DNA of 64,000 nt, taken from contig NZ_JACHIW010000001.1 in NCBI RefSeq assembly GCF_014203395.1, positions 4,385,501 through 4,449,500 of the forward strand, read 5' to 3'. A model generated the notes under the pieces. It made no database searches, was not told the origin of the DNA, and was given only the letters and a program-made list of their open reading frames with translations. Below, one piece after another: positions 1 through 64,000 of this stretch (position 1 is its first letter; each line of letters opens with the position of its first letter). This DNA comes from Saccharopolyspora phatthalungensis. Lineage in GTDB: Bacteria > Actinomycetota > Actinomycetes > Mycobacteriales > Pseudonocardiaceae. The position numbers and the translations under genes were made by a program.

Positions 1-418
1 ACGACAGCACGATGTCCAGGCCGGGCAGCACGTCGGTGTCGCTGAACTGCCACGCAGGCAGTCGCCACCCGCCGCGGTCCTTCCAGCCGATCAACCGTCG
101 TTCGCTGATCCGGTGGCGGATCCGGCTGCTGTCGACTCCCACCCGCTCCGCGGCCTGGCTGACCGACAGCGCGGTGTCGCGCAGCACGGCCTGTTCGGCG
201 ACGGTCCGCGCGCGGGCGTCGACTTCGGAGTCGTCCAGCGGGGTCAGGTCCAGGCCGGCTTCGGCGAGCGCGACTCGTTCCGCATCAGTGAAGTGCGCAG
301 CCGGGTCCACCTGGGGCGCGGTGAGCTTCTTCGCTGCATCCTCGACCAGATTGAGGAATTCGTTGGCAGTGACCTTTAAACCGGCCCGTGCCAACACGGT
401 CTCCAGCGCGGCTGACAT
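1..418 (-). CDS. HTH DNA-binding protein, 3' part beyond the window (antitoxin-like)
   Basis: Reading the minus strand from an ATG at 418-416 gives an uninterrupted frame to the window edge (139 codons seen). The first ~65 residues are acidic and helical (begins MSAALETVLARAGLK). A helix-turn-helix follows at about residues 88-115 (LSVSQAAERVGVDSSRIRHR, then RRLIGWKDRGGWRLP). This layout resembles small actinobacterial DNA-binding proteins that precede RES-domain toxins (Rv3188/Rv3189 type). That assignment is inference, because the expected partner gene would lie left of the window. The C-terminus is missing. Confidence 0.65.
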   Translation of the reverse strand, partial: MSAALETVLARAGLKVTANEFLNLVEDAAKKLTAPQVDPAAHFTDAERVALAEAGLDLTPLDDSEVDARARTVAEQAVLRDTALSVSQAAERVGVDSSRIRHRISERRLIGWKDRGGWRLPAWQFSDTDVLPGLDIVLS

Positions 419-1163
419 GACTCCAGGGTAGCGCCTGAAAGCCGAAATGTGTGCGCGAACGTGCGCCGAGTGCGAAATATCACTTGTAGTAGCATGTGGA
501 TTGCGCACTGTGACGGAGATCCGGTTCCGATCGGGGTGTTCTTCGCCGTAATCGTGGGGCGAAACGCCCGCCGGAGGCGGAGTTGATTACGGCAAGGTGT
601 CCAAATGGGCCCGACCGGATTGGGGATTGCGTTGGCACTGCTGGCGTCCCCTTTGATTCGCCAAGTCGCCCGTCGTTGAGTTTCGGGGTCCGGCCGGTGT
701 AGGGCTGCGGTCGGTGGCCCCGCTTGCGCGGCTCGGTGCGGTTGGTGCCGGGGGGTCGGCATTGGCGCTCTCGGCACTCGGGGCTACCGCCGATGGGCTT
801 GGCGCAGCGAGGCGGTCAATATTTAACCTATTTTAGTTTTAGTTAGTTAAAAGTTTTCCAAGCTTCGGCGGCATTCGCTTCGCTTCCGGGCGACGTTTCG
901 CTGTTCGCTGCCGGATGGGGCGACATGGGTGTACGGCTAGACAGCCGCGCCAGGGGCCGCGTTGTCGAAGACCAGTGCGATGACGTATGCACCGGCCGGC
1001 GTGCGGCCGAGGGTTGACGTGACCGCGCGCGCACCGTTGACTGGACGTACCGACTGGTCGGTCTCGGACATGTTTGGCGCCGAGGTGGCCGACTTGAACG
1101 GCGGTGCGAGTCGGTGAAAGCGGCTGCCGCCGCATGGTGAAAAGCGGGAGAGGAAGGAAATCG
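419..1163. other. Intergenic region with a structured element
   Basis: No convincing gene is seen in these 745 nt; the open frames here lack recognisable protein features. It contains a nested hairpin: 9-bp arms at 545-553 and 585-593 (GCCGTAATC/GATTACGGC) enclose a second small GC stem. An AT-rich patch lies at about 808-856, unusual for this genome. Promoters for the minus-strand gene at 418 and the plus-strand SDR at 1164 must lie here but cannot be assigned. Confidence 0.4.
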
Positions 1164-1919
1164 ATGAGCAAGCGTTTCGACGGCCGGGTGGCGATCGTGA
1201 CCGGGTCGAGCCGAGGCATCGGCCTGGCCATCGCGGAACGCCTGGTCTCCGAAGGCGCGAAGGTCACCCTGACGGCGCGCAAGCCCGAGTCGCTGGCCGA
1301 GGCGGTGCAGGGCCTCGGCGGCGCCGAGAACGCGCTCGGCATCGCCGGGAAGGCCGACGACGAGGAGCACCAGGCCGAGACGATCGCCAAGACCGTGGAG
1401 ACCTTCGGCCGGCTGGACATGCTGGTCAACAACGCCGGCATCAACCCGGCCCACGGCCCGCTGATCGACCTGGATCTGGGAATCGCGCGCAAGACCTTCG
1501 AGGTCAATGTGCTCGCGACGGTGGCGTGGACCCAGCAGGCCTACCGGGCGTGGCTGAAGGAGCATGGCGGTTCGGTGCTCAACGTGTCCTCCGTGGCCGG
1601 TCTGCGGCCCGCGCCGGGCATCGGTTTCTACGGCGCCACCAAGGCGATGTTGGCGCACATCACCAAGGAGCTCGCGTTGGAGCTCGGTCCGGACGTCCGG
1701 GTCAATGGCATTGCTCCGGCCGTGGTCAAGACGAAGTTCGCCACCGCGCTGTACGCGGACAAGGAGGACGAGATCGCCGCGGGCTACCCCTTGAAGCGGT
1801 TGGGAATTCCCGCCGACATCAGCGGTGCGGCGGCGTTCCTGCTCTCCGCGGAGGCATCCTGGATCACCGGGCAAATCCTGGTGCTCGACGGCGGTGTGAC
1901 CCTGAGGGGCGGGGTGTAG
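1164..1919 (+). CDS. SDR-family oxidoreductase (FabG-like)
   Basis: A 251-residue classical short-chain dehydrogenase/reductase expected to use NAD(P)H on a hydroxyl/keto substrate. Seen in the sequence: N-terminal Rossmann motif TGSSRGIGLA, structural motif NNAG, and the catalytic Ser plus YGATK (YxxxK) segment after SSVAGL. The C-terminus GQILVLDGG is typical of the family. The start was placed at ATG 1164 because GGAAGGAA precedes it at good spacing; an upstream GTG at 1104 in frame has no ribosome site. It lies 67 nt before a TetR gene and opposite an acyl-CoA catabolic operon, so a lipid 3-hydroxy/3-keto substrate is likely (inference). Confidence 0.88.
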   Translation: MSKRFDGRVAIVTGSSRGIGLAIAERLVSEGAKVTLTARKPESLAEAVQGLGGAENALGIAGKADDEEHQAETIAKTVETFGRLDMLVNNAGINPAHGPLIDLDLGIARKTFEVNVLATVAWTQQAYRAWLKEHGGSVLNVSSVAGLRPAPGIGFYGATKAMLAHITKELALELGPDVRVNGIAPAVVKTKFATALYADKEDEIAAGYPLKRLGIPADISGAAAFLLSAEASWITGQILVLDGGVTLRGGV

Positions 1920-1986
1920 GTGCGGCTTGCCGCAGGCATGACCGACGGGTCGATACGCTGAGCGGGGATCGACAGGGGAGGCAGAC

Positions 1987-2604
1987 ATGACGCGGTCGGC
2001 GGACGATCGCACTACCGCCGGGGTGGCAGCGGGTGCCGAACCGGTTCCGCAGCGGTTGCTGGCCGTGGCCACGCGCTTGTTCGCCGAGCATGGCTTCGAG
2101 ATGACCTCGGTGCAGCAGATCGTGGACGCCGCCGGGGTCACCAAGGGCGCGATGTACCACTACTTCGGCTCCAAGGATGACCTGCTCTACGAGATCTACG
2201 CACGGGTGCTGCGGGACCAGCACGCGCGGATGGAGAGCGCGGCGGAAAGCGGCGCCCCGGTGTGGGAGCGGCTGCACGCGGTGGCGGCGGACGTGGTCGC
2301 CACGACGGCCGCCAACCTGGACGACACGGTGATCTTCTTCCGCTCGATGCACCTGCTGCACCCGGATAAGCAGGCCGAGGTGCGCGCGGAGCGGCGGCGC
2401 TACCACGAGCGGGTGTGCGCGCTGATCGAGGAAGGTCAGCTCGCCGGGGTCTTCCGCGCGGACAAGTCGGCGGATCTGGTCGTGGACTTCTTCTTCGGCG
2501 CGGTGCATCACCTCGGCAGCTGGTTCCGCAAGGACGGCAAGCTCAGCGGCGACGAGGTCGGCGAACAGTTCGCCGACCTGCTGCTCGCCTCGCTCCGGCC
2601 CTAG
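1987..2604 (+). CDS. TetR-family transcriptional regulator
   Basis: A 205-residue TetR repressor. The N-terminal HTH is clear (VQQIVDAAGVTKGAMYHYFG at about residues 39-58), followed by an all-helical ligand-binding domain. The start ATG 1987 has GGGGAGGC just upstream. It probably controls the SDR just before it and the convergent acyl-CoA dehydrogenase operon, with an acyl-CoA thioester as ligand; this is inferred from position only. It converges with the MaoC gene. Confidence 0.9.
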   Translation: MTRSADDRTTAGVAAGAEPVPQRLLAVATRLFAEHGFEMTSVQQIVDAAGVTKGAMYHYFGSKDDLLYEIYARVLRDQHARMESAAESGAPVWERLHAVAADVVATTAANLDDTVIFFRSMHLLHPDKQAEVRAERRRYHERVCALIEEGQLAGVFRADKSADLVVDFFFGAVHHLGSWFRKDGKLSGDEVGEQFADLLLASLRP

Positions 2605-2609
2605 CGAGT

Positions 2610-2646
2610 CGATTTCAGACCGGTGCGTCGATTTCCCTTGAAATCG
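2610..2646. terminator. Hairpin repeat between convergent genes
   Basis: Inverted repeat CGATTTCA (2610-2617) / TGAAATCG (2639-2646), with an inner GATTTCCCTTGAAATC. It lies just after the TetR stop and before the end of the convergent MaoC gene, where a bidirectional terminator would be. It belongs to a recurring GATTTC-type hairpin family found elsewhere in this window. Confidence 0.5.
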
Positions 2647-2659
2647 CCGGGGAAAGTGG

Positions 2660-3112
2660 TCAGAAGATGATGCGGGTGAGGCCCTCTGCCACGCAGGCGG
2701 GTTTGCTGCCGCCGTCGATCTCGATGGTGGACTTGATCGTCAGCTGCAGGCCGCCGTCCACTTCGGTCACGTCCGCGAGTTCGGTGCTGGAGCGGATCCG
2801 GGAGCCGACCAGGACCGGGCTGGGGAAGCGGACCCTGTTCAGGCCATAGTTGATCGCCATCTTGGCGCCCTCGAACCGGTAGGTCTGGGAGTTCAGCTTC
2901 GATAGCAGGCTCAGGGTGAGGAATCCGTGCGCGATAGGGCCGCCGAACGGGCCCTGTTCGGCGCGCTCGACGTCGATGTGGATCCACTGGCGGTCCAGGG
3001 TGGCCTCGGCGAACTGGTTCACCTGTTCCTGCGTGATCGTAAGCCATTCACTGGTGCCGAGCTTCTCGCCCTTGGCCGCGATGATCTCTTCCCTGCTGGT
3101 GAATAAGCGCAA
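2660..3112 (-). CDS. MaoC-like enoyl-CoA hydratase/dehydratase
   Basis: A 150-residue single hot-dog protein of the MaoC dehydratase family, expected to hydrate or dehydrate 2-enoyl/3-hydroxyacyl thioesters. The family signature is visible as FAEATLDRQWIHIDVERA and GPIAHGFLTLSLL (the D..HxD and hydratase loop). The TTG at 3112 was taken as the start because a strong SD (AAGGAGG) lies 6 nt before it and the resulting length fits the family; the open frame continues upstream only as shadow of the next gene. It is the last gene of the minus-strand operon. Confidence 0.85.
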   Translation of the reverse strand: MRLFTSREEIIAAKGEKLGTSEWLTITQEQVNQFAEATLDRQWIHIDVERAEQGPFGGPIAHGFLTLSLLSKLNSQTYRFEGAKMAINYGLNRVRFPSPVLVGSRIRSSTELADVTEVDGGLQLTIKSTIEIDGGSKPACVAEGLTRIIF

Positions 3113-3141
3113 CGTAAACCTCCTTGGGGGACAACGAAAAG

Positions 3142-4260
3142 CTACGGCATCGGCAGGTCGGCGAGTTCGCCGATGCGCTGCCGGTGGTGGTCGGCGATGC
3201 CGAAGGCGAGCTGGGAGCTCTTGGCCCGCCCCAGGTACAGGTGCGCCGGGTGTTCCCAGGTCATCCCGATGCCGCCGTGCAGTTGGAGGTGCTCCTCGGC
3301 GGCCAGCACGACCAGGTCGGAGCAGTATGCCTGGGCGATGGCCACCGCGAGTTCGGTCTCGTCGTCGCCGCGCGCCAGGGTGTCGGCGGCATTGCGGGCG
3401 ACGGCCCGCGCCGAGCTCACTCCGGCCCACAGGTCGGCCAGCCGGTGCTTGATCGCCTGGAACGAGCCGATCTGGCGGCCGAACTGGTAGCGCGTCTTGG
3501 CGTACTCCACGGTGACGTCCAGGCACTTCTGGGCCAGCCCCACCTGCTCGGCGGCCAGCAGACCGGCCGTGGTGACCAGCGCCTGCCGCAGGATCCGTTC
3601 GGCGTCGGCACCGGAGGCGATCCGCTCGCCGACCGCACGGTCCAAAGTGATCGTGCCAAACCGCCGGGTGAGGTCCAGCGGCGTCGTCGCGCTCCGCGAC
3701 ACTCCGGACACCGAAGCGTCCACCAGGTACAGCGCCGCGCCGTCGGCGTCAACCGCGGGCACCACGACGTAGTCGGCGACCTCCAGGTCCACTACCGCCG
3801 ACACCGAACCGCTCAGCGCGGTCCCCTCGGCCTTCACCGATTGCGGGAACGCACTGTAGGGCACGGTGGTCAACCCGACGGCGACGGTGCCCAGCCGCGA
3901 GCCGTCGATGAACTGCGGCAGGAGTTCCCGGACTCGCGGTTCGTCGGCGCAGGCCACCAAGGTGGCCGTGGTCAGCAGGTTGCTCAGGAACGGCACTGGC
4001 GCCACGGATCGGCCGATCTCCTCGGCCACGACCGAGAGTTCCCGGGTGCTGGCACCCGCGCCGCCGAGCTCTTCGGACACCAGCAGCGAGGCGAGCCCGA
4101 GCTCCCCGGCGAGGGTCCGCCACAACGCCAGGTCGTAGGGCTCGTCGGTTTCGCAGCGGGCCAGCACGGCGGTCCAGTCGCACCGGTCCCGCAGCAGCCG
4201 GCGCACGTTCGCGCGCAGGTCCTCTTCCACTTCGCTGTAGAGCAGATCCGGCGCGCTCAT
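3142..4260 (-). CDS. Acyl-CoA dehydrogenase, second subunit of a pair
   Basis: A 372-residue acyl-CoA dehydrogenase. The middle beta domain is weakly conserved, while the C-terminal helical domain has the FGRQIGSFQAIKHRLADL segment and QLHGGIGMTWEHPAHLYL near the end. It starts at ATG 4260, which overlaps the stop of the upstream dehydrogenase gene (ATGA). Such tightly coupled pairs of dissimilar dehydrogenases form alpha2beta2 enzymes in actinobacterial sterol and branched-chain degradation (known for FadE/ChsE pairs). That this pair does the same is inference. Confidence 0.85.
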   Translation of the reverse strand: MSAPDLLYSEVEEDLRANVRRLLRDRCDWTAVLARCETDEPYDLALWRTLAGELGLASLLVSEELGGAGASTRELSVVAEEIGRSVAPVPFLSNLLTTATLVACADEPRVRELLPQFIDGSRLGTVAVGLTTVPYSAFPQSVKAEGTALSGSVSAVVDLEVADYVVVPAVDADGAALYLVDASVSGVSRSATTPLDLTRRFGTITLDRAVGERIASGADAERILRQALVTTAGLLAAEQVGLAQKCLDVTVEYAKTRYQFGRQIGSFQAIKHRLADLWAGVSSARAVARNAADTLARGDDETELAVAIAQAYCSDLVVLAAEEHLQLHGGIGMTWEHPAHLYLGRAKSSQLAFGIADHHRQRIGELADLPMP

Positions 4261-5459
4261 CGCGGTAGCTCCTTCCACGGCCGGTCCTTGTCGGTGCGGC
4301 TCTCCGGCGGCAGCCCCAGGACCCGCTCGGCGATGATGTTGCGCAGGATCTCGGTGGTGCCGCCCTCGATCGAGTTGCCCTTCGCCCGCAGGTACCGGAA
4401 ACCCGGACCGCGCTTGGCGAAGTCGGTGAACTCCGGCTGGTGGAACGTCCAGTCGTCGTAGGCCAGCCCCGGCTCGCCGAGGAATTCCAGCTCGAAACCG
4501 GTGATTGCCTGGTTGAGCTCGGCGAACGCGATCTTGACCGCCGAACCCTCCGGGCCCGGGTCACCCGCCGCGAGCTGCTGGCGCAGTCGCAGGCTGGTCA
4601 GCCGGGTCGCCTCGGCGTCCACCCACAGCCGCAGCAGCCGGTTGTGCAGGCCGTGCGTGCGTTTCTCCGGGTGCTCGCGCCATGCTTCGGCGGCGATGCC
4701 GATCAGCCCGCCCTCCCGCGCGGGCGCCCGCCCGCCGATCGCGACCCGTTCGTTCATCAGCGTGCCCAGCGCGACCTGCCAGCCCTGGCCGATCTCACCG
4801 AGGCGTTGCGAGTCCGGGATTCGCACCCCGGTCAGGAACACCTCGTTGAACTCCGCCTCACCGGTGATCTGCCGCAGCGGGCGGACTTCCACGCCCGGCG
4901 CGGTCATGTCGCAGATGAAGTAGGTCAGGCCCTGGTGCTTGGGCTGGTCCGGGTCGGAGCGGGCGACCAGGATCGCCCAGCGGGCCCGGTGCGCCAGCGA
5001 CGTCCAGACCTTCTGCCCGTCCACCACCCACTCTGCCTCGCTCCCCACGCCCGCCTCGTCGCGCACCGCCCGGGTGGCCAGGCTCGCGAGGTCCGAGCCC
5101 GCGCCCGGTTCGCTGAACAGCTGGCACCAGATCTCCTCTCCGGTCCAAAGTGGACGAAGATAGCGGCGGCGCTGTTCGTCGTTGCCGAAGCGCAGGATCG
5201 TCGGCGCGGCCATGCCCAGCCCGATGGAGTTCAGGTGCGGTCGGTTGTCCGGGGCGCCCGCCTCGGCGAACGCCGCGTCCACCAGCGGCTGCAACTCCCG
5301 CGCGGCGCCCAGTCCACCGAGACCGGCGGGGAAGTGCACCCACGCCAGCCCGGCGTCGAAGCGCGCCCGCAGGAAATCCAGTCGGTCCATGCCCCGCGGA
5401 TCGTTCGCGGCGAGGAAACCCCGCACGATGCCACGAAGTTCGTCGGCGTCCACGGTCAT
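4257..5459 (-). CDS. Acyl-CoA dehydrogenase, first subunit of a pair
   Basis: A 400-residue FAD-dependent acyl-CoA dehydrogenase. Recognisable parts: CQLFSEPGAGSDLASLATRA (substrate/flavin loop), VDGQKVWTSLAHRARW, and the C-terminal EGGTTEILRNIIAERVLGLP. The true start is ATG 5459, sharing one base with the SDR stop upstream (TGATG); its own stop overlaps the next dehydrogenase ATG. The three genes are therefore translationally coupled. The substrate is unknown. Confidence 0.88.
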   Translation of the reverse strand: MTVDADELRGIVRGFLAANDPRGMDRLDFLRARFDAGLAWVHFPAGLGGLGAARELQPLVDAAFAEAGAPDNRPHLNSIGLGMAAPTILRFGNDEQRRRYLRPLWTGEEIWCQLFSEPGAGSDLASLATRAVRDEAGVGSEAEWVVDGQKVWTSLAHRARWAILVARSDPDQPKHQGLTYFICDMTAPGVEVRPLRQITGEAEFNEVFLTGVRIPDSQRLGEIGQGWQVALGTLMNERVAIGGRAPAREGGLIGIAAEAWREHPEKRTHGLHNRLLRLWVDAEATRLTSLRLRQQLAAGDPGPEGSAVKIAFAELNQAITGFELEFLGEPGLAYDDWTFHQPEFTDFAKRGPGFRYLRAKGNSIEGGTTEILRNIIAERVLGLPPESRTDKDRPWKELPR

Positions 5460-6214
5460 CACGCCTTCGGCCCGCCGGCCACGTAGATGACCTGGCCGGA
5501 GACGAAGCCGGAGCGCTCGTCGACGAAAAACGACACCGTGTTGGCGATGTCCTCCGGCTGGCCGACGCGGGCGACCGGGATGCTGTCGGCCGCGGCCTTG
5601 GTGAAGTCGCCGAAGTCCATGCCGATCCGCTCGGCGGTCGCCCTGGTCATGTCGGTGGCGATGAAGCCGGGCGCGATGGCATTGGCGGTGATGCCGAACT
5701 TGCCGAGCTCGATGGCCAGCGTCTTGGTCAGGCCCTGCAGCCCGGCCTTGGCGGTGGAGTAGTTCGCCTGGCCGCGGTTGCCCAGCGCGGAGGTGCTGGA
5801 GAGGTTGACGATGCGGCCCCACATGGCCTCGACCATGTACCTCTGCACCGCGCGGCTCATCAGGAACGAGCCCCGCAGGTGCACGTTCATCACGGTGTCC
5901 CAGTCGTCCTCGGACATCTTGTACAGCATGTTGTCCCGGATGACGCCGGCGTTGTTGATCAGCACCGTGGGGCCGCCGAGCTCCGCGGCGACGCGGTTCA
6001 CGGCGGCCTGCACCTGCTCGGCGTCGCTGACGTCGCAGCCGACGGCCAGTGCCTTGCCTTCGCTGGACTCGATGGCCGACACCGTCTCGGCGCACCGCTT
6101 CTCGTCGAGGTCGATGGCCGCCACGGCGAAGCCGTCCTCGGCCAAGCGCTTGGCAGTGGCGGCGCCGATGCCGCGAGCGGCACCGGTGACGATCGCGACT
6201 CGAGTGTCTGCCAT
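5459..6214 (-). CDS. SDR-family 3-hydroxyacyl-CoA dehydrogenase / 3-oxoacyl reductase (FabG-like)
   Basis: A 251-residue SDR with TGAARGIGAATA cofactor motif, NNAG, SSTSALGNRGQANYSTAKAG (Ser, Tyr, Lys catalytic residues) and a C-terminal GQVIYVAGG. ATG 6214 is preceded by AAGGAG at about 7 nt. It is close in type to FabG4-like and SDR enzymes of beta-oxidation. In this operon, with a MaoC hydratase and three acyl-CoA dehydrogenases, it would supply the NAD(P)-dependent third step of beta-oxidation (inference). Confidence 0.88.
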   Translation of the reverse strand: MADTRVAIVTGAARGIGAATAKRLAEDGFAVAAIDLDEKRCAETVSAIESSEGKALAVGCDVSDAEQVQAAVNRVAAELGGPTVLINNAGVIRDNMLYKMSEDDWDTVMNVHLRGSFLMSRAVQRYMVEAMWGRIVNLSSTSALGNRGQANYSTAKAGLQGLTKTLAIELGKFGITANAIAPGFIATDMTRATAERIGMDFGDFTKAAADSIPVARVGQPEDIANTVSFFVDERSGFVSGQVIYVAGGPKA

Positions 6215-6294
6215 TGGGTCTCCTTGCGAAGGTTTCGTTGTGGTGGGGGGCCGGGTAACTCCGCTTCTGACCGGAATTACCACGTACCGAGTGT

Positions 6295-7506
6295 TCAGCG
6301 GTACTTCTTCAGCTCGTGTCGTGCCAGGGAACGGCGGTGCACCTCGTCGGGGCCGTCGACGATGTGCAGCGTGCGGGCGTGCGCGTAGAGGTTGGCCAGC
6401 GGGAATTCCTGGCTGACGCCGGCGCCGCCGTGCGCCTGGATGGCGCGGTCGATCACCCAGGTGGTCATCGCCGGCACCCCGACCTTGATCGCCTGGATCT
6501 CGGTGTGCGCGCCCTGGTTGCCGACGGCGTCCATCAGCCATGCGGTCTTGAGCACCAGCAGCCGGGCCTGCTCGATCTTCACCCGGGACTCGGCGATCCA
6601 GTGCGCCACCACGCCCTGGTCGGCCAGCGGCTGGCCGAAGGCTACCCGCTCGGTGGCGCGGCGGCACATCAGTTCCAGCGCACGCTCGGCCATGCCGATG
6701 GCCCGCATGCAGTGGTGGATGCGGCCGGGCCCGAGCCGGGCCTGGGCGATCGCGAAGCCCTCTCCCTCGCCGGCGATGATGTTCTCCACCGGCACCCGGA
6801 CGTTGTCGAACACGATCTCCGCGTGCCCACCGTGTTCGGCGTCGGTGTAGCCGAAGACGTTCATGCTGCGCTCGATCCGCACGCCCGGCATGTCCGTGGG
6901 CACCAGGATCTGGCTCTGCTGGCGGTGCCGCTCGGCGTTCGGGTCGGTCTTGCCCATCACGATCAGGATCTTGCAGCGCGGGCTCATCGCGCCGGAGGAG
7001 AACCACTTGCGGCCGTTGATCACGTAGTGGTCGCCGTCGCGCTCGATCCGGGTGCCGATGTTGGTGGCGTCGGAGGAGGCGACATCGGGTTCGGTCATGC
7101 AGAACGCGGAGCGGATCTCGCCGTCCAGCAGCGGTTGCAGCCACTGCTTCTTCTGCTGCTCGGTGCCGAAGAGGCTCAGCACCTCCATGTTGCCGGTGTC
7201 CGGCGCGGCGCAGTTGGTGGCTTCCGGCGCCAGCCGGCTGGCCCGACCCATGATCTCGGCCAGCGGCGCGTACTGCAGGTTGGTCAGCCCGGCGCCGTGC
7301 TCACCCGGCAGGAACAGGTTCCACAGGCCGCGCCTGCGGGCCTCGGACTTGAGTTCCGCCATGATCGGCGGGTGCGCCGACCACGGGTCCTCGGCTTCGG
7401 CCAGCTGTTGGGCGAACACCGGCTCGGCAGGGTAGACGTGCGAGTCCATGAAGGCCAGCAGCCGCTCGCGCAGCTCCTCCGTGCGTTCGTCGTAGCCGAA
7501 ATCCAT
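6295..7506 (-). CDS. Acyl-CoA dehydrogenase, ACAD10/11-like
   Basis: A 403-residue acyl-CoA dehydrogenase beginning [17 protein letters not shown]. It shows [30 protein letters not shown] and the C-terminal [20 protein letters not shown] segment, all typical of the ACAD10/ACAD11 branch. Its ATG lies 1 nt after the stop of an APH-like kinase gene. In eukaryotic ACAD10/11 the same kinase and dehydrogenase domains are fused, with a HAD domain as well in ACAD10. The likely role is catabolism of 4-hydroxy or long/branched acyl-CoAs through phosphorylation (known for ACAD10/11; inferred here). Confidence 0.9.
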
Positions 7507-7507
7507 C

Positions 7508-8548
7508 TCATACCTCCTTGAGGGTGGCGAGACCCTGCGCGACCAGCGGAGCCACCAGCGCGCCGACGCGGTCGAAACCCTCGCCCACGGTCTGGTCGTG
7601 GATGAAGCGGTAGTGGATTCCTTCCAGGATCACGGAGATCTTGAAAAACCCGAACGCCACGTACCAGTCCATATCGGACAGATCGGTGCCGCTGCGCTCG
7701 GCGTAGCGGCCGAGCAGCTGCCGCGCGGTCGGGAAGCCGTAATCCGGGCCCACGCCCTTGGCGATGGGGTTGTGCTCCACGCCGCTGAAGCCCTCCCAGT
7801 ACACCGCGAGCAGTCCGAGGTCGGTGAGCGGATCGCCGACGGTGGCCATCTCCCAGTCGAGGACCGCACTGATGCGCTGGTCGTCGCCGACGATCACGTT
7901 GTCCAACCGGTAGTCGCCGTGCACGATTCCCGCCCGGGGCGTGCCGGGGATGGACTTGGCCAACCGGGCGGCGAGTTGGTCGATGCCGTCGATCTCGCGG
8001 CTGTGCGAGGCGGCCAGCTGCTTGCTCCAGCGGCGCAACTGCCGTTCCAGGAAGCCTTCCGGGCGGCCGAATTCGCCCAATCCGACGGAATCGGGGGCGA
8101 TCGCGTGCAGGTCGGCGAGCACGTCCATCAGTTGCCAGGACAGGTCCACGCGCTGCTGCGGGTGGAGACGTTCGGTCTGTTGCGGCGCACGGTAGACCGT
8201 GCCCGGCACGTACTCCATGACGTAGAACGGTGCGCCGAGCACGCTGTCGTCCTGGCACAACAGGTGGGTTTTGGGCACCGCCACCCGCGTTCCGGCCAGT
8301 GCGGACATCACCCGGAACTCGCGGCTCATGTCGTGGGCGGTGGCCAGCACGTGGCCCAGCGGCGGGCGACGGAGCACCCACCTGTCGTTGCCGTCTCCGA
8401 TGAGGTAGGTCAGATTGGACCGTCCACCTTGGACCAACTCGCCGGTCAGTGGCCCGCTGACCAGACCGGGCCGCTCGGCGTCGAGGTGGGCGCGCAGCCG
8501 GTCGAGGTCGAGGCCGGGCAGCTCGCCGGGCGGCGGTTGGGCGGTCAT
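7508..8548 (-). CDS. APH-fold phosphotransferase (ACAD10/11 kinase-domain homologue)
   Basis: A 346-residue kinase of the aminoglycoside phosphotransferase fold. Seen: nucleotide loop [20 protein letters not shown] hinge, catalytic [10 protein letters not shown] (HGDxxxxN) and metal-binding [16 protein letters not shown]. It is the stand-alone version of the kinase domain of ACAD10/11 and sits immediately before the matching dehydrogenase, so phosphorylation of a 4-hydroxyacyl-CoA is a better guess than drug resistance. An SD (AAGGAGGAG) lies inside the preceding short frame, whose stop overlaps this ATG. Confidence 0.87.
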
Positions 8549-8712
8549 CGCTCCTCCTTGCCGCGCGGCCGGTCCGGGGCCGCGACAAGTTCGGCGAGCC
8601 GGGCATGGTCCGCGGCCAGATCCTGGATCGCGGCGCGGCCGGGCATGGTCAACACCCCGCCGTAGCCGAACAGCACCGCCCGGATCGTCGGGGATGCTTC
8701 GCTGGAACCCAT
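8545..8712 (-). pseudogene. Remnant of a HAD-family hydrolase gene (55 codons)
   Basis: A short frame from ATG 8712 ending in a TGA that overlaps the kinase ATG. Residues 10-22 read IRAVLFGYGGVLT, matching HAD motif I (VLFDxGGVL) except that the nucleophile Asp is Gly. After about 24 residues it jumps to a basic tail ending KEER. HAD, APH and ACAD genes or domains commonly occur together in this order (ACAD10), so this is best read as an internally deleted HAD gene. It may survive because it carries the ribosome site and coupling signal for the kinase. Confidence 0.6.
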
Positions 8713-8821
8713 GACCAGGACCGTACCGACTAGACGGTATGTTGCGCTAGTCCCCGACGCTCGGCCAGCCCGGCGTAAAGAACTCAGGACGAACGCGTCC
8801 GCGCTGCCCTAGGCTGGCGTG

Positions 8822-9355
8822 ATGGATTGGCGGGCGGAAGTACTCGATCAACTTGACTTCTACTGGAGCATGTGGCGCCCCGGCCTCGTCGGTCTGACCA
8901 ACGAGGAGTACTTCTGGGAACCCGTCGCCGACTGCTGGTCGGTGCGGCCGGTCGACGACGGCGGGGCCATGGACTTCAGGTTCCCGGAGCCGGTGCCGCC
9001 GCCGTTCACCACGATCGCCTGGCGCCTCAGCCACATCGCCGGGCACGTTTTCGCGATGCGCGCCAGCAACCACTTCGGCGACGGCTCCTACCGCATGGAC
9101 AACCACGACTACCCGGGCAACGCGGCGGCCGCGTTGGACTACCTCGACGAGCAAAAATATCTGTGGCGCAACGGAATCGCGTCTCTCGACGCGGACGGCT
9201 GGGCGCGGCCCGTGGGGCCCGCCGAAGGTCCGTTCGCCGATCGGAGCTACCTCGCGCTGGCGCTGCACCTCAACCGCGAACTGTTCCACCACGGCGCCGA
9301 AGTCAGCCTGCTGCGCGACCTCTACCGGGCCTCCGGCGGACGCGGCTTCGCCTGA
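8822..9355 (+). CDS. DinB-like putative thiol-dependent metalloprotein
   Basis: A 177-residue protein with the DinB four-helix-bundle pattern: WRLSHIAGHVFAMRASNHFG in the second helix and ALHLNRELFHHGAEVSLLRDL near the end place histidines where the family binds a metal. Such proteins include mycothiol transferases, but no substrate can be assigned. ATG 8822 was chosen over the adjoining GTG 8819; there is little leader and no clear SD, so the mRNA may be near-leaderless. It is divergent from the acyl-CoA operon. Confidence 0.75.
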   Translation: MDWRAEVLDQLDFYWSMWRPGLVGLTNEEYFWEPVADCWSVRPVDDGGAMDFRFPEPVPPPFTTIAWRLSHIAGHVFAMRASNHFGDGSYRMDNHDYPGNAAAALDYLDEQKYLWRNGIASLDADGWARPVGPAEGPFADRSYLALALHLNRELFHHGAEVSLLRDLYRASGGRGFA

Positions 9356-9735
9356 TGGGGACGAAAGGGGTCCCTGATCCGCCCTGCGAGGTCCAGCGGT
9401 TCGGCGCGCAACGCTGTTCGGAAGCCGGGTGGAATTCGGTCGAATGAGCACAGTGGACTGTGCGGACTTGCTCCTGGCGAGCGCGCAAATCCCACTAACG
9501 ACTGGTTGCCCATCACGCCCAGTCGCGCGCCCGGGTAGCTTCGCGTCGTCTTAAAGCCCTTTTGTCGTCGGATATTTCATCTGATCAGTGGTTGCGTTCG
9601 GGATGCTCATCGACGGGGCGTGGCCCCTGCCGACGGGTGGCAGCGCCGGGAATGCCGATCCCGTTGCCGTCGAGTTCACTCGTCGGCAAGTAGGGCCCGC
9701 ACCTCCTCGTTCCCGGATCATTAAAGGTGAGGCCG
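9356..9735. other. Intergenic region, nothing recognised
   Basis: These 380 nt lie between the DinB-like gene and the secreted protein. No protein-like frame, tRNA or strong hairpin was seen. The promoter of the gene at 9736 is expected near the right end; GAGGCC just before the ATG may serve as its ribosome site. Confidence 0.35.
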
Positions 9736-10371
9736 ATGAAACCCGTTCTTGGTGGCAGATGCGCCGCGACCGCCGTGGCCTTTCTCGCGGCCACGGCGTT
9801 CACGCTGGCCCCGCAAGCCCCGGCCGCCGCGTTCGACATTAACTTCGCGTGCTCCGGCTCTTCCCCGTTGGGCGAGCAGCAGTTCGGCCTGCGGCAGGGC
9901 GCCGACGTCACGGCACCGGCGACCGTAGCTCCCGGCGGCGCGCTCGATGTCGTTTTCGACCCCGGCCCGAACAAGGTGCCCGCCGAGGTCAACGGCCACA
10001 CCGTGAAGCGGATCGAGGGCGTGGATCTGAAGATCCAGATCCCGCCGAATTCCCGCTTCGTGTCCGCAGACCTCGGCGGCGGGTCCGGTCTCGGGCCTAA
10101 TCCGCCGGCCATGAGAGTGGCCGGCGACATCGCCACACTGCACCTGGACGGCCCGATCGCGGGCGGCTCGCAGTTCGAACTGCCCACCGTGACCATGCAC
10201 CTGACGGCCGGTCAGTCCGGCGCGATCGAAACCAGGCTGCACGGCACCGGCTACGGCGATCCCGGCTTGGCCTTCACCGCGGTGGCGGCGTCGATCATCG
10301 GCGAGGTTACCGTGCCGTCGCGTTGCTTCCCTAAACCCAATCCGGTCCTGACGACTACGAAGATCGGCTGA
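9736..10371 (+). CDS. Secreted protein of unknown function
   Basis: A 211-residue protein with a Sec signal peptide (MKPVLGGRCAATAVAFLAAT, then Ala-rich cleavage region near residue 32). The mature part is beta-rich and starts FDINFACSGSSPLGEQ; a second Cys near the C-terminus (PSRCF) could form a disulphide with the first. Similar secreted proteins are common in actinomycetes, but I do not recognise an assigned function. ATG 9736 is preferred over GTG 9727 by position of the basic n-region. The next gene also encodes an exported protein. Confidence 0.75.
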   Translation: MKPVLGGRCAATAVAFLAATAFTLAPQAPAAAFDINFACSGSSPLGEQQFGLRQGADVTAPATVAPGGALDVVFDPGPNKVPAEVNGHTVKRIEGVDLKIQIPPNSRFVSADLGGGSGLGPNPPAMRVAGDIATLHLDGPIAGGSQFELPTVTMHLTAGQSGAIETRLHGTGYGDPGLAFTAVAASIIGEVTVPSRCFPKPNPVLTTTKIG

Positions 10372-10606
10372 GTAGGGAATCGTTTTCCCGCCGGCTCGCT
10401 GGAAAACGCACCTGTGCGGTCTTCTGTGGACGGCTGGTGAAACACGCACGGTATTTCAGCTGAACGAGGGATACATGGGGCTGTGGCGGCCTTTCCTCGT
10501 GACGCCCACACTCGGGCTTGTACGTGTTCTGGGCCCAGTGAGCTGATCCGCGGTTGATACGAGACGGCGGTTTCGCTGACCGCACTGTCTGTTTCGGGGT
10601 GGACTC

Positions 10607-11464
10607 ATGACCGAGAACGCGAATGCGGACGGGTTATCTTGGCGCAATTTCATCAAACTCTCCGGTGCCTTCGGCTCCGCCGCCATCCTGATCAGTAGCT
10701 GCGCCGTTGCGGCCGGGCAGGGCACGCCCGCCGCTCAGGACCTGTGCGGCAAAGACGGCGATACGTCACCGGAACTCTGGAGAACGGCGAAGGACTGCAG
10801 GGAGTTGCACAACGCGGGGAAGCCGACGCCCGAGAGCAGGGTGACCACGGACACCTATGTCGTGCTCAACGGCAAGAAGAGCGCGAACCTCAAGCACAAC
10901 TTCCTGCTGGTGCCCACTCGCCGGATCAAGGGCATCGAGTGCGATGTGGTGTGGACTACGGGACAGCTGTACTGGCAGGACGCCTGGTCCGAAGCCCAGC
11001 CGGGTAAAGCAGCTCCGGTGACTTACCCCGCCGGCGTGATCGGGTTGGGCGTGAACCCGCCGCACGACGCGAACGGTCATCCGATCCGGACCCAGGATCA
11101 GCTACACATTCATATGGCCGGGTTTCGGAATGCGGCGTTGGGGCAGCTGGACCACGCCAACGTCACGAGTGATCTCACAAAGTGGGCGAACTCGATCGTC
11201 GCGCTCGACGGCTTCGACCGCCACGGCGCCAAGGTCACCCGCAACTACCGGGCGCTCCACGTCGCGAACTTGAACCAGAACCTTTTCGCGCTCTTGCGCA
11301 ACAACGTCTCCGACGCCGCCAAGGACATGTCGATCCAAACGATCATCGTGGCGAGCCGGAAGGCGGGCGGGTTCTACGTCCTCAACAGCTCTTCCAACAT
11401 GACCGGCGGCCAGCCGGGAGTGGGCGGCACGAGCACCTGCGACGACCTGCTCGATTACGACTAG
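10607..11464 (+). CDS. CDP-diacylglycerol pyrophosphatase-like lipoprotein (Cdh family)
   Basis: A 285-residue exported protein. The N-terminus has RNFIKLSG and a hydrophobic stretch ending in a lipobox-like ISSC (Cys32), so it is probably a lipoprotein. The body follows the Cdh pattern: YVVLNGKKSANLKHNFLLVP, RRIKGIEC, and TQDQLHIHMAGFRNA with a HIT-like H-x-H (His167, His169). Cdh enzymes split CDP-diacylglycerol into CMP and phosphatidate at the membrane. Function here is inferred from these motifs; the C-terminal half is more divergent than in the E. coli enzyme. Confidence 0.75.
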   Translation: MTENANADGLSWRNFIKLSGAFGSAAILISSCAVAAGQGTPAAQDLCGKDGDTSPELWRTAKDCRELHNAGKPTPESRVTTDTYVVLNGKKSANLKHNFLLVPTRRIKGIECDVVWTTGQLYWQDAWSEAQPGKAAPVTYPAGVIGLGVNPPHDANGHPIRTQDQLHIHMAGFRNAALGQLDHANVTSDLTKWANSIVALDGFDRHGAKVTRNYRALHVANLNQNLFALLRNNVSDAAKDMSIQTIIVASRKAGGFYVLNSSSNMTGGQPGVGGTSTCDDLLDYD

Positions 11465-11487
11465 GCCCGCGCAGCGGGCGCTTGTCC

Positions 11488-11532
11488 GGAGTGAGTACTC
11501 ACTTCTTCGTTGACGGAGTGAGTACTCACTCC
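11488..11532. promoter_or_regulatory. Two tandem palindromic operators in front of the TetR gene
   Basis: Two copies of GGAGTGAGTACTCACT lie at 11488-11503 and 11515-11530; the second is a perfect 18-bp palindrome (11515-11532). Their centres are 27 bp apart, and the second ends 13 nt before the TetR ATG. GTGAGTACTCAC is a typical TetR-family operator, so autoregulation of the gene at 11546 is likely. Confidence 0.85.
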
Positions 11533-11545
11533 GTATTTTGGGGGC

Positions 11546-12160
11546 ATGGCAGAAACGAAGAGCCGGCGCCGGGCGCCGGGAATGAGTCCGGAGGAACGGC
11601 GGGGGATGATCGTCGCGGCGGCCGTGCCGCTCGTCGCCGAGTACGGGGCGGCAGTGACGACGAGCCGCATCGCGCGGGCTGCCGGAATCGGTGAGGCGAC
11701 GATCTTCCGCGTTTTCGCCGACAAGGACGAACTGCTGAGGGCATGCGTGGCCGAAGCCGTCCGGCCCGATCACGTGGTGCGGGAAATCGCCTCGGTCTCG
11801 CTCGACGAGCCGTTGGAGCAGCGGCTCGTCGATGCCGCCGACGCGTTGGCCGCGCACTTGGAGCGAATGGGCGCGGTGATCGGATCGTTGCATGCCTCCG
11901 GGCAGTTGCGGGGGCAGCGCGACGCGGACCGACAGCGGCCGAAAGCCGACGACCGAGCCGAGTCCATGCGGCAGATCCGCGATGCGATGGCGGAGCTATT
12001 CGAGCCGGAACGGGAATCCCTTCGGCTCCAGCCGCCGAAGCTGGCGGCGACGTTCCTGGGTTTGCTGTTCATGCGGGCTCGCATGGGGGAGCCAGAATCC
12101 CTGGAAACCGCCGAGATCGTCGCGCTGTTCCTGCACGGCGCATTCGCGGAGGGCAAATGA
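11546..12160 (+). CDS. TetR-family transcriptional regulator, autoregulated
   Basis: A 204-residue TetR protein with HTH SRIARAAGIGEATIFRVFAD at about residues 39-58 and a helical effector domain. Two palindromic operators stand directly upstream, so self-repression is strongly suggested. Its stop overlaps the ATG of a decayed VOC-protein gene (ATGA), which was probably the regulated partner before it was lost. Confidence 0.92.
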   Translation: MAETKSRRRAPGMSPEERRGMIVAAAVPLVAEYGAAVTTSRIARAAGIGEATIFRVFADKDELLRACVAEAVRPDHVVREIASVSLDEPLEQRLVDAADALAAHLERMGAVIGSLHASGQLRGQRDADRQRPKADDRAESMRQIRDAMAELFEPERESLRLQPPKLAATFLGLLFMRARMGEPESLETAEIVALFLHGAFAEGK

Positions 12161-12292
12161 CCGTCACCCTGAACCACACCATCGTCCCGGCACGGGACAA
12201 CGACGCGGCGGCTGGACCATCCGCTGTCTCCTCGGGGTTTGTTCTTCGCCGATGACACCGGGAACCTCTACGAGGTCATGTCCCCGGCGTGA
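12157..12292 (+). pseudogene. Decayed VOC/glyoxalase-family gene
   Basis: The first 20 codons from ATG 12157 read MTVTLNHTIVPARDNDAAAG, the usual start of small VOC proteins. They join, one frame away, to LDHPLSPRGLFFADDTGN and LYEVMSPA followed by TGA 12290-12292, the usual VOC C-terminus. About 80 central codons are missing and the junction is out of frame. The gene was translationally coupled to the TetR gene. Confidence 0.8.
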
Positions 12293-12303
12293 GCCGGGAA
12301 GCC

Positions 12304-12338
12304 AAGGCCCCTCCGGGACGGGGGACCGGAGGGGCCTT
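12304..12338. terminator. Strong hairpin terminator
   Basis: Perfect 13-bp stem AAGGCCCCTCCGG (12304-12316) / CCGGAGGGGCCTT (12326-12338) with a 9-nt loop. It lies just after the TetR/VOC unit and before the convergent GMC oxidoreductase gene; there is no long U-run, as usual in actinomycetes. Confidence 0.8.
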
Positions 12339-12524
12339 CGTGCAGCCGGACACCGAGCCGCTGTCGGGGAACGACATCGAAGTCCGATTTCCAGGTGCAG
12401 GGCACCTTTTGCCGTGCAGCCGGTCAACGGTACCGGTCGCCTGTTTCCGTTGTGCAGGAGGATGACCGGTGCGGCGACCACGACCGGGCAACGCGGTCTA
12501 CGGCGACCCGCATCCGTGCCCTGA

Positions 12525-14075
12525 TCAGCGGTTGTCCTCCTTGAGCATGTCGGAGCACTTCTCGCCGATGGCCATCGTGGTGATGTTGGGGTTCACCGCG
12601 ACCAGGAACGGCATCGCCGATCCGTCCGCGACCCGCAGGCCCTGCACGCCCTTGACCCGCAGACGTGTGTCCAGGGGCTTGGTCGCGTCGTCGTCGGCGC
12701 CCATCGGCACCGACGCGGCCGGGTGGTAGACGGTGTTGTGGGTGCGTTTGATGTAGTCGGCGATCTCGTCGTCGGTGCGCACGTCCGGGCCGGGGTAAAG
12801 CTCGGCGCCTGCCCAGTTCCGCATCGCCGGCTGCGCCACGATCCTGCGGGCCAGCTTGATGCCCTCGGTCATCACCCGCAGGTCGTGCGGATCGGTGAAG
12901 TACCGCGGGTCGACCTTCGGCTTGTCCCGGAAGTCCCGGCTGCGCAGCCGGACCGTGCCGGTGGACCGGGCGCGGGTGACGTTCGGGGTCAGACAGAAGC
13001 AGTTCTCGGCGGTCGGGTAGCCCTGTCGCACGGTGTGCATGTCGAAGGGCACCGAGCCGTAGTGGAACATCAGATCCGGCCGGTTCAGGCCCGGCTCGGT
13101 GGTGGTGAAGATGCCGATCTCCCACCACTGCGTGGAGTCGGTGACCATCGGCTGCTTGGCCTCCCAGCCGATCACGCCCTCCGGGTGGTCCTGCAGGCTG
13201 GAGCCGACGCCGGGGGAGTCGACCAGCACGTCGATGCCGAACTCCCGCAGGTGCTCGGCCGGTCCGATACCGGACAGCATCAGCAGCTTCGGGGTGTCGA
13301 TGGCACCGGTGGACAGGACCACCTCGCGGCGAGCGGTCACCGTGCGGGTGTGGATCAGGTCCGGATCCAGGTACTGGACGCCGGTGGCCCGGGTGCCGTC
13401 GAAGATGACCTTTTTGGCCCAGGCCTGGGTGCGGATCTCCAGGTTCGGCCGGCTGTCGATGACCGGGTGCAGGTAGGACACCGACGACGAGGCCCGGGTG
13501 CCGTCCTCCCGCGCGTTGATCTGGAACCAGTTCGCCCCGTGCACCACGGTCTTGCCGGAGTTGAACTCCGTGGTCGGAATGCCCTCCTGCGCGCAGGCCC
13601 GCAGCAGCGAAACACCGCACGGGTCCTGCGGCGGGACGCTGCGGATGGTCACCGGACCGCTGCGGCCGTGGTGCTCGCCCGCCCCATCGTTGGTCTCCAA
13701 CCGCTGGTACAGCGGGAAGATGTCCTTGGCGCCCCAGCCGGTGGCCCCCATCGCCTCCCACTCGTCGAGGTCCTCGGCCGGCGCCCAGAACGCGATGCAC
13801 GAGTTGTGCGAGGAACATCCGCCGAGCACGCGGGCCCGCGCGTGCCGCATGAACGAATTGCCGTTCTCCTGCGGCTCGATCAGGTAGTCCCAGTCGTAGC
13901 CGGACTCCAGCAGCGCCATCCAGCGCTTGAGCTCCAGGATCGCCTTGTCGCCGACGTCGGACGGCCCGGCTTCCAGGAGGCACACGGTCACGTCCGGGTC
14001 CTCCGACAGCCGCGCCGCGACCGCCGCGCCTGCGCTGCCGCCGCCCACCACGACGTAGTCGAACTGATCTGACAT
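12525..14075 (-). CDS. betA: GMC-family FAD oxidoreductase, choline dehydrogenase-like
   Basis: A 516-residue GMC oxidoreductase. The N-terminal ADP-binding motif is FDYVVVGGGSAGAAVAARL; signature 1 appears around ARVLGGCSSHNSCIAFW, signature 2 as STGAIDTPKLLMLSGIGP, and the C-terminal active-site region as HNTVYHPAASVPMG and NPNITTMAIGEK. Enzymes of this type oxidise choline to betaine aldehyde. The choline assignment rests on its neighbours, an APC permease and a betaine-aldehyde-type dehydrogenase on the same strand; another alcohol cannot be excluded. Confidence 0.8.
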   Translation of the reverse strand: MSDQFDYVVVGGGSAGAAVAARLSEDPDVTVCLLEAGPSDVGDKAILELKRWMALLESGYDWDYLIEPQENGNSFMRHARARVLGGCSSHNSCIAFWAPAEDLDEWEAMGATGWGAKDIFPLYQRLETNDGAGEHHGRSGPVTIRSVPPQDPCGVSLLRACAQEGIPTTEFNSGKTVVHGANWFQINAREDGTRASSSVSYLHPVIDSRPNLEIRTQAWAKKVIFDGTRATGVQYLDPDLIHTRTVTARREVVLSTGAIDTPKLLMLSGIGPAEHLREFGIDVLVDSPGVGSSLQDHPEGVIGWEAKQPMVTDSTQWWEIGIFTTTEPGLNRPDLMFHYGSVPFDMHTVRQGYPTAENCFCLTPNVTRARSTGTVRLRSRDFRDKPKVDPRYFTDPHDLRVMTEGIKLARRIVAQPAMRNWAGAELYPGPDVRTDDEIADYIKRTHNTVYHPAASVPMGADDDATKPLDTRLRVKGVQGLRVADGSAMPFLVAVNPNITTMAIGEKCSDMLKEDNR

Positions 14076-14096
14076 GGATCGAATCTCCGTTTCTGC

Positions 14097-15647
14097 TCAG
14101 AAAACCGGGCTCTTGACGGCATCGCCAGGCGCGGCCTGGGCGGCGTGGTCGGCGAGCACGCCGACCTTGTGGCGCTGGACGAACCAGTAGTACGCGAACC
14201 CGCCCGCCGCCGCGACTCCGACGAACAGGACCGAGCTGTATTGCAGGTACCAGTGGAAGGGCGGCTCGGCGTTGTAGACGTCGCGGCGCGGCCAGGCAAG
14301 GTTGAGCGTCATGCCCGTGCCCCACAGCACCGCCAGGATGTTGATCGGCAAACCGAACCTGCCGAGGCTGAATCGGCCGTTCCGCTTGGCCTCGTCCTTC
14401 GGCACCGACCACTTGCCACGCAGCCGCGCGACCAGCATCGGCACGGTGACCAGCAGGTACGAGATGTAGATCAGGATGATCGCCAGGCTGGTGACGGCGG
14501 TGAAGATCTGCGGCTGCCCGATGTTGACCAGCAGCAGCGCCACCGCGAGCACGCCGATGACCACGGCCGGCAGGATCGGGGTCCCGAAGCGCGGGCTGAC
14601 CCGCGCCAGCAGCGACCCGGCGGGCAGGGCGTTGTCCCGGGCCATCGCGAAGGCGATCCGGATGGCCGCGGTGTGCACCGCCAGCACGCAGACCGTGATC
14701 GCCACGAAGATCGCCAGCAGGAACAACCGCCCGACCAGCGGCCCCAGTGCGTCGTTGAGCACGAACTGTAGGCCGCTCTCGGCCAGCTGCGGCGCGGTGA
14801 AATCTCGGGTGGCCATCAGGCCGAGCAGAATGATCAGGCCGCCGAGAACGAAGGAGGCGACCAGCGCCCGCAGAATCGCTTTGGGAGCATTGCGATGCGG
14901 GTTGATGGATTCTTCGCCGAGCGAGGCGGCGGTGTCGAAGCCGTACATCACGTACGACGAGGCGATCCCGGCGACCAGGAACGCGCTCAGGTAGTTGCCG
15001 CCGAAGGCGGACTCGGTGCCCTTGGTGTCCAGCACGATCGTCGGCGGGTTCACCACGGCCAGCGCCAGGGCGACGATCAGCAGCACCGCCGCGAGAAGCT
15101 CGATGAACACCCCGGCGCTGTAGATCCGGGCCATCAGCTTCACGCCGAAGGCGTTGACCAGCGTGGTGAACAGGATCAGCACCAGTGCCAGCATGATGCC
15201 GTTGACGGCCTGGTCGGCGCCGGTGCCGCCGTCTCCGATGAGCTGGAAGCCGGACCAGATCTGCGGCAGCGTGTTCTGGTAGGCCAGCGCGGTGGCCGAG
15301 ATCGACACGATCGAGGCCAGCAGCATCATCCAGCCGGCCAGCCAGCCCACATGCCGGCCGCCCAACTTCTTCGCCCAGTTGTAGATGGAACCGGCGATCG
15401 GATACCGCGATGCCAGCTCGGCGAAACTCAACGCCACGAACAACTGCCCGACGAACACGATCGGCCAGGACCACCAGTAGGCGGGGCCCCCGAAGGACAG
15501 GCCGAAGTAGGACAGTTGGAAGGTGCCGGTGAGCACCGAGATGTAACTGATTCCGGCGGCGAAGGTGTGGAACCCGCCGAGACTTCGCTTCAGTTTGTTG
15601 GTGTAGCCGAACTCGTTGAGCTCGGCGTCGTAATTGGGCGCGCTCAT
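14097..15647 (-). CDS. APC-superfamily amino acid/amine permease
   Basis: A 516-residue integral membrane protein with about 12 hydrophobic segments. Typical APC features: GFHTFAAGISYISVLTGTF in the first membrane segment, PIAGSIYNWAKKLGG, and SYVMYGFDTAASLGEE in the centre. ATG 15647 was chosen because it gives a short cytoplasmic N-terminus; the open frame runs further upstream without membrane-protein features. It lies between choline/betaine dehydrogenase-like genes, so choline, betaine or an amine is the likely cargo (inference). Confidence 0.85.
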   Translation of the reverse strand: MSAPNYDAELNEFGYTNKLKRSLGGFHTFAAGISYISVLTGTFQLSYFGLSFGGPAYWWSWPIVFVGQLFVALSFAELASRYPIAGSIYNWAKKLGGRHVGWLAGWMMLLASIVSISATALAYQNTLPQIWSGFQLIGDGGTGADQAVNGIMLALVLILFTTLVNAFGVKLMARIYSAGVFIELLAAVLLIVALALAVVNPPTIVLDTKGTESAFGGNYLSAFLVAGIASSYVMYGFDTAASLGEESINPHRNAPKAILRALVASFVLGGLIILLGLMATRDFTAPQLAESGLQFVLNDALGPLVGRLFLLAIFVAITVCVLAVHTAAIRIAFAMARDNALPAGSLLARVSPRFGTPILPAVVIGVLAVALLLVNIGQPQIFTAVTSLAIILIYISYLLVTVPMLVARLRGKWSVPKDEAKRNGRFSLGRFGLPINILAVLWGTGMTLNLAWPRRDVYNAEPPFHWYLQYSSVLFVGVAAAGGFAYYWFVQRHKVGVLADHAAQAAPGDAVKSPVF

Positions 15648-15829
15648 GCCCCGAACTCCTTTCCCGATCACCTCCGCTGGATGCGGAAGGGGACGAATCG
15701 GGTGGTCGCTTTGCGTCGCGCGAAGAACACCGCCGGCTCGGGCGGTTTCGAGCAAAGCACCGCTCGACCGGCCGCGCCGTTCCCGCGGCGGTGGGTGGGG
15801 CACCGCCGCGGTCGGGAGCGAATTCCTCC

Positions 15830-17323
15830 TTATTTTCCGGAGAACCAGTTCTGCGGGGCGGGCCGCAGATTCTGGTAGACGTGCTTTGCCTCCTGGTACT
15901 CGCCGAGTCCGGCCCGGCCGAGTTCGCGTCCGATTCCGGACTGCTTGAAGCCGCCCCATTCCGCCTGCGGCAGATAGGGGTGGAAGTCGTTGATCCAGAC
16001 GGTGCCGTGCCGCAGCCGGTTGGCGACCCGCTGGGCCTTGCCCGGGTCGCCGGTGAACACCGCACCGGCCAGGCCGTAGTGCGTGTCGTTGGCGATGCGC
16101 ACCGCGTCGTCCTCGTCGGTGAAGCGCTCCACGGTCAGCACCGGGCCGAAGGATTCCTCGGTGACCGCGTAGCTGCCCTGGTTGACCTCGTCGAGCACCG
16201 TCGGCAGGTAGTAGTGGCCCGCGGCGTAGCGCTCGCCCTCGGGGCGGCGGCCACCGGTGCGCAGCACGGCGCCCCCGGCTACCGACTTGGCCACGTAGTC
16301 GTCCACCTTCTCCAGGTGCGCGGCCGAGATCAGCGGCCCGGTCTCGGCGTCTTCGTCGAACGGCCCGCCGATGCGGATCAGTTCCGCGCGGCGGACGATC
16401 TCGTCTACCAGCGCGTCGTGCAGCTCATCCTGCACGATCAGCCGCGCCCCGGCCGAGCAGACCTGCCCGGAGTGCAGGAACACCGCCATCAGCGCGTAGT
16501 CCACCGCGGTTTCGAAATCGGCGTCGGCGAACACGACGTTCGGGTTCTTGCCGCCCAGTTCCAGGGCGACCTTCTTCACCGTCGCGGCTGCGGCGGCCGA
16601 GATCTTGCGCCCGGTGTGCAGGCCGCCGGTGAACGACACCAGGTCGACATCCGGGTGCTCGGCCAGCACCGAGCCGACCTCGGCGCCGGTGCCCAGCACC
16701 AGGTTGCCAACCCCGGCGGGCAGCCCGGCCTCGCTCAGCGCGCGCATCAGCAGGATCGCGGTGCTGGGGGTGAGCTCGCTGGGCTTGAGCACGAACGTGT
16801 CGCCCGCCGCGATCGCCGGGGCGACCTTCCAGGCCACCTGCAACAGCGGGTAATTCCAGGGCGTGATCATGGCGCACACGCCGACGGGCTCATACTGCAC
16901 GCGGCTGATCGCGTCCGGCGAGCCGGTGGCGACGATGCGGCCCGCATCGGTGCCGGCGATCTTGCCGAAGTAGCGCAAGCACGCGGCGATGTCGTCCATG
17001 TCGTATTCGCTCTCGACCAGCCGCTTGCCGGTGTCCAGCGATTCGGCGCGGGCGAACTCCGCCTTGTCGCGCACCAGGATGTCGCCGACCCGCAGCAGCA
17101 GGTCGCCGCGTTCCCACGGCGAGGTGGCCGCCCAGGCGCCGTCGTCGAAGGCGCGGCGCGCGGCGGCGATGGCGCGCTCGGCGTCGCCCGGACCGGCCTC
17201 GTCGACGGTGACCACCAGCTCGCCGTTGGCGGGGCAGTGGATCTCGCGGGTGCGACCGTCAGCGGCTGGTACCCACTCGCCGTCGATGAACAGCGTGGGT
17301 GCCGGATTCTCAGCTTGCGACAT
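15830..17323 (-). CDS. betB: Aldehyde dehydrogenase, betaine-aldehyde type
   Basis: A 497-residue NAD(P)-dependent aldehyde dehydrogenase. Catalytic residues are visible: Asn157 in ITPWNYPL, Glu255 in LELGGKN and Cys289 in SGQVCSAG; EESFGPVL lies near the C-terminus. It belongs to the BetB/ALDH9-like group by overall pattern. ATG 17323 starts MSQAENPAPT. With the GMC oxidoreductase it would complete choline to glycine betaine, an osmoprotectant. A divergent TetR gene (BetI-like position) lies upstream. Confidence 0.85.
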   Translation of the reverse strand: MSQAENPAPTLFIDGEWVPAADGRTREIHCPANGELVVTVDEAGPGDAERAIAAARRAFDDGAWAATSPWERGDLLLRVGDILVRDKAEFARAESLDTGKRLVESEYDMDDIAACLRYFGKIAGTDAGRIVATGSPDAISRVQYEPVGVCAMITPWNYPLLQVAWKVAPAIAAGDTFVLKPSELTPSTAILLMRALSEAGLPAGVGNLVLGTGAEVGSVLAEHPDVDLVSFTGGLHTGRKISAAAAATVKKVALELGGKNPNVVFADADFETAVDYALMAVFLHSGQVCSAGARLIVQDELHDALVDEIVRRAELIRIGGPFDEDAETGPLISAAHLEKVDDYVAKSVAGGAVLRTGGRRPEGERYAAGHYYLPTVLDEVNQGSYAVTEESFGPVLTVERFTDEDDAVRIANDTHYGLAGAVFTGDPGKAQRVANRLRHGTVWINDFHPYLPQAEWGGFKQSGIGRELGRAGLGEYQEAKHVYQNLRPAPQNWFSGK

Positions 17324-17764
17324 GGCTCGTTTCCCCGTGATCTCGATGGTGCGTGTTGCGTCCGAACTGCCCAGATGCGCAGTTCTGCCGCCGGTGCGCC
17401 ACATTTCCGCGATCCGATTCGGGCCGTCGCCGAATGCGCACCCATCGTCTGCGCCGTCGGTCACCTCCGGCGGCGCGCAATTCGCCGCATGGGGATCACC
17501 GACCCGCGATCTGCGGAAGTCACCTCCTGGCGGTCCATTCGGTGGCGGTTGACGTTCACGTCCCCGGCGCGGTGCTGCCGAGGACCTTAACACCGGTCCT
17601 GTACATCTGTACATCATCGGGGGATGAGGGCGCGGTCAATCGGCGGAGCAAACGCGATGAACACCGACAAACGCGGACGCGGTGACCCGGGCCGCACCAC
17701 CGCGGGTACGCGACGTGGCAGGCTGGATGGAGTAGTGGAGTCCACGGGAGGAACGCCGAAGCGC
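17324..17764. promoter_or_regulatory. Divergent control region with TGTACA repeat
   Basis: 441 nt between the divergent aldehyde dehydrogenase and TetR genes. At 17600-17613 there is TGTACA-TC-TGTACA, two palindromic half-units forming a near-perfect inverted repeat and a candidate operator for the TetR regulator. No gene was recognised in the rest. Confidence 0.5.
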
Positions 17765-18340
17765 ATGTCGACCACCCAGCCCGCGCCCACCGCGCGCCGC
17801 AAGGATCCGGCCCGCCGCGAGCGCATCGCCCGCGCCGCGATCACGGTCGTCGCCGAGCGCGGGGTCGAGAAGCTCACGCACCGTGCCGTGGCCGCCGCGG
17901 CCGGTGTTCCGCTGGGGTCGACGACCTACTACTTCGCCACGCTCGACGATCTGCTGGCCAGCGCGTTGCGGCAGGCCGCCGCCGACGATGTCGAGCACCT
18001 GCGCGAGTGGGCCGACAGCCTGGAACGCAACGATGATCTGGCCGCCGCGTTGACCGACCTGGTGCTGCACTACCTCGGCCCGGCCCGCCCGCAGACCATC
18101 GTCGAGCACCAGCTCTACATCGCCGCGCTGCACAAGCCCGCGTTGCGCCACGTCAGCCAGGAATGGGACACCGCGCTGGCCCAGTTGTTCGCCTCCTACA
18201 CCGATCCGGCCATCGGGCGGGCGTTGTCGGTGCTGTTCTGCGGCCTGCTGCTGCAGGGCATCGTCCGGGAGTCGGTGCCGAGCCGAGACGAAATCGAGAC
18301 GATATTCGGCCGGGTGCTCGGCTCGCACGCGAAAACCTGA
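17765..18340 (+). CDS. TetR-family regulator (BetI-like position)
   Basis: A 191-residue TetR protein: HTH LTHRAVAAAAGVPLGSTTYY at about residues 39-58, then a helical effector domain ending in FGRVLGSHAKT. ATG 17765 follows GGGAGGAA at 12-13 nt, and upstream in-frame starts would add a non-conserved basic tail. It is divergent from the choline/betaine operon and is the probable local repressor, as BetI is elsewhere; this is positional inference. Confidence 0.85.
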   Translation: MSTTQPAPTARRKDPARRERIARAAITVVAERGVEKLTHRAVAAAAGVPLGSTTYYFATLDDLLASALRQAAADDVEHLREWADSLERNDDLAAALTDLVLHYLGPARPQTIVEHQLYIAALHKPALRHVSQEWDTALAQLFASYTDPAIGRALSVLFCGLLLQGIVRESVPSRDEIETIFGRVLGSHAKT

Positions 18341-18608
18341 TTCCAGCAGGCGATTCCGCCCGGTGTCCGGAGGGTCAACACCGGATGACCGTTGCATTGC
18401 AACGAAATCCGGGCAGTTGATCTCGTTCGCGGTGACGGTGGACAATGGGCGCAGTGACCCGTGGTGCCACGCATCCGAGAGTGCTCGCAGCTGACCGGTT
18501 CAGCCCAGCGGAGCACATCGCAGGGCGCTTTTGAGGTGTACAAAGGACTTGCCGCGTCGGGGCGTGGCTCGCTCCCAGCAATGTTGATCAACGGACCGGG
18601 GTGAGACC

Positions 18609-19598
18609 GTGAGGCACAACGAAGATCGCGAACTGGTGCCGCTGAAGTCGGATTTCGACACGGTGTGGTATGGGTACCGTCGGTCGCAGGTGAAGTTCTA
18701 CATCCAGCAGACCGAGAACGAGATCCGGCTCCTCACCGAGGACCGGGACTCGGCGCTCAGCCAGGTCGACGAACTGGCGGCGCAGCTCAACCGGGCGCGT
18801 GCCGAGGTCGAGGCGCTGAAACAACAGCTCGACGATCAAGCGCGCAAGCCGATCGAAGCCGCCGGCTTGTCCGACCGGCTACGCCGGCTGGTCCGGCTCG
18901 CGCAGGACGAGGCGAATGAGGTCCTCGTCGCCGCGCAGGCCGCCGCCGAGCACGAGTGGGCGCGGTCCGAGCAGGCCGCGGCCGAACTCCGGGACCGGTA
19001 CGAGAAGCTGGTGGCCGAGGCCGACGAGTGGCGCCGCCAGTCCGAGCGGCAGCGCAACGAAATGTTGGCGCGCACTCGGGAGGAAGTCCAGGCGATGGCG
19101 CGCGAGGCCGAGCAGAGCCGCCGCCGGCTGGACGTCGAGGCCGAGGAGCGGCGCACCCAGGTCGAGCACGACTTCGAGGTGTCGATGGCGGCGCGCCGGG
19201 AAGAGGCGATGCGCATCCAGACCGAGCGGGAGCGCAAGAGCCGCGAAGAGGCGCAGCGCCGGGTCCGGGAAGCCACCGCGGAAGCGGAGCGGCGGATCCG
19301 GGATGCCGACGAATACTCGGAGACGATGCTGCGGATGCGGCAGGACGTCGCGGCGCGGGTGCGGGCCGCGCAGCAGGTGCTGGCCACGGCGGAGCCGTTC
19401 CTGGCGGCCACCGAGGCCGGTGTGCCGAGCGAGGGCTCGGACGCTTACGTCGGTGCGGCTGTCCACACTGGACAAGTGCCGTCCGGCCAGGTCAGCTTGC
19501 CCAAACAGCGTGTCGAGGAACCGGTCCCGGAGGGTGCGGCGGAGACCGCCGAGCCGGATAGAGCGGCGCGCGGTCAGACCGAGCCGAGCCGAGCCTGA
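18609..19598 (+). CDS. Coiled-coil DivIVA/FilP-like protein
   Basis: A 329-residue protein starting at GTG 18609 after GGGGTGAG. The N-terminal 60 residues resemble a DivIVA lipid-binding start (DFDTVWYGYRRSQVKFYIQQ). Residues ~35-260 are a long charged coiled coil rich in Glu, Arg and Ala, followed by a low-complexity acidic tail. Such proteins organise polar growth and the cytoskeleton in actinomycetes (DivIVA, Scy, FilP); which one this equals cannot be told. It appears to be a single-gene unit closed by the hairpin at 19610. Confidence 0.75.
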   Translation: MRHNEDRELVPLKSDFDTVWYGYRRSQVKFYIQQTENEIRLLTEDRDSALSQVDELAAQLNRARAEVEALKQQLDDQARKPIEAAGLSDRLRRLVRLAQDEANEVLVAAQAAAEHEWARSEQAAAELRDRYEKLVAEADEWRRQSERQRNEMLARTREEVQAMAREAEQSRRRLDVEAEERRTQVEHDFEVSMAARREEAMRIQTERERKSREEAQRRVREATAEAERRIRDADEYSETMLRMRQDVAARVRAAQQVLATAEPFLAATEAGVPSEGSDAYVGAAVHTGQVPSGQVSLPKQRVEEPVPEGAAETAEPDRAARGQTEPSRA

Positions 19599-19609
19599 TC
19601 CGGGGCAGC

Positions 19610-19675
19610 GGCGATTTCGCGCGGAATCGCCGCTGGCTCCGCGCCAGGTTCGCCGCCTTCGCGCGCGAAATCGCC
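19610..19675. terminator. Inverted-repeat hairpin between convergent genes
   Basis: Perfect 14-bp arms GGCGATTTCGCGCG (19610-19623) and CGCGCGAAATCGCC (19662-19675) with a 38-nt spacer. It lies between the coiled-coil gene and the convergent PPOX gene and shares the GATTTC/GAAATC core with the other dispersed hairpins. Confidence 0.6.
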
Positions 19676-19759
19676 AACCCTGCGGCCTTCGCCGGGCCGT
19701 GTCGGCGCTGCCTAGTGGGTGGTTGGTCCGGTTCGCCGGATCAACCACCCGCGGGCCGA

Positions 19760-20155
19760 TCAGCGGCCCCAGCTGTGCCAGCTGTCCACTTCGATCCAGG
19801 CGCTGACCCGCGGCTGGTCGCGAACTGGGTACGGCTGCCCGCGGTAGTGCTGGGACAACCGGTCGATGTCGGTCAGGTCCGGGTCGTCCTCCAGGGTGAC
19901 GACCCGGCCGCGCAGGCTGACGTGCCGGTACCAGTCCGCGCCGTCCAGCACCGTCAGCGAAACCCGCGGATCGGCGCGCATGTGCTTCAGCCTGACGCGG
20001 CTGCCGTCCATGTTGACCAGCACTTTCCCGCTGTCCCACAGATACCAGGTAGCGACCGTGACCGGGCCGCCCGCGGCGTTGAGCGTGGCGATCACCGCGG
20101 GGTTCGGGCGGGACAGCAGCTCCAGCACGTCCGGCGGCATGTCTTCTTTCGGCAT
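19760..20155 (-). CDS. PPOX-class flavin/F420-dependent oxidoreductase
   Basis: A 131-residue single-domain split-barrel protein of the pyridoxamine 5'-phosphate oxidase superfamily. Pattern seen: NPAVIATLNAAGGPVTVATWYLW, then LVNMDGSRVRLKHMRADPRVSLTV and a YRHVSLRGRVV strand. Many actinobacterial relatives use F420 rather than FMN. ATG 20155 follows GGAAGGA. No pathway can be assigned from the neighbours. Confidence 0.85.
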   Translation of the reverse strand: MPKEDMPPDVLELLSRPNPAVIATLNAAGGPVTVATWYLWDSGKVLVNMDGSRVRLKHMRADPRVSLTVLDGADWYRHVSLRGRVVTLEDDPDLTDIDRLSQHYRGQPYPVRDQPRVSAWIEVDSWHSWGR

Positions 20156-20304
20156 CGTTTCGTCCTTCCGGGAGGCGGTTCCGGCTACCTGCGGCGAGGA
20201 TTCCAGCTGACACAGTAGGTAACGGCGAGAACACGCCGAAACCTTCCCGCCGCGCCGGGGCGGAACTACCCCAGCGTGATCTTTCAGGCAGAGCAGGAGG
20301 CGGA

Positions 20305-21672
20305 ATGAACTGGCGCGGTCTGGTCACGATTGCGGTGACCTGCGGCATGCTGCTCGTTGGCGCGCCAGGCGGCGCGGCCCCACCGGCCGACATCCGCGAC
20401 CGGCTGGAAGCGGCTCCGGGCCTCACCGTCATCGGCGAACGTCCCACCGAACCAGGATTTCGGCTCTTCGACCTGACTTTCACGCAGCCCAGCGACCACC
20501 ACCACCCGGAAGCCGGTAATTTCCAGCAGCGCCTGACCCTGCTGCACCGGGACATCGAGCGGCCGACAGTGCTTTACACGACCGGTTACGAACTGCCGGG
20601 CAAGGTCACCCGCACCGAGCCGACACAGCTGGTCGACGGTAACCAGGTCAACCTGGAGCACCGGTTCTTCACCCCGTCCCGGCCCGTGCCCGCGGACTGG
20701 AGCGATCTGGACATGTGGCAGGCGGCCACCGACCAGCACCGGGTGATCTCCGCGCTGCGCGGCATTTACCGGCAGGAATGGCTCACGACCGGGGCTAGCA
20801 AGGGTGGCATGACGGCGGTCTACCACCGCCGCTTCTACCCCGGCGACGTGGCCGGCACGGTCGCTTACGTGGCTCCCAACGACGTCGACAACGACCGGGA
20901 CCGCTACGACGAGTTCTTGGCCGGCGTCGGCACCGACCCGGCCTGCCGCGATGCGCTGAGCGCGGTGCAGCGGGAGGCGCTGACCAGGCGCGGCGAGATG
21001 CTGGCGAAGTTCCAGGCCCACGCCGAAGCGAACAGGCTGACCTTCGGCCGGATCATCGGCGACATCGATCGGGGTCTGGAGATGGTCGTGCTCGACGCGC
21101 CGTTCGCGTTCTGGCAGTACCGGGGCCAGCAGGACTGCGCCAAGATCCCGGCGACCACCGCGAGCACCGACGAGATCTACGCGTTTTTCGACGAGACCGT
21201 GAAGTTCTCCTTCTATACCGACCAGGGCATCGAGCCGTACATGCCGTACTACTACCAGGCAGGCACCCAGCTCGGCTGGCCGGACGTCTCCGAAAGGCCG
21301 CTGGCCGGCCTGCTGCACCACCGCGGGCTGAGCGAACCCCGCAACCTGGTGCCCCGCGACATTCCGATGCAGTTCAAGCCCGGCGCGATTCGCCAGGTCG
21401 ACGCGTGGGTCCGGCACGAGGGCGCGAAACTGATGTTCGTCAACGGCGAGCGCGACCCGTGGAGCGCCGAACCCTTCGAACTCGGCCCCGGTTCCACCGA
21501 CTCGTACAGCTACCTGGTCCCCGGCGGCAACCACGGTGCCAAGATCGCGGGCCTGCCCGACCGGCAGCGAACCGAAGCCGAAGCGGCGGTCCGCCGCTGG
21601 GCCGACGTCGCACCCCCGAGCCGACTGCGCACCTCGCTCGACGCCGACCCCCTGACCCACCGCCCAATCTAG
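20305..21672 (+). CDS. Secreted S37-family peptidase (PS-10 type)
   Basis: A 455-residue exported serine peptidase. A Sec signal peptide covers about residues 1-25 (ends GAPGGAAPPA). The nucleophile elbow is TTGASKGGMTAVYHRRFYPG (Ser165), and a His is offered by PGGNHGAKIAGLP near the C-terminus. This is the signature of family S37, Streptomyces tripeptidyl/prolyl aminopeptidases that trim peptides outside the cell. AGGAGG precedes the ATG. Confidence 0.85.
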   Translation: MNWRGLVTIAVTCGMLLVGAPGGAAPPADIRDRLEAAPGLTVIGERPTEPGFRLFDLTFTQPSDHHHPEAGNFQQRLTLLHRDIERPTVLYTTGYELPGKVTRTEPTQLVDGNQVNLEHRFFTPSRPVPADWSDLDMWQAATDQHRVISALRGIYRQEWLTTGASKGGMTAVYHRRFYPGDVAGTVAYVAPNDVDNDRDRYDEFLAGVGTDPACRDALSAVQREALTRRGEMLAKFQAHAEANRLTFGRIIGDIDRGLEMVVLDAPFAFWQYRGQQDCAKIPATTASTDEIYAFFDETVKFSFYTDQGIEPYMPYYYQAGTQLGWPDVSERPLAGLLHHRGLSEPRNLVPRDIPMQFKPGAIRQVDAWVRHEGAKLMFVNGERDPWSAEPFELGPGSTDSYSYLVPGGNHGAKIAGLPDRQRTEAEAAVRRWADVAPPSRLRTSLDADPLTHRPI

Positions 21673-21769
21673 CTAGAGAGTGTTTCAAACGTGGTTTGGG
21701 GAGCGGTGCGGGTAGCGGCCCCCTGCGGGAGTTACCGTCGCCGCCTGGCGGTCCTAGCGGATCTCCCAG

Positions 21770-21816
21770 GTGAGGGACGCCCTTGGCCGTGGGACTTGGT
21801 CGAGGGCGTCCCTCAC
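21770..21816. terminator. Bidirectional terminator
   Basis: Perfect 14-bp stem GTGAGGGACGCCCT (21770-21783) / AGGGCGTCCCTCAC (21803-21816). It lies between convergent genes and its right arm overlaps the stop of the acyltransferase gene. Confidence 0.75.
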
Positions 21817-22946
21817 GCAGGACTCGATCGGGCGCGGCGGCGGGCGGCGAGGCTGTCGTAGGTGCGCATCAGGAACTTGTGCACGGGGCGCTCGACGACG
21901 TGGGTCAGAGCCCAGCCGAGGGCCGTGCCGGTGATCAGCATCGCGGCGGTCTGGAGGGTCGGGTCGACGCCGATCTCGTCGAGTTCTCGCATGACGATGT
22001 ATCCGATCGTCTGGTGCACCAGGAACACGCCGTAGGAAATCCCGGCGAACCAGCGGATTCGCCCCGCCAGCCAGGCCGGGACAACCCGGTTCCAGTCCGG
22101 CCCGGCCGCCGTCAGCGCGACAACGACCATGCCGACGCACACCGCGACCGTCGAGCCCCAGTCGGCGATCAGGCCCTCCGGCGTTTCGGTGTAGTTGTGC
22201 AGTGCTTGGCCGAGCATGCAGGCGGCCAGCATCGCCGCGAAATGCAGCAGGCCGATGCGCCGGGTCGACCACAACCAGATCGCCACCCCGACGACGAACA
22301 GATGCCAGCGGTGCATGCCGATGCCGTCGACGACCGTGCGGTAGGGCTCCGACAGATCGGCCACCCGCAGCGGCCACTGCGCGAGAGGCACCAGCACGGC
22401 CGCCCACAGCACCACGATCATCCGCCGACCGTGCCCCCAGCTGGTGCGGTACAGCAGCGCGGCCGCGGTGAAGCCCATCAGCTGTAGCGGAACCGTCCAG
22501 TGCGAACCGTCGATGAACCAGTACTCCGCCGGTTTCCAGTTCCAGAGCATCAGCAGGTTCCACCACAGGTCGTTGACGCTCGGGTAGAACCAGCCCGGGA
22601 CCGCCGCCCAGCGCATCACCAGGTAGATCACCAGCACGGCGCCGAGGAACGGTGGGAGCAGCCGGGCGATGCGCCCCCACCAGTACCGCAGCAGGGAGCC
22701 GCGGCCGATGGTCATGCAGGCGAAATACGCCGAGATCACCAGCAGCAGGCTGGCGCCGACCTGGTAGGGGAAGACGATGCCGCGCGGCGCCAGGTCGTGG
22801 TGCAGGTAGGTGCTGAGGAAAGTCGAGTGGTACAGCATCACGAGCAGGACGCAGCAGGTGCGTACCAGGTCCCAGCTGATTTTCCGGTTGCTCCGGCCCG
22901 AGGCTTGGGTGGCACGCGCTGCGATCGTCTCGGGCACATTCGCCAC
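21813..22946 (-). CDS. Acyltransferase 3 family membrane protein (OafA/YrhL-like)
   Basis: A 377-residue membrane protein with about ten hydrophobic segments. The acyltransferase-3 hallmark is at the start (WDLVRTCCVLLVMLYHSTFL, catalytic-type His after the first membrane helix), and FAGISYGVFLVHQTIGYIV is the conserved last part. Such enzymes O-acetylate sugars, cell-wall polymers or metabolites. The GTG at 22946 was taken as start; the frame is open further up but loses all membrane features. It is monocistronic by position. Confidence 0.8.
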   Translation of the reverse strand: MANVPETIAARATQASGRSNRKISWDLVRTCCVLLVMLYHSTFLSTYLHHDLAPRGIVFPYQVGASLLLVISAYFACMTIGRGSLLRYWWGRIARLLPPFLGAVLVIYLVMRWAAVPGWFYPSVNDLWWNLLMLWNWKPAEYWFIDGSHWTVPLQLMGFTAAALLYRTSWGHGRRMIVVLWAAVLVPLAQWPLRVADLSEPYRTVVDGIGMHRWHLFVVGVAIWLWSTRRIGLLHFAAMLAACMLGQALHNYTETPEGLIADWGSTVAVCVGMVVVALTAAGPDWNRVVPAWLAGRIRWFAGISYGVFLVHQTIGYIVMRELDEIGVDPTLQTAAMLITGTALGWALTHVVERPVHKFLMRTYDSLAARRRARSSPA

Positions 22947-23257
22947 CGTACCAGGGCGATATGTCCGTTTATTTCGTGATTGTGACCGGCCTGAACAGGG
23001 AATATGCCCCGTTCGGCTACGTCGTCGGCTCGTTGTTGAGTCGATCACTGTTTGGTGCCAAGAGGACCGGATCGGTCGACGCCTGGCCGGTGATTTCAAG
23101 GGACATCGGCCTGCCGGTTTCCCTTGAAATCGCCCACGGTGGCGGCAGGACGGCGGTCATACCTGACTATTCCCCCAACTGTGGGTAACTGAACGGGCGA
23201 TATCCGTTATTATCGTGGATTGCCTCCGTTACCGATCGGCCAACAAGGACCTGTTTG
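22947..23257. other. Intergenic region with a hairpin repeat
   Basis: 311 nt between the divergent acyltransferase and conservon genes. It holds a perfect 12-bp inverted repeat GATTTCAAGGGA (23092-23103) / TCCCTTGAAATC (23120-23131), another member of the dispersed hairpin family. The conservon promoter is expected between it and 23257. A 75-codon frame at 22961-23188 runs through the repeat and was not accepted as a gene. Confidence 0.5.
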
Positions 23258-24592
23258 ATGTCGATCCATATCCCGCCGTGGCGCATGCCCCTGCGCGCGT
23301 GCCTGCTCGCAGTGACCGTCACCGGTGGCGCGTGTCTGTGGGTGTCCCACGCCGTCCCGACCGACTTCCAGGACCTGGTGGCCTGGTACGGCGGTGCGCT
23401 GTCTGTTCTGCTGTGTGTCGCCGTGGGCGTCGCGGTTCACGGCATCCAGGCAGCTCGTCGCGGCCGGGCCAGTGCCGCCGCGATCGAGGCGGACACCGTT
23501 CGGCTCGCCGACGAGGTGCTTCCGGCCGTGGCGCGGCGAGTCCGCGACGGGGCCGCCGCGGATCTGGCTGCCGACGACGCGGCGCACTCCTTCGGTGCCT
23601 CCCATCGGCGGGTCATCCGGGCGGTGGCGGACGAATTCGGTACCGGCGAACGGATGCGCGCGGCGGCCATGTCCACCTGTGCCAACGCGGCCGGTCGCAT
23701 GCAGGCGCTGGCGACCAGCATGCTTGCCGAGCTCCGCGAGATGGAAGAGCGGCACGACGCGGACGTGCTCGCCGATCTGCTTAAGCTCGACCACAGCACG
23801 GCGCAGGCAGGTCGGCTCGCCGACAGCGTCGCGGTGCTGACCGGTGCCCGGTCCGGCCGGCGCTGGACCAAGCCGATCGTGATGGAGAGCGTGCTGCGGG
23901 GCGCGATGGGACGGATCAGCGCCTACCAGCGGATCCGGCTCCATTCGACCAGCACCGTCGCGGTCGTCGGCTACGCCGCGGAAGGTGTTATGCACGCCCT
24001 CGCCGAATTGATGGACAACGCCGCCCGCTTCTCACCTCCGACCGAGGAGGTCCACGTCTACGTGGAGGAGATCCACACGGGCGTCGTCGTCCGGATCGAG
24101 GACAGCGGCCTGGCCATGAGCGCTGCCACGCTGACCCGCGCCGAGCGTGCCGTGTCGGCGGAGCCGCCCGACCCGACCGCGATGTCCGGCACCCGGCTCG
24201 GGCTGGCCGTGGTGGGCCGGCTGGCCCGCAAGTACGACCTGGCCGTCTCGTTCCGGCCCTCTTCGCGCGGCGGCACCGGCGTGGTGGTCATGATCCCCCG
24301 GCAGCTGATCACGCAGCCCCGGCCGGACCCGGCGCCCGCCCCGCGCCTCGCGCCCGAAACTCCAGCCGCGCCGGTCGCCGCGCACTCCGCCGAACCCGCG
24401 CCCGAATCCGATGGAGGGCCGGACGCGCTGCCGAAGCGCCGCCGTGGGCAGACCCTGGCCGTTGCGCGCTCAGCCGCTATGCCAAAGGCGCCCGCTTCGG
24501 ACCGGCCGCGCCTCGATGCCGGCGCGCGGTTCGGTGCCTTCCGCAACGTCCGCTCCGGACCATCGTCCACTTCGGACAACGACACCCCATGA
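23258..24592 (+). CDS. cvnA: Conservon sensor protein CvnA (histidine-kinase-like ATPase)
   Basis: A 444-residue membrane protein heading a conservon. Two N-terminal membrane segments (about residues 12-30 and 44-62) are followed by a helical region and a HATPase domain (LMDNAARFSPPTEEVHVYVE, GTRLGLAVVGRLARKY, RGGTGVVVMIP). There is no conserved phospho-accepting His box of ordinary kinases, as in other CvnA proteins. The tail is Pro/Ala-rich. In Streptomyces the CvnA-D products form a membrane-linked G-protein-like switch that affects development and metabolism. Confidence 0.9.
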   Translation: MSIHIPPWRMPLRACLLAVTVTGGACLWVSHAVPTDFQDLVAWYGGALSVLLCVAVGVAVHGIQAARRGRASAAAIEADTVRLADEVLPAVARRVRDGAAADLAADDAAHSFGASHRRVIRAVADEFGTGERMRAAAMSTCANAAGRMQALATSMLAELREMEERHDADVLADLLKLDHSTAQAGRLADSVAVLTGARSGRRWTKPIVMESVLRGAMGRISAYQRIRLHSTSTVAVVGYAAEGVMHALAELMDNAARFSPPTEEVHVYVEEIHTGVVVRIEDSGLAMSAATLTRAERAVSAEPPDPTAMSGTRLGLAVVGRLARKYDLAVSFRPSSRGGTGVVVMIPRQLITQPRPDPAPAPRLAPETPAAPVAAHSAEPAPESDGGPDALPKRRRGQTLAVARSAAMPKAPASDRPRLDAGARFGAFRNVRSGPSSTSDNDTP

Positions 24593-24668
24593 CGGCCTTG
24601 CCGCCCAGGACAACAGATTGGAGGCGCGGGCCGGTGCCGGTAGTCCGGCACACCGCCCCACAGCCGCG

Positions 24669-25085
24669 ATGAACACGACAACTCGTGACCTCGACTGGTT
24701 GCTGGAGAACCTGCTGGACCGGACGCCGGGCAGCCGGCATGCCCTGGTGCTGTCCAAGGACGGGCTCAAGCTCTGCTGCACACCCGGCTTGTCGGTGGAT
24801 CAGGCGGATCAGCTGGCCGCCATATCCTCCGGGATCCAAAGCCTGTCCTACGGGGCCTCGGTCGAGTTCGGCGACGGCAGCGGCGGGGTCCGCCAGTCCA
24901 TGACCGAGTTCTACGGCGGCGTGCTGTGCATCGTGGAAGCCGGGGTGGGCGCGCATCTCGCCGTGCTGGCCGCCGATGACGCGGACGTCGGCGTCATCGG
25001 GCACAACATGAACGAACTGGTGGAGCAGATCGGGGAATACCTCAGCTCCCCGCCACGCAACGCCCATCCGGCCGACGCTTCATGA
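24669..25085 (+). CDS. cvnB: Conservon roadblock/LC7-domain protein CvnB
   Basis: A 138-residue roadblock/LC7 protein (DLDWLLENLLDRTPGSRHAL, VLSKDGLKL), the probable GAP-like partner of the CvnD GTPase, as MglB is for MglA. ATG 24669 is the family start; the frame is open upstream only through the inter-gene spacer. Its last codon overlaps the next ATG (ATGA). Confidence 0.93.
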   Translation: MNTTTRDLDWLLENLLDRTPGSRHALVLSKDGLKLCCTPGLSVDQADQLAAISSGIQSLSYGASVEFGDGSGGVRQSMTEFYGGVLCIVEAGVGAHLAVLAADDADVGVIGHNMNELVEQIGEYLSSPPRNAHPADAS

Positions 25086-25441
25086 CCAGGCGGTTGATCG
25101 ACAACGAAGACCCGGATCGGCTCTACACCGTCACCGGTGGCCGCAGCCGCCCGGCCGAGGACATCTTCGACCTGGTGACGTTGATCGTGAGCGGATGCGA
25201 TCCGAGCCCGGGCATGCAGTCCGAGCACGCGAAGATCCTGCGGCTCTGCCGCGAACCGGTGGCCGTGGTCGAGCTGTCCTCGGATCTGGGGCTGCCGGTG
25301 AGCGTGGTGAAGATCCTGCTCGGCGACCTGCTCGACATGGGCAAGATCACCGCACGTCACCCGTCCTCGACCCGCATCGAGGCGCCAATTCCCGCCCCGG
25401 ATTTCCTGAAGCAGGTGCTCGTTGGACTTCGCAACATCTGA
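25082..25441 (+). CDS. cvnC: Conservon DUF742 protein CvnC
   Basis: A 119-residue DUF742 protein with a winged-helix-like core (EHAKILRLCREPVAVVELSS, DLGLPVSVVKILLGDLLDMG) and a conserved N-terminal YTVTGGRSRP. It overlaps cvnB by 4 nt and cvnD by 20 nt, so synthesis is coupled. It is thought to join CvnA and the GTPase; its biochemical role is unknown. Confidence 0.93.
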   Translation: MTRRLIDNEDPDRLYTVTGGRSRPAEDIFDLVTLIVSGCDPSPGMQSEHAKILRLCREPVAVVELSSDLGLPVSVVKILLGDLLDMGKITARHPSSTRIEAPIPAPDFLKQVLVGLRNI

Positions 25442-26021
25442 TCGCGCTCCGCTGCGTGACACCGCGGCAGACGGCCTGAAGATCGTGATCGTTGGCGGGT
25501 TCGCCGTCGGCAAGACCACGATGGTGCGCTCGGTCAGCGAGATCCGGCCGCTGAGCACGGAGGAGGCCATGACGCAGGCCGGCGTCGGCATCGACGAAGC
25601 GGGGAATGTCGGTGGCAAGTCCACCACCACGGTCGCCTTCGACTTCGGCCGCATCACCTTGGACGAACGGCTGGTGCTATACCTGTTCGGCGCGCCGGGC
25701 CAGGAGCGGTTCTGGTTCGTGTGGGACCAGCTGTTCAGCGGATCGCTGGGCGCCGTCGTGCTGGTGGACAGCCGGCGGCTGGCCGATTCCTGGTACGCCA
25801 TCGACCGTCTTGAGCATCGTGGGGCCCCGTTCATCGTCGCCCGCAACAAGTTCGGCGAACCGGCGCACAGCCTGGCGCAGGTGCGCGACGCGCTCGACCT
25901 GTCGCCAGACGTGCCGCTGGTCGACTGCGACGCCCGCGACCGGGAGTCCAGCAAGGCCGTGCTGGTCGGGCTCGTCGAACACCTCTACGCCCTGTCGTCC
26001 GCCCGAGAGGCAACGCCGTGA
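25422..26021 (+). CDS. cvnD: Conservon small GTPase CvnD
   Basis: A 199-residue MglA-like GTPase. P-loop GGFAVGKTT (G1), GAPGQERFWF (G3) and NKFG (G4 variant of NKxD) are visible. It starts at TTG 25422 inside the end of cvnC. It is the switch protein of the conservon. Confidence 0.93.
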   Translation: MDFATSDRAPLRDTAADGLKIVIVGGFAVGKTTMVRSVSEIRPLSTEEAMTQAGVGIDEAGNVGGKSTTTVAFDFGRITLDERLVLYLFGAPGQERFWFVWDQLFSGSLGAVVLVDSRRLADSWYAIDRLEHRGAPFIVARNKFGEPAHSLAQVRDALDLSPDVPLVDCDARDRESSKAVLVGLVEHLYALSSAREATP

Positions 26022-27247
26022 TCAGCCCCCACCGTTCACCTGCCGACGATCCGCACGCTGACGCCGCGACGCTCTACGGTCCGCGGTTCCAGAACAACCC
26101 CGCCCAGGTCTACCGGGAAATGCGGCGCAAGCACGGAGCCGTGGCACCGGTACTGCTGGAGGGTGGCGTGCCGGCTTGGTGCGTGCTCGGCTATCGCGAG
26201 GTCCACCACGTCACCAGCAACCCCGGGCTGTTCGGCCGCGACTCCCGCCGCTGGAACTGCTGGAACGCGGTCTCGCACGACTGGTCTCTGCGGCCTTACG
26301 TCGCGTATCAGCCGTCGGTGGCCTTCACCGAAGGCGACGAGCACCGCAGGCGCGGTGGTGCGCTCGCCGAAGCACTGGCCGATGTGGACGAATTCGAGCT
26401 GCGGACACAGGTCGAGCGGATCTGCGACCGCTTGATCGACGGCTTCGCCGGGCGCGGCGAAGCCGACCTGATCGCCGAGTACACGCACCAGATCCCCTTG
26501 TTGGCGTTGCTGAAGATCTACGGACTGCGGGAGGACGAGGCGCCGCCCCTGATCCGGGATGTAGCGCGCTCGGGGGAAGAGGGGGAGGAGGCGATCCAGG
26601 CTCACGAGCGGATCGTCGCGCGGATGCTGAAGCTGGCCAAGGAGAAGCGCCGGAATCCCGGCCGCGACGTGCCGTCGTTCCTGCAGGCGCACCCGGTGGG
26701 CTTCACCGACCATGAAATCGCCACCGACCTGTTCGTCACGATGGGCGCGGGCTATCTGACCACATCGGACTGGATAGGCAACGCGATCCGGCTGATGCTC
26801 ACCGACGAGCGGTTCGCGGTCACCCTTTCCGGCGGTCGCCGCAGTGTCGGCCAGGCCCTCGACGAGGTGCTGTGGGAGGACACGCCGACGCAGAACTTCG
26901 TCGGCCGTTGGGCAACCCAGGACACCTGGCTGGGCGGTCAGCGGATCCGCGAGGGTGACCTGCTGGTGCTGGGGCTGGCCGCGGCGAACACGGACCCGCT
27001 GGTGCGCCCGGACTGCGGCACGGGCACGGTGGGCAACCAGGCGCACCTGTCGTTCAGCCACGGCGAGCACGGATGTCCTTTCCCCGCACAGGAAATCGCG
27101 CGACTTATCACGACGACCAGCATCGAGGTACTGCTGGACCGGTTGCCGGACGTGGCGCTGGCGGTGGCGCCGGATGCGTTGGTGTGGCGCCCCTCGGTGT
27201 GGATGCGCGGGCTGACGGCCCTGCCGGTGACCTTCACCGGGTGCTGA
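26018..27247 (+). CDS. cvnE: Conservon cytochrome P450 CvnE with altered ExxR motif
   Basis: A 409-residue P450 starting at GTG 26018, which overlaps the cvnD stop (GTGA). The haem loop is present as FSHGEHGCPFPAQEIAR (FxxGxxxC). The K-helix motif, normally ExxR, reads EVLW within ALDEVLWEDTP, so the arginine is replaced by Trp. Conservon P450s of the CYP157 family (for example CYP157C1) are known to lack this arginine. The I-helix region GAGYLTTSDW also lacks the usual acid/Thr pair. The substrate is unknown. Confidence 0.9.
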   Translation: MISPHRSPADDPHADAATLYGPRFQNNPAQVYREMRRKHGAVAPVLLEGGVPAWCVLGYREVHHVTSNPGLFGRDSRRWNCWNAVSHDWSLRPYVAYQPSVAFTEGDEHRRRGGALAEALADVDEFELRTQVERICDRLIDGFAGRGEADLIAEYTHQIPLLALLKIYGLREDEAPPLIRDVARSGEEGEEAIQAHERIVARMLKLAKEKRRNPGRDVPSFLQAHPVGFTDHEIATDLFVTMGAGYLTTSDWIGNAIRLMLTDERFAVTLSGGRRSVGQALDEVLWEDTPTQNFVGRWATQDTWLGGQRIREGDLLVLGLAAANTDPLVRPDCGTGTVGNQAHLSFSHGEHGCPFPAQEIARLITTTSIEVLLDRLPDVALAVAPDALVWRPSVWMRGLTALPVTFTGC

Positions 27248-27268
27248 CTCCGGCCGGGCGCGTGCCGA

Positions 27269-27321
27269 TTTCCATTGACATTGTCCAGACCCCGTGTGGT
27301 GCATGGCGATTTCAATGGAAA
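27269..27321. terminator. Hairpin repeat between convergent operons
   Basis: Arms TTTCCATTGA (27269-27278) and TCAATGGAAA (27312-27321) form a 10-bp stem. The element lies between the end of the conservon and the end of the convergent two-component operon and probably terminates both. Confidence 0.55.
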
Positions 27322-27369
27322 CTGCCGTCAAGGCGGGAAACCGCCGTCGAGGCGCCGGGGTGCGGCCCG

Positions 27370-28065
27370 TCAACGGGCCCAGCGGTAGCGACGTTCCGGA
27401 CGGCCGGTGCCGCCGTAGCGCAGGCGGACCTCGGCGCGGCCCGATGTCACGAAGTGCTCCAGGTATTTGCGGGCGCTGACACGGGAAACCCCGGTGGCGT
27501 CGGCGCATTCGGCGGCCGACAGGTCGCCGCCCGCCGTGGTCGTCTCGCGCAGGATCCGCTCAACGATCTCCGCGGTCTCGGTCGCCAGTCCCTTCGGCGG
27601 TGCGGCGCGGCGGGTGCGGGTGCCGAAGAGCTGGTCGATGTCCTGCTGCGCGGCCGGGGAATCGCCGGGCAGTTCGCTGAGTTTCTCGTGCAGCGAGCGG
27701 AAGTTCTCCAGCTGGTCGCGCAACGACTCGTAGCTGAACGGCTTGATCAGGTAGTGCAGTGCGCCGCCGCGGATCGCGCCGCGCACGGTGTCGAGGTCGC
27801 GGGCCGCGGTGATCACGATGACGTCGGGATCGGCCGAGGGGCGTGCGGTGCTCGCGCGCAGCCGGCGCAGCACCGAAAGCCCGTCCATGTCGGGCAGGTA
27901 GATGTCCAGCAGCACGAGTTCCGGCCGTAGTTCGTCGACTGCGCGGATCGCGTCGGCCGCGGTGTGCGCCACTCCGGCGACCTCGAACCCGTCGACCCGA
28001 GCCACGTATCCACTGTGGATCTTGGCGACCATGAAGTCGTCGTCCACCACGAGCACCTTGATCAT
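27370..28065 (-). CDS. CitB/DcuR-type response regulator
   Basis: A 231-residue response regulator. The receiver has the acidic pocket VVDDD, phospho-acceptor Asp54 in LLDIYLPDMDG and Lys108 in YLIKPF. The C-terminus carries an HTH (SAAECADATGVSRVSARKYL) of the type found in CitB/DpiA/DcuR. It overlaps its kinase gene by 4 nt (ATGA) and is divergent from a tricarboxylate transporter operon, which is its likely target (known for CitAB/TctED-like systems, inferred here). Confidence 0.9.
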   Translation of the reverse strand: MIKVLVVDDDFMVAKIHSGYVARVDGFEVAGVAHTAADAIRAVDELRPELVLLDIYLPDMDGLSVLRRLRASTARPSADPDVIVITAARDLDTVRGAIRGGALHYLIKPFSYESLRDQLENFRSLHEKLSELPGDSPAAQQDIDQLFGTRTRRAAPPKGLATETAEIVERILRETTTAGGDLSAAECADATGVSRVSARKYLEHFVTSGRAEVRLRYGGTGRPERRYRWAR

Positions 28066-29636
28066 GACCCCGGTCCTTCCAGTGGCAACCGTGCGGTGAA
28101 CACCGCCCCGTGCGAGTTGTGCACCTGCACCGAACCGCCGCGACGATGACAGATCTGCCTGGTCAGCGCCAGGCCCAGGCCGCGCTCGCCGCCGCGCGCG
28201 GCCTTGGTGGTGAAGCCGTGCCGGAACACCTCCTCGACGATCTCCGCGGCGACCCCGGGTCCGGAATCCCGTACCGCCGTGGTGATTTCGTCGGTGCAGC
28301 GCAGATCGATCTCGATCCAGCGGTCGGTGTCCAGCGGGGCGCCTTCCAGCGCGTCCAGTGCGTTGTCGATCAGGTTGCCCAACACCGTGACGAGGTCGGC
28401 GGACAGTTCCTCGTCGATCTCGGGCAGATAGCTGCCCTCGTGCAGGCGCAGGCCGACGCCGCGTTCGGCGGCGAGGCTGGCCTTGGCGATCAGCAGCGCC
28501 GCGGTGGCCGGATCGTGTACCCGGGCGGTGACCTCGGCGTGCCACTGCTCGCGGGTGTGGCTGATCCGGTCCACGTAGCGCTGCAACTCGTCGTACTCAC
28601 CCAGTTCGATCAGTCCCGAGATGATGTGCAGCCGGTTGCTGAACTCGTGGGCCTGGGCGCGCAGGGTGTCGGTGGTGTCCCGGTGCACCGCGAGTTCTCG
28701 TTGCAGGTCAACGAGTTCGGTGCGGTCGCGCATGGTCACCACCGCGCCGACCGAGGAGATCGGCATCCGGTTGAGCACCACGACCTTGCCGCGCCGCAAC
28801 ACGATCTGGTCCACGCCGTCGGTACGACCGGTGAGCACGTCGCGGGCGCGGTCGTTGAGGTCCAGGGAGTCGATGTCGCGGCCCACGCAGTCGCCCGGCA
28901 GCGACAGCAGGCGCCGCGCCTGGTCGTTGACCAGTGTGATCCGGTTCTGCTCGTCGACGCCGAGCACGCCCTCCCGGACGCCGTGCAGCAGGGCCTCGCG
29001 GTGCTCGACGAGCCGGGTGATCTCTTGCGGCTCCAGGCCCAGGGTCTGCCGCTTCACGCGCCGGGCGAGCAGCACGGACCCCGCGATGCCGAGCACGGTG
29101 GCGAAGGCCAGCAGGGCGAGCGGGTTCTCCGGCGCCTGGCGCAGCCCTTGCAGCAGGTCGGGGGTGTTGCGACCGGTCGCGACGACGCCGATGATGCGCG
29201 CATCGTCGGAGATCACCGGAACCTGCGCGACCAGCGAATCGATGCCGTCCATGCGGACCTCGCCGACCCACGAACGGCCGGCCCGCGCGTTCGCGGACAT
29301 CGGCAGCGGCTGCCCGCGCTGCCCGGGGTCCGGCGAGGTGAGCACGATGCCGTGGTCGTCGGCGATGATCACGTAGTCGGCGCCGGAGAGGTTGCGGGTG
29401 CTCTCGGCGAAGATCGGCAGCGCGTCGCGCCGGTAGGTCTCGGCGAGGCTGGCGCGAACCCCGGAGGTAGCCGCGAGGTCCTCGGCCACCGACAGCATCT
29501 TGCGTCCTTCGGTGGCCCGGAAGGCGGAGTCGGTCTGCGCGACCGAGAACACGGCGATGGAGGTGAGCAGGAGGACGATGATCAGCAACTGCCATCCGAG
29601 CAGTTGGCGGGACAACGATCCCTGCACCCGCAACAT
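28062..29636 (-). CDS. CitA/DcuS-type sensor histidine kinase
   Basis: A 524-residue kinase. A membrane helix (WQLLIIVLLLTSIAVFSV) precedes an extracytoplasmic sensor domain of about 130 residues, then a second helix (PLALLAFATVLGIAGSVLLA), a cytoplasmic PAS domain, the phospho-acceptor His in RAQAHEFSNRLHIISGLIEL, and HATPase boxes (GNLIDNALDAL, DSGPGV, RGLGLAL). Periplasmic PASc sensors of this type bind di- and tricarboxylates. The start is MLRVQGSL at 29636. Confidence 0.9.
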   Translation of the reverse strand: MLRVQGSLSRQLLGWQLLIIVLLLTSIAVFSVAQTDSAFRATEGRKMLSVAEDLAATSGVRASLAETYRRDALPIFAESTRNLSGADYVIIADDHGIVLTSPDPGQRGQPLPMSANARAGRSWVGEVRMDGIDSLVAQVPVISDDARIIGVVATGRNTPDLLQGLRQAPENPLALLAFATVLGIAGSVLLARRVKRQTLGLEPQEITRLVEHREALLHGVREGVLGVDEQNRITLVNDQARRLLSLPGDCVGRDIDSLDLNDRARDVLTGRTDGVDQIVLRRGKVVVLNRMPISSVGAVVTMRDRTELVDLQRELAVHRDTTDTLRAQAHEFSNRLHIISGLIELGEYDELQRYVDRISHTREQWHAEVTARVHDPATAALLIAKASLAAERGVGLRLHEGSYLPEIDEELSADLVTVLGNLIDNALDALEGAPLDTDRWIEIDLRCTDEITTAVRDSGPGVAAEIVEEVFRHGFTTKAARGGERGLGLALTRQICHRRGGSVQVHNSHGAVFTARLPLEGPGS

Positions 29637-29737
29637 CGGTCCACCTCCCGCACCATCGGCGGCCCGAACGTTAACCGTCCGCGGTCAGCGATCGCACGCC
29701 GCCACATGAAACCCCAGGTCACCGGGTTCATTGCGGG

Positions 29738-29776
29738 ATTTCAACGGAAATCGGCGCGCCGGTTTCCGTAGAAATC
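29738..29776. repeat. Dispersed hairpin repeat in the two-component/tct spacer
   Basis: Arms of 14 nt, GATTTCAACGGAAA in the left part and TTTCCGTAGAAATC at 29763-29776, pair with one mismatch. It lies in the 281-nt divergent spacer (29637-29917), so it is not a simple end-of-operon terminator here. The promoters of the kinase and tctC genes should lie on either side. Confidence 0.5.
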
Positions 29777-29917
29777 GTGCGGGCCTCCCGCCAGGGAGAA
29801 ATGTGGCTACACAACGAACAAAAGTGTCGATACGTGCTTAAGCGAGACATCGCGGGGCCGGTGTGTGCAGCATGACGCAGCTCACGTTCCGACCACAACG
29901 GAGAGGCGGGATTCCCT

Positions 29918-30904
29918 GTGCGCCTACGCAGTGCGCTGGCCGTGGTCGCGGCCGTGCTGTTGGTGCTGCTGGTTCCTCCACTGATCAGCACCGGTAGCGA
30001 CAACAGCGCCGAAGCGCAGATTCGCGGCCTTCGGATGCTGGTGCCGAACTCACCCGGCGGCGGCTACGACATCACCGCGCGCACTGCGGTGAAGACGATG
30101 GAGGACGCCGGGCTGCAAAGCAACGTCGAGGTGTTCAACCTCCCGGGCGCGGGCGGCACGGTCGGACTGGGCCGGGTGGTCAACGAGCGCGGCAACGGCA
30201 AACTCGCGATGTCGATGGGCCTCGGCGTGGTCGGCAGCGTCTACACCAACCACTCGCCGGTGTCGCTGCAGGACACCACCCCGGTCGCCAAGCTCGTCGA
30301 GGAATCCGACGTGATCGTGGTCAGTAAGGACTCGCCCTACCGCGACCTCGACCAGCTGATCGCGGACTGGAAGGCCAAGCCCGGCGAGGTACCGGTCGGC
30401 GGCGGATCGTCGCCCGGCGGGCCGGACCACCTGGCGCCGATGCTGATGGCCAAGGCCATCGGGCTGAGTCCCAAACAGGTCAACTACGTGCCCTTCGACG
30501 GCGGCGGCGAACTGCTGGCCTCGGTGCTCGGCGGCAAGGTCGCCTTCGGCGTCTCCGGCATCGGCGAGTACCGGGACCAGATCGAGGCCGGTGAGCTGCG
30601 GGTGCTGGCGGTGACCGGGCCGGAGCGCATCCCCGGGGTGGACGCGCCGACGCTCACCGAGGCCGGGGTGGACGTCAAGTTCACCAACTGGCGCGGTGTC
30701 GTGGCGCCGCCGGACATGCCCGAACCCGATCGCAAGAAGCTCGTCGCGCTGTTCGACCGGCTCAACCGCACTCCGGAGTGGCAGGAGGCACTGCGGCGCA
30801 ACGGCTGGACCCAGGCGTACCAGCCGGGGCCGGAGTTCGGCGCGTTCCTCCGCCAGGAAAACGACCGCGTGGCCTCGGTGCTGAAGGAGTTGGGGCTGGC
30901 ATGA
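29918..30904 (+). CDS. tctC: Tripartite tricarboxylate transporter, binding protein TctC
   Basis: A 328-residue extracytoplasmic solute receptor starting at GTG 29918 after GGAGAGG. The signal peptide is about residues 1-30. The mature protein begins RGLRMLVPNSPGGGYDITAR, typical of Bug/TctC receptors, and has the GGGSSPGGPDH and YVPFDGGGELLASVLGGKV segments. It captures a carboxylate for the TctAB permease and ends in a 4-nt overlap with tctB. Confidence 0.92.
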   Translation: MRLRSALAVVAAVLLVLLVPPLISTGSDNSAEAQIRGLRMLVPNSPGGGYDITARTAVKTMEDAGLQSNVEVFNLPGAGGTVGLGRVVNERGNGKLAMSMGLGVVGSVYTNHSPVSLQDTTPVAKLVEESDVIVVSKDSPYRDLDQLIADWKAKPGEVPVGGGSSPGGPDHLAPMLMAKAIGLSPKQVNYVPFDGGGELLASVLGGKVAFGVSGIGEYRDQIEAGELRVLAVTGPERIPGVDAPTLTEAGVDVKFTNWRGVVAPPDMPEPDRKKLVALFDRLNRTPEWQEALRRNGWTQAYQPGPEFGAFLRQENDRVASVLKELGLA

Positions 30905-31437
30905 CGAAAACCGAAGTCACCGAAACCGAACCGCGGTCCACCTGGAAGAACTGGTTGCGGGGACGTTCCGAGCTGGGCATCTGCCTGCTGCTTGCGGCGT
31001 TGGGCGTGCTGGTGCTCGTCGACGCCGCGACGATCTCCACTGACTTCACCCAGCGCGGGCCGGTGGGCCCCAAGACGGTGCCCTACGTGGTCGGCGGTCT
31101 GCTGCTGGTGGTCGCCGTGCTGTTGGTCCGCGACGTGCTCCGCGGCGGACGCGGCGAGGCGGAAAGCGGCGAGGACGTCGATCTCTCGGCGCCGAGCGAC
31201 TGGCGGACCGTGCTCCTGCTGTCGGCGTCGTTCCTGGCCAATGCGGTGCTGATCAACATTATCGGCTTCCCGCTGTCCGGCATGATCCTGTTCTGGGGCT
31301 GCGCATACGCGCTGGGCAGCCGCAACGCCGTGCGCGATCCGCTGGTGGCGGCCGTGCTCTCGGTGCTCACCTACGTCGTGTTCAACAACCTGCTCGGTGT
31401 CCCCCTGCCCGGTGGCCCGCTGATGGGGGTGCTCTGA
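30901..31437 (+). CDS. tctB: Tripartite tricarboxylate transporter, small membrane subunit TctB
   Basis: A 178-residue protein with four predicted membrane segments ([34 protein letters not shown], then two after residue 100), the TctB pattern. The ATG at 30901 overlaps the tctC stop; upstream frame is shadow. It works with TctA. Confidence 0.88.
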
Positions 31438-31438
31438 G

Positions 31439-32944
31439 ATGGATTCGCTGAATCTGCTGCTGGACGGCTTCGCGACCGCGCTGACCCCGATGAATCTGGT
31501 CTGGGCGGCGATCGGAGTGCTGCTGGGCACCGCGATCGGCGTGCTGCCCGGCATCGGCCCGGCGATGGCGGTGGCGCTGCTGCTGCCGGTGACCTACGCA
31601 CTGGAACCCACCGGTGCGTTCATCATGTTCGCCGGCATCTACTTCGGCGGCATGTTCGGCGGATCGACCACCTCGATCCTGCTGAACACGCCGGGGGAGA
31701 GCGCGGCGGTGGTCGCCGCGATGGAAGGCAACCCGATGGCCCGCCGGGGCCGCGGCGCGCAGGCCCTGGCCGCGGCCGCGATCGGGCACTTCATCGGCGC
31801 GATCGTCGGCATCACGCTGCTGACGCTGCTGGCACCCACCGTGGCGTCGCTGGCGGTCAACATCGGCGCCCCCGACTACCTGGCGATCATGGTGCTGGCG
31901 TTCATCGCGGTCACCTCGGTGCTGGGCAAGTCCCGGGTGCGCGGCTTCGCCTCCCTGCTGATCGGGTTGACCATCGGGCTGATCGGCCTGGACGAGATGA
32001 CCGGCCAGCAGCGGCTGACCTTCGGGCTGCTGCACCTGGCCGACGGCGTCGATGCGGTGATCGTCGCGGTGGGGTTGTTCGCCATCGGCGAGTCGCTGTG
32101 GGTCGCCGCGCACCTGCGCCGCACCTCCGGCGAGGCGATTCCGGTGGGTCGGCCGTGGCTGGGCGCCGAGGATCTGCGCCGGGCCTGGAAGCCGTGGCTG
32201 CGCGGACCGCTGATCGGCTTCCCGTTCGGCGCGATCCCGGCCGGCGGTGCGGAAATCCCAACGTTCCTGTCCTATGTGACCGAGCGCAAGCTCGCCAAAA
32301 ACCGCGACGAGTTCGGCAAGGGCGCGATCGAGGGCGTGGCCGGACCGGAGGCGACGGCCAGCGCCTCCGCGGCCGGGACGATGGTGTCGATGCTGACCCT
32401 CGGCCTGCCGACCACGGCGGTGGCCGCGGTGATGCTGGCGGCGTTCCAGCAGTACGGCATCCAGCCCGGTCCGTTGCTGTTCGAGCGCGAGTCGGACCTG
32501 GTGTGGGCGTTGATCGCGAGCATGTTCATCGGTTCGGTGCTGCTGCTGGTGCTGAATCTGCCGCTGGCCCCGGTGTGGGCGAAGCTGCTGCAGATCCCGC
32601 GGCCGTACCTGTACGCCGGGATCCTGTTTTTCGCCAGCGTCGGCGCGTACGCGGTCGGCGGCGAGCCGTTGGACCTGCTGCTGCTGTTCATCATCGGGCT
32701 GATCGGCTTCGCGATGCGCCGCTACGGCCTGCCGGTGCTGCCGGCGATCATCGCCGTGATCCTGGGCCCGACCGCCGAGCAGCAGATGCGCCGCGCGCTG
32801 CAGATCAGCGACGGCCACCTCGGCGGGCTGGTCAACACCCCGTTCGCGATCACTGTCTACTTCGTGGTGGCCCTGATCCTGCTGTGGCCATTGGTGGCCC
32901 GAGTGATTCCGCGGCGCAGGGCGCAGGCCCGTAGTGCGCGGTGA
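31439..32944 (+). CDS. tctA: Tripartite tricarboxylate transporter, large permease TctA
   Basis: A 501-residue permease with about 12 membrane helices. The family signature is clear: [40 protein letters not shown] and [15 protein letters not shown]. It starts 1 nt after tctB. The operon ends at the hairpin 32970-33005. Confidence 0.93.
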
Positions 32945-32969
32945 TGGTCGCACCTGGCGATCTTGCGTG

Positions 32970-33005
32970 CCGGAACACCACTACCGGTGAGGGGTGGTGT
33001 TCCGG
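32970..33005. terminator. Terminator after tctCBA
   Basis: Perfect 12-bp stem CCGGAACACCAC (32970-32981) / GTGGTGTTCCGG (32994-33005) with a 12-nt loop, 25 nt after the tctA stop. Confidence 0.8.
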
Positions 33006-33087
33006 CCGCCGCCGAGTGTTGTTGCAAGTTATCTGCAACTAGACTCCCGGGGCGTTGGGCAGCGTCTGGCGACCGAAGGGCGGCCCC

Positions 33088-33837
33088 ATGAGACACGACC
33101 GTCGGGCAGCGCTGGCTGCGGTCCGCGACAACTGGGATCGGCGGGCGCACGCGTACGACCGCTTCTACCAGGACTATGCGCAGGACAAACGCGAGGCGTG
33201 GCGCACGGTCTGCGAGAAGATCCTCGGCGAGTCGTTCGCGCGGCGGGTCAAGCCACTCAAGGTGCTCGATGTGGGAACGGGAACCGGGTTCCTCTCGACG
33301 CTGCTGGCCGAACTCGGGCACCACGTCATCGCGATCGACACCGCCAGCACGATGCTCGACTACGCCCGCGCCGAGGCGCGGCGCCGGGGCGTCGCGGTGC
33401 GGACGATGGCATGCGGTGCGCACGACGTCGCGGCGTTGGACACCAAGTTCGACCTGGTGACCGCGCGTTATGTGCTGTGGACGCTGCCCGACCCGGTCGC
33501 CGCGCTGCGGGCCTGGCGAGACGTCATCGAACCCGGTGGCGGTCTGCTGCTCGCCGACGGAATCTGGCACACCTGGCGGCACGACTGGCGTCGGCTCGTC
33601 GGCTCGCTACGGCCGGGCGCCGATCACCGTTTCCTCTGGCAGCTCCTGCGCGACTACGCGCAGATTGGCCACGCGACGCCGCATTGGGCCGGCTTGACGC
33701 CGTGCCGCGCGCGGGCGCTGCTGGCCGCGGGCGGATTCGAGCGTGGCATTCGCCACGACCAACTCCTCCCCGAATACGCACGCCCCACCAGTGCGGATTT
33801 CTTCATCCTCGGAACACGACCGGCGAAGCTGCCCTGA
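33088..33837 (+). CDS. SAM-dependent class I methyltransferase
   Basis: A 249-residue methyltransferase of the UbiE/Methyltransf_11 type. Motif I is KVLDVGTGTGFLSTLLAELG, followed by VIAIDTASTML and the motif IV/post-I region FDLVTARYVLWTLPDPVAAL. ATG 33088 is preferred over GTG 33055 because MRHDRRAALAAVRDNWDRRA is a usual start. The substrate is unknown; it is not evidently part of the neighbouring operons. Confidence 0.85.
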   Translation: MRHDRRAALAAVRDNWDRRAHAYDRFYQDYAQDKREAWRTVCEKILGESFARRVKPLKVLDVGTGTGFLSTLLAELGHHVIAIDTASTMLDYARAEARRRGVAVRTMACGAHDVAALDTKFDLVTARYVLWTLPDPVAALRAWRDVIEPGGGLLLADGIWHTWRHDWRRLVGSLRPGADHRFLWQLLRDYAQIGHATPHWAGLTPCRARALLAAGGFERGIRHDQLLPEYARPTSADFFILGTRPAKLP

Positions 33838-33931
33838 ACCTCGCCTAACCCAGCCCCGGCTACGAGCGGAAATCTCCGGGCCGGCAAGCGATCCACGGCG
33901 CCCGACTACCGATCGGCGGACGCCTGCCCCG

Positions 33932-34909
33932 CTACAGCAGGGCCTTGGCCAACTCGTCGTCGACGACCAGGGTGTGCACGAAACCCGCCGCCACTGCCGC
34001 CCGGGTGGCCTCGGCGCGGTCGGTGCCCGTGCTGGACGTGATGAGCTTTGGCACGGCCCGCAGCTGTTCGGCGTCGATGCCGACCACCCGTTCGTCGACG
34101 TCACCGGGTAACAGGGTGCCGTCCCGGTCGAAGAGCCGACCGGAGATCTCGCCGCAGGCCCCGGCCCTCTTCTGCTCGGCGCGCTCAGCCGAGGTGAGCA
34201 GGTCGTAGACCGCCGAGCCACCGGGCTGCCACGCACCCACCGACAGCACCGCGATGTCCAGCGCCGCGAACCGCTCGATCGCGGCGGCGATCTCCGGCTG
34301 CCGGCGCAGCCCTTCGGCGGTCTGGGCGTCCGAGGCCAGCAGCGGCGCATAGATCGGGTATGCCGGGCTGCCGCTGGCCGCCGCCACCGCGCGCACCACC
34401 TCCACCGAGCCGGGCACCCCCTCCGGCGGATACATGGCGCCACCGAGTTGGAGCACGACACCGGCCCGTAGCCGCCGGATGTGCTCGGCCATGACGGCGG
34501 TGGCCCGGCTCCAGGTCAGACCGACCGTCGCGCCTTCGGTCGACTCCTCGGCGAGGGTGTCGGCGAGGGCCTTGCCGACGAATTCCCGCGCCGTCCGGCC
34601 GGAGGTCTCGACCACGACCGCGCGTTGGATGCCCAGGCGTTTGCGCAGCTGGTCGGACAGCTCGTCGTCGATTCGCCCCGGACGGCCGATCTCGATGCGC
34701 ACCAACCCGTCCCGCCGTGCTTCCTGCAGCAGCCGCGCGACCTGGAAGCGGCTGAGCCCGAGCGCCCGGCCGATGGTCACCTTCGACTGCTCCTGGAAGT
34801 AGTAGCGCCGCGCGATCGTGATGGCGAGCGTCGTTTCGTCGTTTCGCTCCAGGGCCAGCCGCTCGGCCGCCGAGGGTTCGCCCTCGGGCAGCGGTGCCGA
34901 TTCGACCAC
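33932..34909 (-). CDS. SorC/DeoR-type sugar-binding transcriptional regulator
   Basis: A 325-residue regulator with an N-terminal HTH (KVTIGRALGLSRFQVARLLQ) and a large sugar-phosphate-binding domain (GLTWSRATAVMAEHI, VLQLGGAMYPPE, AALDIAVLSVGAW). This is the SorC family (relatives include LsrR, CggR and DeoR of Bacillus). GTG 34909 is placed by the SD GGAGGAGG 5 nt upstream; a GTG at 34933 is the alternative. It is divergent from an MFS-sulfatase operon with two operator palindromes between. Confidence 0.88.
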   Translation of the reverse strand: MVESAPLPEGEPSAAERLALERNDETTLAITIARRYYFQEQSKVTIGRALGLSRFQVARLLQEARRDGLVRIEIGRPGRIDDELSDQLRKRLGIQRAVVVETSGRTAREFVGKALADTLAEESTEGATVGLTWSRATAVMAEHIRRLRAGVVLQLGGAMYPPEGVPGSVEVVRAVAAASGSPAYPIYAPLLASDAQTAEGLRRQPEIAAAIERFAALDIAVLSVGAWQPGGSAVYDLLTSAERAEQKRAGACGEISGRLFDRDGTLLPGDVDERVVGIDAEQLRAVPKLITSSTGTDRAEATRAAVAAGFVHTLVVDDELAKALL

Positions 34910-35002
34910 ATCCACCTCCTCCGATCTACCCACAGTCTTTCGCGTCGTGGGTCGTCGTAGCGGACCGGGTCTTGACGGACCGCGCCCACCCCGCCATGAT
35001 GC

Positions 35003-35037
35003 CTCTCATTTGAGAGTGTGCAAATCTCATATGAGAT
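35003..35037. promoter_or_regulatory. Pair of palindromic operators (TCTCATnTGAGA)
   Basis: CTCTCATTTGAGAG at 35003-35016 and the perfect 14-bp palindrome ATCTCATATGAGAT at 35024-35037 have centres 21 bp apart, two helical turns. They lie between the divergent SorC-type regulator and the MFS gene start at 35057, the expected place for its binding sites. Confidence 0.75.
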
Positions 35038-35056
35038 CCCAATGGCGGGAGTCCCC

Positions 35057-36388
35057 ATGACCGAGACGACAAGCGGCAGCACCTCCAGAACGGCAAAGAC
35101 CCCAGTTTCGACCCGGCGCGCGCTGATCGCCTCGGTGTCCGGATCGTTCTTGGAGTGGTACGACTTCTACCTGTTCGGCATTGCCGCGGGCCTGATCTTC
35201 CCGACCCTGTTCTTCCCCGGGGCATCGGGCACGACGGCCACCATCCAGTCGTTCGGCGCCTTCGCCGGCGGCTTCCTCACCCGCCCGATCGGCGCGGTCC
35301 TGTTCGGCCACTTCGGCGACCGCATCGGCCGGCGGCGGATGCTGCTGATCACCGTCGCGCTCATGGGTGGTGGCACGTTCCTGATCGGCGTGCTGCCGAC
35401 GTACTCCACCGCCGGGGTGCTGGCCCCGATCCTGCTGACCGCGCTCCGCCTGGTGCAGGGCCTGGGCATCGGTGGCGAGTTCGGCGGCGGAGCCCTGGTG
35501 GCACTGGAGAACGCGCCGCGCGGCCGACGAGGCGTCATGGGCAGCATCCACCAGATGGGCACCCCGATCGGCCTACTCACCGCCACCGGAGTGTTCGCGC
35601 TCGTGCAGCTGCTGCCGACGGCGTCCGTCTCGGGCTGGGGCTGGCGGATTCCCTTCCTGCTCAGCGGATTCTTCGTGATCGTCGCCTTCTACATCCGCAG
35701 GCACTTGCCGGAGACCGAGACGTTCCGCGACGACAAGAAGCACGCCCACCGGCTCCCGCTGCTCGCGCTGCTGCGCGAGCACCCGAAGAACATCCTGATC
35801 GCCACCGGCGCCCGGATGGCCGACGCGGTGACCTTCAACGTCATCAACGTCTTCGGGATCGCCTTCGCCACCAAGCAACTCGGCCTGCCCGATCAAGTGA
35901 TGCTGACCGGTTTCGTGATCGCCTCCGCCGTGGAGATCGCCGCCATCCCGCTGATCGGCCATATCTCCGACCGGATCGGCCGGCGACCGGTGTACATGTT
36001 CGGCATCGTGCTGTGCGGTTCGCTCGGCTTCGCCTACTTCCCGATCATCGACAGCGGTAACACCCTGGCCATCTGGGCGGTGATCGTGGTGATGCTGGCG
36101 GTCGGCACCGGCTGCATGTTCGCCATCCAGGGAACGCTGTTCTCCGAGTTGTTCACCACGCGCACCCGCTACACCGGTCTCGGCGTCGCCTACCAGACCT
36201 CGGCATTGCTGGGTGGCGCGCCGACCCCGGCCATCGCCACGGCGCTGGCCGCCGCCTTCGCGCAGTCGTACTGGCCGGTGGCGATCTACCTGGGCGCGAT
36301 GTGCGCGTTCAGCCTGATCTGCATCATGTTCGCTTCCGAAACCTACCGCGATGACCTCGTCAACAAGAAAGAGGAACGCACCGCATGA
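35057..36388 (+). CDS. MFS transporter, metabolite:H+ symporter (MHS) family
   Basis: A 443-residue 12-helix transporter. MHS features: SFLEWYDFYLFGIAAGLIFP in helix 1, FGHFGDRIGRRRMLL in loop 2-3 and RLVQGLGIGGEFGGGAL in helix 4. ATG 35057 follows GGCGGGAG; upstream in-frame codons run through the operators. It overlaps the sulfatase gene by 4 nt, so the two are co-translated and the transporter probably imports the sulfatase substrate or exports or imports a product (inference). Confidence 0.9.
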   Translation: MTETTSGSTSRTAKTPVSTRRALIASVSGSFLEWYDFYLFGIAAGLIFPTLFFPGASGTTATIQSFGAFAGGFLTRPIGAVLFGHFGDRIGRRRMLLITVALMGGGTFLIGVLPTYSTAGVLAPILLTALRLVQGLGIGGEFGGGALVALENAPRGRRGVMGSIHQMGTPIGLLTATGVFALVQLLPTASVSGWGWRIPFLLSGFFVIVAFYIRRHLPETETFRDDKKHAHRLPLLALLREHPKNILIATGARMADAVTFNVINVFGIAFATKQLGLPDQVMLTGFVIASAVEIAAIPLIGHISDRIGRRPVYMFGIVLCGSLGFAYFPIIDSGNTLAIWAVIVVMLAVGTGCMFAIQGTLFSELFTTRTRYTGLGVAYQTSALLGGAPTPAIATALAAAFAQSYWPVAIYLGAMCAFSLICIMFASETYRDDLVNKKEERTA

Positions 36389-37824
36389 GCGAAAGCCGCC
36401 CGAACATCGTTCTGGTGATCACCGACCAGCAACGGTTCGACACGATCGCCGCGCTGGGACACGACCACGTGGACACCCCCAACCTCGACCGGCTCGTCCG
36501 CGAGGGCACCGCGTTCACCCACACCTACGTGAGCGCGCCCTCGTGCTCGCCGTCGCGGGCGAGCCTGTTCACCGGCGTGTACCCGCACAGCCTCGGCGTG
36601 TTGCGCAACGAGGAGCTGTGGCGGCATTCCTGGGTGGAAACGCTTGCGGACTCCGGATATCACTGCGTGAACGTGGGCAAGATGCATACCCATCCCTGGG
36701 AAACACCGCTGGGTTTCCACGAACGCACGGTGGTGGAGAACAAGGATCGCGACCATCCGAACGTGCCGTTCTTCCACGACCAGTGGGACAAGGCGCTATG
36801 GGCGCTGGGTGAACGCAAGCCGACCCGCACCACCTACCGGGAGCGGGAGGACTACGCCGAGCGGCTGGGTGCCTTCGAGTGGACGCTGGACGAGGAAATG
36901 CACTCCGATGTCTTCGTCGCCGGGCACGCCCGGTGGTGGCTGGACACCTATCCCGGAGACGAACCGTTCTTCCTGCAGATCGGTTTCCCGGGGCCGCATC
37001 CGCCCTACGACCCGGTGCCGAGGCACCTGGAACCCTATCGGGACCGGGACGTGCCACTGCCCATTGTGGACGACGATGACACCGTGCAGCCGGACGTGCT
37101 CCAGGAGCTGCGAGAGCATCACCAGGAAAACGACCACGACGCGATCGTGCACCTGGCGAGTCCCACCGAAGAGCAGTCGCTCCGGCAACGCCGGCATTAC
37201 CTGGCCAACGTCACCATGATCGACGAACAGATCGGCCTGCTGCTCGACGCGCTGGAGCGTCGCGGAGTGCTCGACAACACGGTCATCCTGTTCACTTCCG
37301 ACCACGGCGACTGCCTCGGCGACCACGGGCACAGTCAGAAGTGGACGATGTATGAGTCGAGCGTGCGGGTGCCGGCCATCGTGTGGGGGCCGGGCCGGGT
37401 CGTGGCCGGGCAGCGGATCGACTCGCTGACGTCCATGATGGACTTCGGGCCCACGGTGCTGGAGCTGGCCGGGTTGACACCACCGCACTGGATGGAAGCG
37501 CAGTCCCTGGTGCCCGCGCTGCGCGGAGAGCCTTGGCAGGGCAGGGAATACGTGTTCTCCGAACATGCCAGAGACATGATCCTCACCGGCACCGAACTGA
37601 TGACGATGGTGCGCGACGACCGCTGGAAACTGGTCGAGTTCCTGGACTCCGAGCAGGGCCAGCTGTTCGACCTGCAAGCCGATCCGCAGGAACGATATGA
37701 CCTCTGGTCGGCTGCCGAGGACGCCGAGGCGTCGAAGGCGAAGGCCCGGCTGCTCGGCGTGATCGCCCAGTGGCGTGCGCACAGCGCGCTGCACACCGCC
37801 GATCGCGGGCGTGAGTACCGATGA
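36385..37824 (+). CDS. Sulfatase (type I, formylglycine-dependent)
   Basis: A 479-residue alkaline-phosphatase-fold hydrolase. Metal ligands in VITDQQ (Asp14) and FTSDHGDCLGDHG, and the modification motif SCSPSRASLFTG where Cys54 becomes formylglycine. There is no signal peptide, so it acts in the cytoplasm on a substrate brought in by the coupled transporter. Choline-O-sulfate is one possibility given the choline-oxidising genes at 12.5-17.3 kb, but no residue visible here decides the substrate; other sulfate or phosphonate esters are possible. Confidence 0.88.
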   Translation: MSESRPNIVLVITDQQRFDTIAALGHDHVDTPNLDRLVREGTAFTHTYVSAPSCSPSRASLFTGVYPHSLGVLRNEELWRHSWVETLADSGYHCVNVGKMHTHPWETPLGFHERTVVENKDRDHPNVPFFHDQWDKALWALGERKPTRTTYREREDYAERLGAFEWTLDEEMHSDVFVAGHARWWLDTYPGDEPFFLQIGFPGPHPPYDPVPRHLEPYRDRDVPLPIVDDDDTVQPDVLQELREHHQENDHDAIVHLASPTEEQSLRQRRHYLANVTMIDEQIGLLLDALERRGVLDNTVILFTSDHGDCLGDHGHSQKWTMYESSVRVPAIVWGPGRVVAGQRIDSLTSMMDFGPTVLELAGLTPPHWMEAQSLVPALRGEPWQGREYVFSEHARDMILTGTELMTMVRDDRWKLVEFLDSEQGQLFDLQADPQERYDLWSAAEDAEASKAKARLLGVIAQWRAHSALHTADRGREYR

Positions 37825-37948
37825 GGTTCACCGGCGGGCGCAGCCGGTGCGGGCGGGGTCGGAGCCCAGCTGCCGGCGGACACGCGAGACGGCACTAGCA
37901 GGGGGGAGGAAGAGGTGAACGCCTGATGCCCCCAGGCGAGCACCTCGG

Positions 37949-37987
37949 GGTGGCCCGGTCGCAAATCCCCCGTCCGACCGGGCCACC
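37949..37987. terminator. Terminator after the MFS-sulfatase operon
   Basis: Perfect 13-bp stem GGTGGCCCGGTCG (37949-37961) / CGACCGGGCCACC (37975-37987), 125 nt after the sulfatase stop. The remaining 37825-38127 spacer has no gene; the strong SD AAGGAGG at 38115-38121 belongs to the disrupted secreted-protein gene. Confidence 0.75.
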
Positions 37988-38169
37988 TGGCGTTCCCGGG
38001 TTCGGCTGACGTTTTCGTCCCCCGATTTCGGGAACCGGATGCACGGCACGGTGATCCGATCAGCGAAGTCGATCGAGCTGTGATGGCGTATCTCTCGGCA
38101 TGGTCCACAACGACAAGGAGGTTTTCCATGCGTCGTCAACTGGTCACCGTTCTGCTCAGCGGGCTAGCC

Positions 38170-39912
38170 CCGTGTTTCGCACATGGGGGTGGTTGGGGTT
38201 GGAAGAGCGTTCCGCTTTGATCATCTTATCGTTGCGGGATGCGTGCACGACCGCTTCCGCAACCGATGGTCTTCGGTGGGCCGAGTGTGGAAAAGATGCT
38301 GGGTGCGTTGCCGGTGGTGGCCGACTACTGCGGCAGGTTGGACCTGGCCGGGATTATCGACCGGGCCTGCCCGGTGCGTGATGTGGCGATCCTGTCGCAT
38401 GGGCAGGTGATCGAGGCGTTGGTGGCGAATCGGTTGACCTCGCCGACGCCGTTGTTGCGGGTCACCGATTGGGCGCGGGCATGGGCGGTGGAGGAAGTGC
38501 TGGGTATCGACCCCGCCAGGCTCAATGACGACCGGATCGCCCGCGCGTTGGACGCGATCGCCCCGGAGCTGGACCGGATCGTGGGATCGGTGGGGGCGCG
38601 AGCGATCTCGGCGTTCGGGCTGGATGTGTCCCGGTTGCATTGGGATATGACGTCGATCTCGCTGTATGGCGCATACGAACAGACCGATCCCGGCTACGCC
38701 GCACCACGATTCGGGCACCCGAAAGACCGTCGCCCGGATCTCAAGCAGGTCCAGGCCGGACTGGCGGTCACCGGCGACGGCGGGATACCGGTGCTGCATC
38801 GTGGCTACGACGGCGGCGCGGGAGAGGTCGCCCAGGTAGTGGGGGCGATGACCGCGCTGAAAAACCTTGCCGGGCCACGGGATTTTCTGTTGGTGGGGGA
38901 CTCGAAGCTGATCTCCTACGGCAACCTGCACGCCATGGTCACCGCGGGCGTGAGATTCATCGCCCCGGCATCCAAGCTCTACGTCCGCGCCGCCGAGTTG
39001 GCCGCACTCGACCCGCAGGCGGCCACGGTTGTGGATTACGTAGCTGGACGGGACACCGGTAAACCAGCCGATCGCCGCGGCGCCTGGCGGGTCATGGAGG
39101 ACACACTGAGCCTGCCCGGCAAGCGCAAGACCGACCCGGTACTGCGGCTGCGACGGGTGTTCGTGCACTCCACCGCCCGAGCGACGGCTGCCATGGCGGC
39201 ACGGGCGAAGAAACTCGACCGGGCCCGCGGCGACCTCGACCGGGTCGTGCGTGGCCTGGGGTCGCGGCACTACCCGAGTGAGCACGCCGTCACCGACCGG
39301 GTCACCACCATCGCCCGCACCCGCCGTGTCAAGACCTACCTGCGCACCCAGGTCGGCACCGACCCCGTCACCGGTAAACCCACCCTGACGTGGTGGTTCG
39401 ATCAGACCGCGCTGGATGCCGAGGCCTCCACCGACGGCTGGTACGCCCTGTTGACCAACCTGCCCGCCACCGTCACCGCCGCCGAGGTCCTCACCCGCTA
39501 CAAGGGCCAGGAAGTGGTGGAACGCCGCTACTCGGCGTTCAAGGGCCCCCTGGCGGTGGCACCGATGTTCCTCAAGACCAACCGGCGCATCGCCGCCCTG
39601 CTCACCGTGATCTGTCTCGCCCTTCTCGTCTTCTGCCTGATCGAACGCGCCGTGCGGACCGCGATCGCTCCGGAGGTCAGGATGGCCGGCCTGTATCCCG
39701 GTCAGAAAGCCAAACCCACCGGCCGCTTGATCTTCCAGGCCCTGTCCGAACTCCGGCTGATCCCCGCCACCACCGGCCAACCCGCGACCATCCCGCAACC
39801 CGGGCCCGTCCAGACCCGACTACTCAACCTGCTTGCCGTCGATCCCACCCAACCGCCATGATCATCCGGCATACCCGGGTTCGTCCCACCCTCACCCATG
39901 TGCGAAAGACGC
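38170..39912 (+). mobile_element. IS1634-type insertion sequence, 1743 bp
   Basis: Bounded by GGCTAGCC direct repeats. The terminal inverted repeats are CCGTGTTTCGCACATGGG (left) and its partner at the right end, matching at 15 of 18 positions, conserved from TTTCGCACATGGG inward. It contains one transposase gene with no visible damage. It disrupts a small secreted-protein gene. Confidence 0.88.
38239..39861 (+). CDS. IS1634-family transposase
   Basis: A 540-residue DDE transposase of the IS4/IS1634 group. Candidate catalytic acids are in LHWDMTSISLYG (D), LLVGDSKLIS (D) and KGQEVVERRYSAFKGPL (Y-x-E region), followed by the hydrophobic TVICLALLVFCLIER segment typical of the family. The frame is full length, so the element may still move. 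Confidence 0.9.
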   Translation: MRARPLPQPMVFGGPSVEKMLGALPVVADYCGRLDLAGIIDRACPVRDVAILSHGQVIEALVANRLTSPTPLLRVTDWARAWAVEEVLGIDPARLNDDRIARALDAIAPELDRIVGSVGARAISAFGLDVSRLHWDMTSISLYGAYEQTDPGYAAPRFGHPKDRRPDLKQVQAGLAVTGDGGIPVLHRGYDGGAGEVAQVVGAMTALKNLAGPRDFLLVGDSKLISYGNLHAMVTAGVRFIAPASKLYVRAAELAALDPQAATVVDYVAGRDTGKPADRRGAWRVMEDTLSLPGKRKTDPVLRLRRVFVHSTARATAAMAARAKKLDRARGDLDRVVRGLGSRHYPSEHAVTDRVTTIARTRRVKTYLRTQVGTDPVTGKPTLTWWFDQTALDAEASTDGWYALLTNLPATVTAAEVLTRYKGQEVVERRYSAFKGPLAVAPMFLKTNRRIAALLTVICLALLVFCLIERAVRTAIAPEVRMAGLYPGQKAKPTGRLIFQALSELRLIPATTGQPATIPQPGPVQTRLLNLLAVDPTQPP

Positions 39913-40248
39913 GGCTAGCCGTGCTGGGAGCGACAGGAATCGCCGCGGCGGCAGAGGATCCACAGATCCCGGACATCGACAAGATCCTCTCCTCGACGCT
40001 GCTCGATGTGTCCAAGCAGGACGGGGCGTCGCAGAATGGCAAGGCACACGAGAGCACCCAGTCAAAAGACGATCCGCAGGTGCTGCCCGATCCCCAGCCC
40101 CGTCCCTCGAAGCCCAACATTGCGCAGCAGGGCGACGATGATTCCGACCAGCAGCAAAGTTCGGTCGACGGCCAGGACTCCCCCGGCAAGCCGGGCGGCG
40201 TCGACGGCCCCGGAATGAGCGACCGGGCCTGATCCACAACCGGCCCGA

Positions 40249-40293
40249 AAGCACCGCGCTGCGTCCGCACACCACGGGCGCAGCGCGGTGCTT
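40249..40293. terminator. Terminator of the disrupted secreted-protein gene
   Basis: Perfect 15-bp stem AAGCACCGCGCTGCG (40249-40263) / CGCAGCGCGGTGCTT (40279-40293) starting 16 nt after the stop codon. Confidence 0.8.
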
Positions 40294-40311
40294 GTCTCTG
40301 ACGTAGGGGCG

Positions 40312-40560
40312 ATGACGAAGCATCCGCTGGATCCGTTGAACTCCGATGAGATCCTGCGCAACCGGGAAATCCTCACCAGGCGGGACTGTTGCACGAAAGG
40401 ACCCGATTTCCCCTGGTGCAACTGGAGAAGCCCGATGAGAAGGCGGTGCTGGCGCACCTCGACCGCGGGGACCGGCGGGTGCGCTCGGTGCTGATCGATG
40501 TCGAGACTGGGGAACTGACCACCACAGTGTCGGCGTCCCGGCACTTGTCGAGCAAGGTAA
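40312..40560 (+). pseudogene. N-terminal fragment of a copper amine oxidase gene
   Basis: From ATG 40312 the frame reads MTKHPLDPLNSDEILRNRE, then a frameshift near 40385 leads to LLHERTRFPLVQLEKPDEKA and RVRSVLIDVETGEL, the usual first ~80 residues of actinobacterial primary-amine oxidases. The homology stops before 40575, where a MerR gene begins. Only about an eighth of such an enzyme remains, without the topaquinone Tyr or copper ligands. Confidence 0.75.
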
Positions 40561-40574
40561 CTAGGCTGCGTCGA

Positions 40575-41099
40575 GTGGCGGAATACCGGATCGGCGATCT
40601 AGCGCGGGCTGCGGGTACGACGGTGCGAAACGTCCGCGTCTACCAGGACCGGGAACTGTTGCCGCCGCCCCGCAGGCAAGGACGGATGGCGATCTACTCG
40701 GATGCGCATCTGGTGCGGCTGCGGCTGATCATCGGCATGCTGGAGCGCGGCTACGCGTTGGCGCAGATCAAGGAGATGCTCGCGGCCTGGGAATCCGGCC
40801 GCAGCCTCGCTGACGTGTTGGGCGTGGCGGAGGTCTCCGGGGCGTCCTGGGCGCAGGAGGCGCCGCGTGCTGGGCGGTCGCCTGGCCGAGTTGCTGACGA
40901 ACACGCACAAGCCCCACACGGCGACCTGATACGCACGGCGTTCATTGCCCCCGGGAAAGGCCTCGCGCTCTGCCGCGCCGGCGAGTGGTCGCCGGATTTC
41001 CCAAGCCTAGGGCAGAATTGGAAACAGAATCGGAAACGAGTGCCGCGGTGCCCGCGCTTGCTGCCGGGCCCGTTCTTGAGGGCGATTCCGGTTTGCTGA
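40575..41099 (+). CDS. MerR-family regulator with a remodelled C-terminus
   Basis: From GTG 40575 the first ~90 residues are a clear MerR DNA-binding domain (YRIGDLARAAGTTVRNVRVY, RQGRMAIYSDAHLVRLRLI, LAQIKEMLAAWESGRSLADV). After VLGVAEVSGASWAQ the remaining 80 residues are Arg/Pro-rich and unlike the effector domain of relatives, which suggests a frameshift or deletion. It follows directly on an amine-oxidase fragment, so this is a decayed spot. DNA binding may persist; effector binding is doubtful. Confidence 0.6.
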   Translation: MAEYRIGDLARAAGTTVRNVRVYQDRELLPPPRRQGRMAIYSDAHLVRLRLIIGMLERGYALAQIKEMLAAWESGRSLADVLGVAEVSGASWAQEAPRAGRSPGRVADEHAQAPHGDLIRTAFIAPGKGLALCRAGEWSPDFPSLGQNWKQNRKRVPRCPRLLPGPFLRAIPVC

Positions 41100-41101
41100 G
41101 A

Positions 41102-41145
41102 ATTCCGCTTGGCCCGGCGGTTCAAGCGGCCGGGCCAAGCGGAAT
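41102..41145. terminator. Bidirectional terminator
   Basis: Perfect 16-bp stem ATTCCGCTTGGCCCGG (41102-41117) / CCGGGCCAAGCGGAAT (41130-41145), between the MerR gene and the convergent small secreted-protein gene. Confidence 0.85.
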
Positions 41146-41188
41146 CAACACATTATCGCAGCTGGCGAGTCGGGTGCCTCACGATTTG

Positions 41189-41479
41189 TCAGGGCTTCGC
41201 CGCCTGATTCTGTGTATTGTCGTCCCAGTCGCCTTCCTGGGTCTGCCAGTTGGTGTTTTCCTGCTTGGTGATGCTTGTGACCTCGTTCTTCTTGCCCTTC
41301 ACGCTCACCGGCGCGTTGCTCACGTTCGCCTGGGTGTTGGACTGCACCTGGTCCTGGTCCATGACCTGGTCCAGGTCCACCTTCTCCGGCTTGCCGTCGG
41401 CGAGTGCCACCGCCGACGTGCTCAGCATCAGCGGGAGTCCCAGGGCGGCCACCATGATCACGCGCTTCACGTTGTACAT
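41189..41479 (-). CDS. Small secreted Asn/Gln-rich protein
   Basis: A 96-residue exported protein. Signal peptide at about residues 1-28 (VKRVIMVAALGLPLMLSTSA), then a hydrophilic mature part rich in Gln, Asn, Asp and Val with no Cys (DLDQVMDQDQVQSNTQANVS). ATG 41479 follows AAAGGAAAA at 11-12 nt. It is not a chaplin or rodlin by motif, and its function is unknown. It lies 1 kb from another, IS-disrupted, small acidic secreted-protein gene. Confidence 0.7.
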   Translation of the reverse strand: MYNVKRVIMVAALGLPLMLSTSAVALADGKPEKVDLDQVMDQDQVQSNTQANVSNAPVSVKGKKNEVTSITKQENTNWQTQEGDWDDNTQNQAAKP

Positions 41480-41701
41480 CGGGGTTGTTTTCCTTTCAGC
41501 ATGAATTCTTATTGGTCGGAGCAATATTTTTCTCCGGAGAATTTCTTGCCCACGACGAATGTAGCTCTGCCCGCCCGAAAGCGTGCAACTCGAAAAATGG
41601 CCGCTCACCTCAAGTGATGACGTGAATCCCTAGGGCGGGTAAGTTTCTCCGGTGTTCGGACCAACCCAATCTTCGCCCCCTGTCGGAGTTTCTTGATCAT
41701 T

Positions 41702-42604
41702 TCACAGTTCCGGCAATCGGCTGATGTCGAGGTCGGTTCCGGCGATTTCGGTGCGCAGGGCGTTGAGCTGCTGGTAGTGTTCAACGGCCGAAAATCGTTC
41801 CGCAGCGGCGAGTTCCAGTACCAGCGCGTGCAGAATGGTCAGCGGCGCGATGAGTTCGTTTGCCGCTCCCTCGGTGGAGTCGGGCAGCGCAAGCACGATG
41901 TCGGCCGTGGTTTCCCCGGCCTCGTCGGTTGCTTCGGTCAGCAGCACGCTTCTCGCGCCGATGCGGTGTGCGTGGTCGAGGACGATGCCGATCTCGCGGA
42001 ACACTCGCAGTGGTGCCACCACGACCACGGCATGCGCGGGTTTGAGCCGCAGGAGTTCGTCGGCCAGGCGGAAGCCCGTCGCAGTCCACGCGTCGGCTGC
42101 CTTGCCCGCGCGCCGCAGGCTCAGCGCGAGGTGATCAGCGATGGCGGCGCTGGGCCCGATGCCGTAGGCCCAGACGTGCTCGGCTTCGTTGAGCGCCGCC
42201 ACCGTGCGCGACCATTCGGCGCTGTCGATGAGTGCCGGCACCTCGCCGAGCAGCGTGAGCCCGGCGTCGATCACCGGTTGCAGCACCCCGTGCTCGGCCG
42301 GGCGAAGCCGCTGCACTCGGTCGTCGAGAACCTGAGCGGGGTCGCGGCGGCGCGCAAGGTGCTCGACCAGGCTGCGTTTGAGGTCGCTCAGCCCCTCGAA
42401 GCCGAGCTTGCGTGCCGTGCGGATCACCGTGGCGTCGCTGGTGCCGGTGACCTCGCCGAGCTTGGCGGCCGAGGAGATCGCCGCGTCCTCGGGGTGGCGT
42501 TGCAGGTAGTCGGCGACCGCTCGTTCACCGCTGGCCAGCTTTCCGGCGCGGTTTCGGATTCGTTGCCCCAGCGATTCGCTACGTGAAGTGTTCACGTCGT
42601 CCAT
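41702..42604 (-). CDS. MurR/RpiR-family regulator
   Basis: A 300-residue regulator: N-terminal HTH_6 domain (AAKLGEVTGTSDATVIRTARK) and C-terminal SIS domain (VWAYGIGPSAAIADHLALSL). ATG 42604 follows GAGGAGAC; the ATG at 42622 is a weaker alternative. It is divergent from the FAD oxidase-hydantoinase operon and is its likely regulator, with a small metabolite bound by the SIS domain (inference). Confidence 0.87.
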   Translation of the reverse strand: MDDVNTSRSESLGQRIRNRAGKLASGERAVADYLQRHPEDAAISSAAKLGEVTGTSDATVIRTARKLGFEGLSDLKRSLVEHLARRRDPAQVLDDRVQRLRPAEHGVLQPVIDAGLTLLGEVPALIDSAEWSRTVAALNEAEHVWAYGIGPSAAIADHLALSLRRAGKAADAWTATGFRLADELLRLKPAHAVVVVAPLRVFREIGIVLDHAHRIGARSVLLTEATDEAGETTADIVLALPDSTEGAANELIAPLTILHALVLELAAAERFSAVEHYQQLNALRTEIAGTDLDISRLPEL

Positions 42605-42678
42605 TGTCTCCTCATGAAGCAAATGCTACGTTCCTGGCCTGTTGGCGCCACCGCTACCGACCTCCTGCGGAGACCGCG

Positions 42679-43821
42679 ATGAAACCACTTCAGCAGCCAA
42701 GTGTCGCCGTGATCGGCGTGGGCACGATGGGCAGCCAGGTGATGCACCGGCTCGCGGCCGACGACGTGCGCGTGACCGGCTTCGAACGGTTCGAGATCGG
42801 GCACGAGCGAGGAGCCGCCGGCGGCGAGACCCGCATCTTCCGAGTCGCCTACAAGGAAGGCGGCAGCTACGTGCCTCTGCTGCGTGAGGCTCGGGCGGCC
42901 TGGCAGGAACTCGGCGCGCAGGCGGGCGTTCCGCTGCTCGAACCCTGCGGGGCCTTGACCATCGGTTCGGCCGAAGATCCCGACGTGCGCACCGTCGTGG
43001 ACGTGACACAGGAATGGGATCTCGACGTCGAGCGGCTCGACCACGGCGAGGCGGCCCGGCGGTTTCCACAGCACCGGCTATTCGAAGACGACGTGGTGCT
43101 GTTCGATCGTCAAGGCGGTCTGCTGCATCCGCAGCGCGCCGTGGTCGAAACCGCCTTGCTCGCCGAGAAGGCCGGGGCGCGCATCCATTCCTGCACCACC
43201 GTCGTGGACGTCGTCGACGACGGCTCGGGCGTGGCCGTGCACTACCGGCAGGGCGAGGAGATCCTGGTCGAGAAGTTCGACCAGGCGGTGGTGTGCACCG
43301 GACCGTGGATCACCCGCAGCGTGCCGGTGCTCGCCCGCGACATCGAGATCCGCCGCGCCGTGCTGTGCTGGTTCGAGGCCGGACCGCACTGGGCGCCCGC
43401 GCGCTTCCCGGTGGGCATCCGGCGTAGCGGCGGGGACAATGTCTTCTCCTTCTTTCCGGACGTCGGCGGCGGCGTGAAGATCAACCTGCACGTCACGAAG
43501 TCCGTTGTGGACGATCCGGAACAGCTTGACCCGGTGGTGACGCAGGAGTATCTCGCCCGCGTTTCGGCTGTCGTGTCGCGGGGGCTGCGTGGCCTCCCGC
43601 CGGAGCCCTTCGCCGTGCGCGCCTTCATGGAGGGCTACACGGCGGACAACCACGGGATCATCGGCCGCGACCCGCAGCGGCCGAATGTGCTTGTGATGGG
43701 CGGGTTCTCCGGTCATGGCTTCAAGCTGGCGCCGGTTTTCGCCAGGGCTGCGGCCGAGTTGCTGCGCACCGGCCGCACCGAGGTGCCGATCGACCACCTC
43801 TCGCTCTCCCGGCTCCACTGA
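42679..43821 (+). CDS. Monomeric sarcosine oxidase/SolA-like FAD amine oxidase
   Basis: A 380-residue DAO-fold flavoenzyme. FAD motif VAVIGVGTMGSQVMHRLA (GxGxxG at 13-18), ERGAAGGETRIFRVAYKEGG near the flavin, and the C-terminal GFSGHGFKLAPVFARAAAEL. It is in the group of monomeric sarcosine oxidase and N-methyltryptophan oxidase that bind FAD covalently. ATG 42679 was chosen for family fit and the CGGAGA ahead of it. With hydantoinase genes next to it, oxidation of an N-methyl amino acid such as sarcosine is a reasonable guess. Confidence 0.87.
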   Translation: MKPLQQPSVAVIGVGTMGSQVMHRLAADDVRVTGFERFEIGHERGAAGGETRIFRVAYKEGGSYVPLLREARAAWQELGAQAGVPLLEPCGALTIGSAEDPDVRTVVDVTQEWDLDVERLDHGEAARRFPQHRLFEDDVVLFDRQGGLLHPQRAVVETALLAEKAGARIHSCTTVVDVVDDGSGVAVHYRQGEEILVEKFDQAVVCTGPWITRSVPVLARDIEIRRAVLCWFEAGPHWAPARFPVGIRRSGGDNVFSFFPDVGGGVKINLHVTKSVVDDPEQLDPVVTQEYLARVSAVVSRGLRGLPPEPFAVRAFMEGYTADNHGIIGRDPQRPNVLVMGGFSGHGFKLAPVFARAAAELLRTGRTEVPIDHLSLSRLH

Positions 43822-43857
43822 CTCCCGGTTCTACCGGCCCGCACCGAAGGATTCACC

Positions 43858-45921
43858 ATGCTGCGCATCGGGATCGACGTCGGCGGCACGTTCACCGACG
43901 TCACCGCACTGGACGAGGCCACCGGCCGCTTCCACATCCACAAACTTCCTTCCACCACCGATGACCAGTCCGTGGCCGTCGCCGAGGGCGTCCGCGCCGT
44001 GCTGCACCAGGCCGGGGCGGACCCGGGCGCGGTCGGTTACCTGGGCCACGGCACGACGGTGGCCACCAATACCGTGCTGGAGTCCAACGGCGCTCTCACG
44101 GCCTTGGTGACCACTGCGGGGCTCCGCGACATCCTGGAGATCGGCCGGCAGCAGCGTCCCGACCTCTACGACATGGACGCCGACAAGGCGCCCCCGCTGG
44201 TTCCGCGATCGCTGGTGCACACCCTGATCGAACGGATGTCCGCCGAAGGCAAGGTGCTCGAACCGCTGGACACCGACGATCTCGCCACGGTGCTGGCTCG
44301 GGTGCGCACGGACGCACCGGAAGCGGTGGCGGTCTGCTTCCTGCACAGCTACCGCAACGGCAGCCACGAGTTGGAGGTCGCCGGCTGGCTGCGCGCGGCG
44401 CTGCCCTCGGCATACGTGTGCGCGTCCGCCGAGATCGCACCGGTGTTCCGCGAGTTCGAGCGGTTCTCCACCACGGTCGTCAACGCCTACGTCGGCCCGA
44501 GGATCAACCGCTACGTGTCGCGGCTGGCCGAGCGGATCCGGGCCACCGGGGTGCCGGTCGAGCCGAAGGTGATCGGATCCAGCGGCGGCATGATGTCGCT
44601 GGAGTCGGTGAGCAGGTACCCGGTGACCACGCTGCTGTCCGGACCATCGGCCGGGGTCGTCGCCGCGACGCAAGTGGCCGGGCAGGCCGGTTTCGGCGAT
44701 CTGATCACCTTCGACATGGGCGGCACCAGCACCGACGTGTGCCTGGTGCGCGGCGGGCGGGCGTTGGTGTCTTCGCAACGGCGCATCAGCGATCGCCCGG
44801 TGCGCACGCCGTCGCTGGACATCCACACCGTCGGCGCGGGTGGCGGCAGCATCGCGCGCGTGGATCCCGGCGGCGCGTTGGAGGTCGGACCCAGCAGCGC
44901 CGGTTCGCAGCCCGGCCCGGCCGCCTATGGGCGTGGCGGGACCGAGCCGACCGTGACAGACGCGAACGTCCTACGTGGACGGTTGAACCCCGAGTACATC
45001 CTCGGCGGCGCGCTGAAGGTCGATTATCCGGCTGCGGCGCGCGCAGTGGACGGCGTGGCGCACGCGATGAACACCGACCGGGCCGGGGCGGCGCGGGGTA
45101 TTGGGCGGATCGCTGCGGTCAACGTGGCCGGTGCCGTGCGCAAGGTTTCGGTGGAAGCAGGGGAGGACCCGCGCGAGTGCGTGCTGGTCGCATTCGGTGG
45201 TGCCGGGCCGCTGCACGCCGTCGAGGTGGCGCGGGAGGTCGGCATGGCAACGGTGCTGATCCCGCCCAACCCCGGCACGCTGTGCGCGCTCGGCCTGCTG
45301 GTGACCGACATTCGCACCGAGTTCGCCAAGGCGGTGCTGGCCGAGGCCGTCGACAGCGACCTCGACAAGCTCAACGAGGCGCTACACGAGGTGCACGGAT
45401 CAGCCCGTACCTGGCTGCTTGCCGAGGCACCATCCGATGTGGACACTGCCATCACCGGAGTGGCGAAGATGCGCTACGCCCGGCAGAACTTCGAATTGTC
45501 CGTGCCGTTGCCGCCGAAGGTGATCGACGCCGCGCGGTTCGATGCCGCCGCCGTGGCCGAGATCGTGACGGCGTTCCACCGGCTGCACACCAAGAGCTAC
45601 GGTTTCGCGCACCACGATGCCCCGGTGCAGATCGTCGAGGTGCAGCTGACCGCAGCCGCCGCCGTGGACAAACCGGAGTTGCCGACCATCGCCGAAGGCC
45701 CCGACCCGGCCGCTGCGCTGATCGGCCGTCGACAGGTCGACTTCGACGAGACCGGTCGGCTCGACACGCCCGTCTACGACCGTGCGGGGCTGCTGGCCGG
45801 CACCGTGCTGCCCGGACCGGCCATCGTCGAACAGCTCGACACCACCACGGTCATCACCCCGGACGCCACCGCGCGCGTCGACCGCTACGGCAACCTCGTC
45901 ATCGAACTGGAGCAGCGATGA
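43858..45921 (+). CDS. hyuA: Hydantoinase/5-oxoprolinase family subunit A (HyuA)
   Basis: A 687-residue ATP-dependent hydantoinase A subunit. The start MLRIGIDVGGTFTDVTALDE is the ASKHA-type phosphate loop; GHGTTVATNTVLE, GGMMSLESVSRYPVTTLLSG and DMGGTSTDVCLVRGG are family landmarks. It opens a lactam or hydantoin ring at the cost of ATP together with HyuB. The stop overlaps the hyuB start (ATGA). Confidence 0.93.
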   Translation: MLRIGIDVGGTFTDVTALDEATGRFHIHKLPSTTDDQSVAVAEGVRAVLHQAGADPGAVGYLGHGTTVATNTVLESNGALTALVTTAGLRDILEIGRQQRPDLYDMDADKAPPLVPRSLVHTLIERMSAEGKVLEPLDTDDLATVLARVRTDAPEAVAVCFLHSYRNGSHELEVAGWLRAALPSAYVCASAEIAPVFREFERFSTTVVNAYVGPRINRYVSRLAERIRATGVPVEPKVIGSSGGMMSLESVSRYPVTTLLSGPSAGVVAATQVAGQAGFGDLITFDMGGTSTDVCLVRGGRALVSSQRRISDRPVRTPSLDIHTVGAGGGSIARVDPGGALEVGPSSAGSQPGPAAYGRGGTEPTVTDANVLRGRLNPEYILGGALKVDYPAAARAVDGVAHAMNTDRAGAARGIGRIAAVNVAGAVRKVSVEAGEDPRECVLVAFGGAGPLHAVEVAREVGMATVLIPPNPGTLCALGLLVTDIRTEFAKAVLAEAVDSDLDKLNEALHEVHGSARTWLLAEAPSDVDTAITGVAKMRYARQNFELSVPLPPKVIDAARFDAAAVAEIVTAFHRLHTKSYGFAHHDAPVQIVEVQLTAAAAVDKPELPTIAEGPDPAAALIGRRQVDFDETGRLDTPVYDRAGLLAGTVLPGPAIVEQLDTTTVITPDATARVDRYGNLVIELEQR

Positions 45922-47582
45922 ACACTCCCGATCCGATCACGGTGCAGGTCATCGGCGCGTCCCTGGTGACCATCGCCGAGGAGATGGGCGCGGTGCTGCG
46001 CCGGGCCAGCTATTCGACGAACATCAAAGAGCGGTCGGACTGCTCCACCGCCCTGTTCGACGAGCGGGGCAGGCTGGTCGCGCAGGCCGAGAACATGCCG
46101 ATCCACATGGGATCGATGACCGGGCTGATCGACTCGCTGGAAGCCTCGGCGCTGACCGTGCGGCCCGGCGACGTGTTCATCACCAACGACCCGTACCACG
46201 GCGGCGGCACCCACCTGCCCGACATCACGATGGTCAAGCCGGTGTTCGCCGACGACGAGCTGATCGGCTACAGCGCGAACATCGCGCACCATTCCGACAT
46301 CGGCGGCCGGGTGCCGGGCAGCAACGCCGGCGACTCGAACTCGCTGTTCCAGGAGGGCCTGCGCATCCCGCTGGTCAGATTCGCCACCGCCGACGGGGTC
46401 GAGCAGGCACCGCTGGCGTTCGTCGAGCTCAACTCCCGGCTGCCGCACGAGCGACGCGGCGACATGCTGGCACAGCTGGCCTCGGTGGAGATCGGGGAGC
46501 GGCAGTTGCGCGAGGTGCACCGGCGCTACGGCCGCAAGACCGTGCGCGCCGCCACCGCGTACCTGCTCGAACACTCCCGGAAGCGGCTGGCGGCGGCGCT
46601 GCGCGAGGTTCCGGACGGCACATACCGGTTTCGGGACCTGATGGACCCGAGCGAAGGCCCGGCCACCGAGATCGAGGTGGCCATCACCATCACCGGCGAC
46701 CGGGTCGCGCTGGACTTCGCCGGTACCGGACCGCAGAGCCCGGTCGGCATCAACGTGGTGCGGCCGGCCCTGGAGGCAACGGTCTACTACGCGCTGAAAG
46801 CCGTGCTGGACCCGGGAATCCCGCCCAACGGCGGCTTCTTCGACGCGGTCGAGATCACCGCCCCGCACGGCAGCATCGTCAACCCGGTCGAGCCGGCGCC
46901 GGTCACCGCGCGCACCGACACCTGCCAGCGGGTGGCCGACGTGGTGCTGGGCGCACTGGCCGAGGCGGTGCCACAGCGGGTCCCGGCCGCCAGCCACAGC
47001 ACCGTCACCTACGTGACGTTCTCCGGGGAGTGCGACGGGCAGTTCTTCGTCTACCCGGAGGTCGTCGCCGGCGGTGGCGGCGCGCGGACCACAAAGGACG
47101 GTCTGGACGCCATCCAGGTGCACATCACCAACTCGTCGAACCTGCCCATCGAGGCGCTGGAGCAGGAATACCCGCTGTTGGTCGACACCTACGAACTCAT
47201 TCCCGACTCCGGCGGCGCGGGCACCCATCGCGGCGGCCTCGGCGTGCGCCGGGACGTGCGGATCCTCTGCGATGAAGCGGAATTCTCGGCCCACGCCGAC
47301 CGGCAGGCGACCAGGCCGTGGGGCCTGCACGGCGGCGGGGACGGCAGCCTCGGCCGGTTCGTCGTCAACCCGGGCCGAGACGACGAACGCCCATTGCCCG
47401 GCGGCCGGGTTTCCGGCGTGCGGTTGCGCAAGGGCGACGTGCTGCGGGTGGAAAGCCCCGGCAGCGGCGGCTTCGGCGACCCGACGCTGCGCGACCCCGA
47501 GCGGTTGCGCGAAGACCTGCACAACGGGCGCATCACCGAGCAAGCGGCCCGTGACAGCTACGGATTCACCTCGGCGGACTGA
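45918..47582 (+). CDS. hyuB: Hydantoinase family subunit B (HyuB)
   Basis: A 554-residue B subunit beginning MNTPDPITVQVIGASLVTIA. Landmarks: IKERSDCSTALFDERGRLVAQ, GDVFITNDPYHGGGTHLPDI, HHSDIGGRVPGSNAGDS and the C-terminal ESPGSGGFGDPTLRD. It pairs with HyuA as a (A)n(B)n enzyme for N-methylhydantoin, hydantoins or 5-oxoproline. The start is fixed by the overlap with hyuA; the long open frame upstream is only shadow of hyuA. Confidence 0.93.
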   Translation: MNTPDPITVQVIGASLVTIAEEMGAVLRRASYSTNIKERSDCSTALFDERGRLVAQAENMPIHMGSMTGLIDSLEASALTVRPGDVFITNDPYHGGGTHLPDITMVKPVFADDELIGYSANIAHHSDIGGRVPGSNAGDSNSLFQEGLRIPLVRFATADGVEQAPLAFVELNSRLPHERRGDMLAQLASVEIGERQLREVHRRYGRKTVRAATAYLLEHSRKRLAAALREVPDGTYRFRDLMDPSEGPATEIEVAITITGDRVALDFAGTGPQSPVGINVVRPALEATVYYALKAVLDPGIPPNGGFFDAVEITAPHGSIVNPVEPAPVTARTDTCQRVADVVLGALAEAVPQRVPAASHSTVTYVTFSGECDGQFFVYPEVVAGGGGARTTKDGLDAIQVHITNSSNLPIEALEQEYPLLVDTYELIPDSGGAGTHRGGLGVRRDVRILCDEAEFSAHADRQATRPWGLHGGGDGSLGRFVVNPGRDDERPLPGGRVSGVRLRKGDVLRVESPGSGGFGDPTLRDPERLREDLHNGRITEQAARDSYGFTSAD

Positions 47583-47608
47583 TTTCTGGCACCGATTGGA
47601 GTGCGGGT

Positions 47609-48844
47609 ATGACGACCACATCGACCGCTCCCACCACCCCTGACAGATCCCTGGTACGCCGCGTGACCTGGGCGACCTGGTCGGGTTGGGGACTGGATGG
47701 CTTCACCAACCAGATGTTCCCGCTGGCCCTCAGCGGCATCATCGCCACGCTCGGTCTCACCACCGCCCAGGGCGGGATTGCCACCTCCAGCGCGCTCATC
47801 GCCTCGGCGCTGGGCGGCGTGGTCGGCGGCCGGCTGGCCGACCGGTTCGGGCGGGTCCAGGTGTTGGTGCTGGTGATCAGTGCGTACGCGCTGTTCACCG
47901 GGCTGACCGCGACCGCGCAGAACTACGAGCAACTGCTGCTGTGGCGCACCCTCGAAGGCTTCTTCTTCGGTGCGGAGTGGCCGGTGGGCGCCGCGCTGAT
48001 GGCCGAGTACGCCGCCCCGGAGCGGCGTGGGAGGGCGCTGGCCTGGATCCAGTCGGCCTGGGCGGTCGGCTGGGGCTTGGCCAACCTGGCCTACGTCCTC
48101 AGCAACGCCTGGCTGCCGGAGACGGTCGCGTGGCGGGCGATGTTCGCGGTCGGCATCCTCCCAGCGGTCGTCGCCCTGCTGATCCGGCGGAACCTGCGCG
48201 ATGTGCCGACGGTGCGGGCGCCGCGCCAGCCGCGCGAGAAGGGCGCCTTCGCTGAGCTCTTCGCTGCGCGCCTGCGCAAGTACACGGTGCTGGGAACTCT
48301 TTTCGGCGCGACCGGTCTGGCCAGCACCTACGCACTCCAGACCTGGATTCCGTTGTACCTGAAGGAAGAACGCGGGCTCAGCGTCAGCAGCACGGCAATG
48401 TACATCTGGTTCATGATCGTCGGCAACTGGTTCGGCTATGTGCTGGGTGGACACGTGCACGACCGGATCGGGCGCCGCTGGGCGTTCACCCTCTTCTACC
48501 TCGGCACCGCAGTGTTCGGGTTCCTGTTCATGGCCGTCCCGGTCAAGGCGCTCTGGTACAACCTGCTGCTGGCGCTCATCGTCGGGTTCTTCGTCTCGGC
48601 CCAGGCATCGGGCAAGGGGGCGCTGTTCACCGAGTTGTTCCCCGCCCGGGTGCGGGGAACCGGGGCCGGCATCACCTACAACGTCGGTCGTGGGGTCGCG
48701 GCCTTCAGCCCAGCGCTGATCGGGTGGGCCTCGGCCGGGATCGGCCTGGGCAGCGCGATCGTCACGGTGCTGATGATCTGCACCGCCTTGACAGTCCTGT
48801 TCATCTGGCTGCTCCCGGAAACCAAGGGCCGAGTCCTGGACTAG
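47609..48844 (+). CDS. MFS transporter of the hydantoinase operon
   Basis: A 411-residue 12-helix MFS permease of the MHS/aromatic-acid type (WSGWGLDGFTNQMFPLALSG, GGRLADRFGRVQVLVL, RTLEGFFFGAEWPVGAALMA). It lies 26 nt after hyuB in the same operon and probably takes up the hydantoin or N-methyl compound. The C-terminus WLLPETKGRVLD is complete. Confidence 0.9.
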   Translation: MTTTSTAPTTPDRSLVRRVTWATWSGWGLDGFTNQMFPLALSGIIATLGLTTAQGGIATSSALIASALGGVVGGRLADRFGRVQVLVLVISAYALFTGLTATAQNYEQLLLWRTLEGFFFGAEWPVGAALMAEYAAPERRGRALAWIQSAWAVGWGLANLAYVLSNAWLPETVAWRAMFAVGILPAVVALLIRRNLRDVPTVRAPRQPREKGAFAELFAARLRKYTVLGTLFGATGLASTYALQTWIPLYLKEERGLSVSSTAMYIWFMIVGNWFGYVLGGHVHDRIGRRWAFTLFYLGTAVFGFLFMAVPVKALWYNLLLALIVGFFVSAQASGKGALFTELFPARVRGTGAGITYNVGRGVAAFSPALIGWASAGIGLGSAIVTVLMICTALTVLFIWLLPETKGRVLD

Positions 48845-48869
48845 GCGCCCCCGGCGATTTCATTGAGCG

Positions 48870-49295
48870 TTTTCCATCCTGATCTTTGCAGGTCAGGTGG
48901 GGTGGACGTGGGCGGCGAGGTGTGAGTGGGCTGGTCAGAGTCATGATCATCAAGGGTGATCAGCTGACACCGTCCCCCCGGCCCACGGCAGCGTGATCGC
49001 GATCACGGCCGGGGAAAACGAAATAGGGTGGCCCTCGGCGGGTTCGGATGGGTTCGTGACAACACAAAGAAACCTCGCCGGGGGCGCAGCGCGCATTATG
49101 TACCGGGGCCTGCCGCCGGTCTCCACCCGCACGCCGTCAGCGACGTGATCTCCGGTCTGGCGCAAGGAAATCGGCTCCCGCCGGCGCGAAGCCACCCCCG
49201 GGCGTGCAGGCGGTCATCGCGCCGGCCGTGCTGCGTCACGCCCGACGCTTGCCGGGCATGGCCGGGGGGCGACGCCGTGTCGGGTTCCGCGATCG
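48870..49295 (+). pseudogene. Degenerate 5' end of a related IS transposase, inverted
   Basis: On the plus strand this segment mirrors the start of the transposase at 50199. Shared stretches include TTCGTGACAACACAA, GGCTCCCGC, CAGGCGGTCATCG and CGTGCTGCGTCACG, in the same order. It has frameshifts and cannot encode more than the first third. It ends about 10 nt before the stop of the intact transposase, so the normal right end of that element seems replaced by this inverted left end. Confidence 0.7.
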
Positions 49296-49305
49296 TGGTT
49301 GTTCG

Positions 49306-50199
49306 TCAGCGGGTGATTTCCAGGTTGGTCAGCACCAGCAGTGCTCGCAGCAGGCGGGTGGCGTTGCGGGTGTGCATGCGCAGCCGGGTGAGGATGCGCC
49401 AGTTCTTCAGGTCGGCGAAGGCGTGTTCGCAGGCGGCGCGTTCGCGGGCGAGGAGCTGGTTGGCCTGCTTCTGGGCGTCGGTGATCGGGTGGCAGCGGGC
49501 GGCGCGGCGGCCGGTGATGATGACCGGGTCGTCGGGGTCGTCTTCCAGTCCGGTGAACCCGAGGTCGGCCACGGCGCCCAGGCCGTGCTCGCGGAGTTTC
49601 GTGGTGAGCTTGTTGCGGCGGGAGGTGGTGATCTCCGAGGCCCGGCCGGGTGCGGCCGCGGAGATCCACAGCAGGTTGCCGCAGGCGTCGGTGAGGGCGA
49701 GAAACAGCAGGCCGTGGGCTTTGTGTTTACCGCTGTAGTTTCGTCGGTTGTCACGGCCGCTGCGGCGCTGGGTGCGCACCAGGGTGCCGTCCAGCAACAC
49801 CATGTCCGCTCCGGCGCGGGTGGCTTTGGCCGGCACCCGGTCCAGGCGGGGGGCGCAGGCGGCCAGCAGGTCGATGACCTCGGCGACCCACCTGCTGATC
49901 GTGGAGGCCGATACGGCGTTGCCCCCGGCCATATCCAGCAGCCGCTGATCGTGACGCAGCACGGCAAGCACGATGACCGCCTGCCTGCCCGGAGTGACTT
50001 TGCGCCAGCGGGAGCCGATCTTCTTGCAGTGGGCGGTGATCAGCGAGGCGACGGAATCGATCGTGGTCCTCGACAGCGGAAGCCGGACCTGATACATAAT
50101 GGGCTCTGCGCCCTCGGCGGGGCTCGATTGTGTTGTCACGAACCATTCAAACCCGCCGAGGGCGTTCGTCTTCTCTTCCCGCAACATGATCATGATCAC
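49306..50199 (-). CDS. IS5-type transposase (DDE_Tnp_4)
   Basis: A 297-residue transposase. An HTH region (VSASTISRWVAEVIDLLA) precedes the DDE core: MVLLDGTLVRT (D), VADLGFTGLEDD (D) and ACEHAFADLKNWRIL (E), with KHKAHGLLFLALTDACGNLL between. Start could be GTG 50199 or the ATG at 50184; the first residues are not conserved. It looks full length. Confidence 0.85.
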   Translation of the reverse strand: MIMIMLREEKTNALGGFEWFVTTQSSPAEGAEPIMYQVRLPLSRTTIDSVASLITAHCKKIGSRWRKVTPGRQAVIVLAVLRHDQRLLDMAGGNAVSASTISRWVAEVIDLLAACAPRLDRVPAKATRAGADMVLLDGTLVRTQRRSGRDNRRNYSGKHKAHGLLFLALTDACGNLLWISAAAPGRASEITTSRRNKLTTKLREHGLGAVADLGFTGLEDDPDDPVIITGRRAARCHPITDAQKQANQLLARERAACEHAFADLKNWRILTRLRMHTRNATRLLRALLVLTNLEITR

Positions 50200-50323
50200 G
50201 CTGCTTCCGAGTCCCCGTCCGGTGTCAGATGATCAACAGAAACGATCATGCCCTTGACCAGGCCACCCACACCTCCACCACCCGCGTCCACACCCCCTGA
50301 CCAGCCAAGATCAGGATGGAAAA

Positions 50324-50692
50324 GAACCAATGGAAATCAACGCGTCGATTTCCATTGAAATGGGTTAGGGAGTAGACCTTGATCATCTGTCGGTAACCCG
50401 GACAAGATCACTAAAATTCGACTCAACGTAACCATTCGTCACGTTCTGCTACTTCGCGGGCGGCGGTGCTTCGCGGCGGTGGTTACGTTGTGTCGCTGCC
50501 GCTGTGGGTGGTGGCGGTTGTGGTTCGTGGGTGCTTCGGTTCGCTGCTGCCGTGTGGCGTCCTTTGGGGGCGGTCTGGTGGCGGTACTGCCCTGGTGGGC
50601 TGTTGGCGACGCCGGGAGTGCGGCAAGTGCCTGGGAGGACCGGCCCAGAGGCTCTACCGGGAGGTCGGCACATGCGTCGGTATAGTCGCAAC
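50324..50692. other. Intergenic region: hairpin repeat, 11-bp inverted repeat and G/T-rich tract
   Basis: Next to the IS lies a hairpin of the dispersed family (CAATGGAAATC 50328-50338 / GATTTCCATTG 50347-50357). Further right are perfect 11-bp arms CAACGTAACCA (50424-50434) / TGGTTACGTTG (50480-50490). From about 50484 to 50640 the plus strand is strongly G/T-rich with GTGG repeats. No gene was accepted. This is where the left end of the Cas1/polymerase island should lie. Confidence 0.45.
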
Positions 50693-51235
50693 ATGATCAC
50701 TCAAAATGCAATTTCCCTCTATGCGGCAATTGTTTCAAGCTACGCTGCAATTGTGGCTACAGGGGCCCTGCTGTGGCAGGTTGTTAGCTGGCGGAAATCT
50801 GGCCCGGTTCTACTCGTTAAGGCTGCACCTGTCGCCCGAAATGGTCTCAACGACTTGCGGCATTTCTATTTCAAGATATCGGTAACCAACACCGGAAGAG
50901 AGCCGATTCAGATCTATGAGGTCGGCGTAAGGCGTGCATTCTCGATCAGGACTCTAGTCTATAAATATATCCTCAGACGTCTGGATTTTTCGCCGTATTT
51001 TGGTGCTTGGGTTACTCGGCTCGATAAGACGCGAAGATTGGAAGGCGGACACGAGGCGTTCTTTGAGACTGTGGAAGTGCCTGAAGATGTATGGGCAAGA
51101 ATGGTGGCCTCAAGGGGAACACGTCCTTTTGCGGCCGCCTACGGCCGGAGTTTTCACGGAAAGAGGATAGGTAGGCCAGGACATCCCGCTCTCCGCTGTT
51201 TAGACCCGGATTATGATGGCCCCTTGTTGTGGTAG
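50693..51235 (+). CDS. Hypothetical membrane-anchored protein, low GC
   Basis: A 180-residue protein from ATG 50693. One N-terminal membrane helix (LYAAIVSSYAAIVATGALLW) is followed by a soluble beta-rich domain (FYFKISVTNTGREPIQIYEV) and a charged C-terminus. I do not recognise the family. Base composition and codons (many A/T-ending) differ sharply from the chromosome, which suggests horizontal transfer. It converges on the polymerase gene. An upstream in-frame GTG start (50504) would read through the G/T-rich tract and was not used. Confidence 0.6.
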   Translation: MITQNAISLYAAIVSSYAAIVATGALLWQVVSWRKSGPVLLVKAAPVARNGLNDLRHFYFKISVTNTGREPIQIYEVGVRRAFSIRTLVYKYILRRLDFSPYFGAWVTRLDKTRRLEGGHEAFFETVEVPEDVWARMVASRGTRPFAAAYGRSFHGKRIGRPGHPALRCLDPDYDGPLLW

Positions 51236-51323
51236 TCGTAGTTATAAGCGCCAGCAGGAAGTCAACGCCGCACAGCGGCGCCAGCTGGCGTCGTCTTACA
51301 GATCCGCATCCATGTTGATCAGA

Positions 51324-53363
51324 TTAGCGTACTCTGCCTCGGGCCAGTACTGGTCTTACAGCTACTGCGCGGTTGTGTCGTTTGCGGCATGCGTCGGTGG
51401 CGTACTTCTGGCGTCGGGTGAGTTTTTGTCCGCATCCGCAGGGGCAGAGTCGTTGTGGGTTGTGGTGGTGTTTCCGGTAGGCGAGTACTGATTCCCATTT
51501 CGCGTATCTGGTGTGGTCGGGTTCCCGCTTCCAGGGGTGCTCGGTGTGTTGTTGGTCGAGTTCGGTGATTGCGGTATCGACGGCGAGCCGGGTGAGTGAT
51601 TCGCTGACGGCTGGACGCGGGGATACGTCACCTGCTCGTATTCGTTCGATCTCTCGTGCACTCAGCCCGATGTGGTCGGCGAGCTGCTGGGTGGTGTGGC
51701 TGGCCAGTGCGGGCAGGACCAGATCTGTAAGGGCGTCGTTGGGGCTGTCGTAGTCGGTGAGAACGTGGTCAGGGCTGATGCCGCCGGTCTGCCATTCGTC
51801 GAGCTGGTTGGTTTCCTTGCCGATGTGGTGCAGCCGTGCCAGGCGCACAGTACGGCGTTGAAGCAGTCCGGTTGTACTGCTGTGGCAGGGTTTTCCGTCT
51901 GGTCCGTTGGCTTTGTGCTCTGGTCGTCGGCGGTACTGGTGCAAGATCTGGCGGTAGGTCTTGAGCTGGACCAAATCGTCGGGTGCTGGCCGGATGTCGC
52001 GATATTGGTGATCGTCGTAGTTCCACCTCTCGGTGGTGGTGCGGTAGGTGGTGCCGTGGGGGTCGTAGCGGTTGCGCCACGGGAGATCGAGCCAGGTCGC
52101 GGGGTCGCTGTCGTAGGGAGCGATGAGGTGGAAGCGTTGCGGGTCGGTGCCGGGCGGGTGGCTGGCGGCGGCGACGTGGCCGACGAGCAGGAAGTTGAAC
52201 GGTTTGATCTGCTGGCGGTAGGGCTTGCCCGCGTTCCAGCTGGTGAAGGGCCGCCACTGCGTCGGTGACGAGATGCTGATGCGAGAGAGTGCGGGGCGGT
52301 CCAGCCAGTCAGGTTCGCCCGTCGCTCTTCGGTGAGCGTCGCTGATGATGAGTTGCCACAGGTGGCGGATCCAGTCGCGATCTGCCGAGTCCGGGTCGGT
52401 GGGGTTGAGGAGATGCCCCAAGCCGTGTTCGCTGGTTTTGTCGATCTCGATCAGACCTGTGTCGCCACCGTTGGCGTCCTCACTGGTCGACTTGATAGCG
52501 GGAATTCCTGCGGGATCGAGTCGGTACAAGGCGTAGCGTTTCGCCGAGATCGCATAGCACCAGCCGGTGAATTCCGCTTTCAGGATGTCGGTAACCGCGT
52601 CGGGTCGGTAGGGGTTGAGTCGGGCGAATCGCTGCCGGATCGTGTCGACGTGATCGAGGGTCAGTGCCCGCACTGCTGCTCGGCCATCGGGCATGGTGTG
52701 CGGGCCGCCGGGGCAGTCGATGAGTGTGCCGTGTTCGTTGGCGACGATGGCCATGCTGTCGGTGTCGCAGAATGTCCAGACACCGCCCGCGTCGGTGACC
52801 GATCGTTCAAGCATGGCCAGCATCAGCCGTGCCGCGCCTGTGATGCATGCGGCGATCGGTGGAAAGACGTATTCACCGGGTTTCTCGGGTGCGGCGACGG
52901 CTGCTTTCCAGGGCTGTTCGGCCGCGCCGTGGACGGTGACGTGTGTGCGTTGTCCTGTCGCGAGTTCTTGCCGGTCCATCTGGGCGAAGATTCCGTAGCT
53001 GCCCGCGTTGGCCAGGACCTTCAAGAATGCGGCCAACGTCGGATCGCTGTCCTTGACCGCCTGGCGTTGTTCGACCACGGTGCGGAAAAAATCGTCGTCG
53101 ACAGGATCGACCGGGACCTGTCCGCGTAGCCGCACCGTGTTCAGTGTGGACAGTGTCTTTCCGGCAGGCACGAACCGTACGGCCTTGACCACACGGGGCG
53201 GCTTTCCGGATAGCAGGGTGGAGGCGATGAGATCAGGAATCGTGTACCACAGCGGTTTTTCGGCGTGCAGTGGATTTACGCCGATGTTCCAAGCGGTGTC
53301 CCGGCCGTACTGGGCACGTACCGGCAGGACGTCACCGTCTGGGATGACCTGAGCGATTCCCAC
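51324..53363 (-). CDS. Family B DNA polymerase, C-terminal part after a frameshift
   Basis: 679 residues continuing the polymerase from 53332-54612 in another frame. Motif B appears as LKVLANAGSYGIF (Lys115, Asn119, Tyr123-Gly124) and motif C as WTFCDTDSMAI (Asp200, Asp202), so the palm site is intact together with motif A of the other part. The C-terminal ~200 residues carry a HTH-like stretch (QQLADHIGLSAREIERIRAG) and a zinc-finger-like CPCGCGQKLT...C. GTG 53363 is only the first start codon in frame; the same frame is open and protein-like further upstream (CFDPAAWREFVGIAQV), so it was once one gene. Confidence 0.8.
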   Translation of the reverse strand: MGIAQVIPDGDVLPVRAQYGRDTAWNIGVNPLHAEKPLWYTIPDLIASTLLSGKPPRVVKAVRFVPAGKTLSTLNTVRLRGQVPVDPVDDDFFRTVVEQRQAVKDSDPTLAAFLKVLANAGSYGIFAQMDRQELATGQRTHVTVHGAAEQPWKAAVAAPEKPGEYVFPPIAACITGAARLMLAMLERSVTDAGGVWTFCDTDSMAIVANEHGTLIDCPGGPHTMPDGRAAVRALTLDHVDTIRQRFARLNPYRPDAVTDILKAEFTGWCYAISAKRYALYRLDPAGIPAIKSTSEDANGGDTGLIEIDKTSEHGLGHLLNPTDPDSADRDWIRHLWQLIISDAHRRATGEPDWLDRPALSRISISSPTQWRPFTSWNAGKPYRQQIKPFNFLLVGHVAAASHPPGTDPQRFHLIAPYDSDPATWLDLPWRNRYDPHGTTYRTTTERWNYDDHQYRDIRPAPDDLVQLKTYRQILHQYRRRPEHKANGPDGKPCHSSTTGLLQRRTVRLARLHHIGKETNQLDEWQTGGISPDHVLTDYDSPNDALTDLVLPALASHTTQQLADHIGLSAREIERIRAGDVSPRPAVSESLTRLAVDTAITELDQQHTEHPWKREPDHTRYAKWESVLAYRKHHHNPQRLCPCGCGQKLTRRQKYATDACRKRHNRAVAVRPVLARGRVR

Positions 53364-54612
53364 GAATTCCCGCCACGCGGCGGGATCGAAACATCGATCG
53401 AGGGTGATCGTCCAACAGGGTTTGAACGTTTTCTGTGGCGTCGATGGCCTCCACCCGGTCTCGGGTGAGGAATTCCCACAGGTTCATCAAGGCGTCGACC
53501 GTGGGGTACATGCTGGTGAAGTCGCATACCACCACGGGTACCGGGGTGTGGCGGATGAAGGTTTCCGCCCGGCCGCCGTAGAACGCCGACATGGCCCAGC
53601 CCAACACGTCAGCGGGGAAATCGGGCATGCGATCGAGTATCGGGGTGATTCCCATCGAGCGGAGATAGGATTTTGACAGCGAGGCGGGCGAATACGCTTT
53701 GGTTTCTTGCAGGCTGATCGGGTGGCGTGCGTATTCGTTGGTGGTTTTGGCGTACAGTTCCGCAGTTGCTTGCACGTCGCGGCGGCAATAGTCGATGTAG
53801 TCGGGGGTGATGCGCCCGTGTTCTTCGGCGGTGATTTTGCCGTGTTGCACCCCGAATGCCTCGCATGCGCTGGCCAGGCTGTGGCTCTTGCCGGTCAGGG
53901 AGAACACCAGGGTGCGCAGGTCGAGAAAGTGACCCCGGAAGCGGGTTTGCTTGTCCAGCGCGGAGAATCCTTTCAGGGAGCGTTTCGAGTCGATCGACTT
54001 CACCCGCACTCTGGGCCGCCACTGGACCGGGTTGCCGTCGGCGTTGGTGGACAGAGCCAGGGAGAATCCGCCTGCGAACCGGGCGGCTGTGCTGCCGTCG
54101 CGTGCCTCGCTGGCCGATCCTGCCAGGCGGGAGAGGTCGAACGGGGCGTTGAACATCACCAGCGTGGCCGGTTCGCGGTCGACCCGCTTACCCCAGCGGT
54201 CCCGGTAGGCCACGCCGTTGATCCACTGCTCGATGAACTCGCTGCGGGAGTACAGCCGTAGCCGCCAGTCCGGCTCACATCCGAGGTAGAACAGATCCAC
54301 GTTCGCCTCATGAGTGCGGACATAGTCGGTCAAGGTGGCGTAGCCGTCGGGGTCGGTCTCCGGAAGGTCGTCGGCGTAGATCAGCCCTTCGGCAACGGTG
54401 GTCACGGTGATCTGCCCATCGGGTGCGGTGTCGACATAGCAGTACCGGTAACACCCGAACGTCAACGCCTGCGCCGTGTCGATCGTGGTTTCGGTGTCGA
54501 CGACCAGCACATGCCGGGTTTCGGGCGTGCGATCACTGCCGTGTCGTTTCCTGCGTTCGCGTGGCTGGTCGGTCCACCCGCGTACCGATACCGGCAGGAA
54601 GTCACCGCTCAC
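53332..54612 (-). CDS. Family B DNA polymerase, N-terminal part (exonuclease and motif A)
   Basis: 426 residues beginning MSGDFLPVSVRGWTD. 3'-5' exonuclease motifs: Exo I VVDTETTID (Asp39, Glu41), Exo II MFNAPFDLSRLA (Asn155, Asp159), Exo III DYCRRDVQA (Tyr275, Asp279). Polymerase motif A is VVCDFTSMYPTVDALMNLW (Asp364). The last ~25 residues after QTLLDD are out of frame; one base is missing or extra near 53405-53412. The ATG overlaps the HNH gene stop (ATGA). No accessory replisome genes are near, as expected for a self-replicating mobile element. Confidence 0.8.
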   Translation of the reverse strand: MSGDFLPVSVRGWTDQPRERRKRHGSDRTPETRHVLVVDTETTIDTAQALTFGCYRYCYVDTAPDGQITVTTVAEGLIYADDLPETDPDGYATLTDYVRTHEANVDLFYLGCEPDWRLRLYSRSEFIEQWINGVAYRDRWGKRVDREPATLVMFNAPFDLSRLAGSASEARDGSTAARFAGGFSLALSTNADGNPVQWRPRVRVKSIDSKRSLKGFSALDKQTRFRGHFLDLRTLVFSLTGKSHSLASACEAFGVQHGKITAEEHGRITPDYIDYCRRDVQATAELYAKTTNEYARHPISLQETKAYSPASLSKSYLRSMGITPILDRMPDFPADVLGWAMSAFYGGRAETFIRHTPVPVVVCDFTSMYPTVDALMNLWEFLTRDRVEAIDATENVQTLLDDHPRSMFRSRRVAGIRGNRSGHPRR

Positions 54613-55370
54613 GCCGCACCCTTGTCCGTCTCGGACAGACCTGCGGACAGCAGTCCGGCGACGTGATCAACAGTGCCGAATAACGCCTGTGCCGCGTCGA
54701 CCAGCGACGCGAAATCCTCTGCCGTCGCGGTGTCCGGGGCCGGTACTGTCAGCAACGCCTGTGCGGCGCTCATGGCCTGCCGTACGGCGTCGTCGAGCAA
54801 TCCGACAGTGGCGTTCGCCTGGTGCGGATCGGCGAGCAGTTGCCGGAGTCCGGGCAGCAGTGCCGCAGGGTCACCCCGCAGCGCGGTCACCACGTCGGTG
54901 AGCGGGTGGGCATCTCCGTATGCCTCGGATGCCAACGGCTCCACCAGGGCGGCCAGTCCAGCAAGCGACGTCAGGCGGTCCGCGTCGGCGGGGACGGTGG
55001 CCGGCCGCACCGGCACCGCCGCATTGCTGCCGTGCCATGCCTGCGTGCTGCCGCCGAGATCCAGTAGCCGGGAAACTCCCCGCTGCGACAACACCGCAGC
55101 CTCGGCCACACCATCGACCGTGTTCCCGCGTTGGGCATAGAGGGCGAGCACGCTGAACAGTCCGCAAAGTAACGCGGCGAACCGGTCGGCGTCGGTGCGC
55201 GGTGTCTTGTGGTTCAGCGGCGTTCCCGCCGCGTATTGCCACGTCGTCAAGAACAGCCGGTGACACTCACGGCACACATTGACCGTCAGCGTGGCATGGT
55301 TCGCACGTCCGGCAACGTGATGCGCCTCCACCCGTCCCGACTGTCCACATGTGACACATGTCGTAGTCAT
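54609..55370 (-). CDS. HNH-like zinc protein with helical C-terminal domain
   Basis: 253 residues. The first 37 form a zinc-HNH pattern: CVTCG (Cys5, Cys8), VEAHHVAGRAN and VNVCRECHRLF (Cys-x2-Cys-His). This fits an HNH nuclease core, though it is short. The remaining ~200 residues are all-helical, Ala/Leu-rich and unfamiliar. It is coupled by ATGA overlap to the polymerase and 3 nt downstream of the next gene, so it is part of one minus-strand operon. HNH genes are common companions of Cas1 and PolB in casposons. Confidence 0.65.
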   Translation of the reverse strand: MTTTCVTCGQSGRVEAHHVAGRANHATLTVNVCRECHRLFLTTWQYAAGTPLNHKTPRTDADRFAALLCGLFSVLALYAQRGNTVDGVAEAAVLSQRGVSRLLDLGGSTQAWHGSNAAVPVRPATVPADADRLTSLAGLAALVEPLASEAYGDAHPLTDVVTALRGDPAALLPGLRQLLADPHQANATVGLLDDAVRQAMSAAQALLTVPAPDTATAEDFASLVDAAQALFGTVDHVAGLLSAGLSETDKGAA

Positions 55371-55373
55371 GAT

Positions 55374-55868
55374 TCAGTCGTCCTTCTCGTAGATGGAATC
55401 AACGTTGATGTGATTGGTGTTTTCGTAATCGTCGAGCGGATCAAGCCGGGTTTCCAGTTCGTATTTCGGCACGTCCTCTCCATCTTTCTTATAGCCGCCG
55501 ATCATCTTTCCGTCGAATTTGCTCAATGAATCGGTCTTGCCGCTGTCCAGGTAGCGGCCGATTGCGTTCCAGTGCCTGGCCACCGTGGACCGGTCTTTCT
55601 TGCGCAGTCCGGATACAGTGACGATCCCCTCGGTGGTGACCACCCGCAGCGTCCGACGTGCCTGGAGATACTTCTTGTAGCGTTCCGGATCCCGCCGCGC
55701 CTGATCAGGGCGCTCGGGTGTATTGCCGTGCCCGCGTGCTTCCTTCTGCGACTGTCCTGCCGCGTGAGATTCGCGGGTGAATCCCTTACGTTCTAATCTT
55801 CGCCGATGGGCCGTCGGATTGCCGTAGGCATCGACCATTTCGTCCCAGGATTTACGCGGCTTCCCCAT
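55374..55868 (-). CDS. Hypothetical protein, first gene of the HNH-polymerase operon
   Basis: 164 residues, very hydrophilic, starting MGKPRKSWDEMVDAYGNPTA. The N-terminal 75 residues are basic and disordered; the middle (VTTEGIVTVSGLRKKDRSTV, then RHWNAIGRYLDSG) looks like a small folded DNA-binding unit; the C-terminus is acidic (ends YEKDD). I do not recognise a family. Its place ahead of the HNH and polymerase genes suggests a role in replication or DNA processing of the element. Confidence 0.6.
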   Translation of the reverse strand: MGKPRKSWDEMVDAYGNPTAHRRRLERKGFTRESHAAGQSQKEARGHGNTPERPDQARRDPERYKKYLQARRTLRVVTTEGIVTVSGLRKKDRSTVARHWNAIGRYLDSGKTDSLSKFDGKMIGGYKKDGEDVPKYELETRLDPLDDYENTNHINVDSIYEKDD

Positions 55869-55968
55869 GTCGCTACACCGCCAAGGTCAGGCGTGCGCAG
55901 CACGCTATTCGACTGAAACCGGTAGCTACGGAGGCGCGAAATACTGCCGCGCGAAACGGTGTGTGTGT

Positions 55969-56052
55969 TATCCTGGCGGTACACATGGAGTTTCACTGAG
56001 TCCCATTTCCAGGGGGCACCCGCGACCGGAATTGCGGGTGCCCCTCTTTTTG
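55969..56052 (+). ncRNA. Candidate short plus-strand transcript ending in an intrinsic terminator
   Basis: A near-perfect rho-independent terminator for plus-strand transcription lies at 56013-56052: stem GGGGCACCCGC (56013-56023) / GCGGGTGCCCC (56034-56044) followed by TCTTTTT. No plus-strand gene ends here; both neighbours are on the minus strand. A -10-like TATCCT is at 55969-55974, so a ~65-70-nt RNA could be made, containing at most a 4-codon frame (MEFH). A weak -35 makes the promoter uncertain. Confidence 0.35.
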
Positions 56053-56065
56053 GTGCTGTAGCCGT

Positions 56066-56860
56066 TTACTCGAATTCCTCCAACGCTGTGATGGCGTGGG
56101 TAAGCCATTCCGACCATGCGCGGGCCTGGCGGACGGCGTGCTCAACGTCGTCGTAGTACTGATCGGCCAGCGCTTCGGCCAGTGCTGTTCCCATGTCGCG
56201 GGTGGCCCGCTTGCCGGAGAACCGGGCCAGCAACCCGCGCCTGTCGTCCAGCCGTGCCAGGTCCCGCACCAGCGTCCGGGCCGCCTTCTCGGCGGTCTCC
56301 TCCGGCGGGTACCACTCCTGCCCATCGTCACCGTCGTCGGTGCCGGGATCGGGACTGGTGGCCAAACTGGCCACCTCACCGCGCCGGTATTTCGACACCG
56401 TGGAATGCGAGACCCCGCAGGCGCGGCCGATCTGCCGGTCCGACCACTCCGGATGTTCGTCCACAAGCCGCTTCACCGCCGCGACTCGTTCGGTACGCGT
56501 CAGCGGCAGCCCGGCTGTGGCGGCCAGCGTCAGACCGTGCCGGTAGGCCGCCCTGTGTGGGTGTTCGCCCTCCTCGGCCGGAATGATCCGCACGTCTGCC
56601 TCACTGGCGTCGACCTGGTGTAAGGCGTGGTAGCGGTGCCAGCCGTCGGCCAGGATGAATCGCCCTGACTCCGGGGCGGGCACCACGTCCAGCGGTGGCA
56701 GCACCGACCGGGTGTCGTCGCGGTACAGCTCCGCGAAGTCCGCGACCCGCTGGCGGTTTAACTCCTGACGCGGCCACGCGGACACATCCGCCTCGATCCT
56801 CTCCAACGGCACCGCGATCACCCCGCCGCCGCTCGCGGTCGCCTCGCTGGTCTGTGTCAT
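56066..56860 (-). CDS. ParB/Srx-domain DNA-binding protein
   Basis: 264 residues. N-terminal ParB/sulfiredoxin-like domain (IAVPLERIEADVSAWPRQEL, FILADGWHRYHAL with the GxHR-type loop), then an HTH (SDRQIGRACGVSHSTVSKYR). A Glu/Ala-rich helical tail follows. Such proteins act in plasmid partition, as nucleases, or as element-encoded regulators. It starts 4 nt inside the end of the preceding small HTH gene (ATGA), so the two form an operon. Its own downstream spacer carries the plus-strand terminator. Confidence 0.8.
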   Translation of the reverse strand: MTQTSEATASGGGVIAVPLERIEADVSAWPRQELNRQRVADFAELYRDDTRSVLPPLDVVPAPESGRFILADGWHRYHALHQVDASEADVRIIPAEEGEHPHRAAYRHGLTLAATAGLPLTRTERVAAVKRLVDEHPEWSDRQIGRACGVSHSTVSKYRRGEVASLATSPDPGTDDGDDGQEWYPPEETAEKAARTLVRDLARLDDRRGLLARFSGKRATRDMGTALAEALADQYYDDVEHAVRQARAWSEWLTHAITALEEFE

Positions 56861-57165
56861 CGCGTCTCACCGCCGGCCTGCTCCGGCCGCATGGTGTGAC
56901 GATCGGTTCCCGGCTGAGCGTGCGTCACCGAACGGGACCGCCTCCGAGAACTCGTGCCCTTTGGTGGCCGTCCCCGTCGGGGCGGCACGAAGGTCTTGGC
57001 GTATTCGGTGATCTCGGACTCCACGAACAACCGGCCCAACGGCGTAGTCACATACGGAATCCGGTCCTGGGCTACCAGACGCTTGAGACTGTCCGGGCCG
57101 ATCTTCAGCCGCGCGGCTGTCTCGGCCGCACTGAGGAACCCAAGTTTGTCCGCAATGGAAGGCAT
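56857..57165 (-). CDS. Small HTH protein (excisionase-like)
   Basis: 102 residues from ATG 57165. MerR/excisionase-type winged HTH: FLSAAETAARLKIGPDSLKR, then PYVTTPLGRLFVESEITEYA; the tail is very basic (PPRRGRPPKGTSSRRRSR), like an AT-hook. Typical of element-encoded directionality factors or regulators. It is divergent from cas1 across 424 nt and coupled to the ParB-like gene. Confidence 0.72.
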   Translation of the reverse strand: MPSIADKLGFLSAAETAARLKIGPDSLKRLVAQDRIPYVTTPLGRLFVESEITEYAKTFVPPRRGRPPKGTSSRRRSRSVTHAQPGTDRHTMRPEQAGGETR

Positions 57166-57589
57166 ACCGTGCCCCACTTCTGCACTCGGCGAATCGGCAA
57201 ATAGGCCGCGCCGGAAAGGCGGCCCGAATCCAGTGAAACACCTCCCGATCTGAAATGCCAACCCCTTTATGGCGAACACCGAGTGCAGATCAGGACGATT
57301 GTTGAGCATCTTTAATATGTTTCGATCGGAACGTCATGTCGCTTAGTTATTATTGCGCCCGCGGTTCAATTGAATCTTTTGTTGTCCATCGCATTAATGC
57401 GCTCATTGAGCGCGTTGTTCATGGTGGTTCGGTCATGCCGGTCAACGAGTTTCCGTGCGTGTGCGCGAATCCGGCCATCACGCACGATCACGGTGCTACG
57501 CTCGTGCGCGGAACAACCGCATATGAAGCGACCCCGGCCGACGCGCCAACGTCGAACCGGGGTCTGACACCACGAGAGAGGTAGCTCCC
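57166..57589. promoter_or_regulatory. AT-richer divergent control region upstream of cas1
   Basis: 424 nt between the divergent small HTH gene and cas1. The part 57290-57430 is clearly lower in GC than its surroundings and holds GCATTAATGC. A hairpin GACCCCGG (57530-57537) / CCGGGGTC (57557-57564) lies just before the cas1 ribosome site GAGAGAGG (57574-57581). A short frame (57336-57584) ends at the SD but is not convincing as a gene. Confidence 0.45.
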
Positions 57590-59137
57590 GTGATGCTGAC
57601 TCAGCAGCGTAACGCGCCCACACGCGCTCACCGCACCCTGCCCGAGGGTGCGACCGCCACCGCCGCCATCGTCTACGGCCGCACGAGCACCGATCCGCGT
57701 GTGATCATCGCCGACGGCCGCAATGTTCAGCTCCGTGTCGAACGCGGGCAGCTGTCCATTCAGGACGGGATCGGCCAGCACCGCCGTATCCGCACCCTGC
57801 CCCGGATCGAACGCGACGTGCGCCGCATCATCGTGTTGGCCGACAACGGATATGTGTCCTGGGATGCCGCACGCTGGTGCGCCGATGTCGGGATCACGGT
57901 GGTCCAGGTCGACCGGTCCGGCCGACAGATCACCGCCACCGCTGAGCCCCGGCCGGGTACCGACGACGTGCGGCTGCGGCGAGCGCAAGCGTTCGCCAGC
58001 GACGACGGACCACACGCGGCCATCGGTCTGGACATCGCGAAATACATCCTCGCTCGCAAGCTGGACGGGCAGGCCGCCATCGCCACCGAGTACCTGAACA
58101 ATCCGGACGCCAGCGACATCATCCGTCAGCACGCCGCCGAAGTTGCCGCCAGCGAGGACATCGGCACTGCCCGGGTGCGGGAAGGTGCGGCAGGTGCGGC
58201 GTACTGGCAAGCCTGGTCCGGGCGCGTCATCGTGCCTTTCGAGCCGCGTGAGCTGCGCACCGTGCCTGCGCACTGGACCACGTTCGTGGCCCGGAGATCC
58301 TGCATCGACACCGCCAAGACCAACGGCCACCACGCCGCCGACCCGATCAATGCCCTGCTGAACTATTCCTACTGGCTGGCCGAGACTGAATGTCGCCTGG
58401 CGTGTCTGGCTGTCGGGCTCGATCCCGCGATGGGGTTCCACCATGCCGACAAACCCAACCGTGACTCGCTCGCCCTGGACCTGCTGGAAATCCTGCGCCC
58501 CGACATCGACCGGTTCGTCCTCGACCTGCTGTGCACCAACGGCCCGATGCGCTACCTCTCCCCGAAACTGTTCGTCGAGGAATCCGACGGGCATTGCAGG
58601 CTCGTCCCACCCCTGACGCACCTGATCGCTGAACAGTGCCTCGACTGGACACGCAGCATCGCGCCCCACGCCGCACACATCGCCCGCATGCTCGCCGCGA
58701 GCGCGAAAGGCGACGTCCGCCCCGCAAAATCCCGCAAGCAGAGCCAGCCGGGCACCCGCCGGAAGTACACACCCGCCAGGCCACTACGCCTGTCCGGGAC
58801 GGTCACGGTCGAGCGGATCATCCCCGATCACCTGTGGGCCGACATCGCTCCATTGCTTCCGCCAGAGCCGCAGAAGCGAGGTGTCGGACGTCCCCGCGCC
58901 GACAACCGCGCGGTGCTCGCCGGGATCGTGTGCGTGGAACAACTCGGCTGCACCTACAGCAGAATTCCGCCCACACTCGGAGCCAGTGCGAGTACCTGCC
59001 GCATCCGACTCGACGCGTGGCAGGAAGCAGACATCTGGCCCGCTATCGAGCGTGTCCTCCACGACAGCGACCACATCCGGCAGCTACGTGCCGAAGCCGA
59101 CGCCACCCCGGCCCTGAACGGCCGCGTCGGGGATTGA
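57590..59137 (+). CDS. cas1: Stand-alone Cas1 integrase fused to a transposase-type HTH domain
   Basis: 515 residues, much longer than CRISPR Cas1 (~300-340). Residues ~25-365 are Cas1: beta-rich N-domain, then the catalytic set Glu198 (ARVREGAAGAAYWQAW), His285 (GFHHADKPNRDS) and Asp297 (SLALDLLEILRP), with NALLNYSYWLAETECRL before it. After a basic linker (370-400), residues ~402-495 match the N-terminal HTH domain of IS5-type transposases (IIPDHLWADIAPLLPPEPQK, GRPRADNRAVLAGIV). No cas2, cas3/cas9 or repeats are near. A C-terminal HTH is known in casposases. Start GTG 57590 has SD GAGAGAGG at 8 nt; ATG 57593 is the alternative. Confidence 0.88.
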   Translation: MMLTQQRNAPTRAHRTLPEGATATAAIVYGRTSTDPRVIIADGRNVQLRVERGQLSIQDGIGQHRRIRTLPRIERDVRRIIVLADNGYVSWDAARWCADVGITVVQVDRSGRQITATAEPRPGTDDVRLRRAQAFASDDGPHAAIGLDIAKYILARKLDGQAAIATEYLNNPDASDIIRQHAAEVAASEDIGTARVREGAAGAAYWQAWSGRVIVPFEPRELRTVPAHWTTFVARRSCIDTAKTNGHHAADPINALLNYSYWLAETECRLACLAVGLDPAMGFHHADKPNRDSLALDLLEILRPDIDRFVLDLLCTNGPMRYLSPKLFVEESDGHCRLVPPLTHLIAEQCLDWTRSIAPHAAHIARMLAASAKGDVRPAKSRKQSQPGTRRKYTPARPLRLSGTVTVERIIPDHLWADIAPLLPPEPQKRGVGRPRADNRAVLAGIVCVEQLGCTYSRIPPTLGASASTCRIRLDAWQEADIWPAIERVLHDSDHIRQLRAEADATPALNGRVGD

Positions 59138-59160
59138 TTGATCAGGACACGGACACGATC

Positions 59161-59201
59161 GAGCGGCCGGGGGCGACAGTGATGCCCCCGGCCGCTCTGG
59201 T
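59161..59201. terminator. Terminator after cas1
   Basis: Perfect 14-bp stem GAGCGGCCGGGGGC (59161-59174) / GCCCCCGGCCGCTC (59184-59197), 23 nt after the cas1 stop, followed by TGGTTT. Confidence 0.85.
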
Positions 59202-59227
59202 TTCTCCGGGGTGACGGTTCGGCTACC

Positions 59228-60043
59228 GTGACCGCTGTGATTGATGTTCGCCACACCGCGCATGACGACGTGGTGGAACGCGCTGAACGTGCCCTTTCCG
59301 TACGGCTTGACCGGTCGTCCGTTGTGTACGGGGAGTCCGGCGCGTCTGAGGGTTACCGCACCACGGCCGGCACATGGGTGCGCATTGAGCGTCGCAACCG
59401 TGAACGTGCTGGCGGGCAAGCGTGGATCGGCCTCGAAGAATCCGCCACCATTCCCGGCGTCCGCAAACCCTCGTGGTTCCAGTCGGCGACGTGGGATGAC
59501 AAAGCGCGGGGTGTGGTGTGGCGTGCGGACGAGGTACAGCTCATCACGGCCCCGACGGTCAGTAGCCTCGATACCGCCTTGGCTCTGCCGGATTCGTGGT
59601 GGGCTGGCCTGTCGTCATCGCTTGATCAGCTGGCCGCGTACTCAACCACGCGTATCGGCATGAGTCAGCAGCACGTGACCCGCCGCATTGTCGAGGTTTT
59701 CGGAGACGGTGCGGATACCACGGTGGACGAGTGGAGAACCGCGCACACGGATGTTCACTGGGACAACGTGACTACCGACGGATATCTGATCGATTGGGAG
59801 GATTGGGGCCGTGCGCCACGTGGGCTAGATGCGGCATGTTTGTGGCAAGCGTCTTTGCCGTGCCTGGAGCTGGCCGCGCGGGTCCGGCAGATATTCGCCG
59901 CCGATCTGGATACGCGTTCGGGGAAGTTGGCCATGCTACTTCAGGCAGCGAACGCGGTAAGGGCCGCTGCCCGGCTCGGCGTGCCGACGCCATTGTCGGG
60001 GCCTGCGCGGGCAGCGGCCGATCAGCTACTTGCCGAGCTGTAG
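59228..60043 (+). CDS. APH-fold kinase-like protein
   Basis: 271 residues from GTG 59228. The kinase catalytic loop is HTDVHWDN (Asp175) and the metal site YLIDWEDWG (Asp189), as in aminoglycoside/choline kinase-type enzymes; the N-lobe is poorly conserved (GASEGYRTTAGTWVRIERRN). The substrate is unknown. Its 3' end overlaps the 3' end of the convergent JmjC gene by 18 nt, and the two may work together on the small peptide encoded at 61299-61448 (inference). Confidence 0.75.
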   Translation: MTAVIDVRHTAHDDVVERAERALSVRLDRSSVVYGESGASEGYRTTAGTWVRIERRNRERAGGQAWIGLEESATIPGVRKPSWFQSATWDDKARGVVWRADEVQLITAPTVSSLDTALALPDSWWAGLSSSLDQLAAYSTTRIGMSQQHVTRRIVEVFGDGADTTVDEWRTAHTDVHWDNVTTDGYLIDWEDWGRAPRGLDAACLWQASLPCLELAARVRQIFAADLDTRSGKLAMLLQAANAVRAAARLGVPTPLSGPARAAADQLLAEL

Positions 60044-61213
60044 AAATCCGGCCGCCAGCTCTGGCGTCAACTCGGCGCATACACCCTCGTCTACGAATGT
60101 GCGCGCGATGGCGTCGGCAGGAACGCCGGTTTCGGCCGTGACCTGTTCGATGTTGACCGGGTTGCCGGAGAGCAGTTTGCGAACAACCGGTTCGGCTTTC
60201 GCCGCGAACACAAGTTCTTTGCCGACTGCCCACACCGTCACATCGTCAGGGCCGGTGATGATGTGCGGCGGAAAGTCGGTCAGGCAAACCACGTCGGTCA
60301 ACCCGCCGAACACGCCCCCAGTGATGACCCGACGTCGCGGCGGTCGTTCGGTCTCACGCGCTAACAGGTACACGTCTTGCGGGCAGCGGGCGACGAGTTG
60401 CGGCACCAGCTCCGCTAGCGTGTCGGTGTTGCCGTCCCGGTCCAGATCAAACCGGAACGCCTCGTCCTGCCGGGACCGGTCAGCGATCCATGACAGCCAG
60501 TCCACCCCGGTTCGCTTCACGAATCCGAACGTGGCGTGAAGCGAGTAACCGGCTCGGTCGTCGGCTCGGTCTGTGCGGGTCGCCCGGTGCCAGTAGCCGC
60601 GTGGAATGTGGAGCACGTCCCCGGCTCGCATCGTGCCCGCCCAGAGGACTGCTTCGGGCGGTGCATCGGCGCGTTCCACGTCGCGGTACATCGGCGCTAC
60701 CCGTGATGTGCCACGCACTTCCCAGGACTTTTCGCCGCCGAGCTGCACGACCACAACGTCATGGTCGTCCCAATGCAGGTCGAAACCGGCAGCGTTGCTG
60801 GTCGTCAGGTAGGTATTCACCTGAACCAGCTCACGGGACCACCATTGCAATGCTTGGCAGGCGATTTCCATTGCGGGATTGAACGAATCCAGCGTATCCA
60901 GGACGAGCGTGCTTCCCTCTCTGATGAAGGAGGCTAGCCGGTCCATGCGTGCCATCTGCCGAGCTTGACCTCTACGGCTTGTGACAGCGCGCGTGTACCG
61001 GTCGGGGTGCAGCTCTTCACCGTGTTGGAAGACCCTCAGTTGTGGGAATTCCAACGACCGGCGCATGACGATGTCCAGCAGTCGGGTTGGAGTGAGGATC
61101 TGCTGGCACAGCTCGGGATTGGGCATCTTGCCATAAGCGACACCAGAGCCAAGCGGGCGAGAATCCTTCCATTCCAACGCTTTTTCGATTGATGAAACAA
61201 GTGCGTGATCCAC
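60026..61213 (-). CDS. JmjC/cupin-type Fe(II)/2-oxoglutarate oxygenase
   Basis: 395 residues from GTG 61213. The iron facial triad is visible as His147-x-Asp149 in FDLHWDDHDVVVVQLGGEKS and His209 in GDVLHIPRGYWHRATR. The C-terminal ~120 residues form a winged-helix-like region (VRKLLSGNPVNIEQVTAETG). The arrangement equals bacterial ribosomal-oxygenase-type (Cupin_4, YcfD/ROX-like) hydroxylases, which modify ribosomal proteins; variants next to small peptide genes hydroxylate peptides. It follows a 49-codon gene and a strong hairpin. Confidence 0.82.
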   Translation of the reverse strand: MDHALVSSIEKALEWKDSRPLGSGVAYGKMPNPELCQQILTPTRLLDIVMRRSLEFPQLRVFQHGEELHPDRYTRAVTSRRGQARQMARMDRLASFIREGSTLVLDTLDSFNPAMEIACQALQWWSRELVQVNTYLTTSNAAGFDLHWDDHDVVVVQLGGEKSWEVRGTSRVAPMYRDVERADAPPEAVLWAGTMRAGDVLHIPRGYWHRATRTDRADDRAGYSLHATFGFVKRTGVDWLSWIADRSRQDEAFRFDLDRDGNTDTLAELVPQLVARCPQDVYLLARETERPPRRRVITGGVFGGLTDVVCLTDFPPHIITGPDDVTVWAVGKELVFAAKAEPVVRKLLSGNPVNIEQVTAETGVPADAIARTFVDEGVCAELTPELAAGFLQLGK

Positions 61214-61247
61214 GACTGATCATCCTTTGTTTGCGTACCAATGAGAA

Positions 61248-61283
61248 CGGCGGCGACAGGGTAGGCGCGCCCTGTCGCCGCCG
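61248..61283. terminator. Hairpin between peptide gene and oxygenase gene (attenuator)
   Basis: Perfect 14-bp stem CGGCGGCGACAGGG (61248-61261) / CCCTGTCGCCGCCG (61270-61283) with an 8-nt loop. It lies 15 nt past the stop of the minus-strand peptide gene and 34 nt before the oxygenase start, where a partial terminator would keep peptide mRNA in excess. Confidence 0.7.
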
Positions 61284-61298
61284 ATCACTCGTTGCGGG

Positions 61299-61448
61299 TC
61301 ACTCCGGGATGTTCAACCCGTCGCCGCCTTGGTCGCCGTGGCCATCGCCACCACCGGACTTGGACGGGTCGCCGTGCACGAGGTTCAGTCGGTCCTGCAC
61401 GATCGGCAGCCGCCGGACGCCGATCACCAGCTCTTCCTGGTCTTCCAT
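61299..61448 (-). CDS. 49-residue Gly/Asp-rich peptide, possible RiPP precursor
   Basis: From ATG 61448 with a very strong SD (GGAAGGAGGGG) 6 nt upstream. The first ~28 residues are leader-like and acidic/hydrophobic (MEDQEELVIGVRRLPIVQDR); the rest is a Gly, Asp, His, Ser, Lys and Gln tail (SKSGGGDGHGDQGGDG) ending NIPE. Leader plus low-complexity core, strong translation, a following attenuator-like hairpin and an oxygenase gene fit a ribosomally made, modified peptide. I do not recognise the class. Confidence 0.6.
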   Translation of the reverse strand: MEDQEELVIGVRRLPIVQDRLNLVHGDPSKSGGGDGHGDQGGDGLNIPE

Positions 61449-61649
61449 TGGGATCCCCTCCTTCCTGCTTCCACGCGGCTTGCACCGCTCTTCCTTCCTT
61501 CCACCCCGGCTACGGCGGGACAGCCGCAATCCGGGTGAACCATGCGGCCCGCCGAATCACCGGTTCCGCGTAGTCCGATCACCGGTATCGAGTAACCGTC
61601 TTCCGGTCGGGTGCCGGTCGGGGGCGAACATGCGACACCCGCACCGGGG

Positions 61650-61940
61650 TTAGACGAGCGCTGCGGGCTTTCTGCGAGCAGCGCAGTGGGCGGCACAGTC
61701 CCGGCATCCGACCACGCTGACCTGAGCATGTGTCGGTGCATCGCCACCGATCACCCGCATGCCGCACAACGTCCACCCACGCCGAGCGGGGTCACGTTCG
61801 TGGGCAGTGCGATGGTGATCGACCCAGATCAAGACGGGGTCGGGGTCGGTGTCGTCGGAGAGGAACCACGCGACCGGCGTCCGGGCCTGTGGCAGAGCGA
61901 TCGTGGCACCAGGAGTACGGACAGGGAGACCACCGATCAT
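61650..61940 (-). CDS. Small hypothetical protein with CxxC
   Basis: 96 residues from ATG 61940 after AAGGAGCGGAGGGG. It has a beta-like core (ARTPVAWFLSDDTDPDPVLI), TLCGMRVIGG and a C-terminal VVGCRDCAAHCAARRK that could bind zinc. Function is unknown. It is one of a chain of small minus-strand genes above the peptide gene. Confidence 0.5.
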   Translation of the reverse strand: MIGGLPVRTPGATIALPQARTPVAWFLSDDTDPDPVLIWVDHHRTAHERDPARRGWTLCGMRVIGGDAPTHAQVSVVGCRDCAAHCAARRKPAALV

Positions 61941-61968
61941 CGCGACCCCTCCGCTCCTTGAAGGCGCT

Positions 61969-62127
61969 TCAACACGCCAGGACACCCCGTGCACGGCACG
62001 GGGGCCGGTCCGTTTGGGTCCGCAGGCGCAAGGACACCCAGTGGCACTCCGCACAAGGACTCAGCGCCCCGTAGAGAACGTAATGCTCGACTCCGTTGCG
62101 GCTGACAAGCTTCCGGTAGCCGGTCAC
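61969..62127 (-). CDS. Small hypothetical protein, 52 residues
   Basis: GTG 62127 overlaps the stop of the preceding gene (GTGA). Reads TGYRKLVSRNGVEHYVLYGA then SPCAECHW and a C-terminal Cys pair; a small zinc-binding fold is possible. A longer in-frame start (62223) exists but would overlap the upstream gene by 100 nt. Function unknown. Confidence 0.45.
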   Translation of the reverse strand: MTGYRKLVSRNGVEHYVLYGALSPCAECHWVSLRLRTQTDRPPCRARGVLAC

Positions 62128-62351
62128 GACGGGATCACCCCGCTGATCGTGGGCCACAGGCTGCCGCGTGAAACCCCGCTCCGGGCGGTTTCGGCGGACG
62201 CCTCGGTACAGGCGGTCTGCCACTCAGCGTCGTAATGAGTCCAGCGTTCGTGTTCGCGGACTTCGTGGTAAATCGGATCGGTGTGCAAGCACGTGGACTG
62301 GCTGCATCGCCACACAGTGGCCCCGTCAGGGCCGAGAGTTCGACGTGGCAT
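62124..62351 (-). CDS. Small hypothetical protein, 75 residues
   Basis: Starts MPRRTLGPDGATVWRCSQST; CxxxxCLHTDPIYHEVREHE and HYDAEWQTAC contain Cys/His residues that suggest a zinc ribbon or treble-clef-like fold. Its ATG overlaps the stop of the gene above (TAATG) and its stop overlaps the gene below (GTGA). Function unknown. Confidence 0.5.
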   Translation of the reverse strand: MPRRTLGPDGATVWRCSQSTCLHTDPIYHEVREHERWTHYDAEWQTACTEASAETARSGVSRGSLWPTISGVIPS

Positions 62352-62479
62352 TACTGATCACCCCTGGCCGTTCCACGCCGAGCTGGGTAGCACGACCCAA
62401 CCGCGCTCGCCTCCGAGAACATCCGTGCCCGTGCGTCCATGCGTTGGCCCGTGTCGGCCGCGTTGCCGGTACTCGTCAT
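62351..62479 (-). CDS. Very small hypothetical protein, 42 residues
   Basis: From ATG 62479 with GAGGGATGG upstream: MTSTGNAADTGQRMDARARM, then FSEASAVGSCYPARRGTARG. No recognisable domain. Accepted mainly because its stop forms a TAATG overlap with the next gene. Confidence 0.35.
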   Translation of the reverse strand: MTSTGNAADTGQRMDARARMFSEASAVGSCYPARRGTARGDQ

Positions 62480-62791
62480 GTCGCCATCCCTCGTACCCGG
62501 TGTAGTCGCCGTGGTGTGGCCGGCGACCAGCTCCGAACAGCCAACTCCGTTGCTGACTTGTCGGGCACTGGCCACCGACCGTTCCCCGGTGCCCGTGTCG
62601 GGGGGCTTCCACTGACTCCGGGGCCGTAGCGGCTCCGTTGCGCTACGTAGTCAGCAGGCAACCCCGTGGCCAAGGTGGTGGGTAAGCACGTGGGCGAAAG
62701 TCCCACACCTGGACGTGTCACCCCATTTGCCAAAGTGGCTACGCTGGTCTGCGGAACGGACACACACTGTTGCAACTCAACGGGAGTGCTC
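62480..62791. promoter_or_regulatory. Divergent spacer upstream of the XRE regulator
   Basis: 312 nt without an accepted gene. A -10-like TACGCT at 62740-62745 lies about 45 nt before the regulator ATG at 62792; no clear -35 was found. The perfect repeat-like GTGGGCGAAAGTCCCAC near 62690 is a small hairpin. The leftward small-gene operon should start from this spacer too. Confidence 0.4.
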
Positions 62792-62890
62792 ATGGCTCGT
62801 AGGCCCGAGTCAGTGGCGAAGCTTCACCGCGACGTAGGCGCAGCCTTGGCTGCGTACATTGAAGCGTCCCCGTTGAGTCAAAGTGACCTA

Positions 62891-63782
62891 AAGGTTGTCC
62901 CGTAATCACGGGTCTCGGTGGCAGTGGATCATGTACGGGTGCAGGTGATCGGGATTGACCAGCCGGCGTGGATACCGACGTTCACGGGGCTGTCGGTGCG
63001 GCAGTTCGGCAAGCTGGTGAGCATCGTGCGAGGTCGTGGCGCCGAGCAGACCGGCGCCGGCCGCCGGTGGGGGCTGTCGCTGGACGACCGGGTACTGCTG
63101 GTCGCGGTGTACTACCGCACCAACCTGACCTTGCGACAGGTCGCGTTGCTGTTCGATATTTCCAAGTCCGCGGCCGGGCGGGTCGTGGACCACCTGGGCC
63201 CGTATCTCGCGTTGTCGCCGGCCATGCGCAAGCACAGCCCGGACACGGTGCTGATCGTGGACGGCACTTTGGTGCCCACCCATGACCGAAGCGTGAGTGC
63301 GTCGTCGAAGAACTACCGGTACTCGACCAACCTGCAGGTCGTCATCGACGCCAACACCCGCCTGACGGTCGCGATCGGAAAACCCCTGCCGGGCAACCGT
63401 AACGACTGCCGTGCCTACACCGAATCGGGTGTCGACCAGGACTGCTCGGGCGCGCAGGTGATGGGTGACGGCGGCTATCAAGGCAACCGTGAGGTGATCA
63501 TGCCCTATCGCAAACCCACTGACGGCAGCGAGCTTCCCGAGTGGAAAGAGGAGCTCAACAGCGTTCACAGGCGAGTCCGCGCCCGCGTCGAGCATGCACT
63601 GGCGCACATGAAGTCCTGGAACATCCTCCGTAACTGCCGACGCAAACGTGACGGCGTCTGGCACGCCGCCAGGGGCGTGGCCCTCATGCGCAACCTCGTG
63701 ATGACTCACTGATGCCAATCCCCCCACACGGGACTCGTTTCCCTTGCACACCACCAACACTTGATCATTACGGGACAGGCTT
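62891..63782 (+). mobile_element. IS5-type insertion sequence, 892 bp
   Basis: Flanked by TA duplications in the middle of an XRE gene. Ends are AAGGTTGTCCCGTAATCA (left) and TGATCATTACGGGACAGGCTT (right), matching as inverted repeats over TGTCCCGTAAT with AAG at the tips. Removing the element restores the reading frame exactly, so the insertion is clean and recent. Confidence 0.9.
62918..63712 (+). CDS. IS5-type transposase (DDE_Tnp_4)
   Basis: 264 residues from GTG 62918. HTH with LTLRQVALLFDISKSAAGRV, then DDE residues in VLIVDGTLVPTHD (D), VMGDGGYQGNREVI (D) and RARVEHALAHMKSWNILRNC (E). Full length, so probably active. Confidence 0.9.
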   Translation: MAVDHVRVQVIGIDQPAWIPTFTGLSVRQFGKLVSIVRGRGAEQTGAGRRWGLSLDDRVLLVAVYYRTNLTLRQVALLFDISKSAAGRVVDHLGPYLALSPAMRKHSPDTVLIVDGTLVPTHDRSVSASSKNYRYSTNLQVVIDANTRLTVAIGKPLPGNRNDCRAYTESGVDQDCSGAQVMGDGGYQGNREVIMPYRKPTDGSELPEWKEELNSVHRRVRARVEHALAHMKSWNILRNCRRKRDGVWHAARGVALMRNLVMTH

Positions 63783-64000
63783 TAGCGTGCGTGACCAATT
63801 ACCACCGGACGTCTATTTCTCACATTAAAGCGGGTCGCCAATTTGCCGAACGAAATTTCTGGGCTAAGGCAGACGAGGCGCTCGGCGCGGGTGGAGCGCT
63901 AGTGGCACACTACGACAACGTATGTGACCAAGAGGAACAATTGAGGCGAGCCGAGGCCGACACTCTACAGTCCGAGCGCCGAGCGCGAGCACAAGCACTG

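Follow-up and report, generated by a model that had tools for sequence, protein, structure and literature searches.

Described casposons and the Saccharopolyspora locus

The adaptation machinery of CRISPR systems is proposed to descend from casposons. In the literature considered here, the bench work concerns archaeal casposons, and the published cases from actinomycetes (Streptomyces) were subsequently reinterpreted as viruses. Family 2 (Methanosarcina mazei, Methanolobus, Methanococcoides) is described with an extra C-terminal part on Cas1, a C-terminal helix-turn-helix (HTH) on the polymerase, genes for HNH and for two HTH proteins, and target duplications of 14 bp (PMC4046053, PMC6977970), and the M. 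mazei casposase likewise generates 14-bp duplications (PMC6977970). Family 3 (NitAL212-C1, AceAut-C1, HenMar-C1, StrAlb-C1), compared here by its description, has bacterial hosts and HNH and HTH genes (PMC4046053). Published casposon inverted repeats range in length from 25 to 602, and target duplications have a median of 15 and a range of 1-27 (PMC4046053).

We analysed a 64,000-nucleotide stretch of the Saccharopolyspora phatthalungensis chromosome (hereafter the window) and found that a block in it shares the family 2 features listed above, with an HNH-like gene recognised by a motif seen by eye and weak matches, and the family 3 features of a bacterial host with HNH-like and HTH genes (Table 1). 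We put at roughly 0.88 the probability that this block is a 14,998-bp casposon with 214-bp inverted repeats and a 14-bp duplication, likely inserted by a Cas1 integrase with an IS5-transposase DNA-binding domain and predicted to be copied by a family B polymerase (frameshifted here). Unlike family 2, its Cas1 carries a DUF4096 tail and falls in a separate clade, it resides in an actinomycete, its insertion lies in a palindromic repeat and no tRNA gene was found in the window. The passages of PMC4046053 that describe family 3 do not mention DUF4096 and, according to PMC5894146, the Cas1 of StrAlb-C1 has no extra domain and that element has since been reinterpreted as a provirus. The Cas1 tail is shared with the N-terminal part of IS5-group transposases, whereas the catalytic remainder of the transposase is missing and the Cas1 domain would supply catalysis.

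Table 1. Features of the element; positions past 64000 are extended coordinates beyond the window.
Feature	Position	Strand	Details
Left target-site duplication ATTTCCATTGAAAT	50348..50361	.	14 bp, both copies identical
Left terminal inverted repeat	50362..50575	+	214 bp; begins GGGTTAGGGAGTAG-N19-AACCCGGACA
Family B DNA polymerase, C-terminal piece (679 aa)	51324..53363	-	motif B, motif C CDTDS, C-terminal HTH, Zn-like CxCxC
Family B DNA polymerase, N-terminal piece (426 aa)	53332..54612	-	exonuclease motifs, motif A; PF03175 4.8e-8
HNH-like protein (253 aa)	54609..55370	-	CxxC..HH..GRxN..CxxCH by eye; weak PHROG HNH matches, E 0.021 and 0.63
Small protein (164 aa)	55374..55868	-	ORF; no Pfam family; one PHROG match of unknown function, E 0.026
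ParB-like HTH protein (264 aa)	56066..56860	-	PHROG 1033, 8.2e-17; HTH_23 2.6e-5
HTH_17 / excisionase-like protein (150 aa)	56857..57309	-	HTH_17 1.4e-4; PHROG 66 2.8e-4
Casposase (515 aa)	57590..59137	+	Cas1 domain residues 46-316; DUF4096 residues 412-486
APH-like kinase-fold protein, cargo, weak	59228..60043	+	PF01636 0.0075, below curated cut-off
JmjC/cupin-domain protein, cargo	60026..61213	-	PF08007 8.9e-19
IS5-type DDE transposase within element	62918..63712	+	PF01609 5.5e-19; later insertion or passenger
HTH_31-type regulator	63761..64000	+	continues beyond window, to 64591
Right terminal inverted repeat	65147-65359		= L014:1147-1359, end at G000:C1:4450859; outside window
Right copy of target-site duplication	65360-65373		= L014:1360-1373; outside window

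Ends of the element and occurrence in the genus

The original prediction had named a casposon at 50324..59201 with terminal repeats that could not be found by eye. The element runs from 50362 to 65359 and ends 1.4 kb past the window, which is why the repeats had been missed. The left and right inverted repeats are identical in 211 of 214 columns, and the end core, searched at up to two mismatches, has two sites in the genome, the element's two ends. Once the flanks are joined, the ATTTCCATTGAAAT duplication is the middle 14 bp of GTCGATTTCCATTGAAATCGCC. An IS5-type element (about 48852-50335) sits between the left flank and the casposon.

The exact end core (AGGGNGTAG-N19-AACCCGGACA) occurs seven times in 22 genomes of the genus: twice each in this genome, S. 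spinosa and genome G145, and once in genome G280, where the other end has one mismatch. The G145 element measures 7,432 bp with a target duplication matching at 13/14 positions, and that of G280 3,026 bp with 14/14. Together with the long inverted repeats and the perfect duplication, the similar ends and duplications of G145 and G280 support the casposon reading. Comparison with related genomes indicated that the block is not fixed, the Cas1 being present in 3/22 (this genome, S. spinosa and G145) and the polymerase in this genome alone; no empty site corresponding exactly to this insertion turned up among the 22. All 22 genomes had a match to the right flank, for the most part within a gene lying some 2 kb farther to the right; in three of them the match starts about 15 bp past the duplication, without the palindrome. 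Long matches to the left flank (86-89%) were present in six other genomes. The two flanks are adjacent in none of the genomes, and in G256 they share a contig but are separated by 13.6 kb that holds other genes.

The polymerase and other genes of the element

The family B polymerase had been predicted with Exo I-III and motifs A-C. The motifs were all found (DTETT, FNAPFD and YIDYCRRD; DFTSMYP; KVLANAGSYG; CDTDS), which we take to be the exonuclease motifs and motifs A, B and C, respectively, and the N-terminal piece matches a family B profile (Table 1), but the gene is split by a frameshift into two overlapping ORFs. In the nearest relatives the polymerase is a single protein of about 1090 aa; the N-terminal piece is 81% identical to residues 1-402 and the C-terminal piece 70% identical to residues 419-1082 of one of these (P0122, 1091 aa). 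CDTDS is present in 101 of 120 polymerase relatives among the matches listed, this one included. It is described as the signature of the PolB_CDTDS group, to which we assign the polymerase by this motif alone and which has a casposon-encoded member from A. boonei (PMC7544198). For a model of a relative's polymerase, the 50 Foldseek matches listed were family B polymerases by title, at low TM-scores (0.25-0.32 by query length), and the polymerase profile gave just two chance-level matches among PDB sequences (E 0.38 and 0.95).

The element had also been called self-synthesising. A family B polymerase does lie between its ends, and is predicted to copy it, but the description is weaker for this copy because the gene is frameshifted. 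With the polymerase gene broken, an insertion sequence inside and the Cas1 frame intact, this copy would therefore need the aid of host replication or of another copy to move, if it moves at all. The HNH-like protein, at its predicted place, and the HTH/ParB-like proteins were all recovered; by analogy with published casposons, roles in copying, excision or target choice would fall to the polymerase, the HNH protein and the two HTH proteins. The HTH_31-type regulator matches PF13560 in its first 80 aa (6.7e-6; 26.8 bits, cut-off 27). The JmjC/cupin gene belongs to a region (59139-62371) shared with S. spinosa at 89.6% identity. The G145 element encodes a protein similar, as judged by eye, to the APH-like cargo.

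The block could instead be one thing nested in another, an unrelated polymerase/HNH/HTH module having entered a simple Cas1 transposon to which these inverted repeats belong, since in G145 the Cas1 directly follows the left repeat and there is no polymerase, and in S. spinosa homology starts at the Cas1 start codon. We consider this improbable. Cas1 and polymerase clusters pair on identical source-contig size in 8/120 cases, this one included, against a mean of 0.53 and a maximum of 3 in a control with shifted sizes (120 listed of 185 Cas1 matches, 120 listed of 2963 polymerase matches). Six of the contigs pair a Cas1-DUF4096 with this polymerase, this one included, among them contigs of Saccharopolyspora (2), Pseudonocardia (1) and Streptomyces (1). 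The polymerase-tail HTH also matches the HTH in the Cas1 tail of non-fused relatives, i.e., those without DUF4096 (97.5%, E 5e-12). In S. spinosa the left part may simply have been lost, because an IS-like remnant, read by eye, adjoins the Cas1. Five more Cas1-polymerase contig pairs differ in size by one base.

Somewhat less probable still is a Cas1-carrying virus, i.e., a tectivirus-like provirus with a capsid gene too diverged to detect, for which there is a precedent in the Streptomyces 'family 3 casposons' of S. albulus and S. noursei, re-read in PMC5894146 as Toil-like proviruses with Cas1. Against a virus, no capsid, packaging ATPase or lysis family was detected among the element ORFs searched against Pfam and PHROGs (some against one of the two only; diverged capsids could escape), and the larger ORFs whose pattern looks coding are accounted for. 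No INPHARED record matched the polymerase and three matched the Cas1 distantly, an IMG/VR scan with the Cas1 profile gave no confirmed match, and the C-terminal polymerase piece matched nothing in plasmids or phages. The Cas1 matched 429 PLSDB plasmid records, the 20 listed all at <36% identity (18 annotated cas1 or Cas1, two without annotation), and the inverted repeat matched no plasmid. The preferred reading is a casposon without detected capsid genes; its ends, duplication and target are defined, and S. spinosa, which can be cultured, is of the same genus.

The Cas1-DUF4096 protein and its target

The stand-alone Cas1 of the original prediction was confirmed, with a Glu/His/Glu catalytic set (E198, H285, E300); a second, C-terminal domain, DUF4096, had been overlooked (PF01867, 126.9 bits; DUF4096, 61.3 bits). 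The set aligns with that of the M. mazei casposase and is invariant across an alignment of 22 fused proteins, this one included (22 of 23 listed with both Pfam domains; the partial P0016, 309 aa, and P0032, a 340-aa 'transposase' with DUF4096 alone, were omitted). The best PDB match in Foldseek to an AlphaFold2 model of the protein (pLDDT 84) was the M. mazei casposase (6opm). Casposases and CRISPR Cas1 could not be told apart by structure.

DUF4096, the N-terminal part of IS5-group transposases, is fused to Cas1 in 22 proteins including this one, and the region here matches positions 4-97 of 258 in NF033580 (79.3 bits; whole-protein cut-off 110). In the non-fused relatives (88 of 96 listed, those 480-590 aa long) the Cas1 tail is instead zinc-binding plus HTH, the layout also described for AceAut-C1 of family 3 (PMC4046053); the zinc motif was found in 88/88 non-fused and 0/22 fused tails. 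The fused tail matches the polymerase-tail HTH weakly (13.9%, E 0.002). With hhalign, DUF4096 had no detectable relation (2.1%) to the tails of 105 archaeal relatives (of 120 listed), the comparison used for the family 2 tail, and the polymerase C-terminal HTH scored 0.1% against these archaeal Cas1 tails. The fused tail is the new feature here.

The Cas1 tree comprised 63 rows: 21 fused (of the 22 aligned, P0017 omitted), 19 non-fused picked from 96 listed, 11 archaeal from 120 listed and 12 of 13 references (the genome's own weak Cas1, from the type I-E-like locus, was missed by phmmer and dropped). The window's Cas1 belongs to a 44-row clade (100/99), and seven CRISPR Cas1s are set apart from that clade (100/96), in a tree with no root inferred, long branches meeting and few CRISPR subtypes sampled. 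The solo Cas1 is outside the sampled CRISPR Cas1s, as the casposon reading had predicted. In the best tree the fused rows take two label changes, and a single fused clade is compatible with the data (p-AU 0.417), as is tail exchange in either direction. As predicted, the block holds no array, cas2 or effector, though the genome has two CRISPR loci outside the element. A CRISPR-Cas leftover or domesticated gene in an ordinary genomic island is the least probable reading, for although one of those loci, which includes a Cas1 of its own, precedes the window by about 35 kb, the Cas1 of the element falls outside the CRISPR Cas1s sampled, inverted repeats and a target duplication are present, occurrence is patchy and similar bounded elements occupy other loci in relatives.

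The element is likely a mobile casposon in which the borrowed domain would help choose the insertion site. The Cas1-DUF4096 protein would bind the inverted repeats, take up the excised or copied element and connect each of its two 3' ends to one strand of the target, at positions staggered by 14 bp; gap filling would leave the duplication, which is seen here, while the chemistry is extrapolated from studied casposases. Deletion of the C-terminal tail of the archaeal (M. mazei) casposase is published to abolish integration. DUF4096 likely recognises the repeats or the target, because it stands in place of this part; the suggestion comes from position, the two tails being apparently unrelated. 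A domain of an unrelated transposase occupies the place of a part needed for integration, and the tail swap makes testable what in a Cas1-type integrase decides the insertion site.

This insertion interrupts a palindromic repeat (GGCGATTTCNNNNGAAATCGCC) at its centre; the repeat is dispersed over 20 sites in the genome, compared with none for a reversed control. A CRISPR repeat as the target, suggested by a first look at the left flank, was ruled out, as the genome's two arrays have different repeats and the sequence is the dispersed palindrome. The S. spinosa copy also appears to split a palindrome centre, unlike the two other copies. It is doubtful that this actinomycete lineage traded the C-terminal DNA-binding part of Cas1 for an IS5 transposase DNA-binding domain and with it its targeting, towards the very middle (14 of 22 bp) of scattered palindromic repeats and not tRNA or EF-2 genes; if true, two unrelated transposase classes would have shuffled a domain in nature, re-aiming a Cas1 integrase. 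A general palindrome rule is not established because the G145 target itself pairs at just 5/11. The target family of G145 (CCCAAGTTCNNNNGAACTTGGG) occurs at three sites in that genome, of which one carries a mismatch, and is missing from three other genomes; one of the G145 sites lies 92 bp past the G145 element.

Ends and gene content of the element

We put the probability that the block is a casposon near 0.9, because of its ends, its target duplication, its gene set and the Cas1 tree; the predicted fold is not among the supports. The fusion of Cas1 with DUF4096 makes this casposon a new variant. The gene set named in the original prediction (Cas1, a family B polymerase, and HNH-like, ParB-like HTH and HTH_17 proteins) was borne out by the ORFs and profile matches. 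Terminal repeats, not found by eye at that stage and left to a search, were recovered by self-comparison of the extended region, with the right repeat copy lying beyond the window. Aligned over 214 columns, the inverted repeats differed by 2 mismatches and 1 gap, and ATTTCCATTGAAAT was present on either side of the element as a perfect 14-bp duplication.

Coordinates of the element and associated features (window = G000:C1:4385501-4449500 of the 8.54-Mb S. phatthalungensis genome, G000; positions above 64000 continue into the adjoining stretch, L014, numbered there from 64000)
Feature	Location	Size
Casposon candidate	window 50362-65359	14,998 bp
IS5-type element	window 48852-50335	~1.48 kb
Segment matched on own contig C5	window 61602-62367	
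Pieces on own contig C5	L063 593-1365 and 3705-4036	
Inverted-repeat fragment	G000:C2:1907423-1907466 (L067 6424-6467)	44 bp
Second solo Cas1	G000:C1:3345423-3346505 (-)	399 aa
G280 mini-element	G280:C1:733788-736813 (L064 5789-8814)	3,026 bp
Two-mismatch end core, G280	G280:C1:2861724	
Two-mismatch end core, S. spinosa	G112:C1:3628577	
APH-like and JmjC cargo pair	L069 (G091:C5) 4477-6616	

The repeat-end core AGGGNGTAG-N19-AACCCGGACA was sought across 22 genomes of the genus, tolerating at most two mismatches, which gave 14 matches in 8 genomes. Seven were exact (two each in the own genome, S. spinosa and a further genus genome, G145, and one in another, G280), and the second G280 end carried a core with one mismatch. 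Six matches had two mismatches; the two tabulated, at or beside inverted-repeat DNA-search matches, may be relics, and the remaining four appear coincidental. With the core reversed as a control, there was one match in the own genome and two in S. spinosa.

A lone inverted-repeat fragment (84%) on own contig C2 is perhaps a relic of another insertion. The pieces on contig C5, an 81% match to a window segment and two short polymerase pieces, may be what is left of a second casposon-like element.

Related copies and target sites

The G145 element measured 7,432 bp, with a frameshifted Cas1 adjoining its left end and a duplication matching at 13 of 14 positions. The G280 mini-element had casposon ends and a perfect 14/14 duplication; no Cas1 was seen in it, and it was possibly mobilized in trans. 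Read by eye, one of its ORFs is pyridoxal-enzyme-like and another is that of a transposase. The S. spinosa copy kept its right end and had lost its left end where an IS-like remnant, identified by eye, abuts Cas1. The APH-like and JmjC cargo pair was also observed in genome G091 (69% DNA identity), where the searches detected neither the end core nor Cas1.

The own duplication forms the centre of GTCGATTTCCATTGAAATCGCC, in which 9 of 11 pairs are complementary; 0.06% of the 22-mers in the window reached at least this score. This target is one base off a dispersed palindrome, GGCGATTTCNNNNGAAATCGCC, with 20 exact sites in the own genome, where its reversed control had none. At an unrelated locus, the S. 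spinosa right-end flank reads GTTTCGCGCGAAATCGCCGGGC and, bar its first base, would fit that palindromic repeat cut in an identical register. The targets of G145 (5/11 pairs) and G280 (3/11) were not significantly palindromic. Of the four copies compared, therefore, one had a clearly palindromic target, and for another only half of such a target was visible.

Roughly twelve bases separate the right end of the IS5-type element from the casposon target duplication. The own genome has at least two further copies of this element at 100%, and G280 has many at 81-82%.

The polymerase, a viral alternative and rarity

The polymerase consists of two overlapping ORFs, which the original prediction had missed. 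The N-terminal ORF is 81% identical to residues 1-402, and the C-terminal ORF 70% to residues 419-1082, of P0122, a 1091-aa polymerase of Saccharopolyspora sp. NPDC003752. Because both align along P0122, one frameshift (mutation or sequencing error) explains the break most simply. Motif C reads CDTDS in 101 of the 120 polymerase relatives listed, own included; the part of PMC7544198 consulted describes a polymerase group named after this motif, with one casposon member. No clear relative was present among PDB sequences. The P0122 model (pLDDT 75) had a best Foldseek E of 7e-9. Its 50 Foldseek matches listed are, by title and family, family B polymerases; for one of them, 9leb, the title says no more than 'DNA polymerase holoenzyme'. 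Cas1 and polymerase clusters occurred on contigs of exactly equal size in 8 of 120 cases among the matches listed, own included; a shifted control (sizes moved 3-60 either way) averaged 0.53 shared cases and never exceeded 3.

A viral element with a very diverged capsid gene is an improbable alternative. Streptomyces 'casposons' in the literature have been reinterpreted as Toil-like proviruses (PMC5894146, consulted in part). Here, no capsid or packaging family matched among the element ORFs tested, and no INPHARED phage matched the polymerase piece; Cas1 gave three distant matches there.

At 1e-20, the full Cas1 query had matches in 5 of 297 family genomes, two of these matches being partial and stopping short of DUF4096; at 1e-35, the Cas1 profile hit 2 of 394 class genomes, own included. 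Both polymerase pieces were confined to the own genome (N-terminal, 1 of 61 relatives; C-terminal, 1 of 397 order genomes). No description of the element, the Cas1-DUF4096 fusion or the palindromic target was found among the open-licence PMC papers searched.

Cas1 phylogeny and tail

In a maximum-likelihood tree of 63 rows, which is unrooted and in which long branches meet, the phylogeny proposed originally as a check separated seven CRISPR Cas1s from the window Cas1 by a branch (100/96). Archaeal casposase relatives clustered together (100/100), and the window Cas1 fell within a 44-row clade (100/99) of relatives with the DUF4096 tail (fused) and lacking it (non-fused). A single clade of all fused rows was not rejected (p-AU 0.417). 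The AlphaFold2 model (pLDDT 84) had the M. mazei casposase 6opm as its best Foldseek match (2.6e-17), and in VIA-align 6opm tied with A. fulgidus Cas1 (28.7 and 29.1).

DUF4096 follows the catalytic domain at residues 412-486 (61.3 bits), a domain overlooked in the first reading, and the tail matches NF033580 (IS5 family transposase) at profile positions 4-97 of 258. Both Pfam domains occurred in 23 of the 120 proteins listed, 22 of which, own included, made up the fused alignment. Downstream of the Cas1 domain, 0/22 fused vs 88/88 non-fused proteins examined carried a zinc motif. The non-fused tail HTH resembles the casposon polymerase tail HTH (hhalign 97.5%, E 5e-12). Matches of the fused tail were weak, both to the polymerase tail (13.9%, E 0.002) and to the non-fused tails (2.9%, E 0.016). 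Tails of 105 archaeal relatives matched none of the three (0.1-2.1%), and the DUF4096 tail and the archaeal casposase tail are alike in position only. The sections of PMC4046053 consulted report an HTH common to Cas1 and polymerase in family 2 casposons, and a Cas1 with zinc-binding and HTH domains in the family 3 element AceAut-C1. The M. mazei casposase no longer integrated once its tail was deleted, and the authors of that study propose that the tail may recognize sequence beside the target (PMC6977970, consulted in part). The tail data and this deletion therefore indicate that, in the window lineage, a foreign DNA-binding domain stands in a position that matters.

A second solo Cas1 in the own genome, 38% identical to the window Cas1, fell in the same clade, where the row closest to it belongs to a different genus in the family (G052). 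It had no DUF4096, and no CRISPR array was present in the surrounding 20 kb read (L017/L003). Two ordinary-looking CRISPR loci were observed elsewhere in the genome (L016, L019), one with the repeat GTTGCGATCCTCATCGGCCCC... and its own Cas1; the other array we take, from its repeat, to be type I-E-like.
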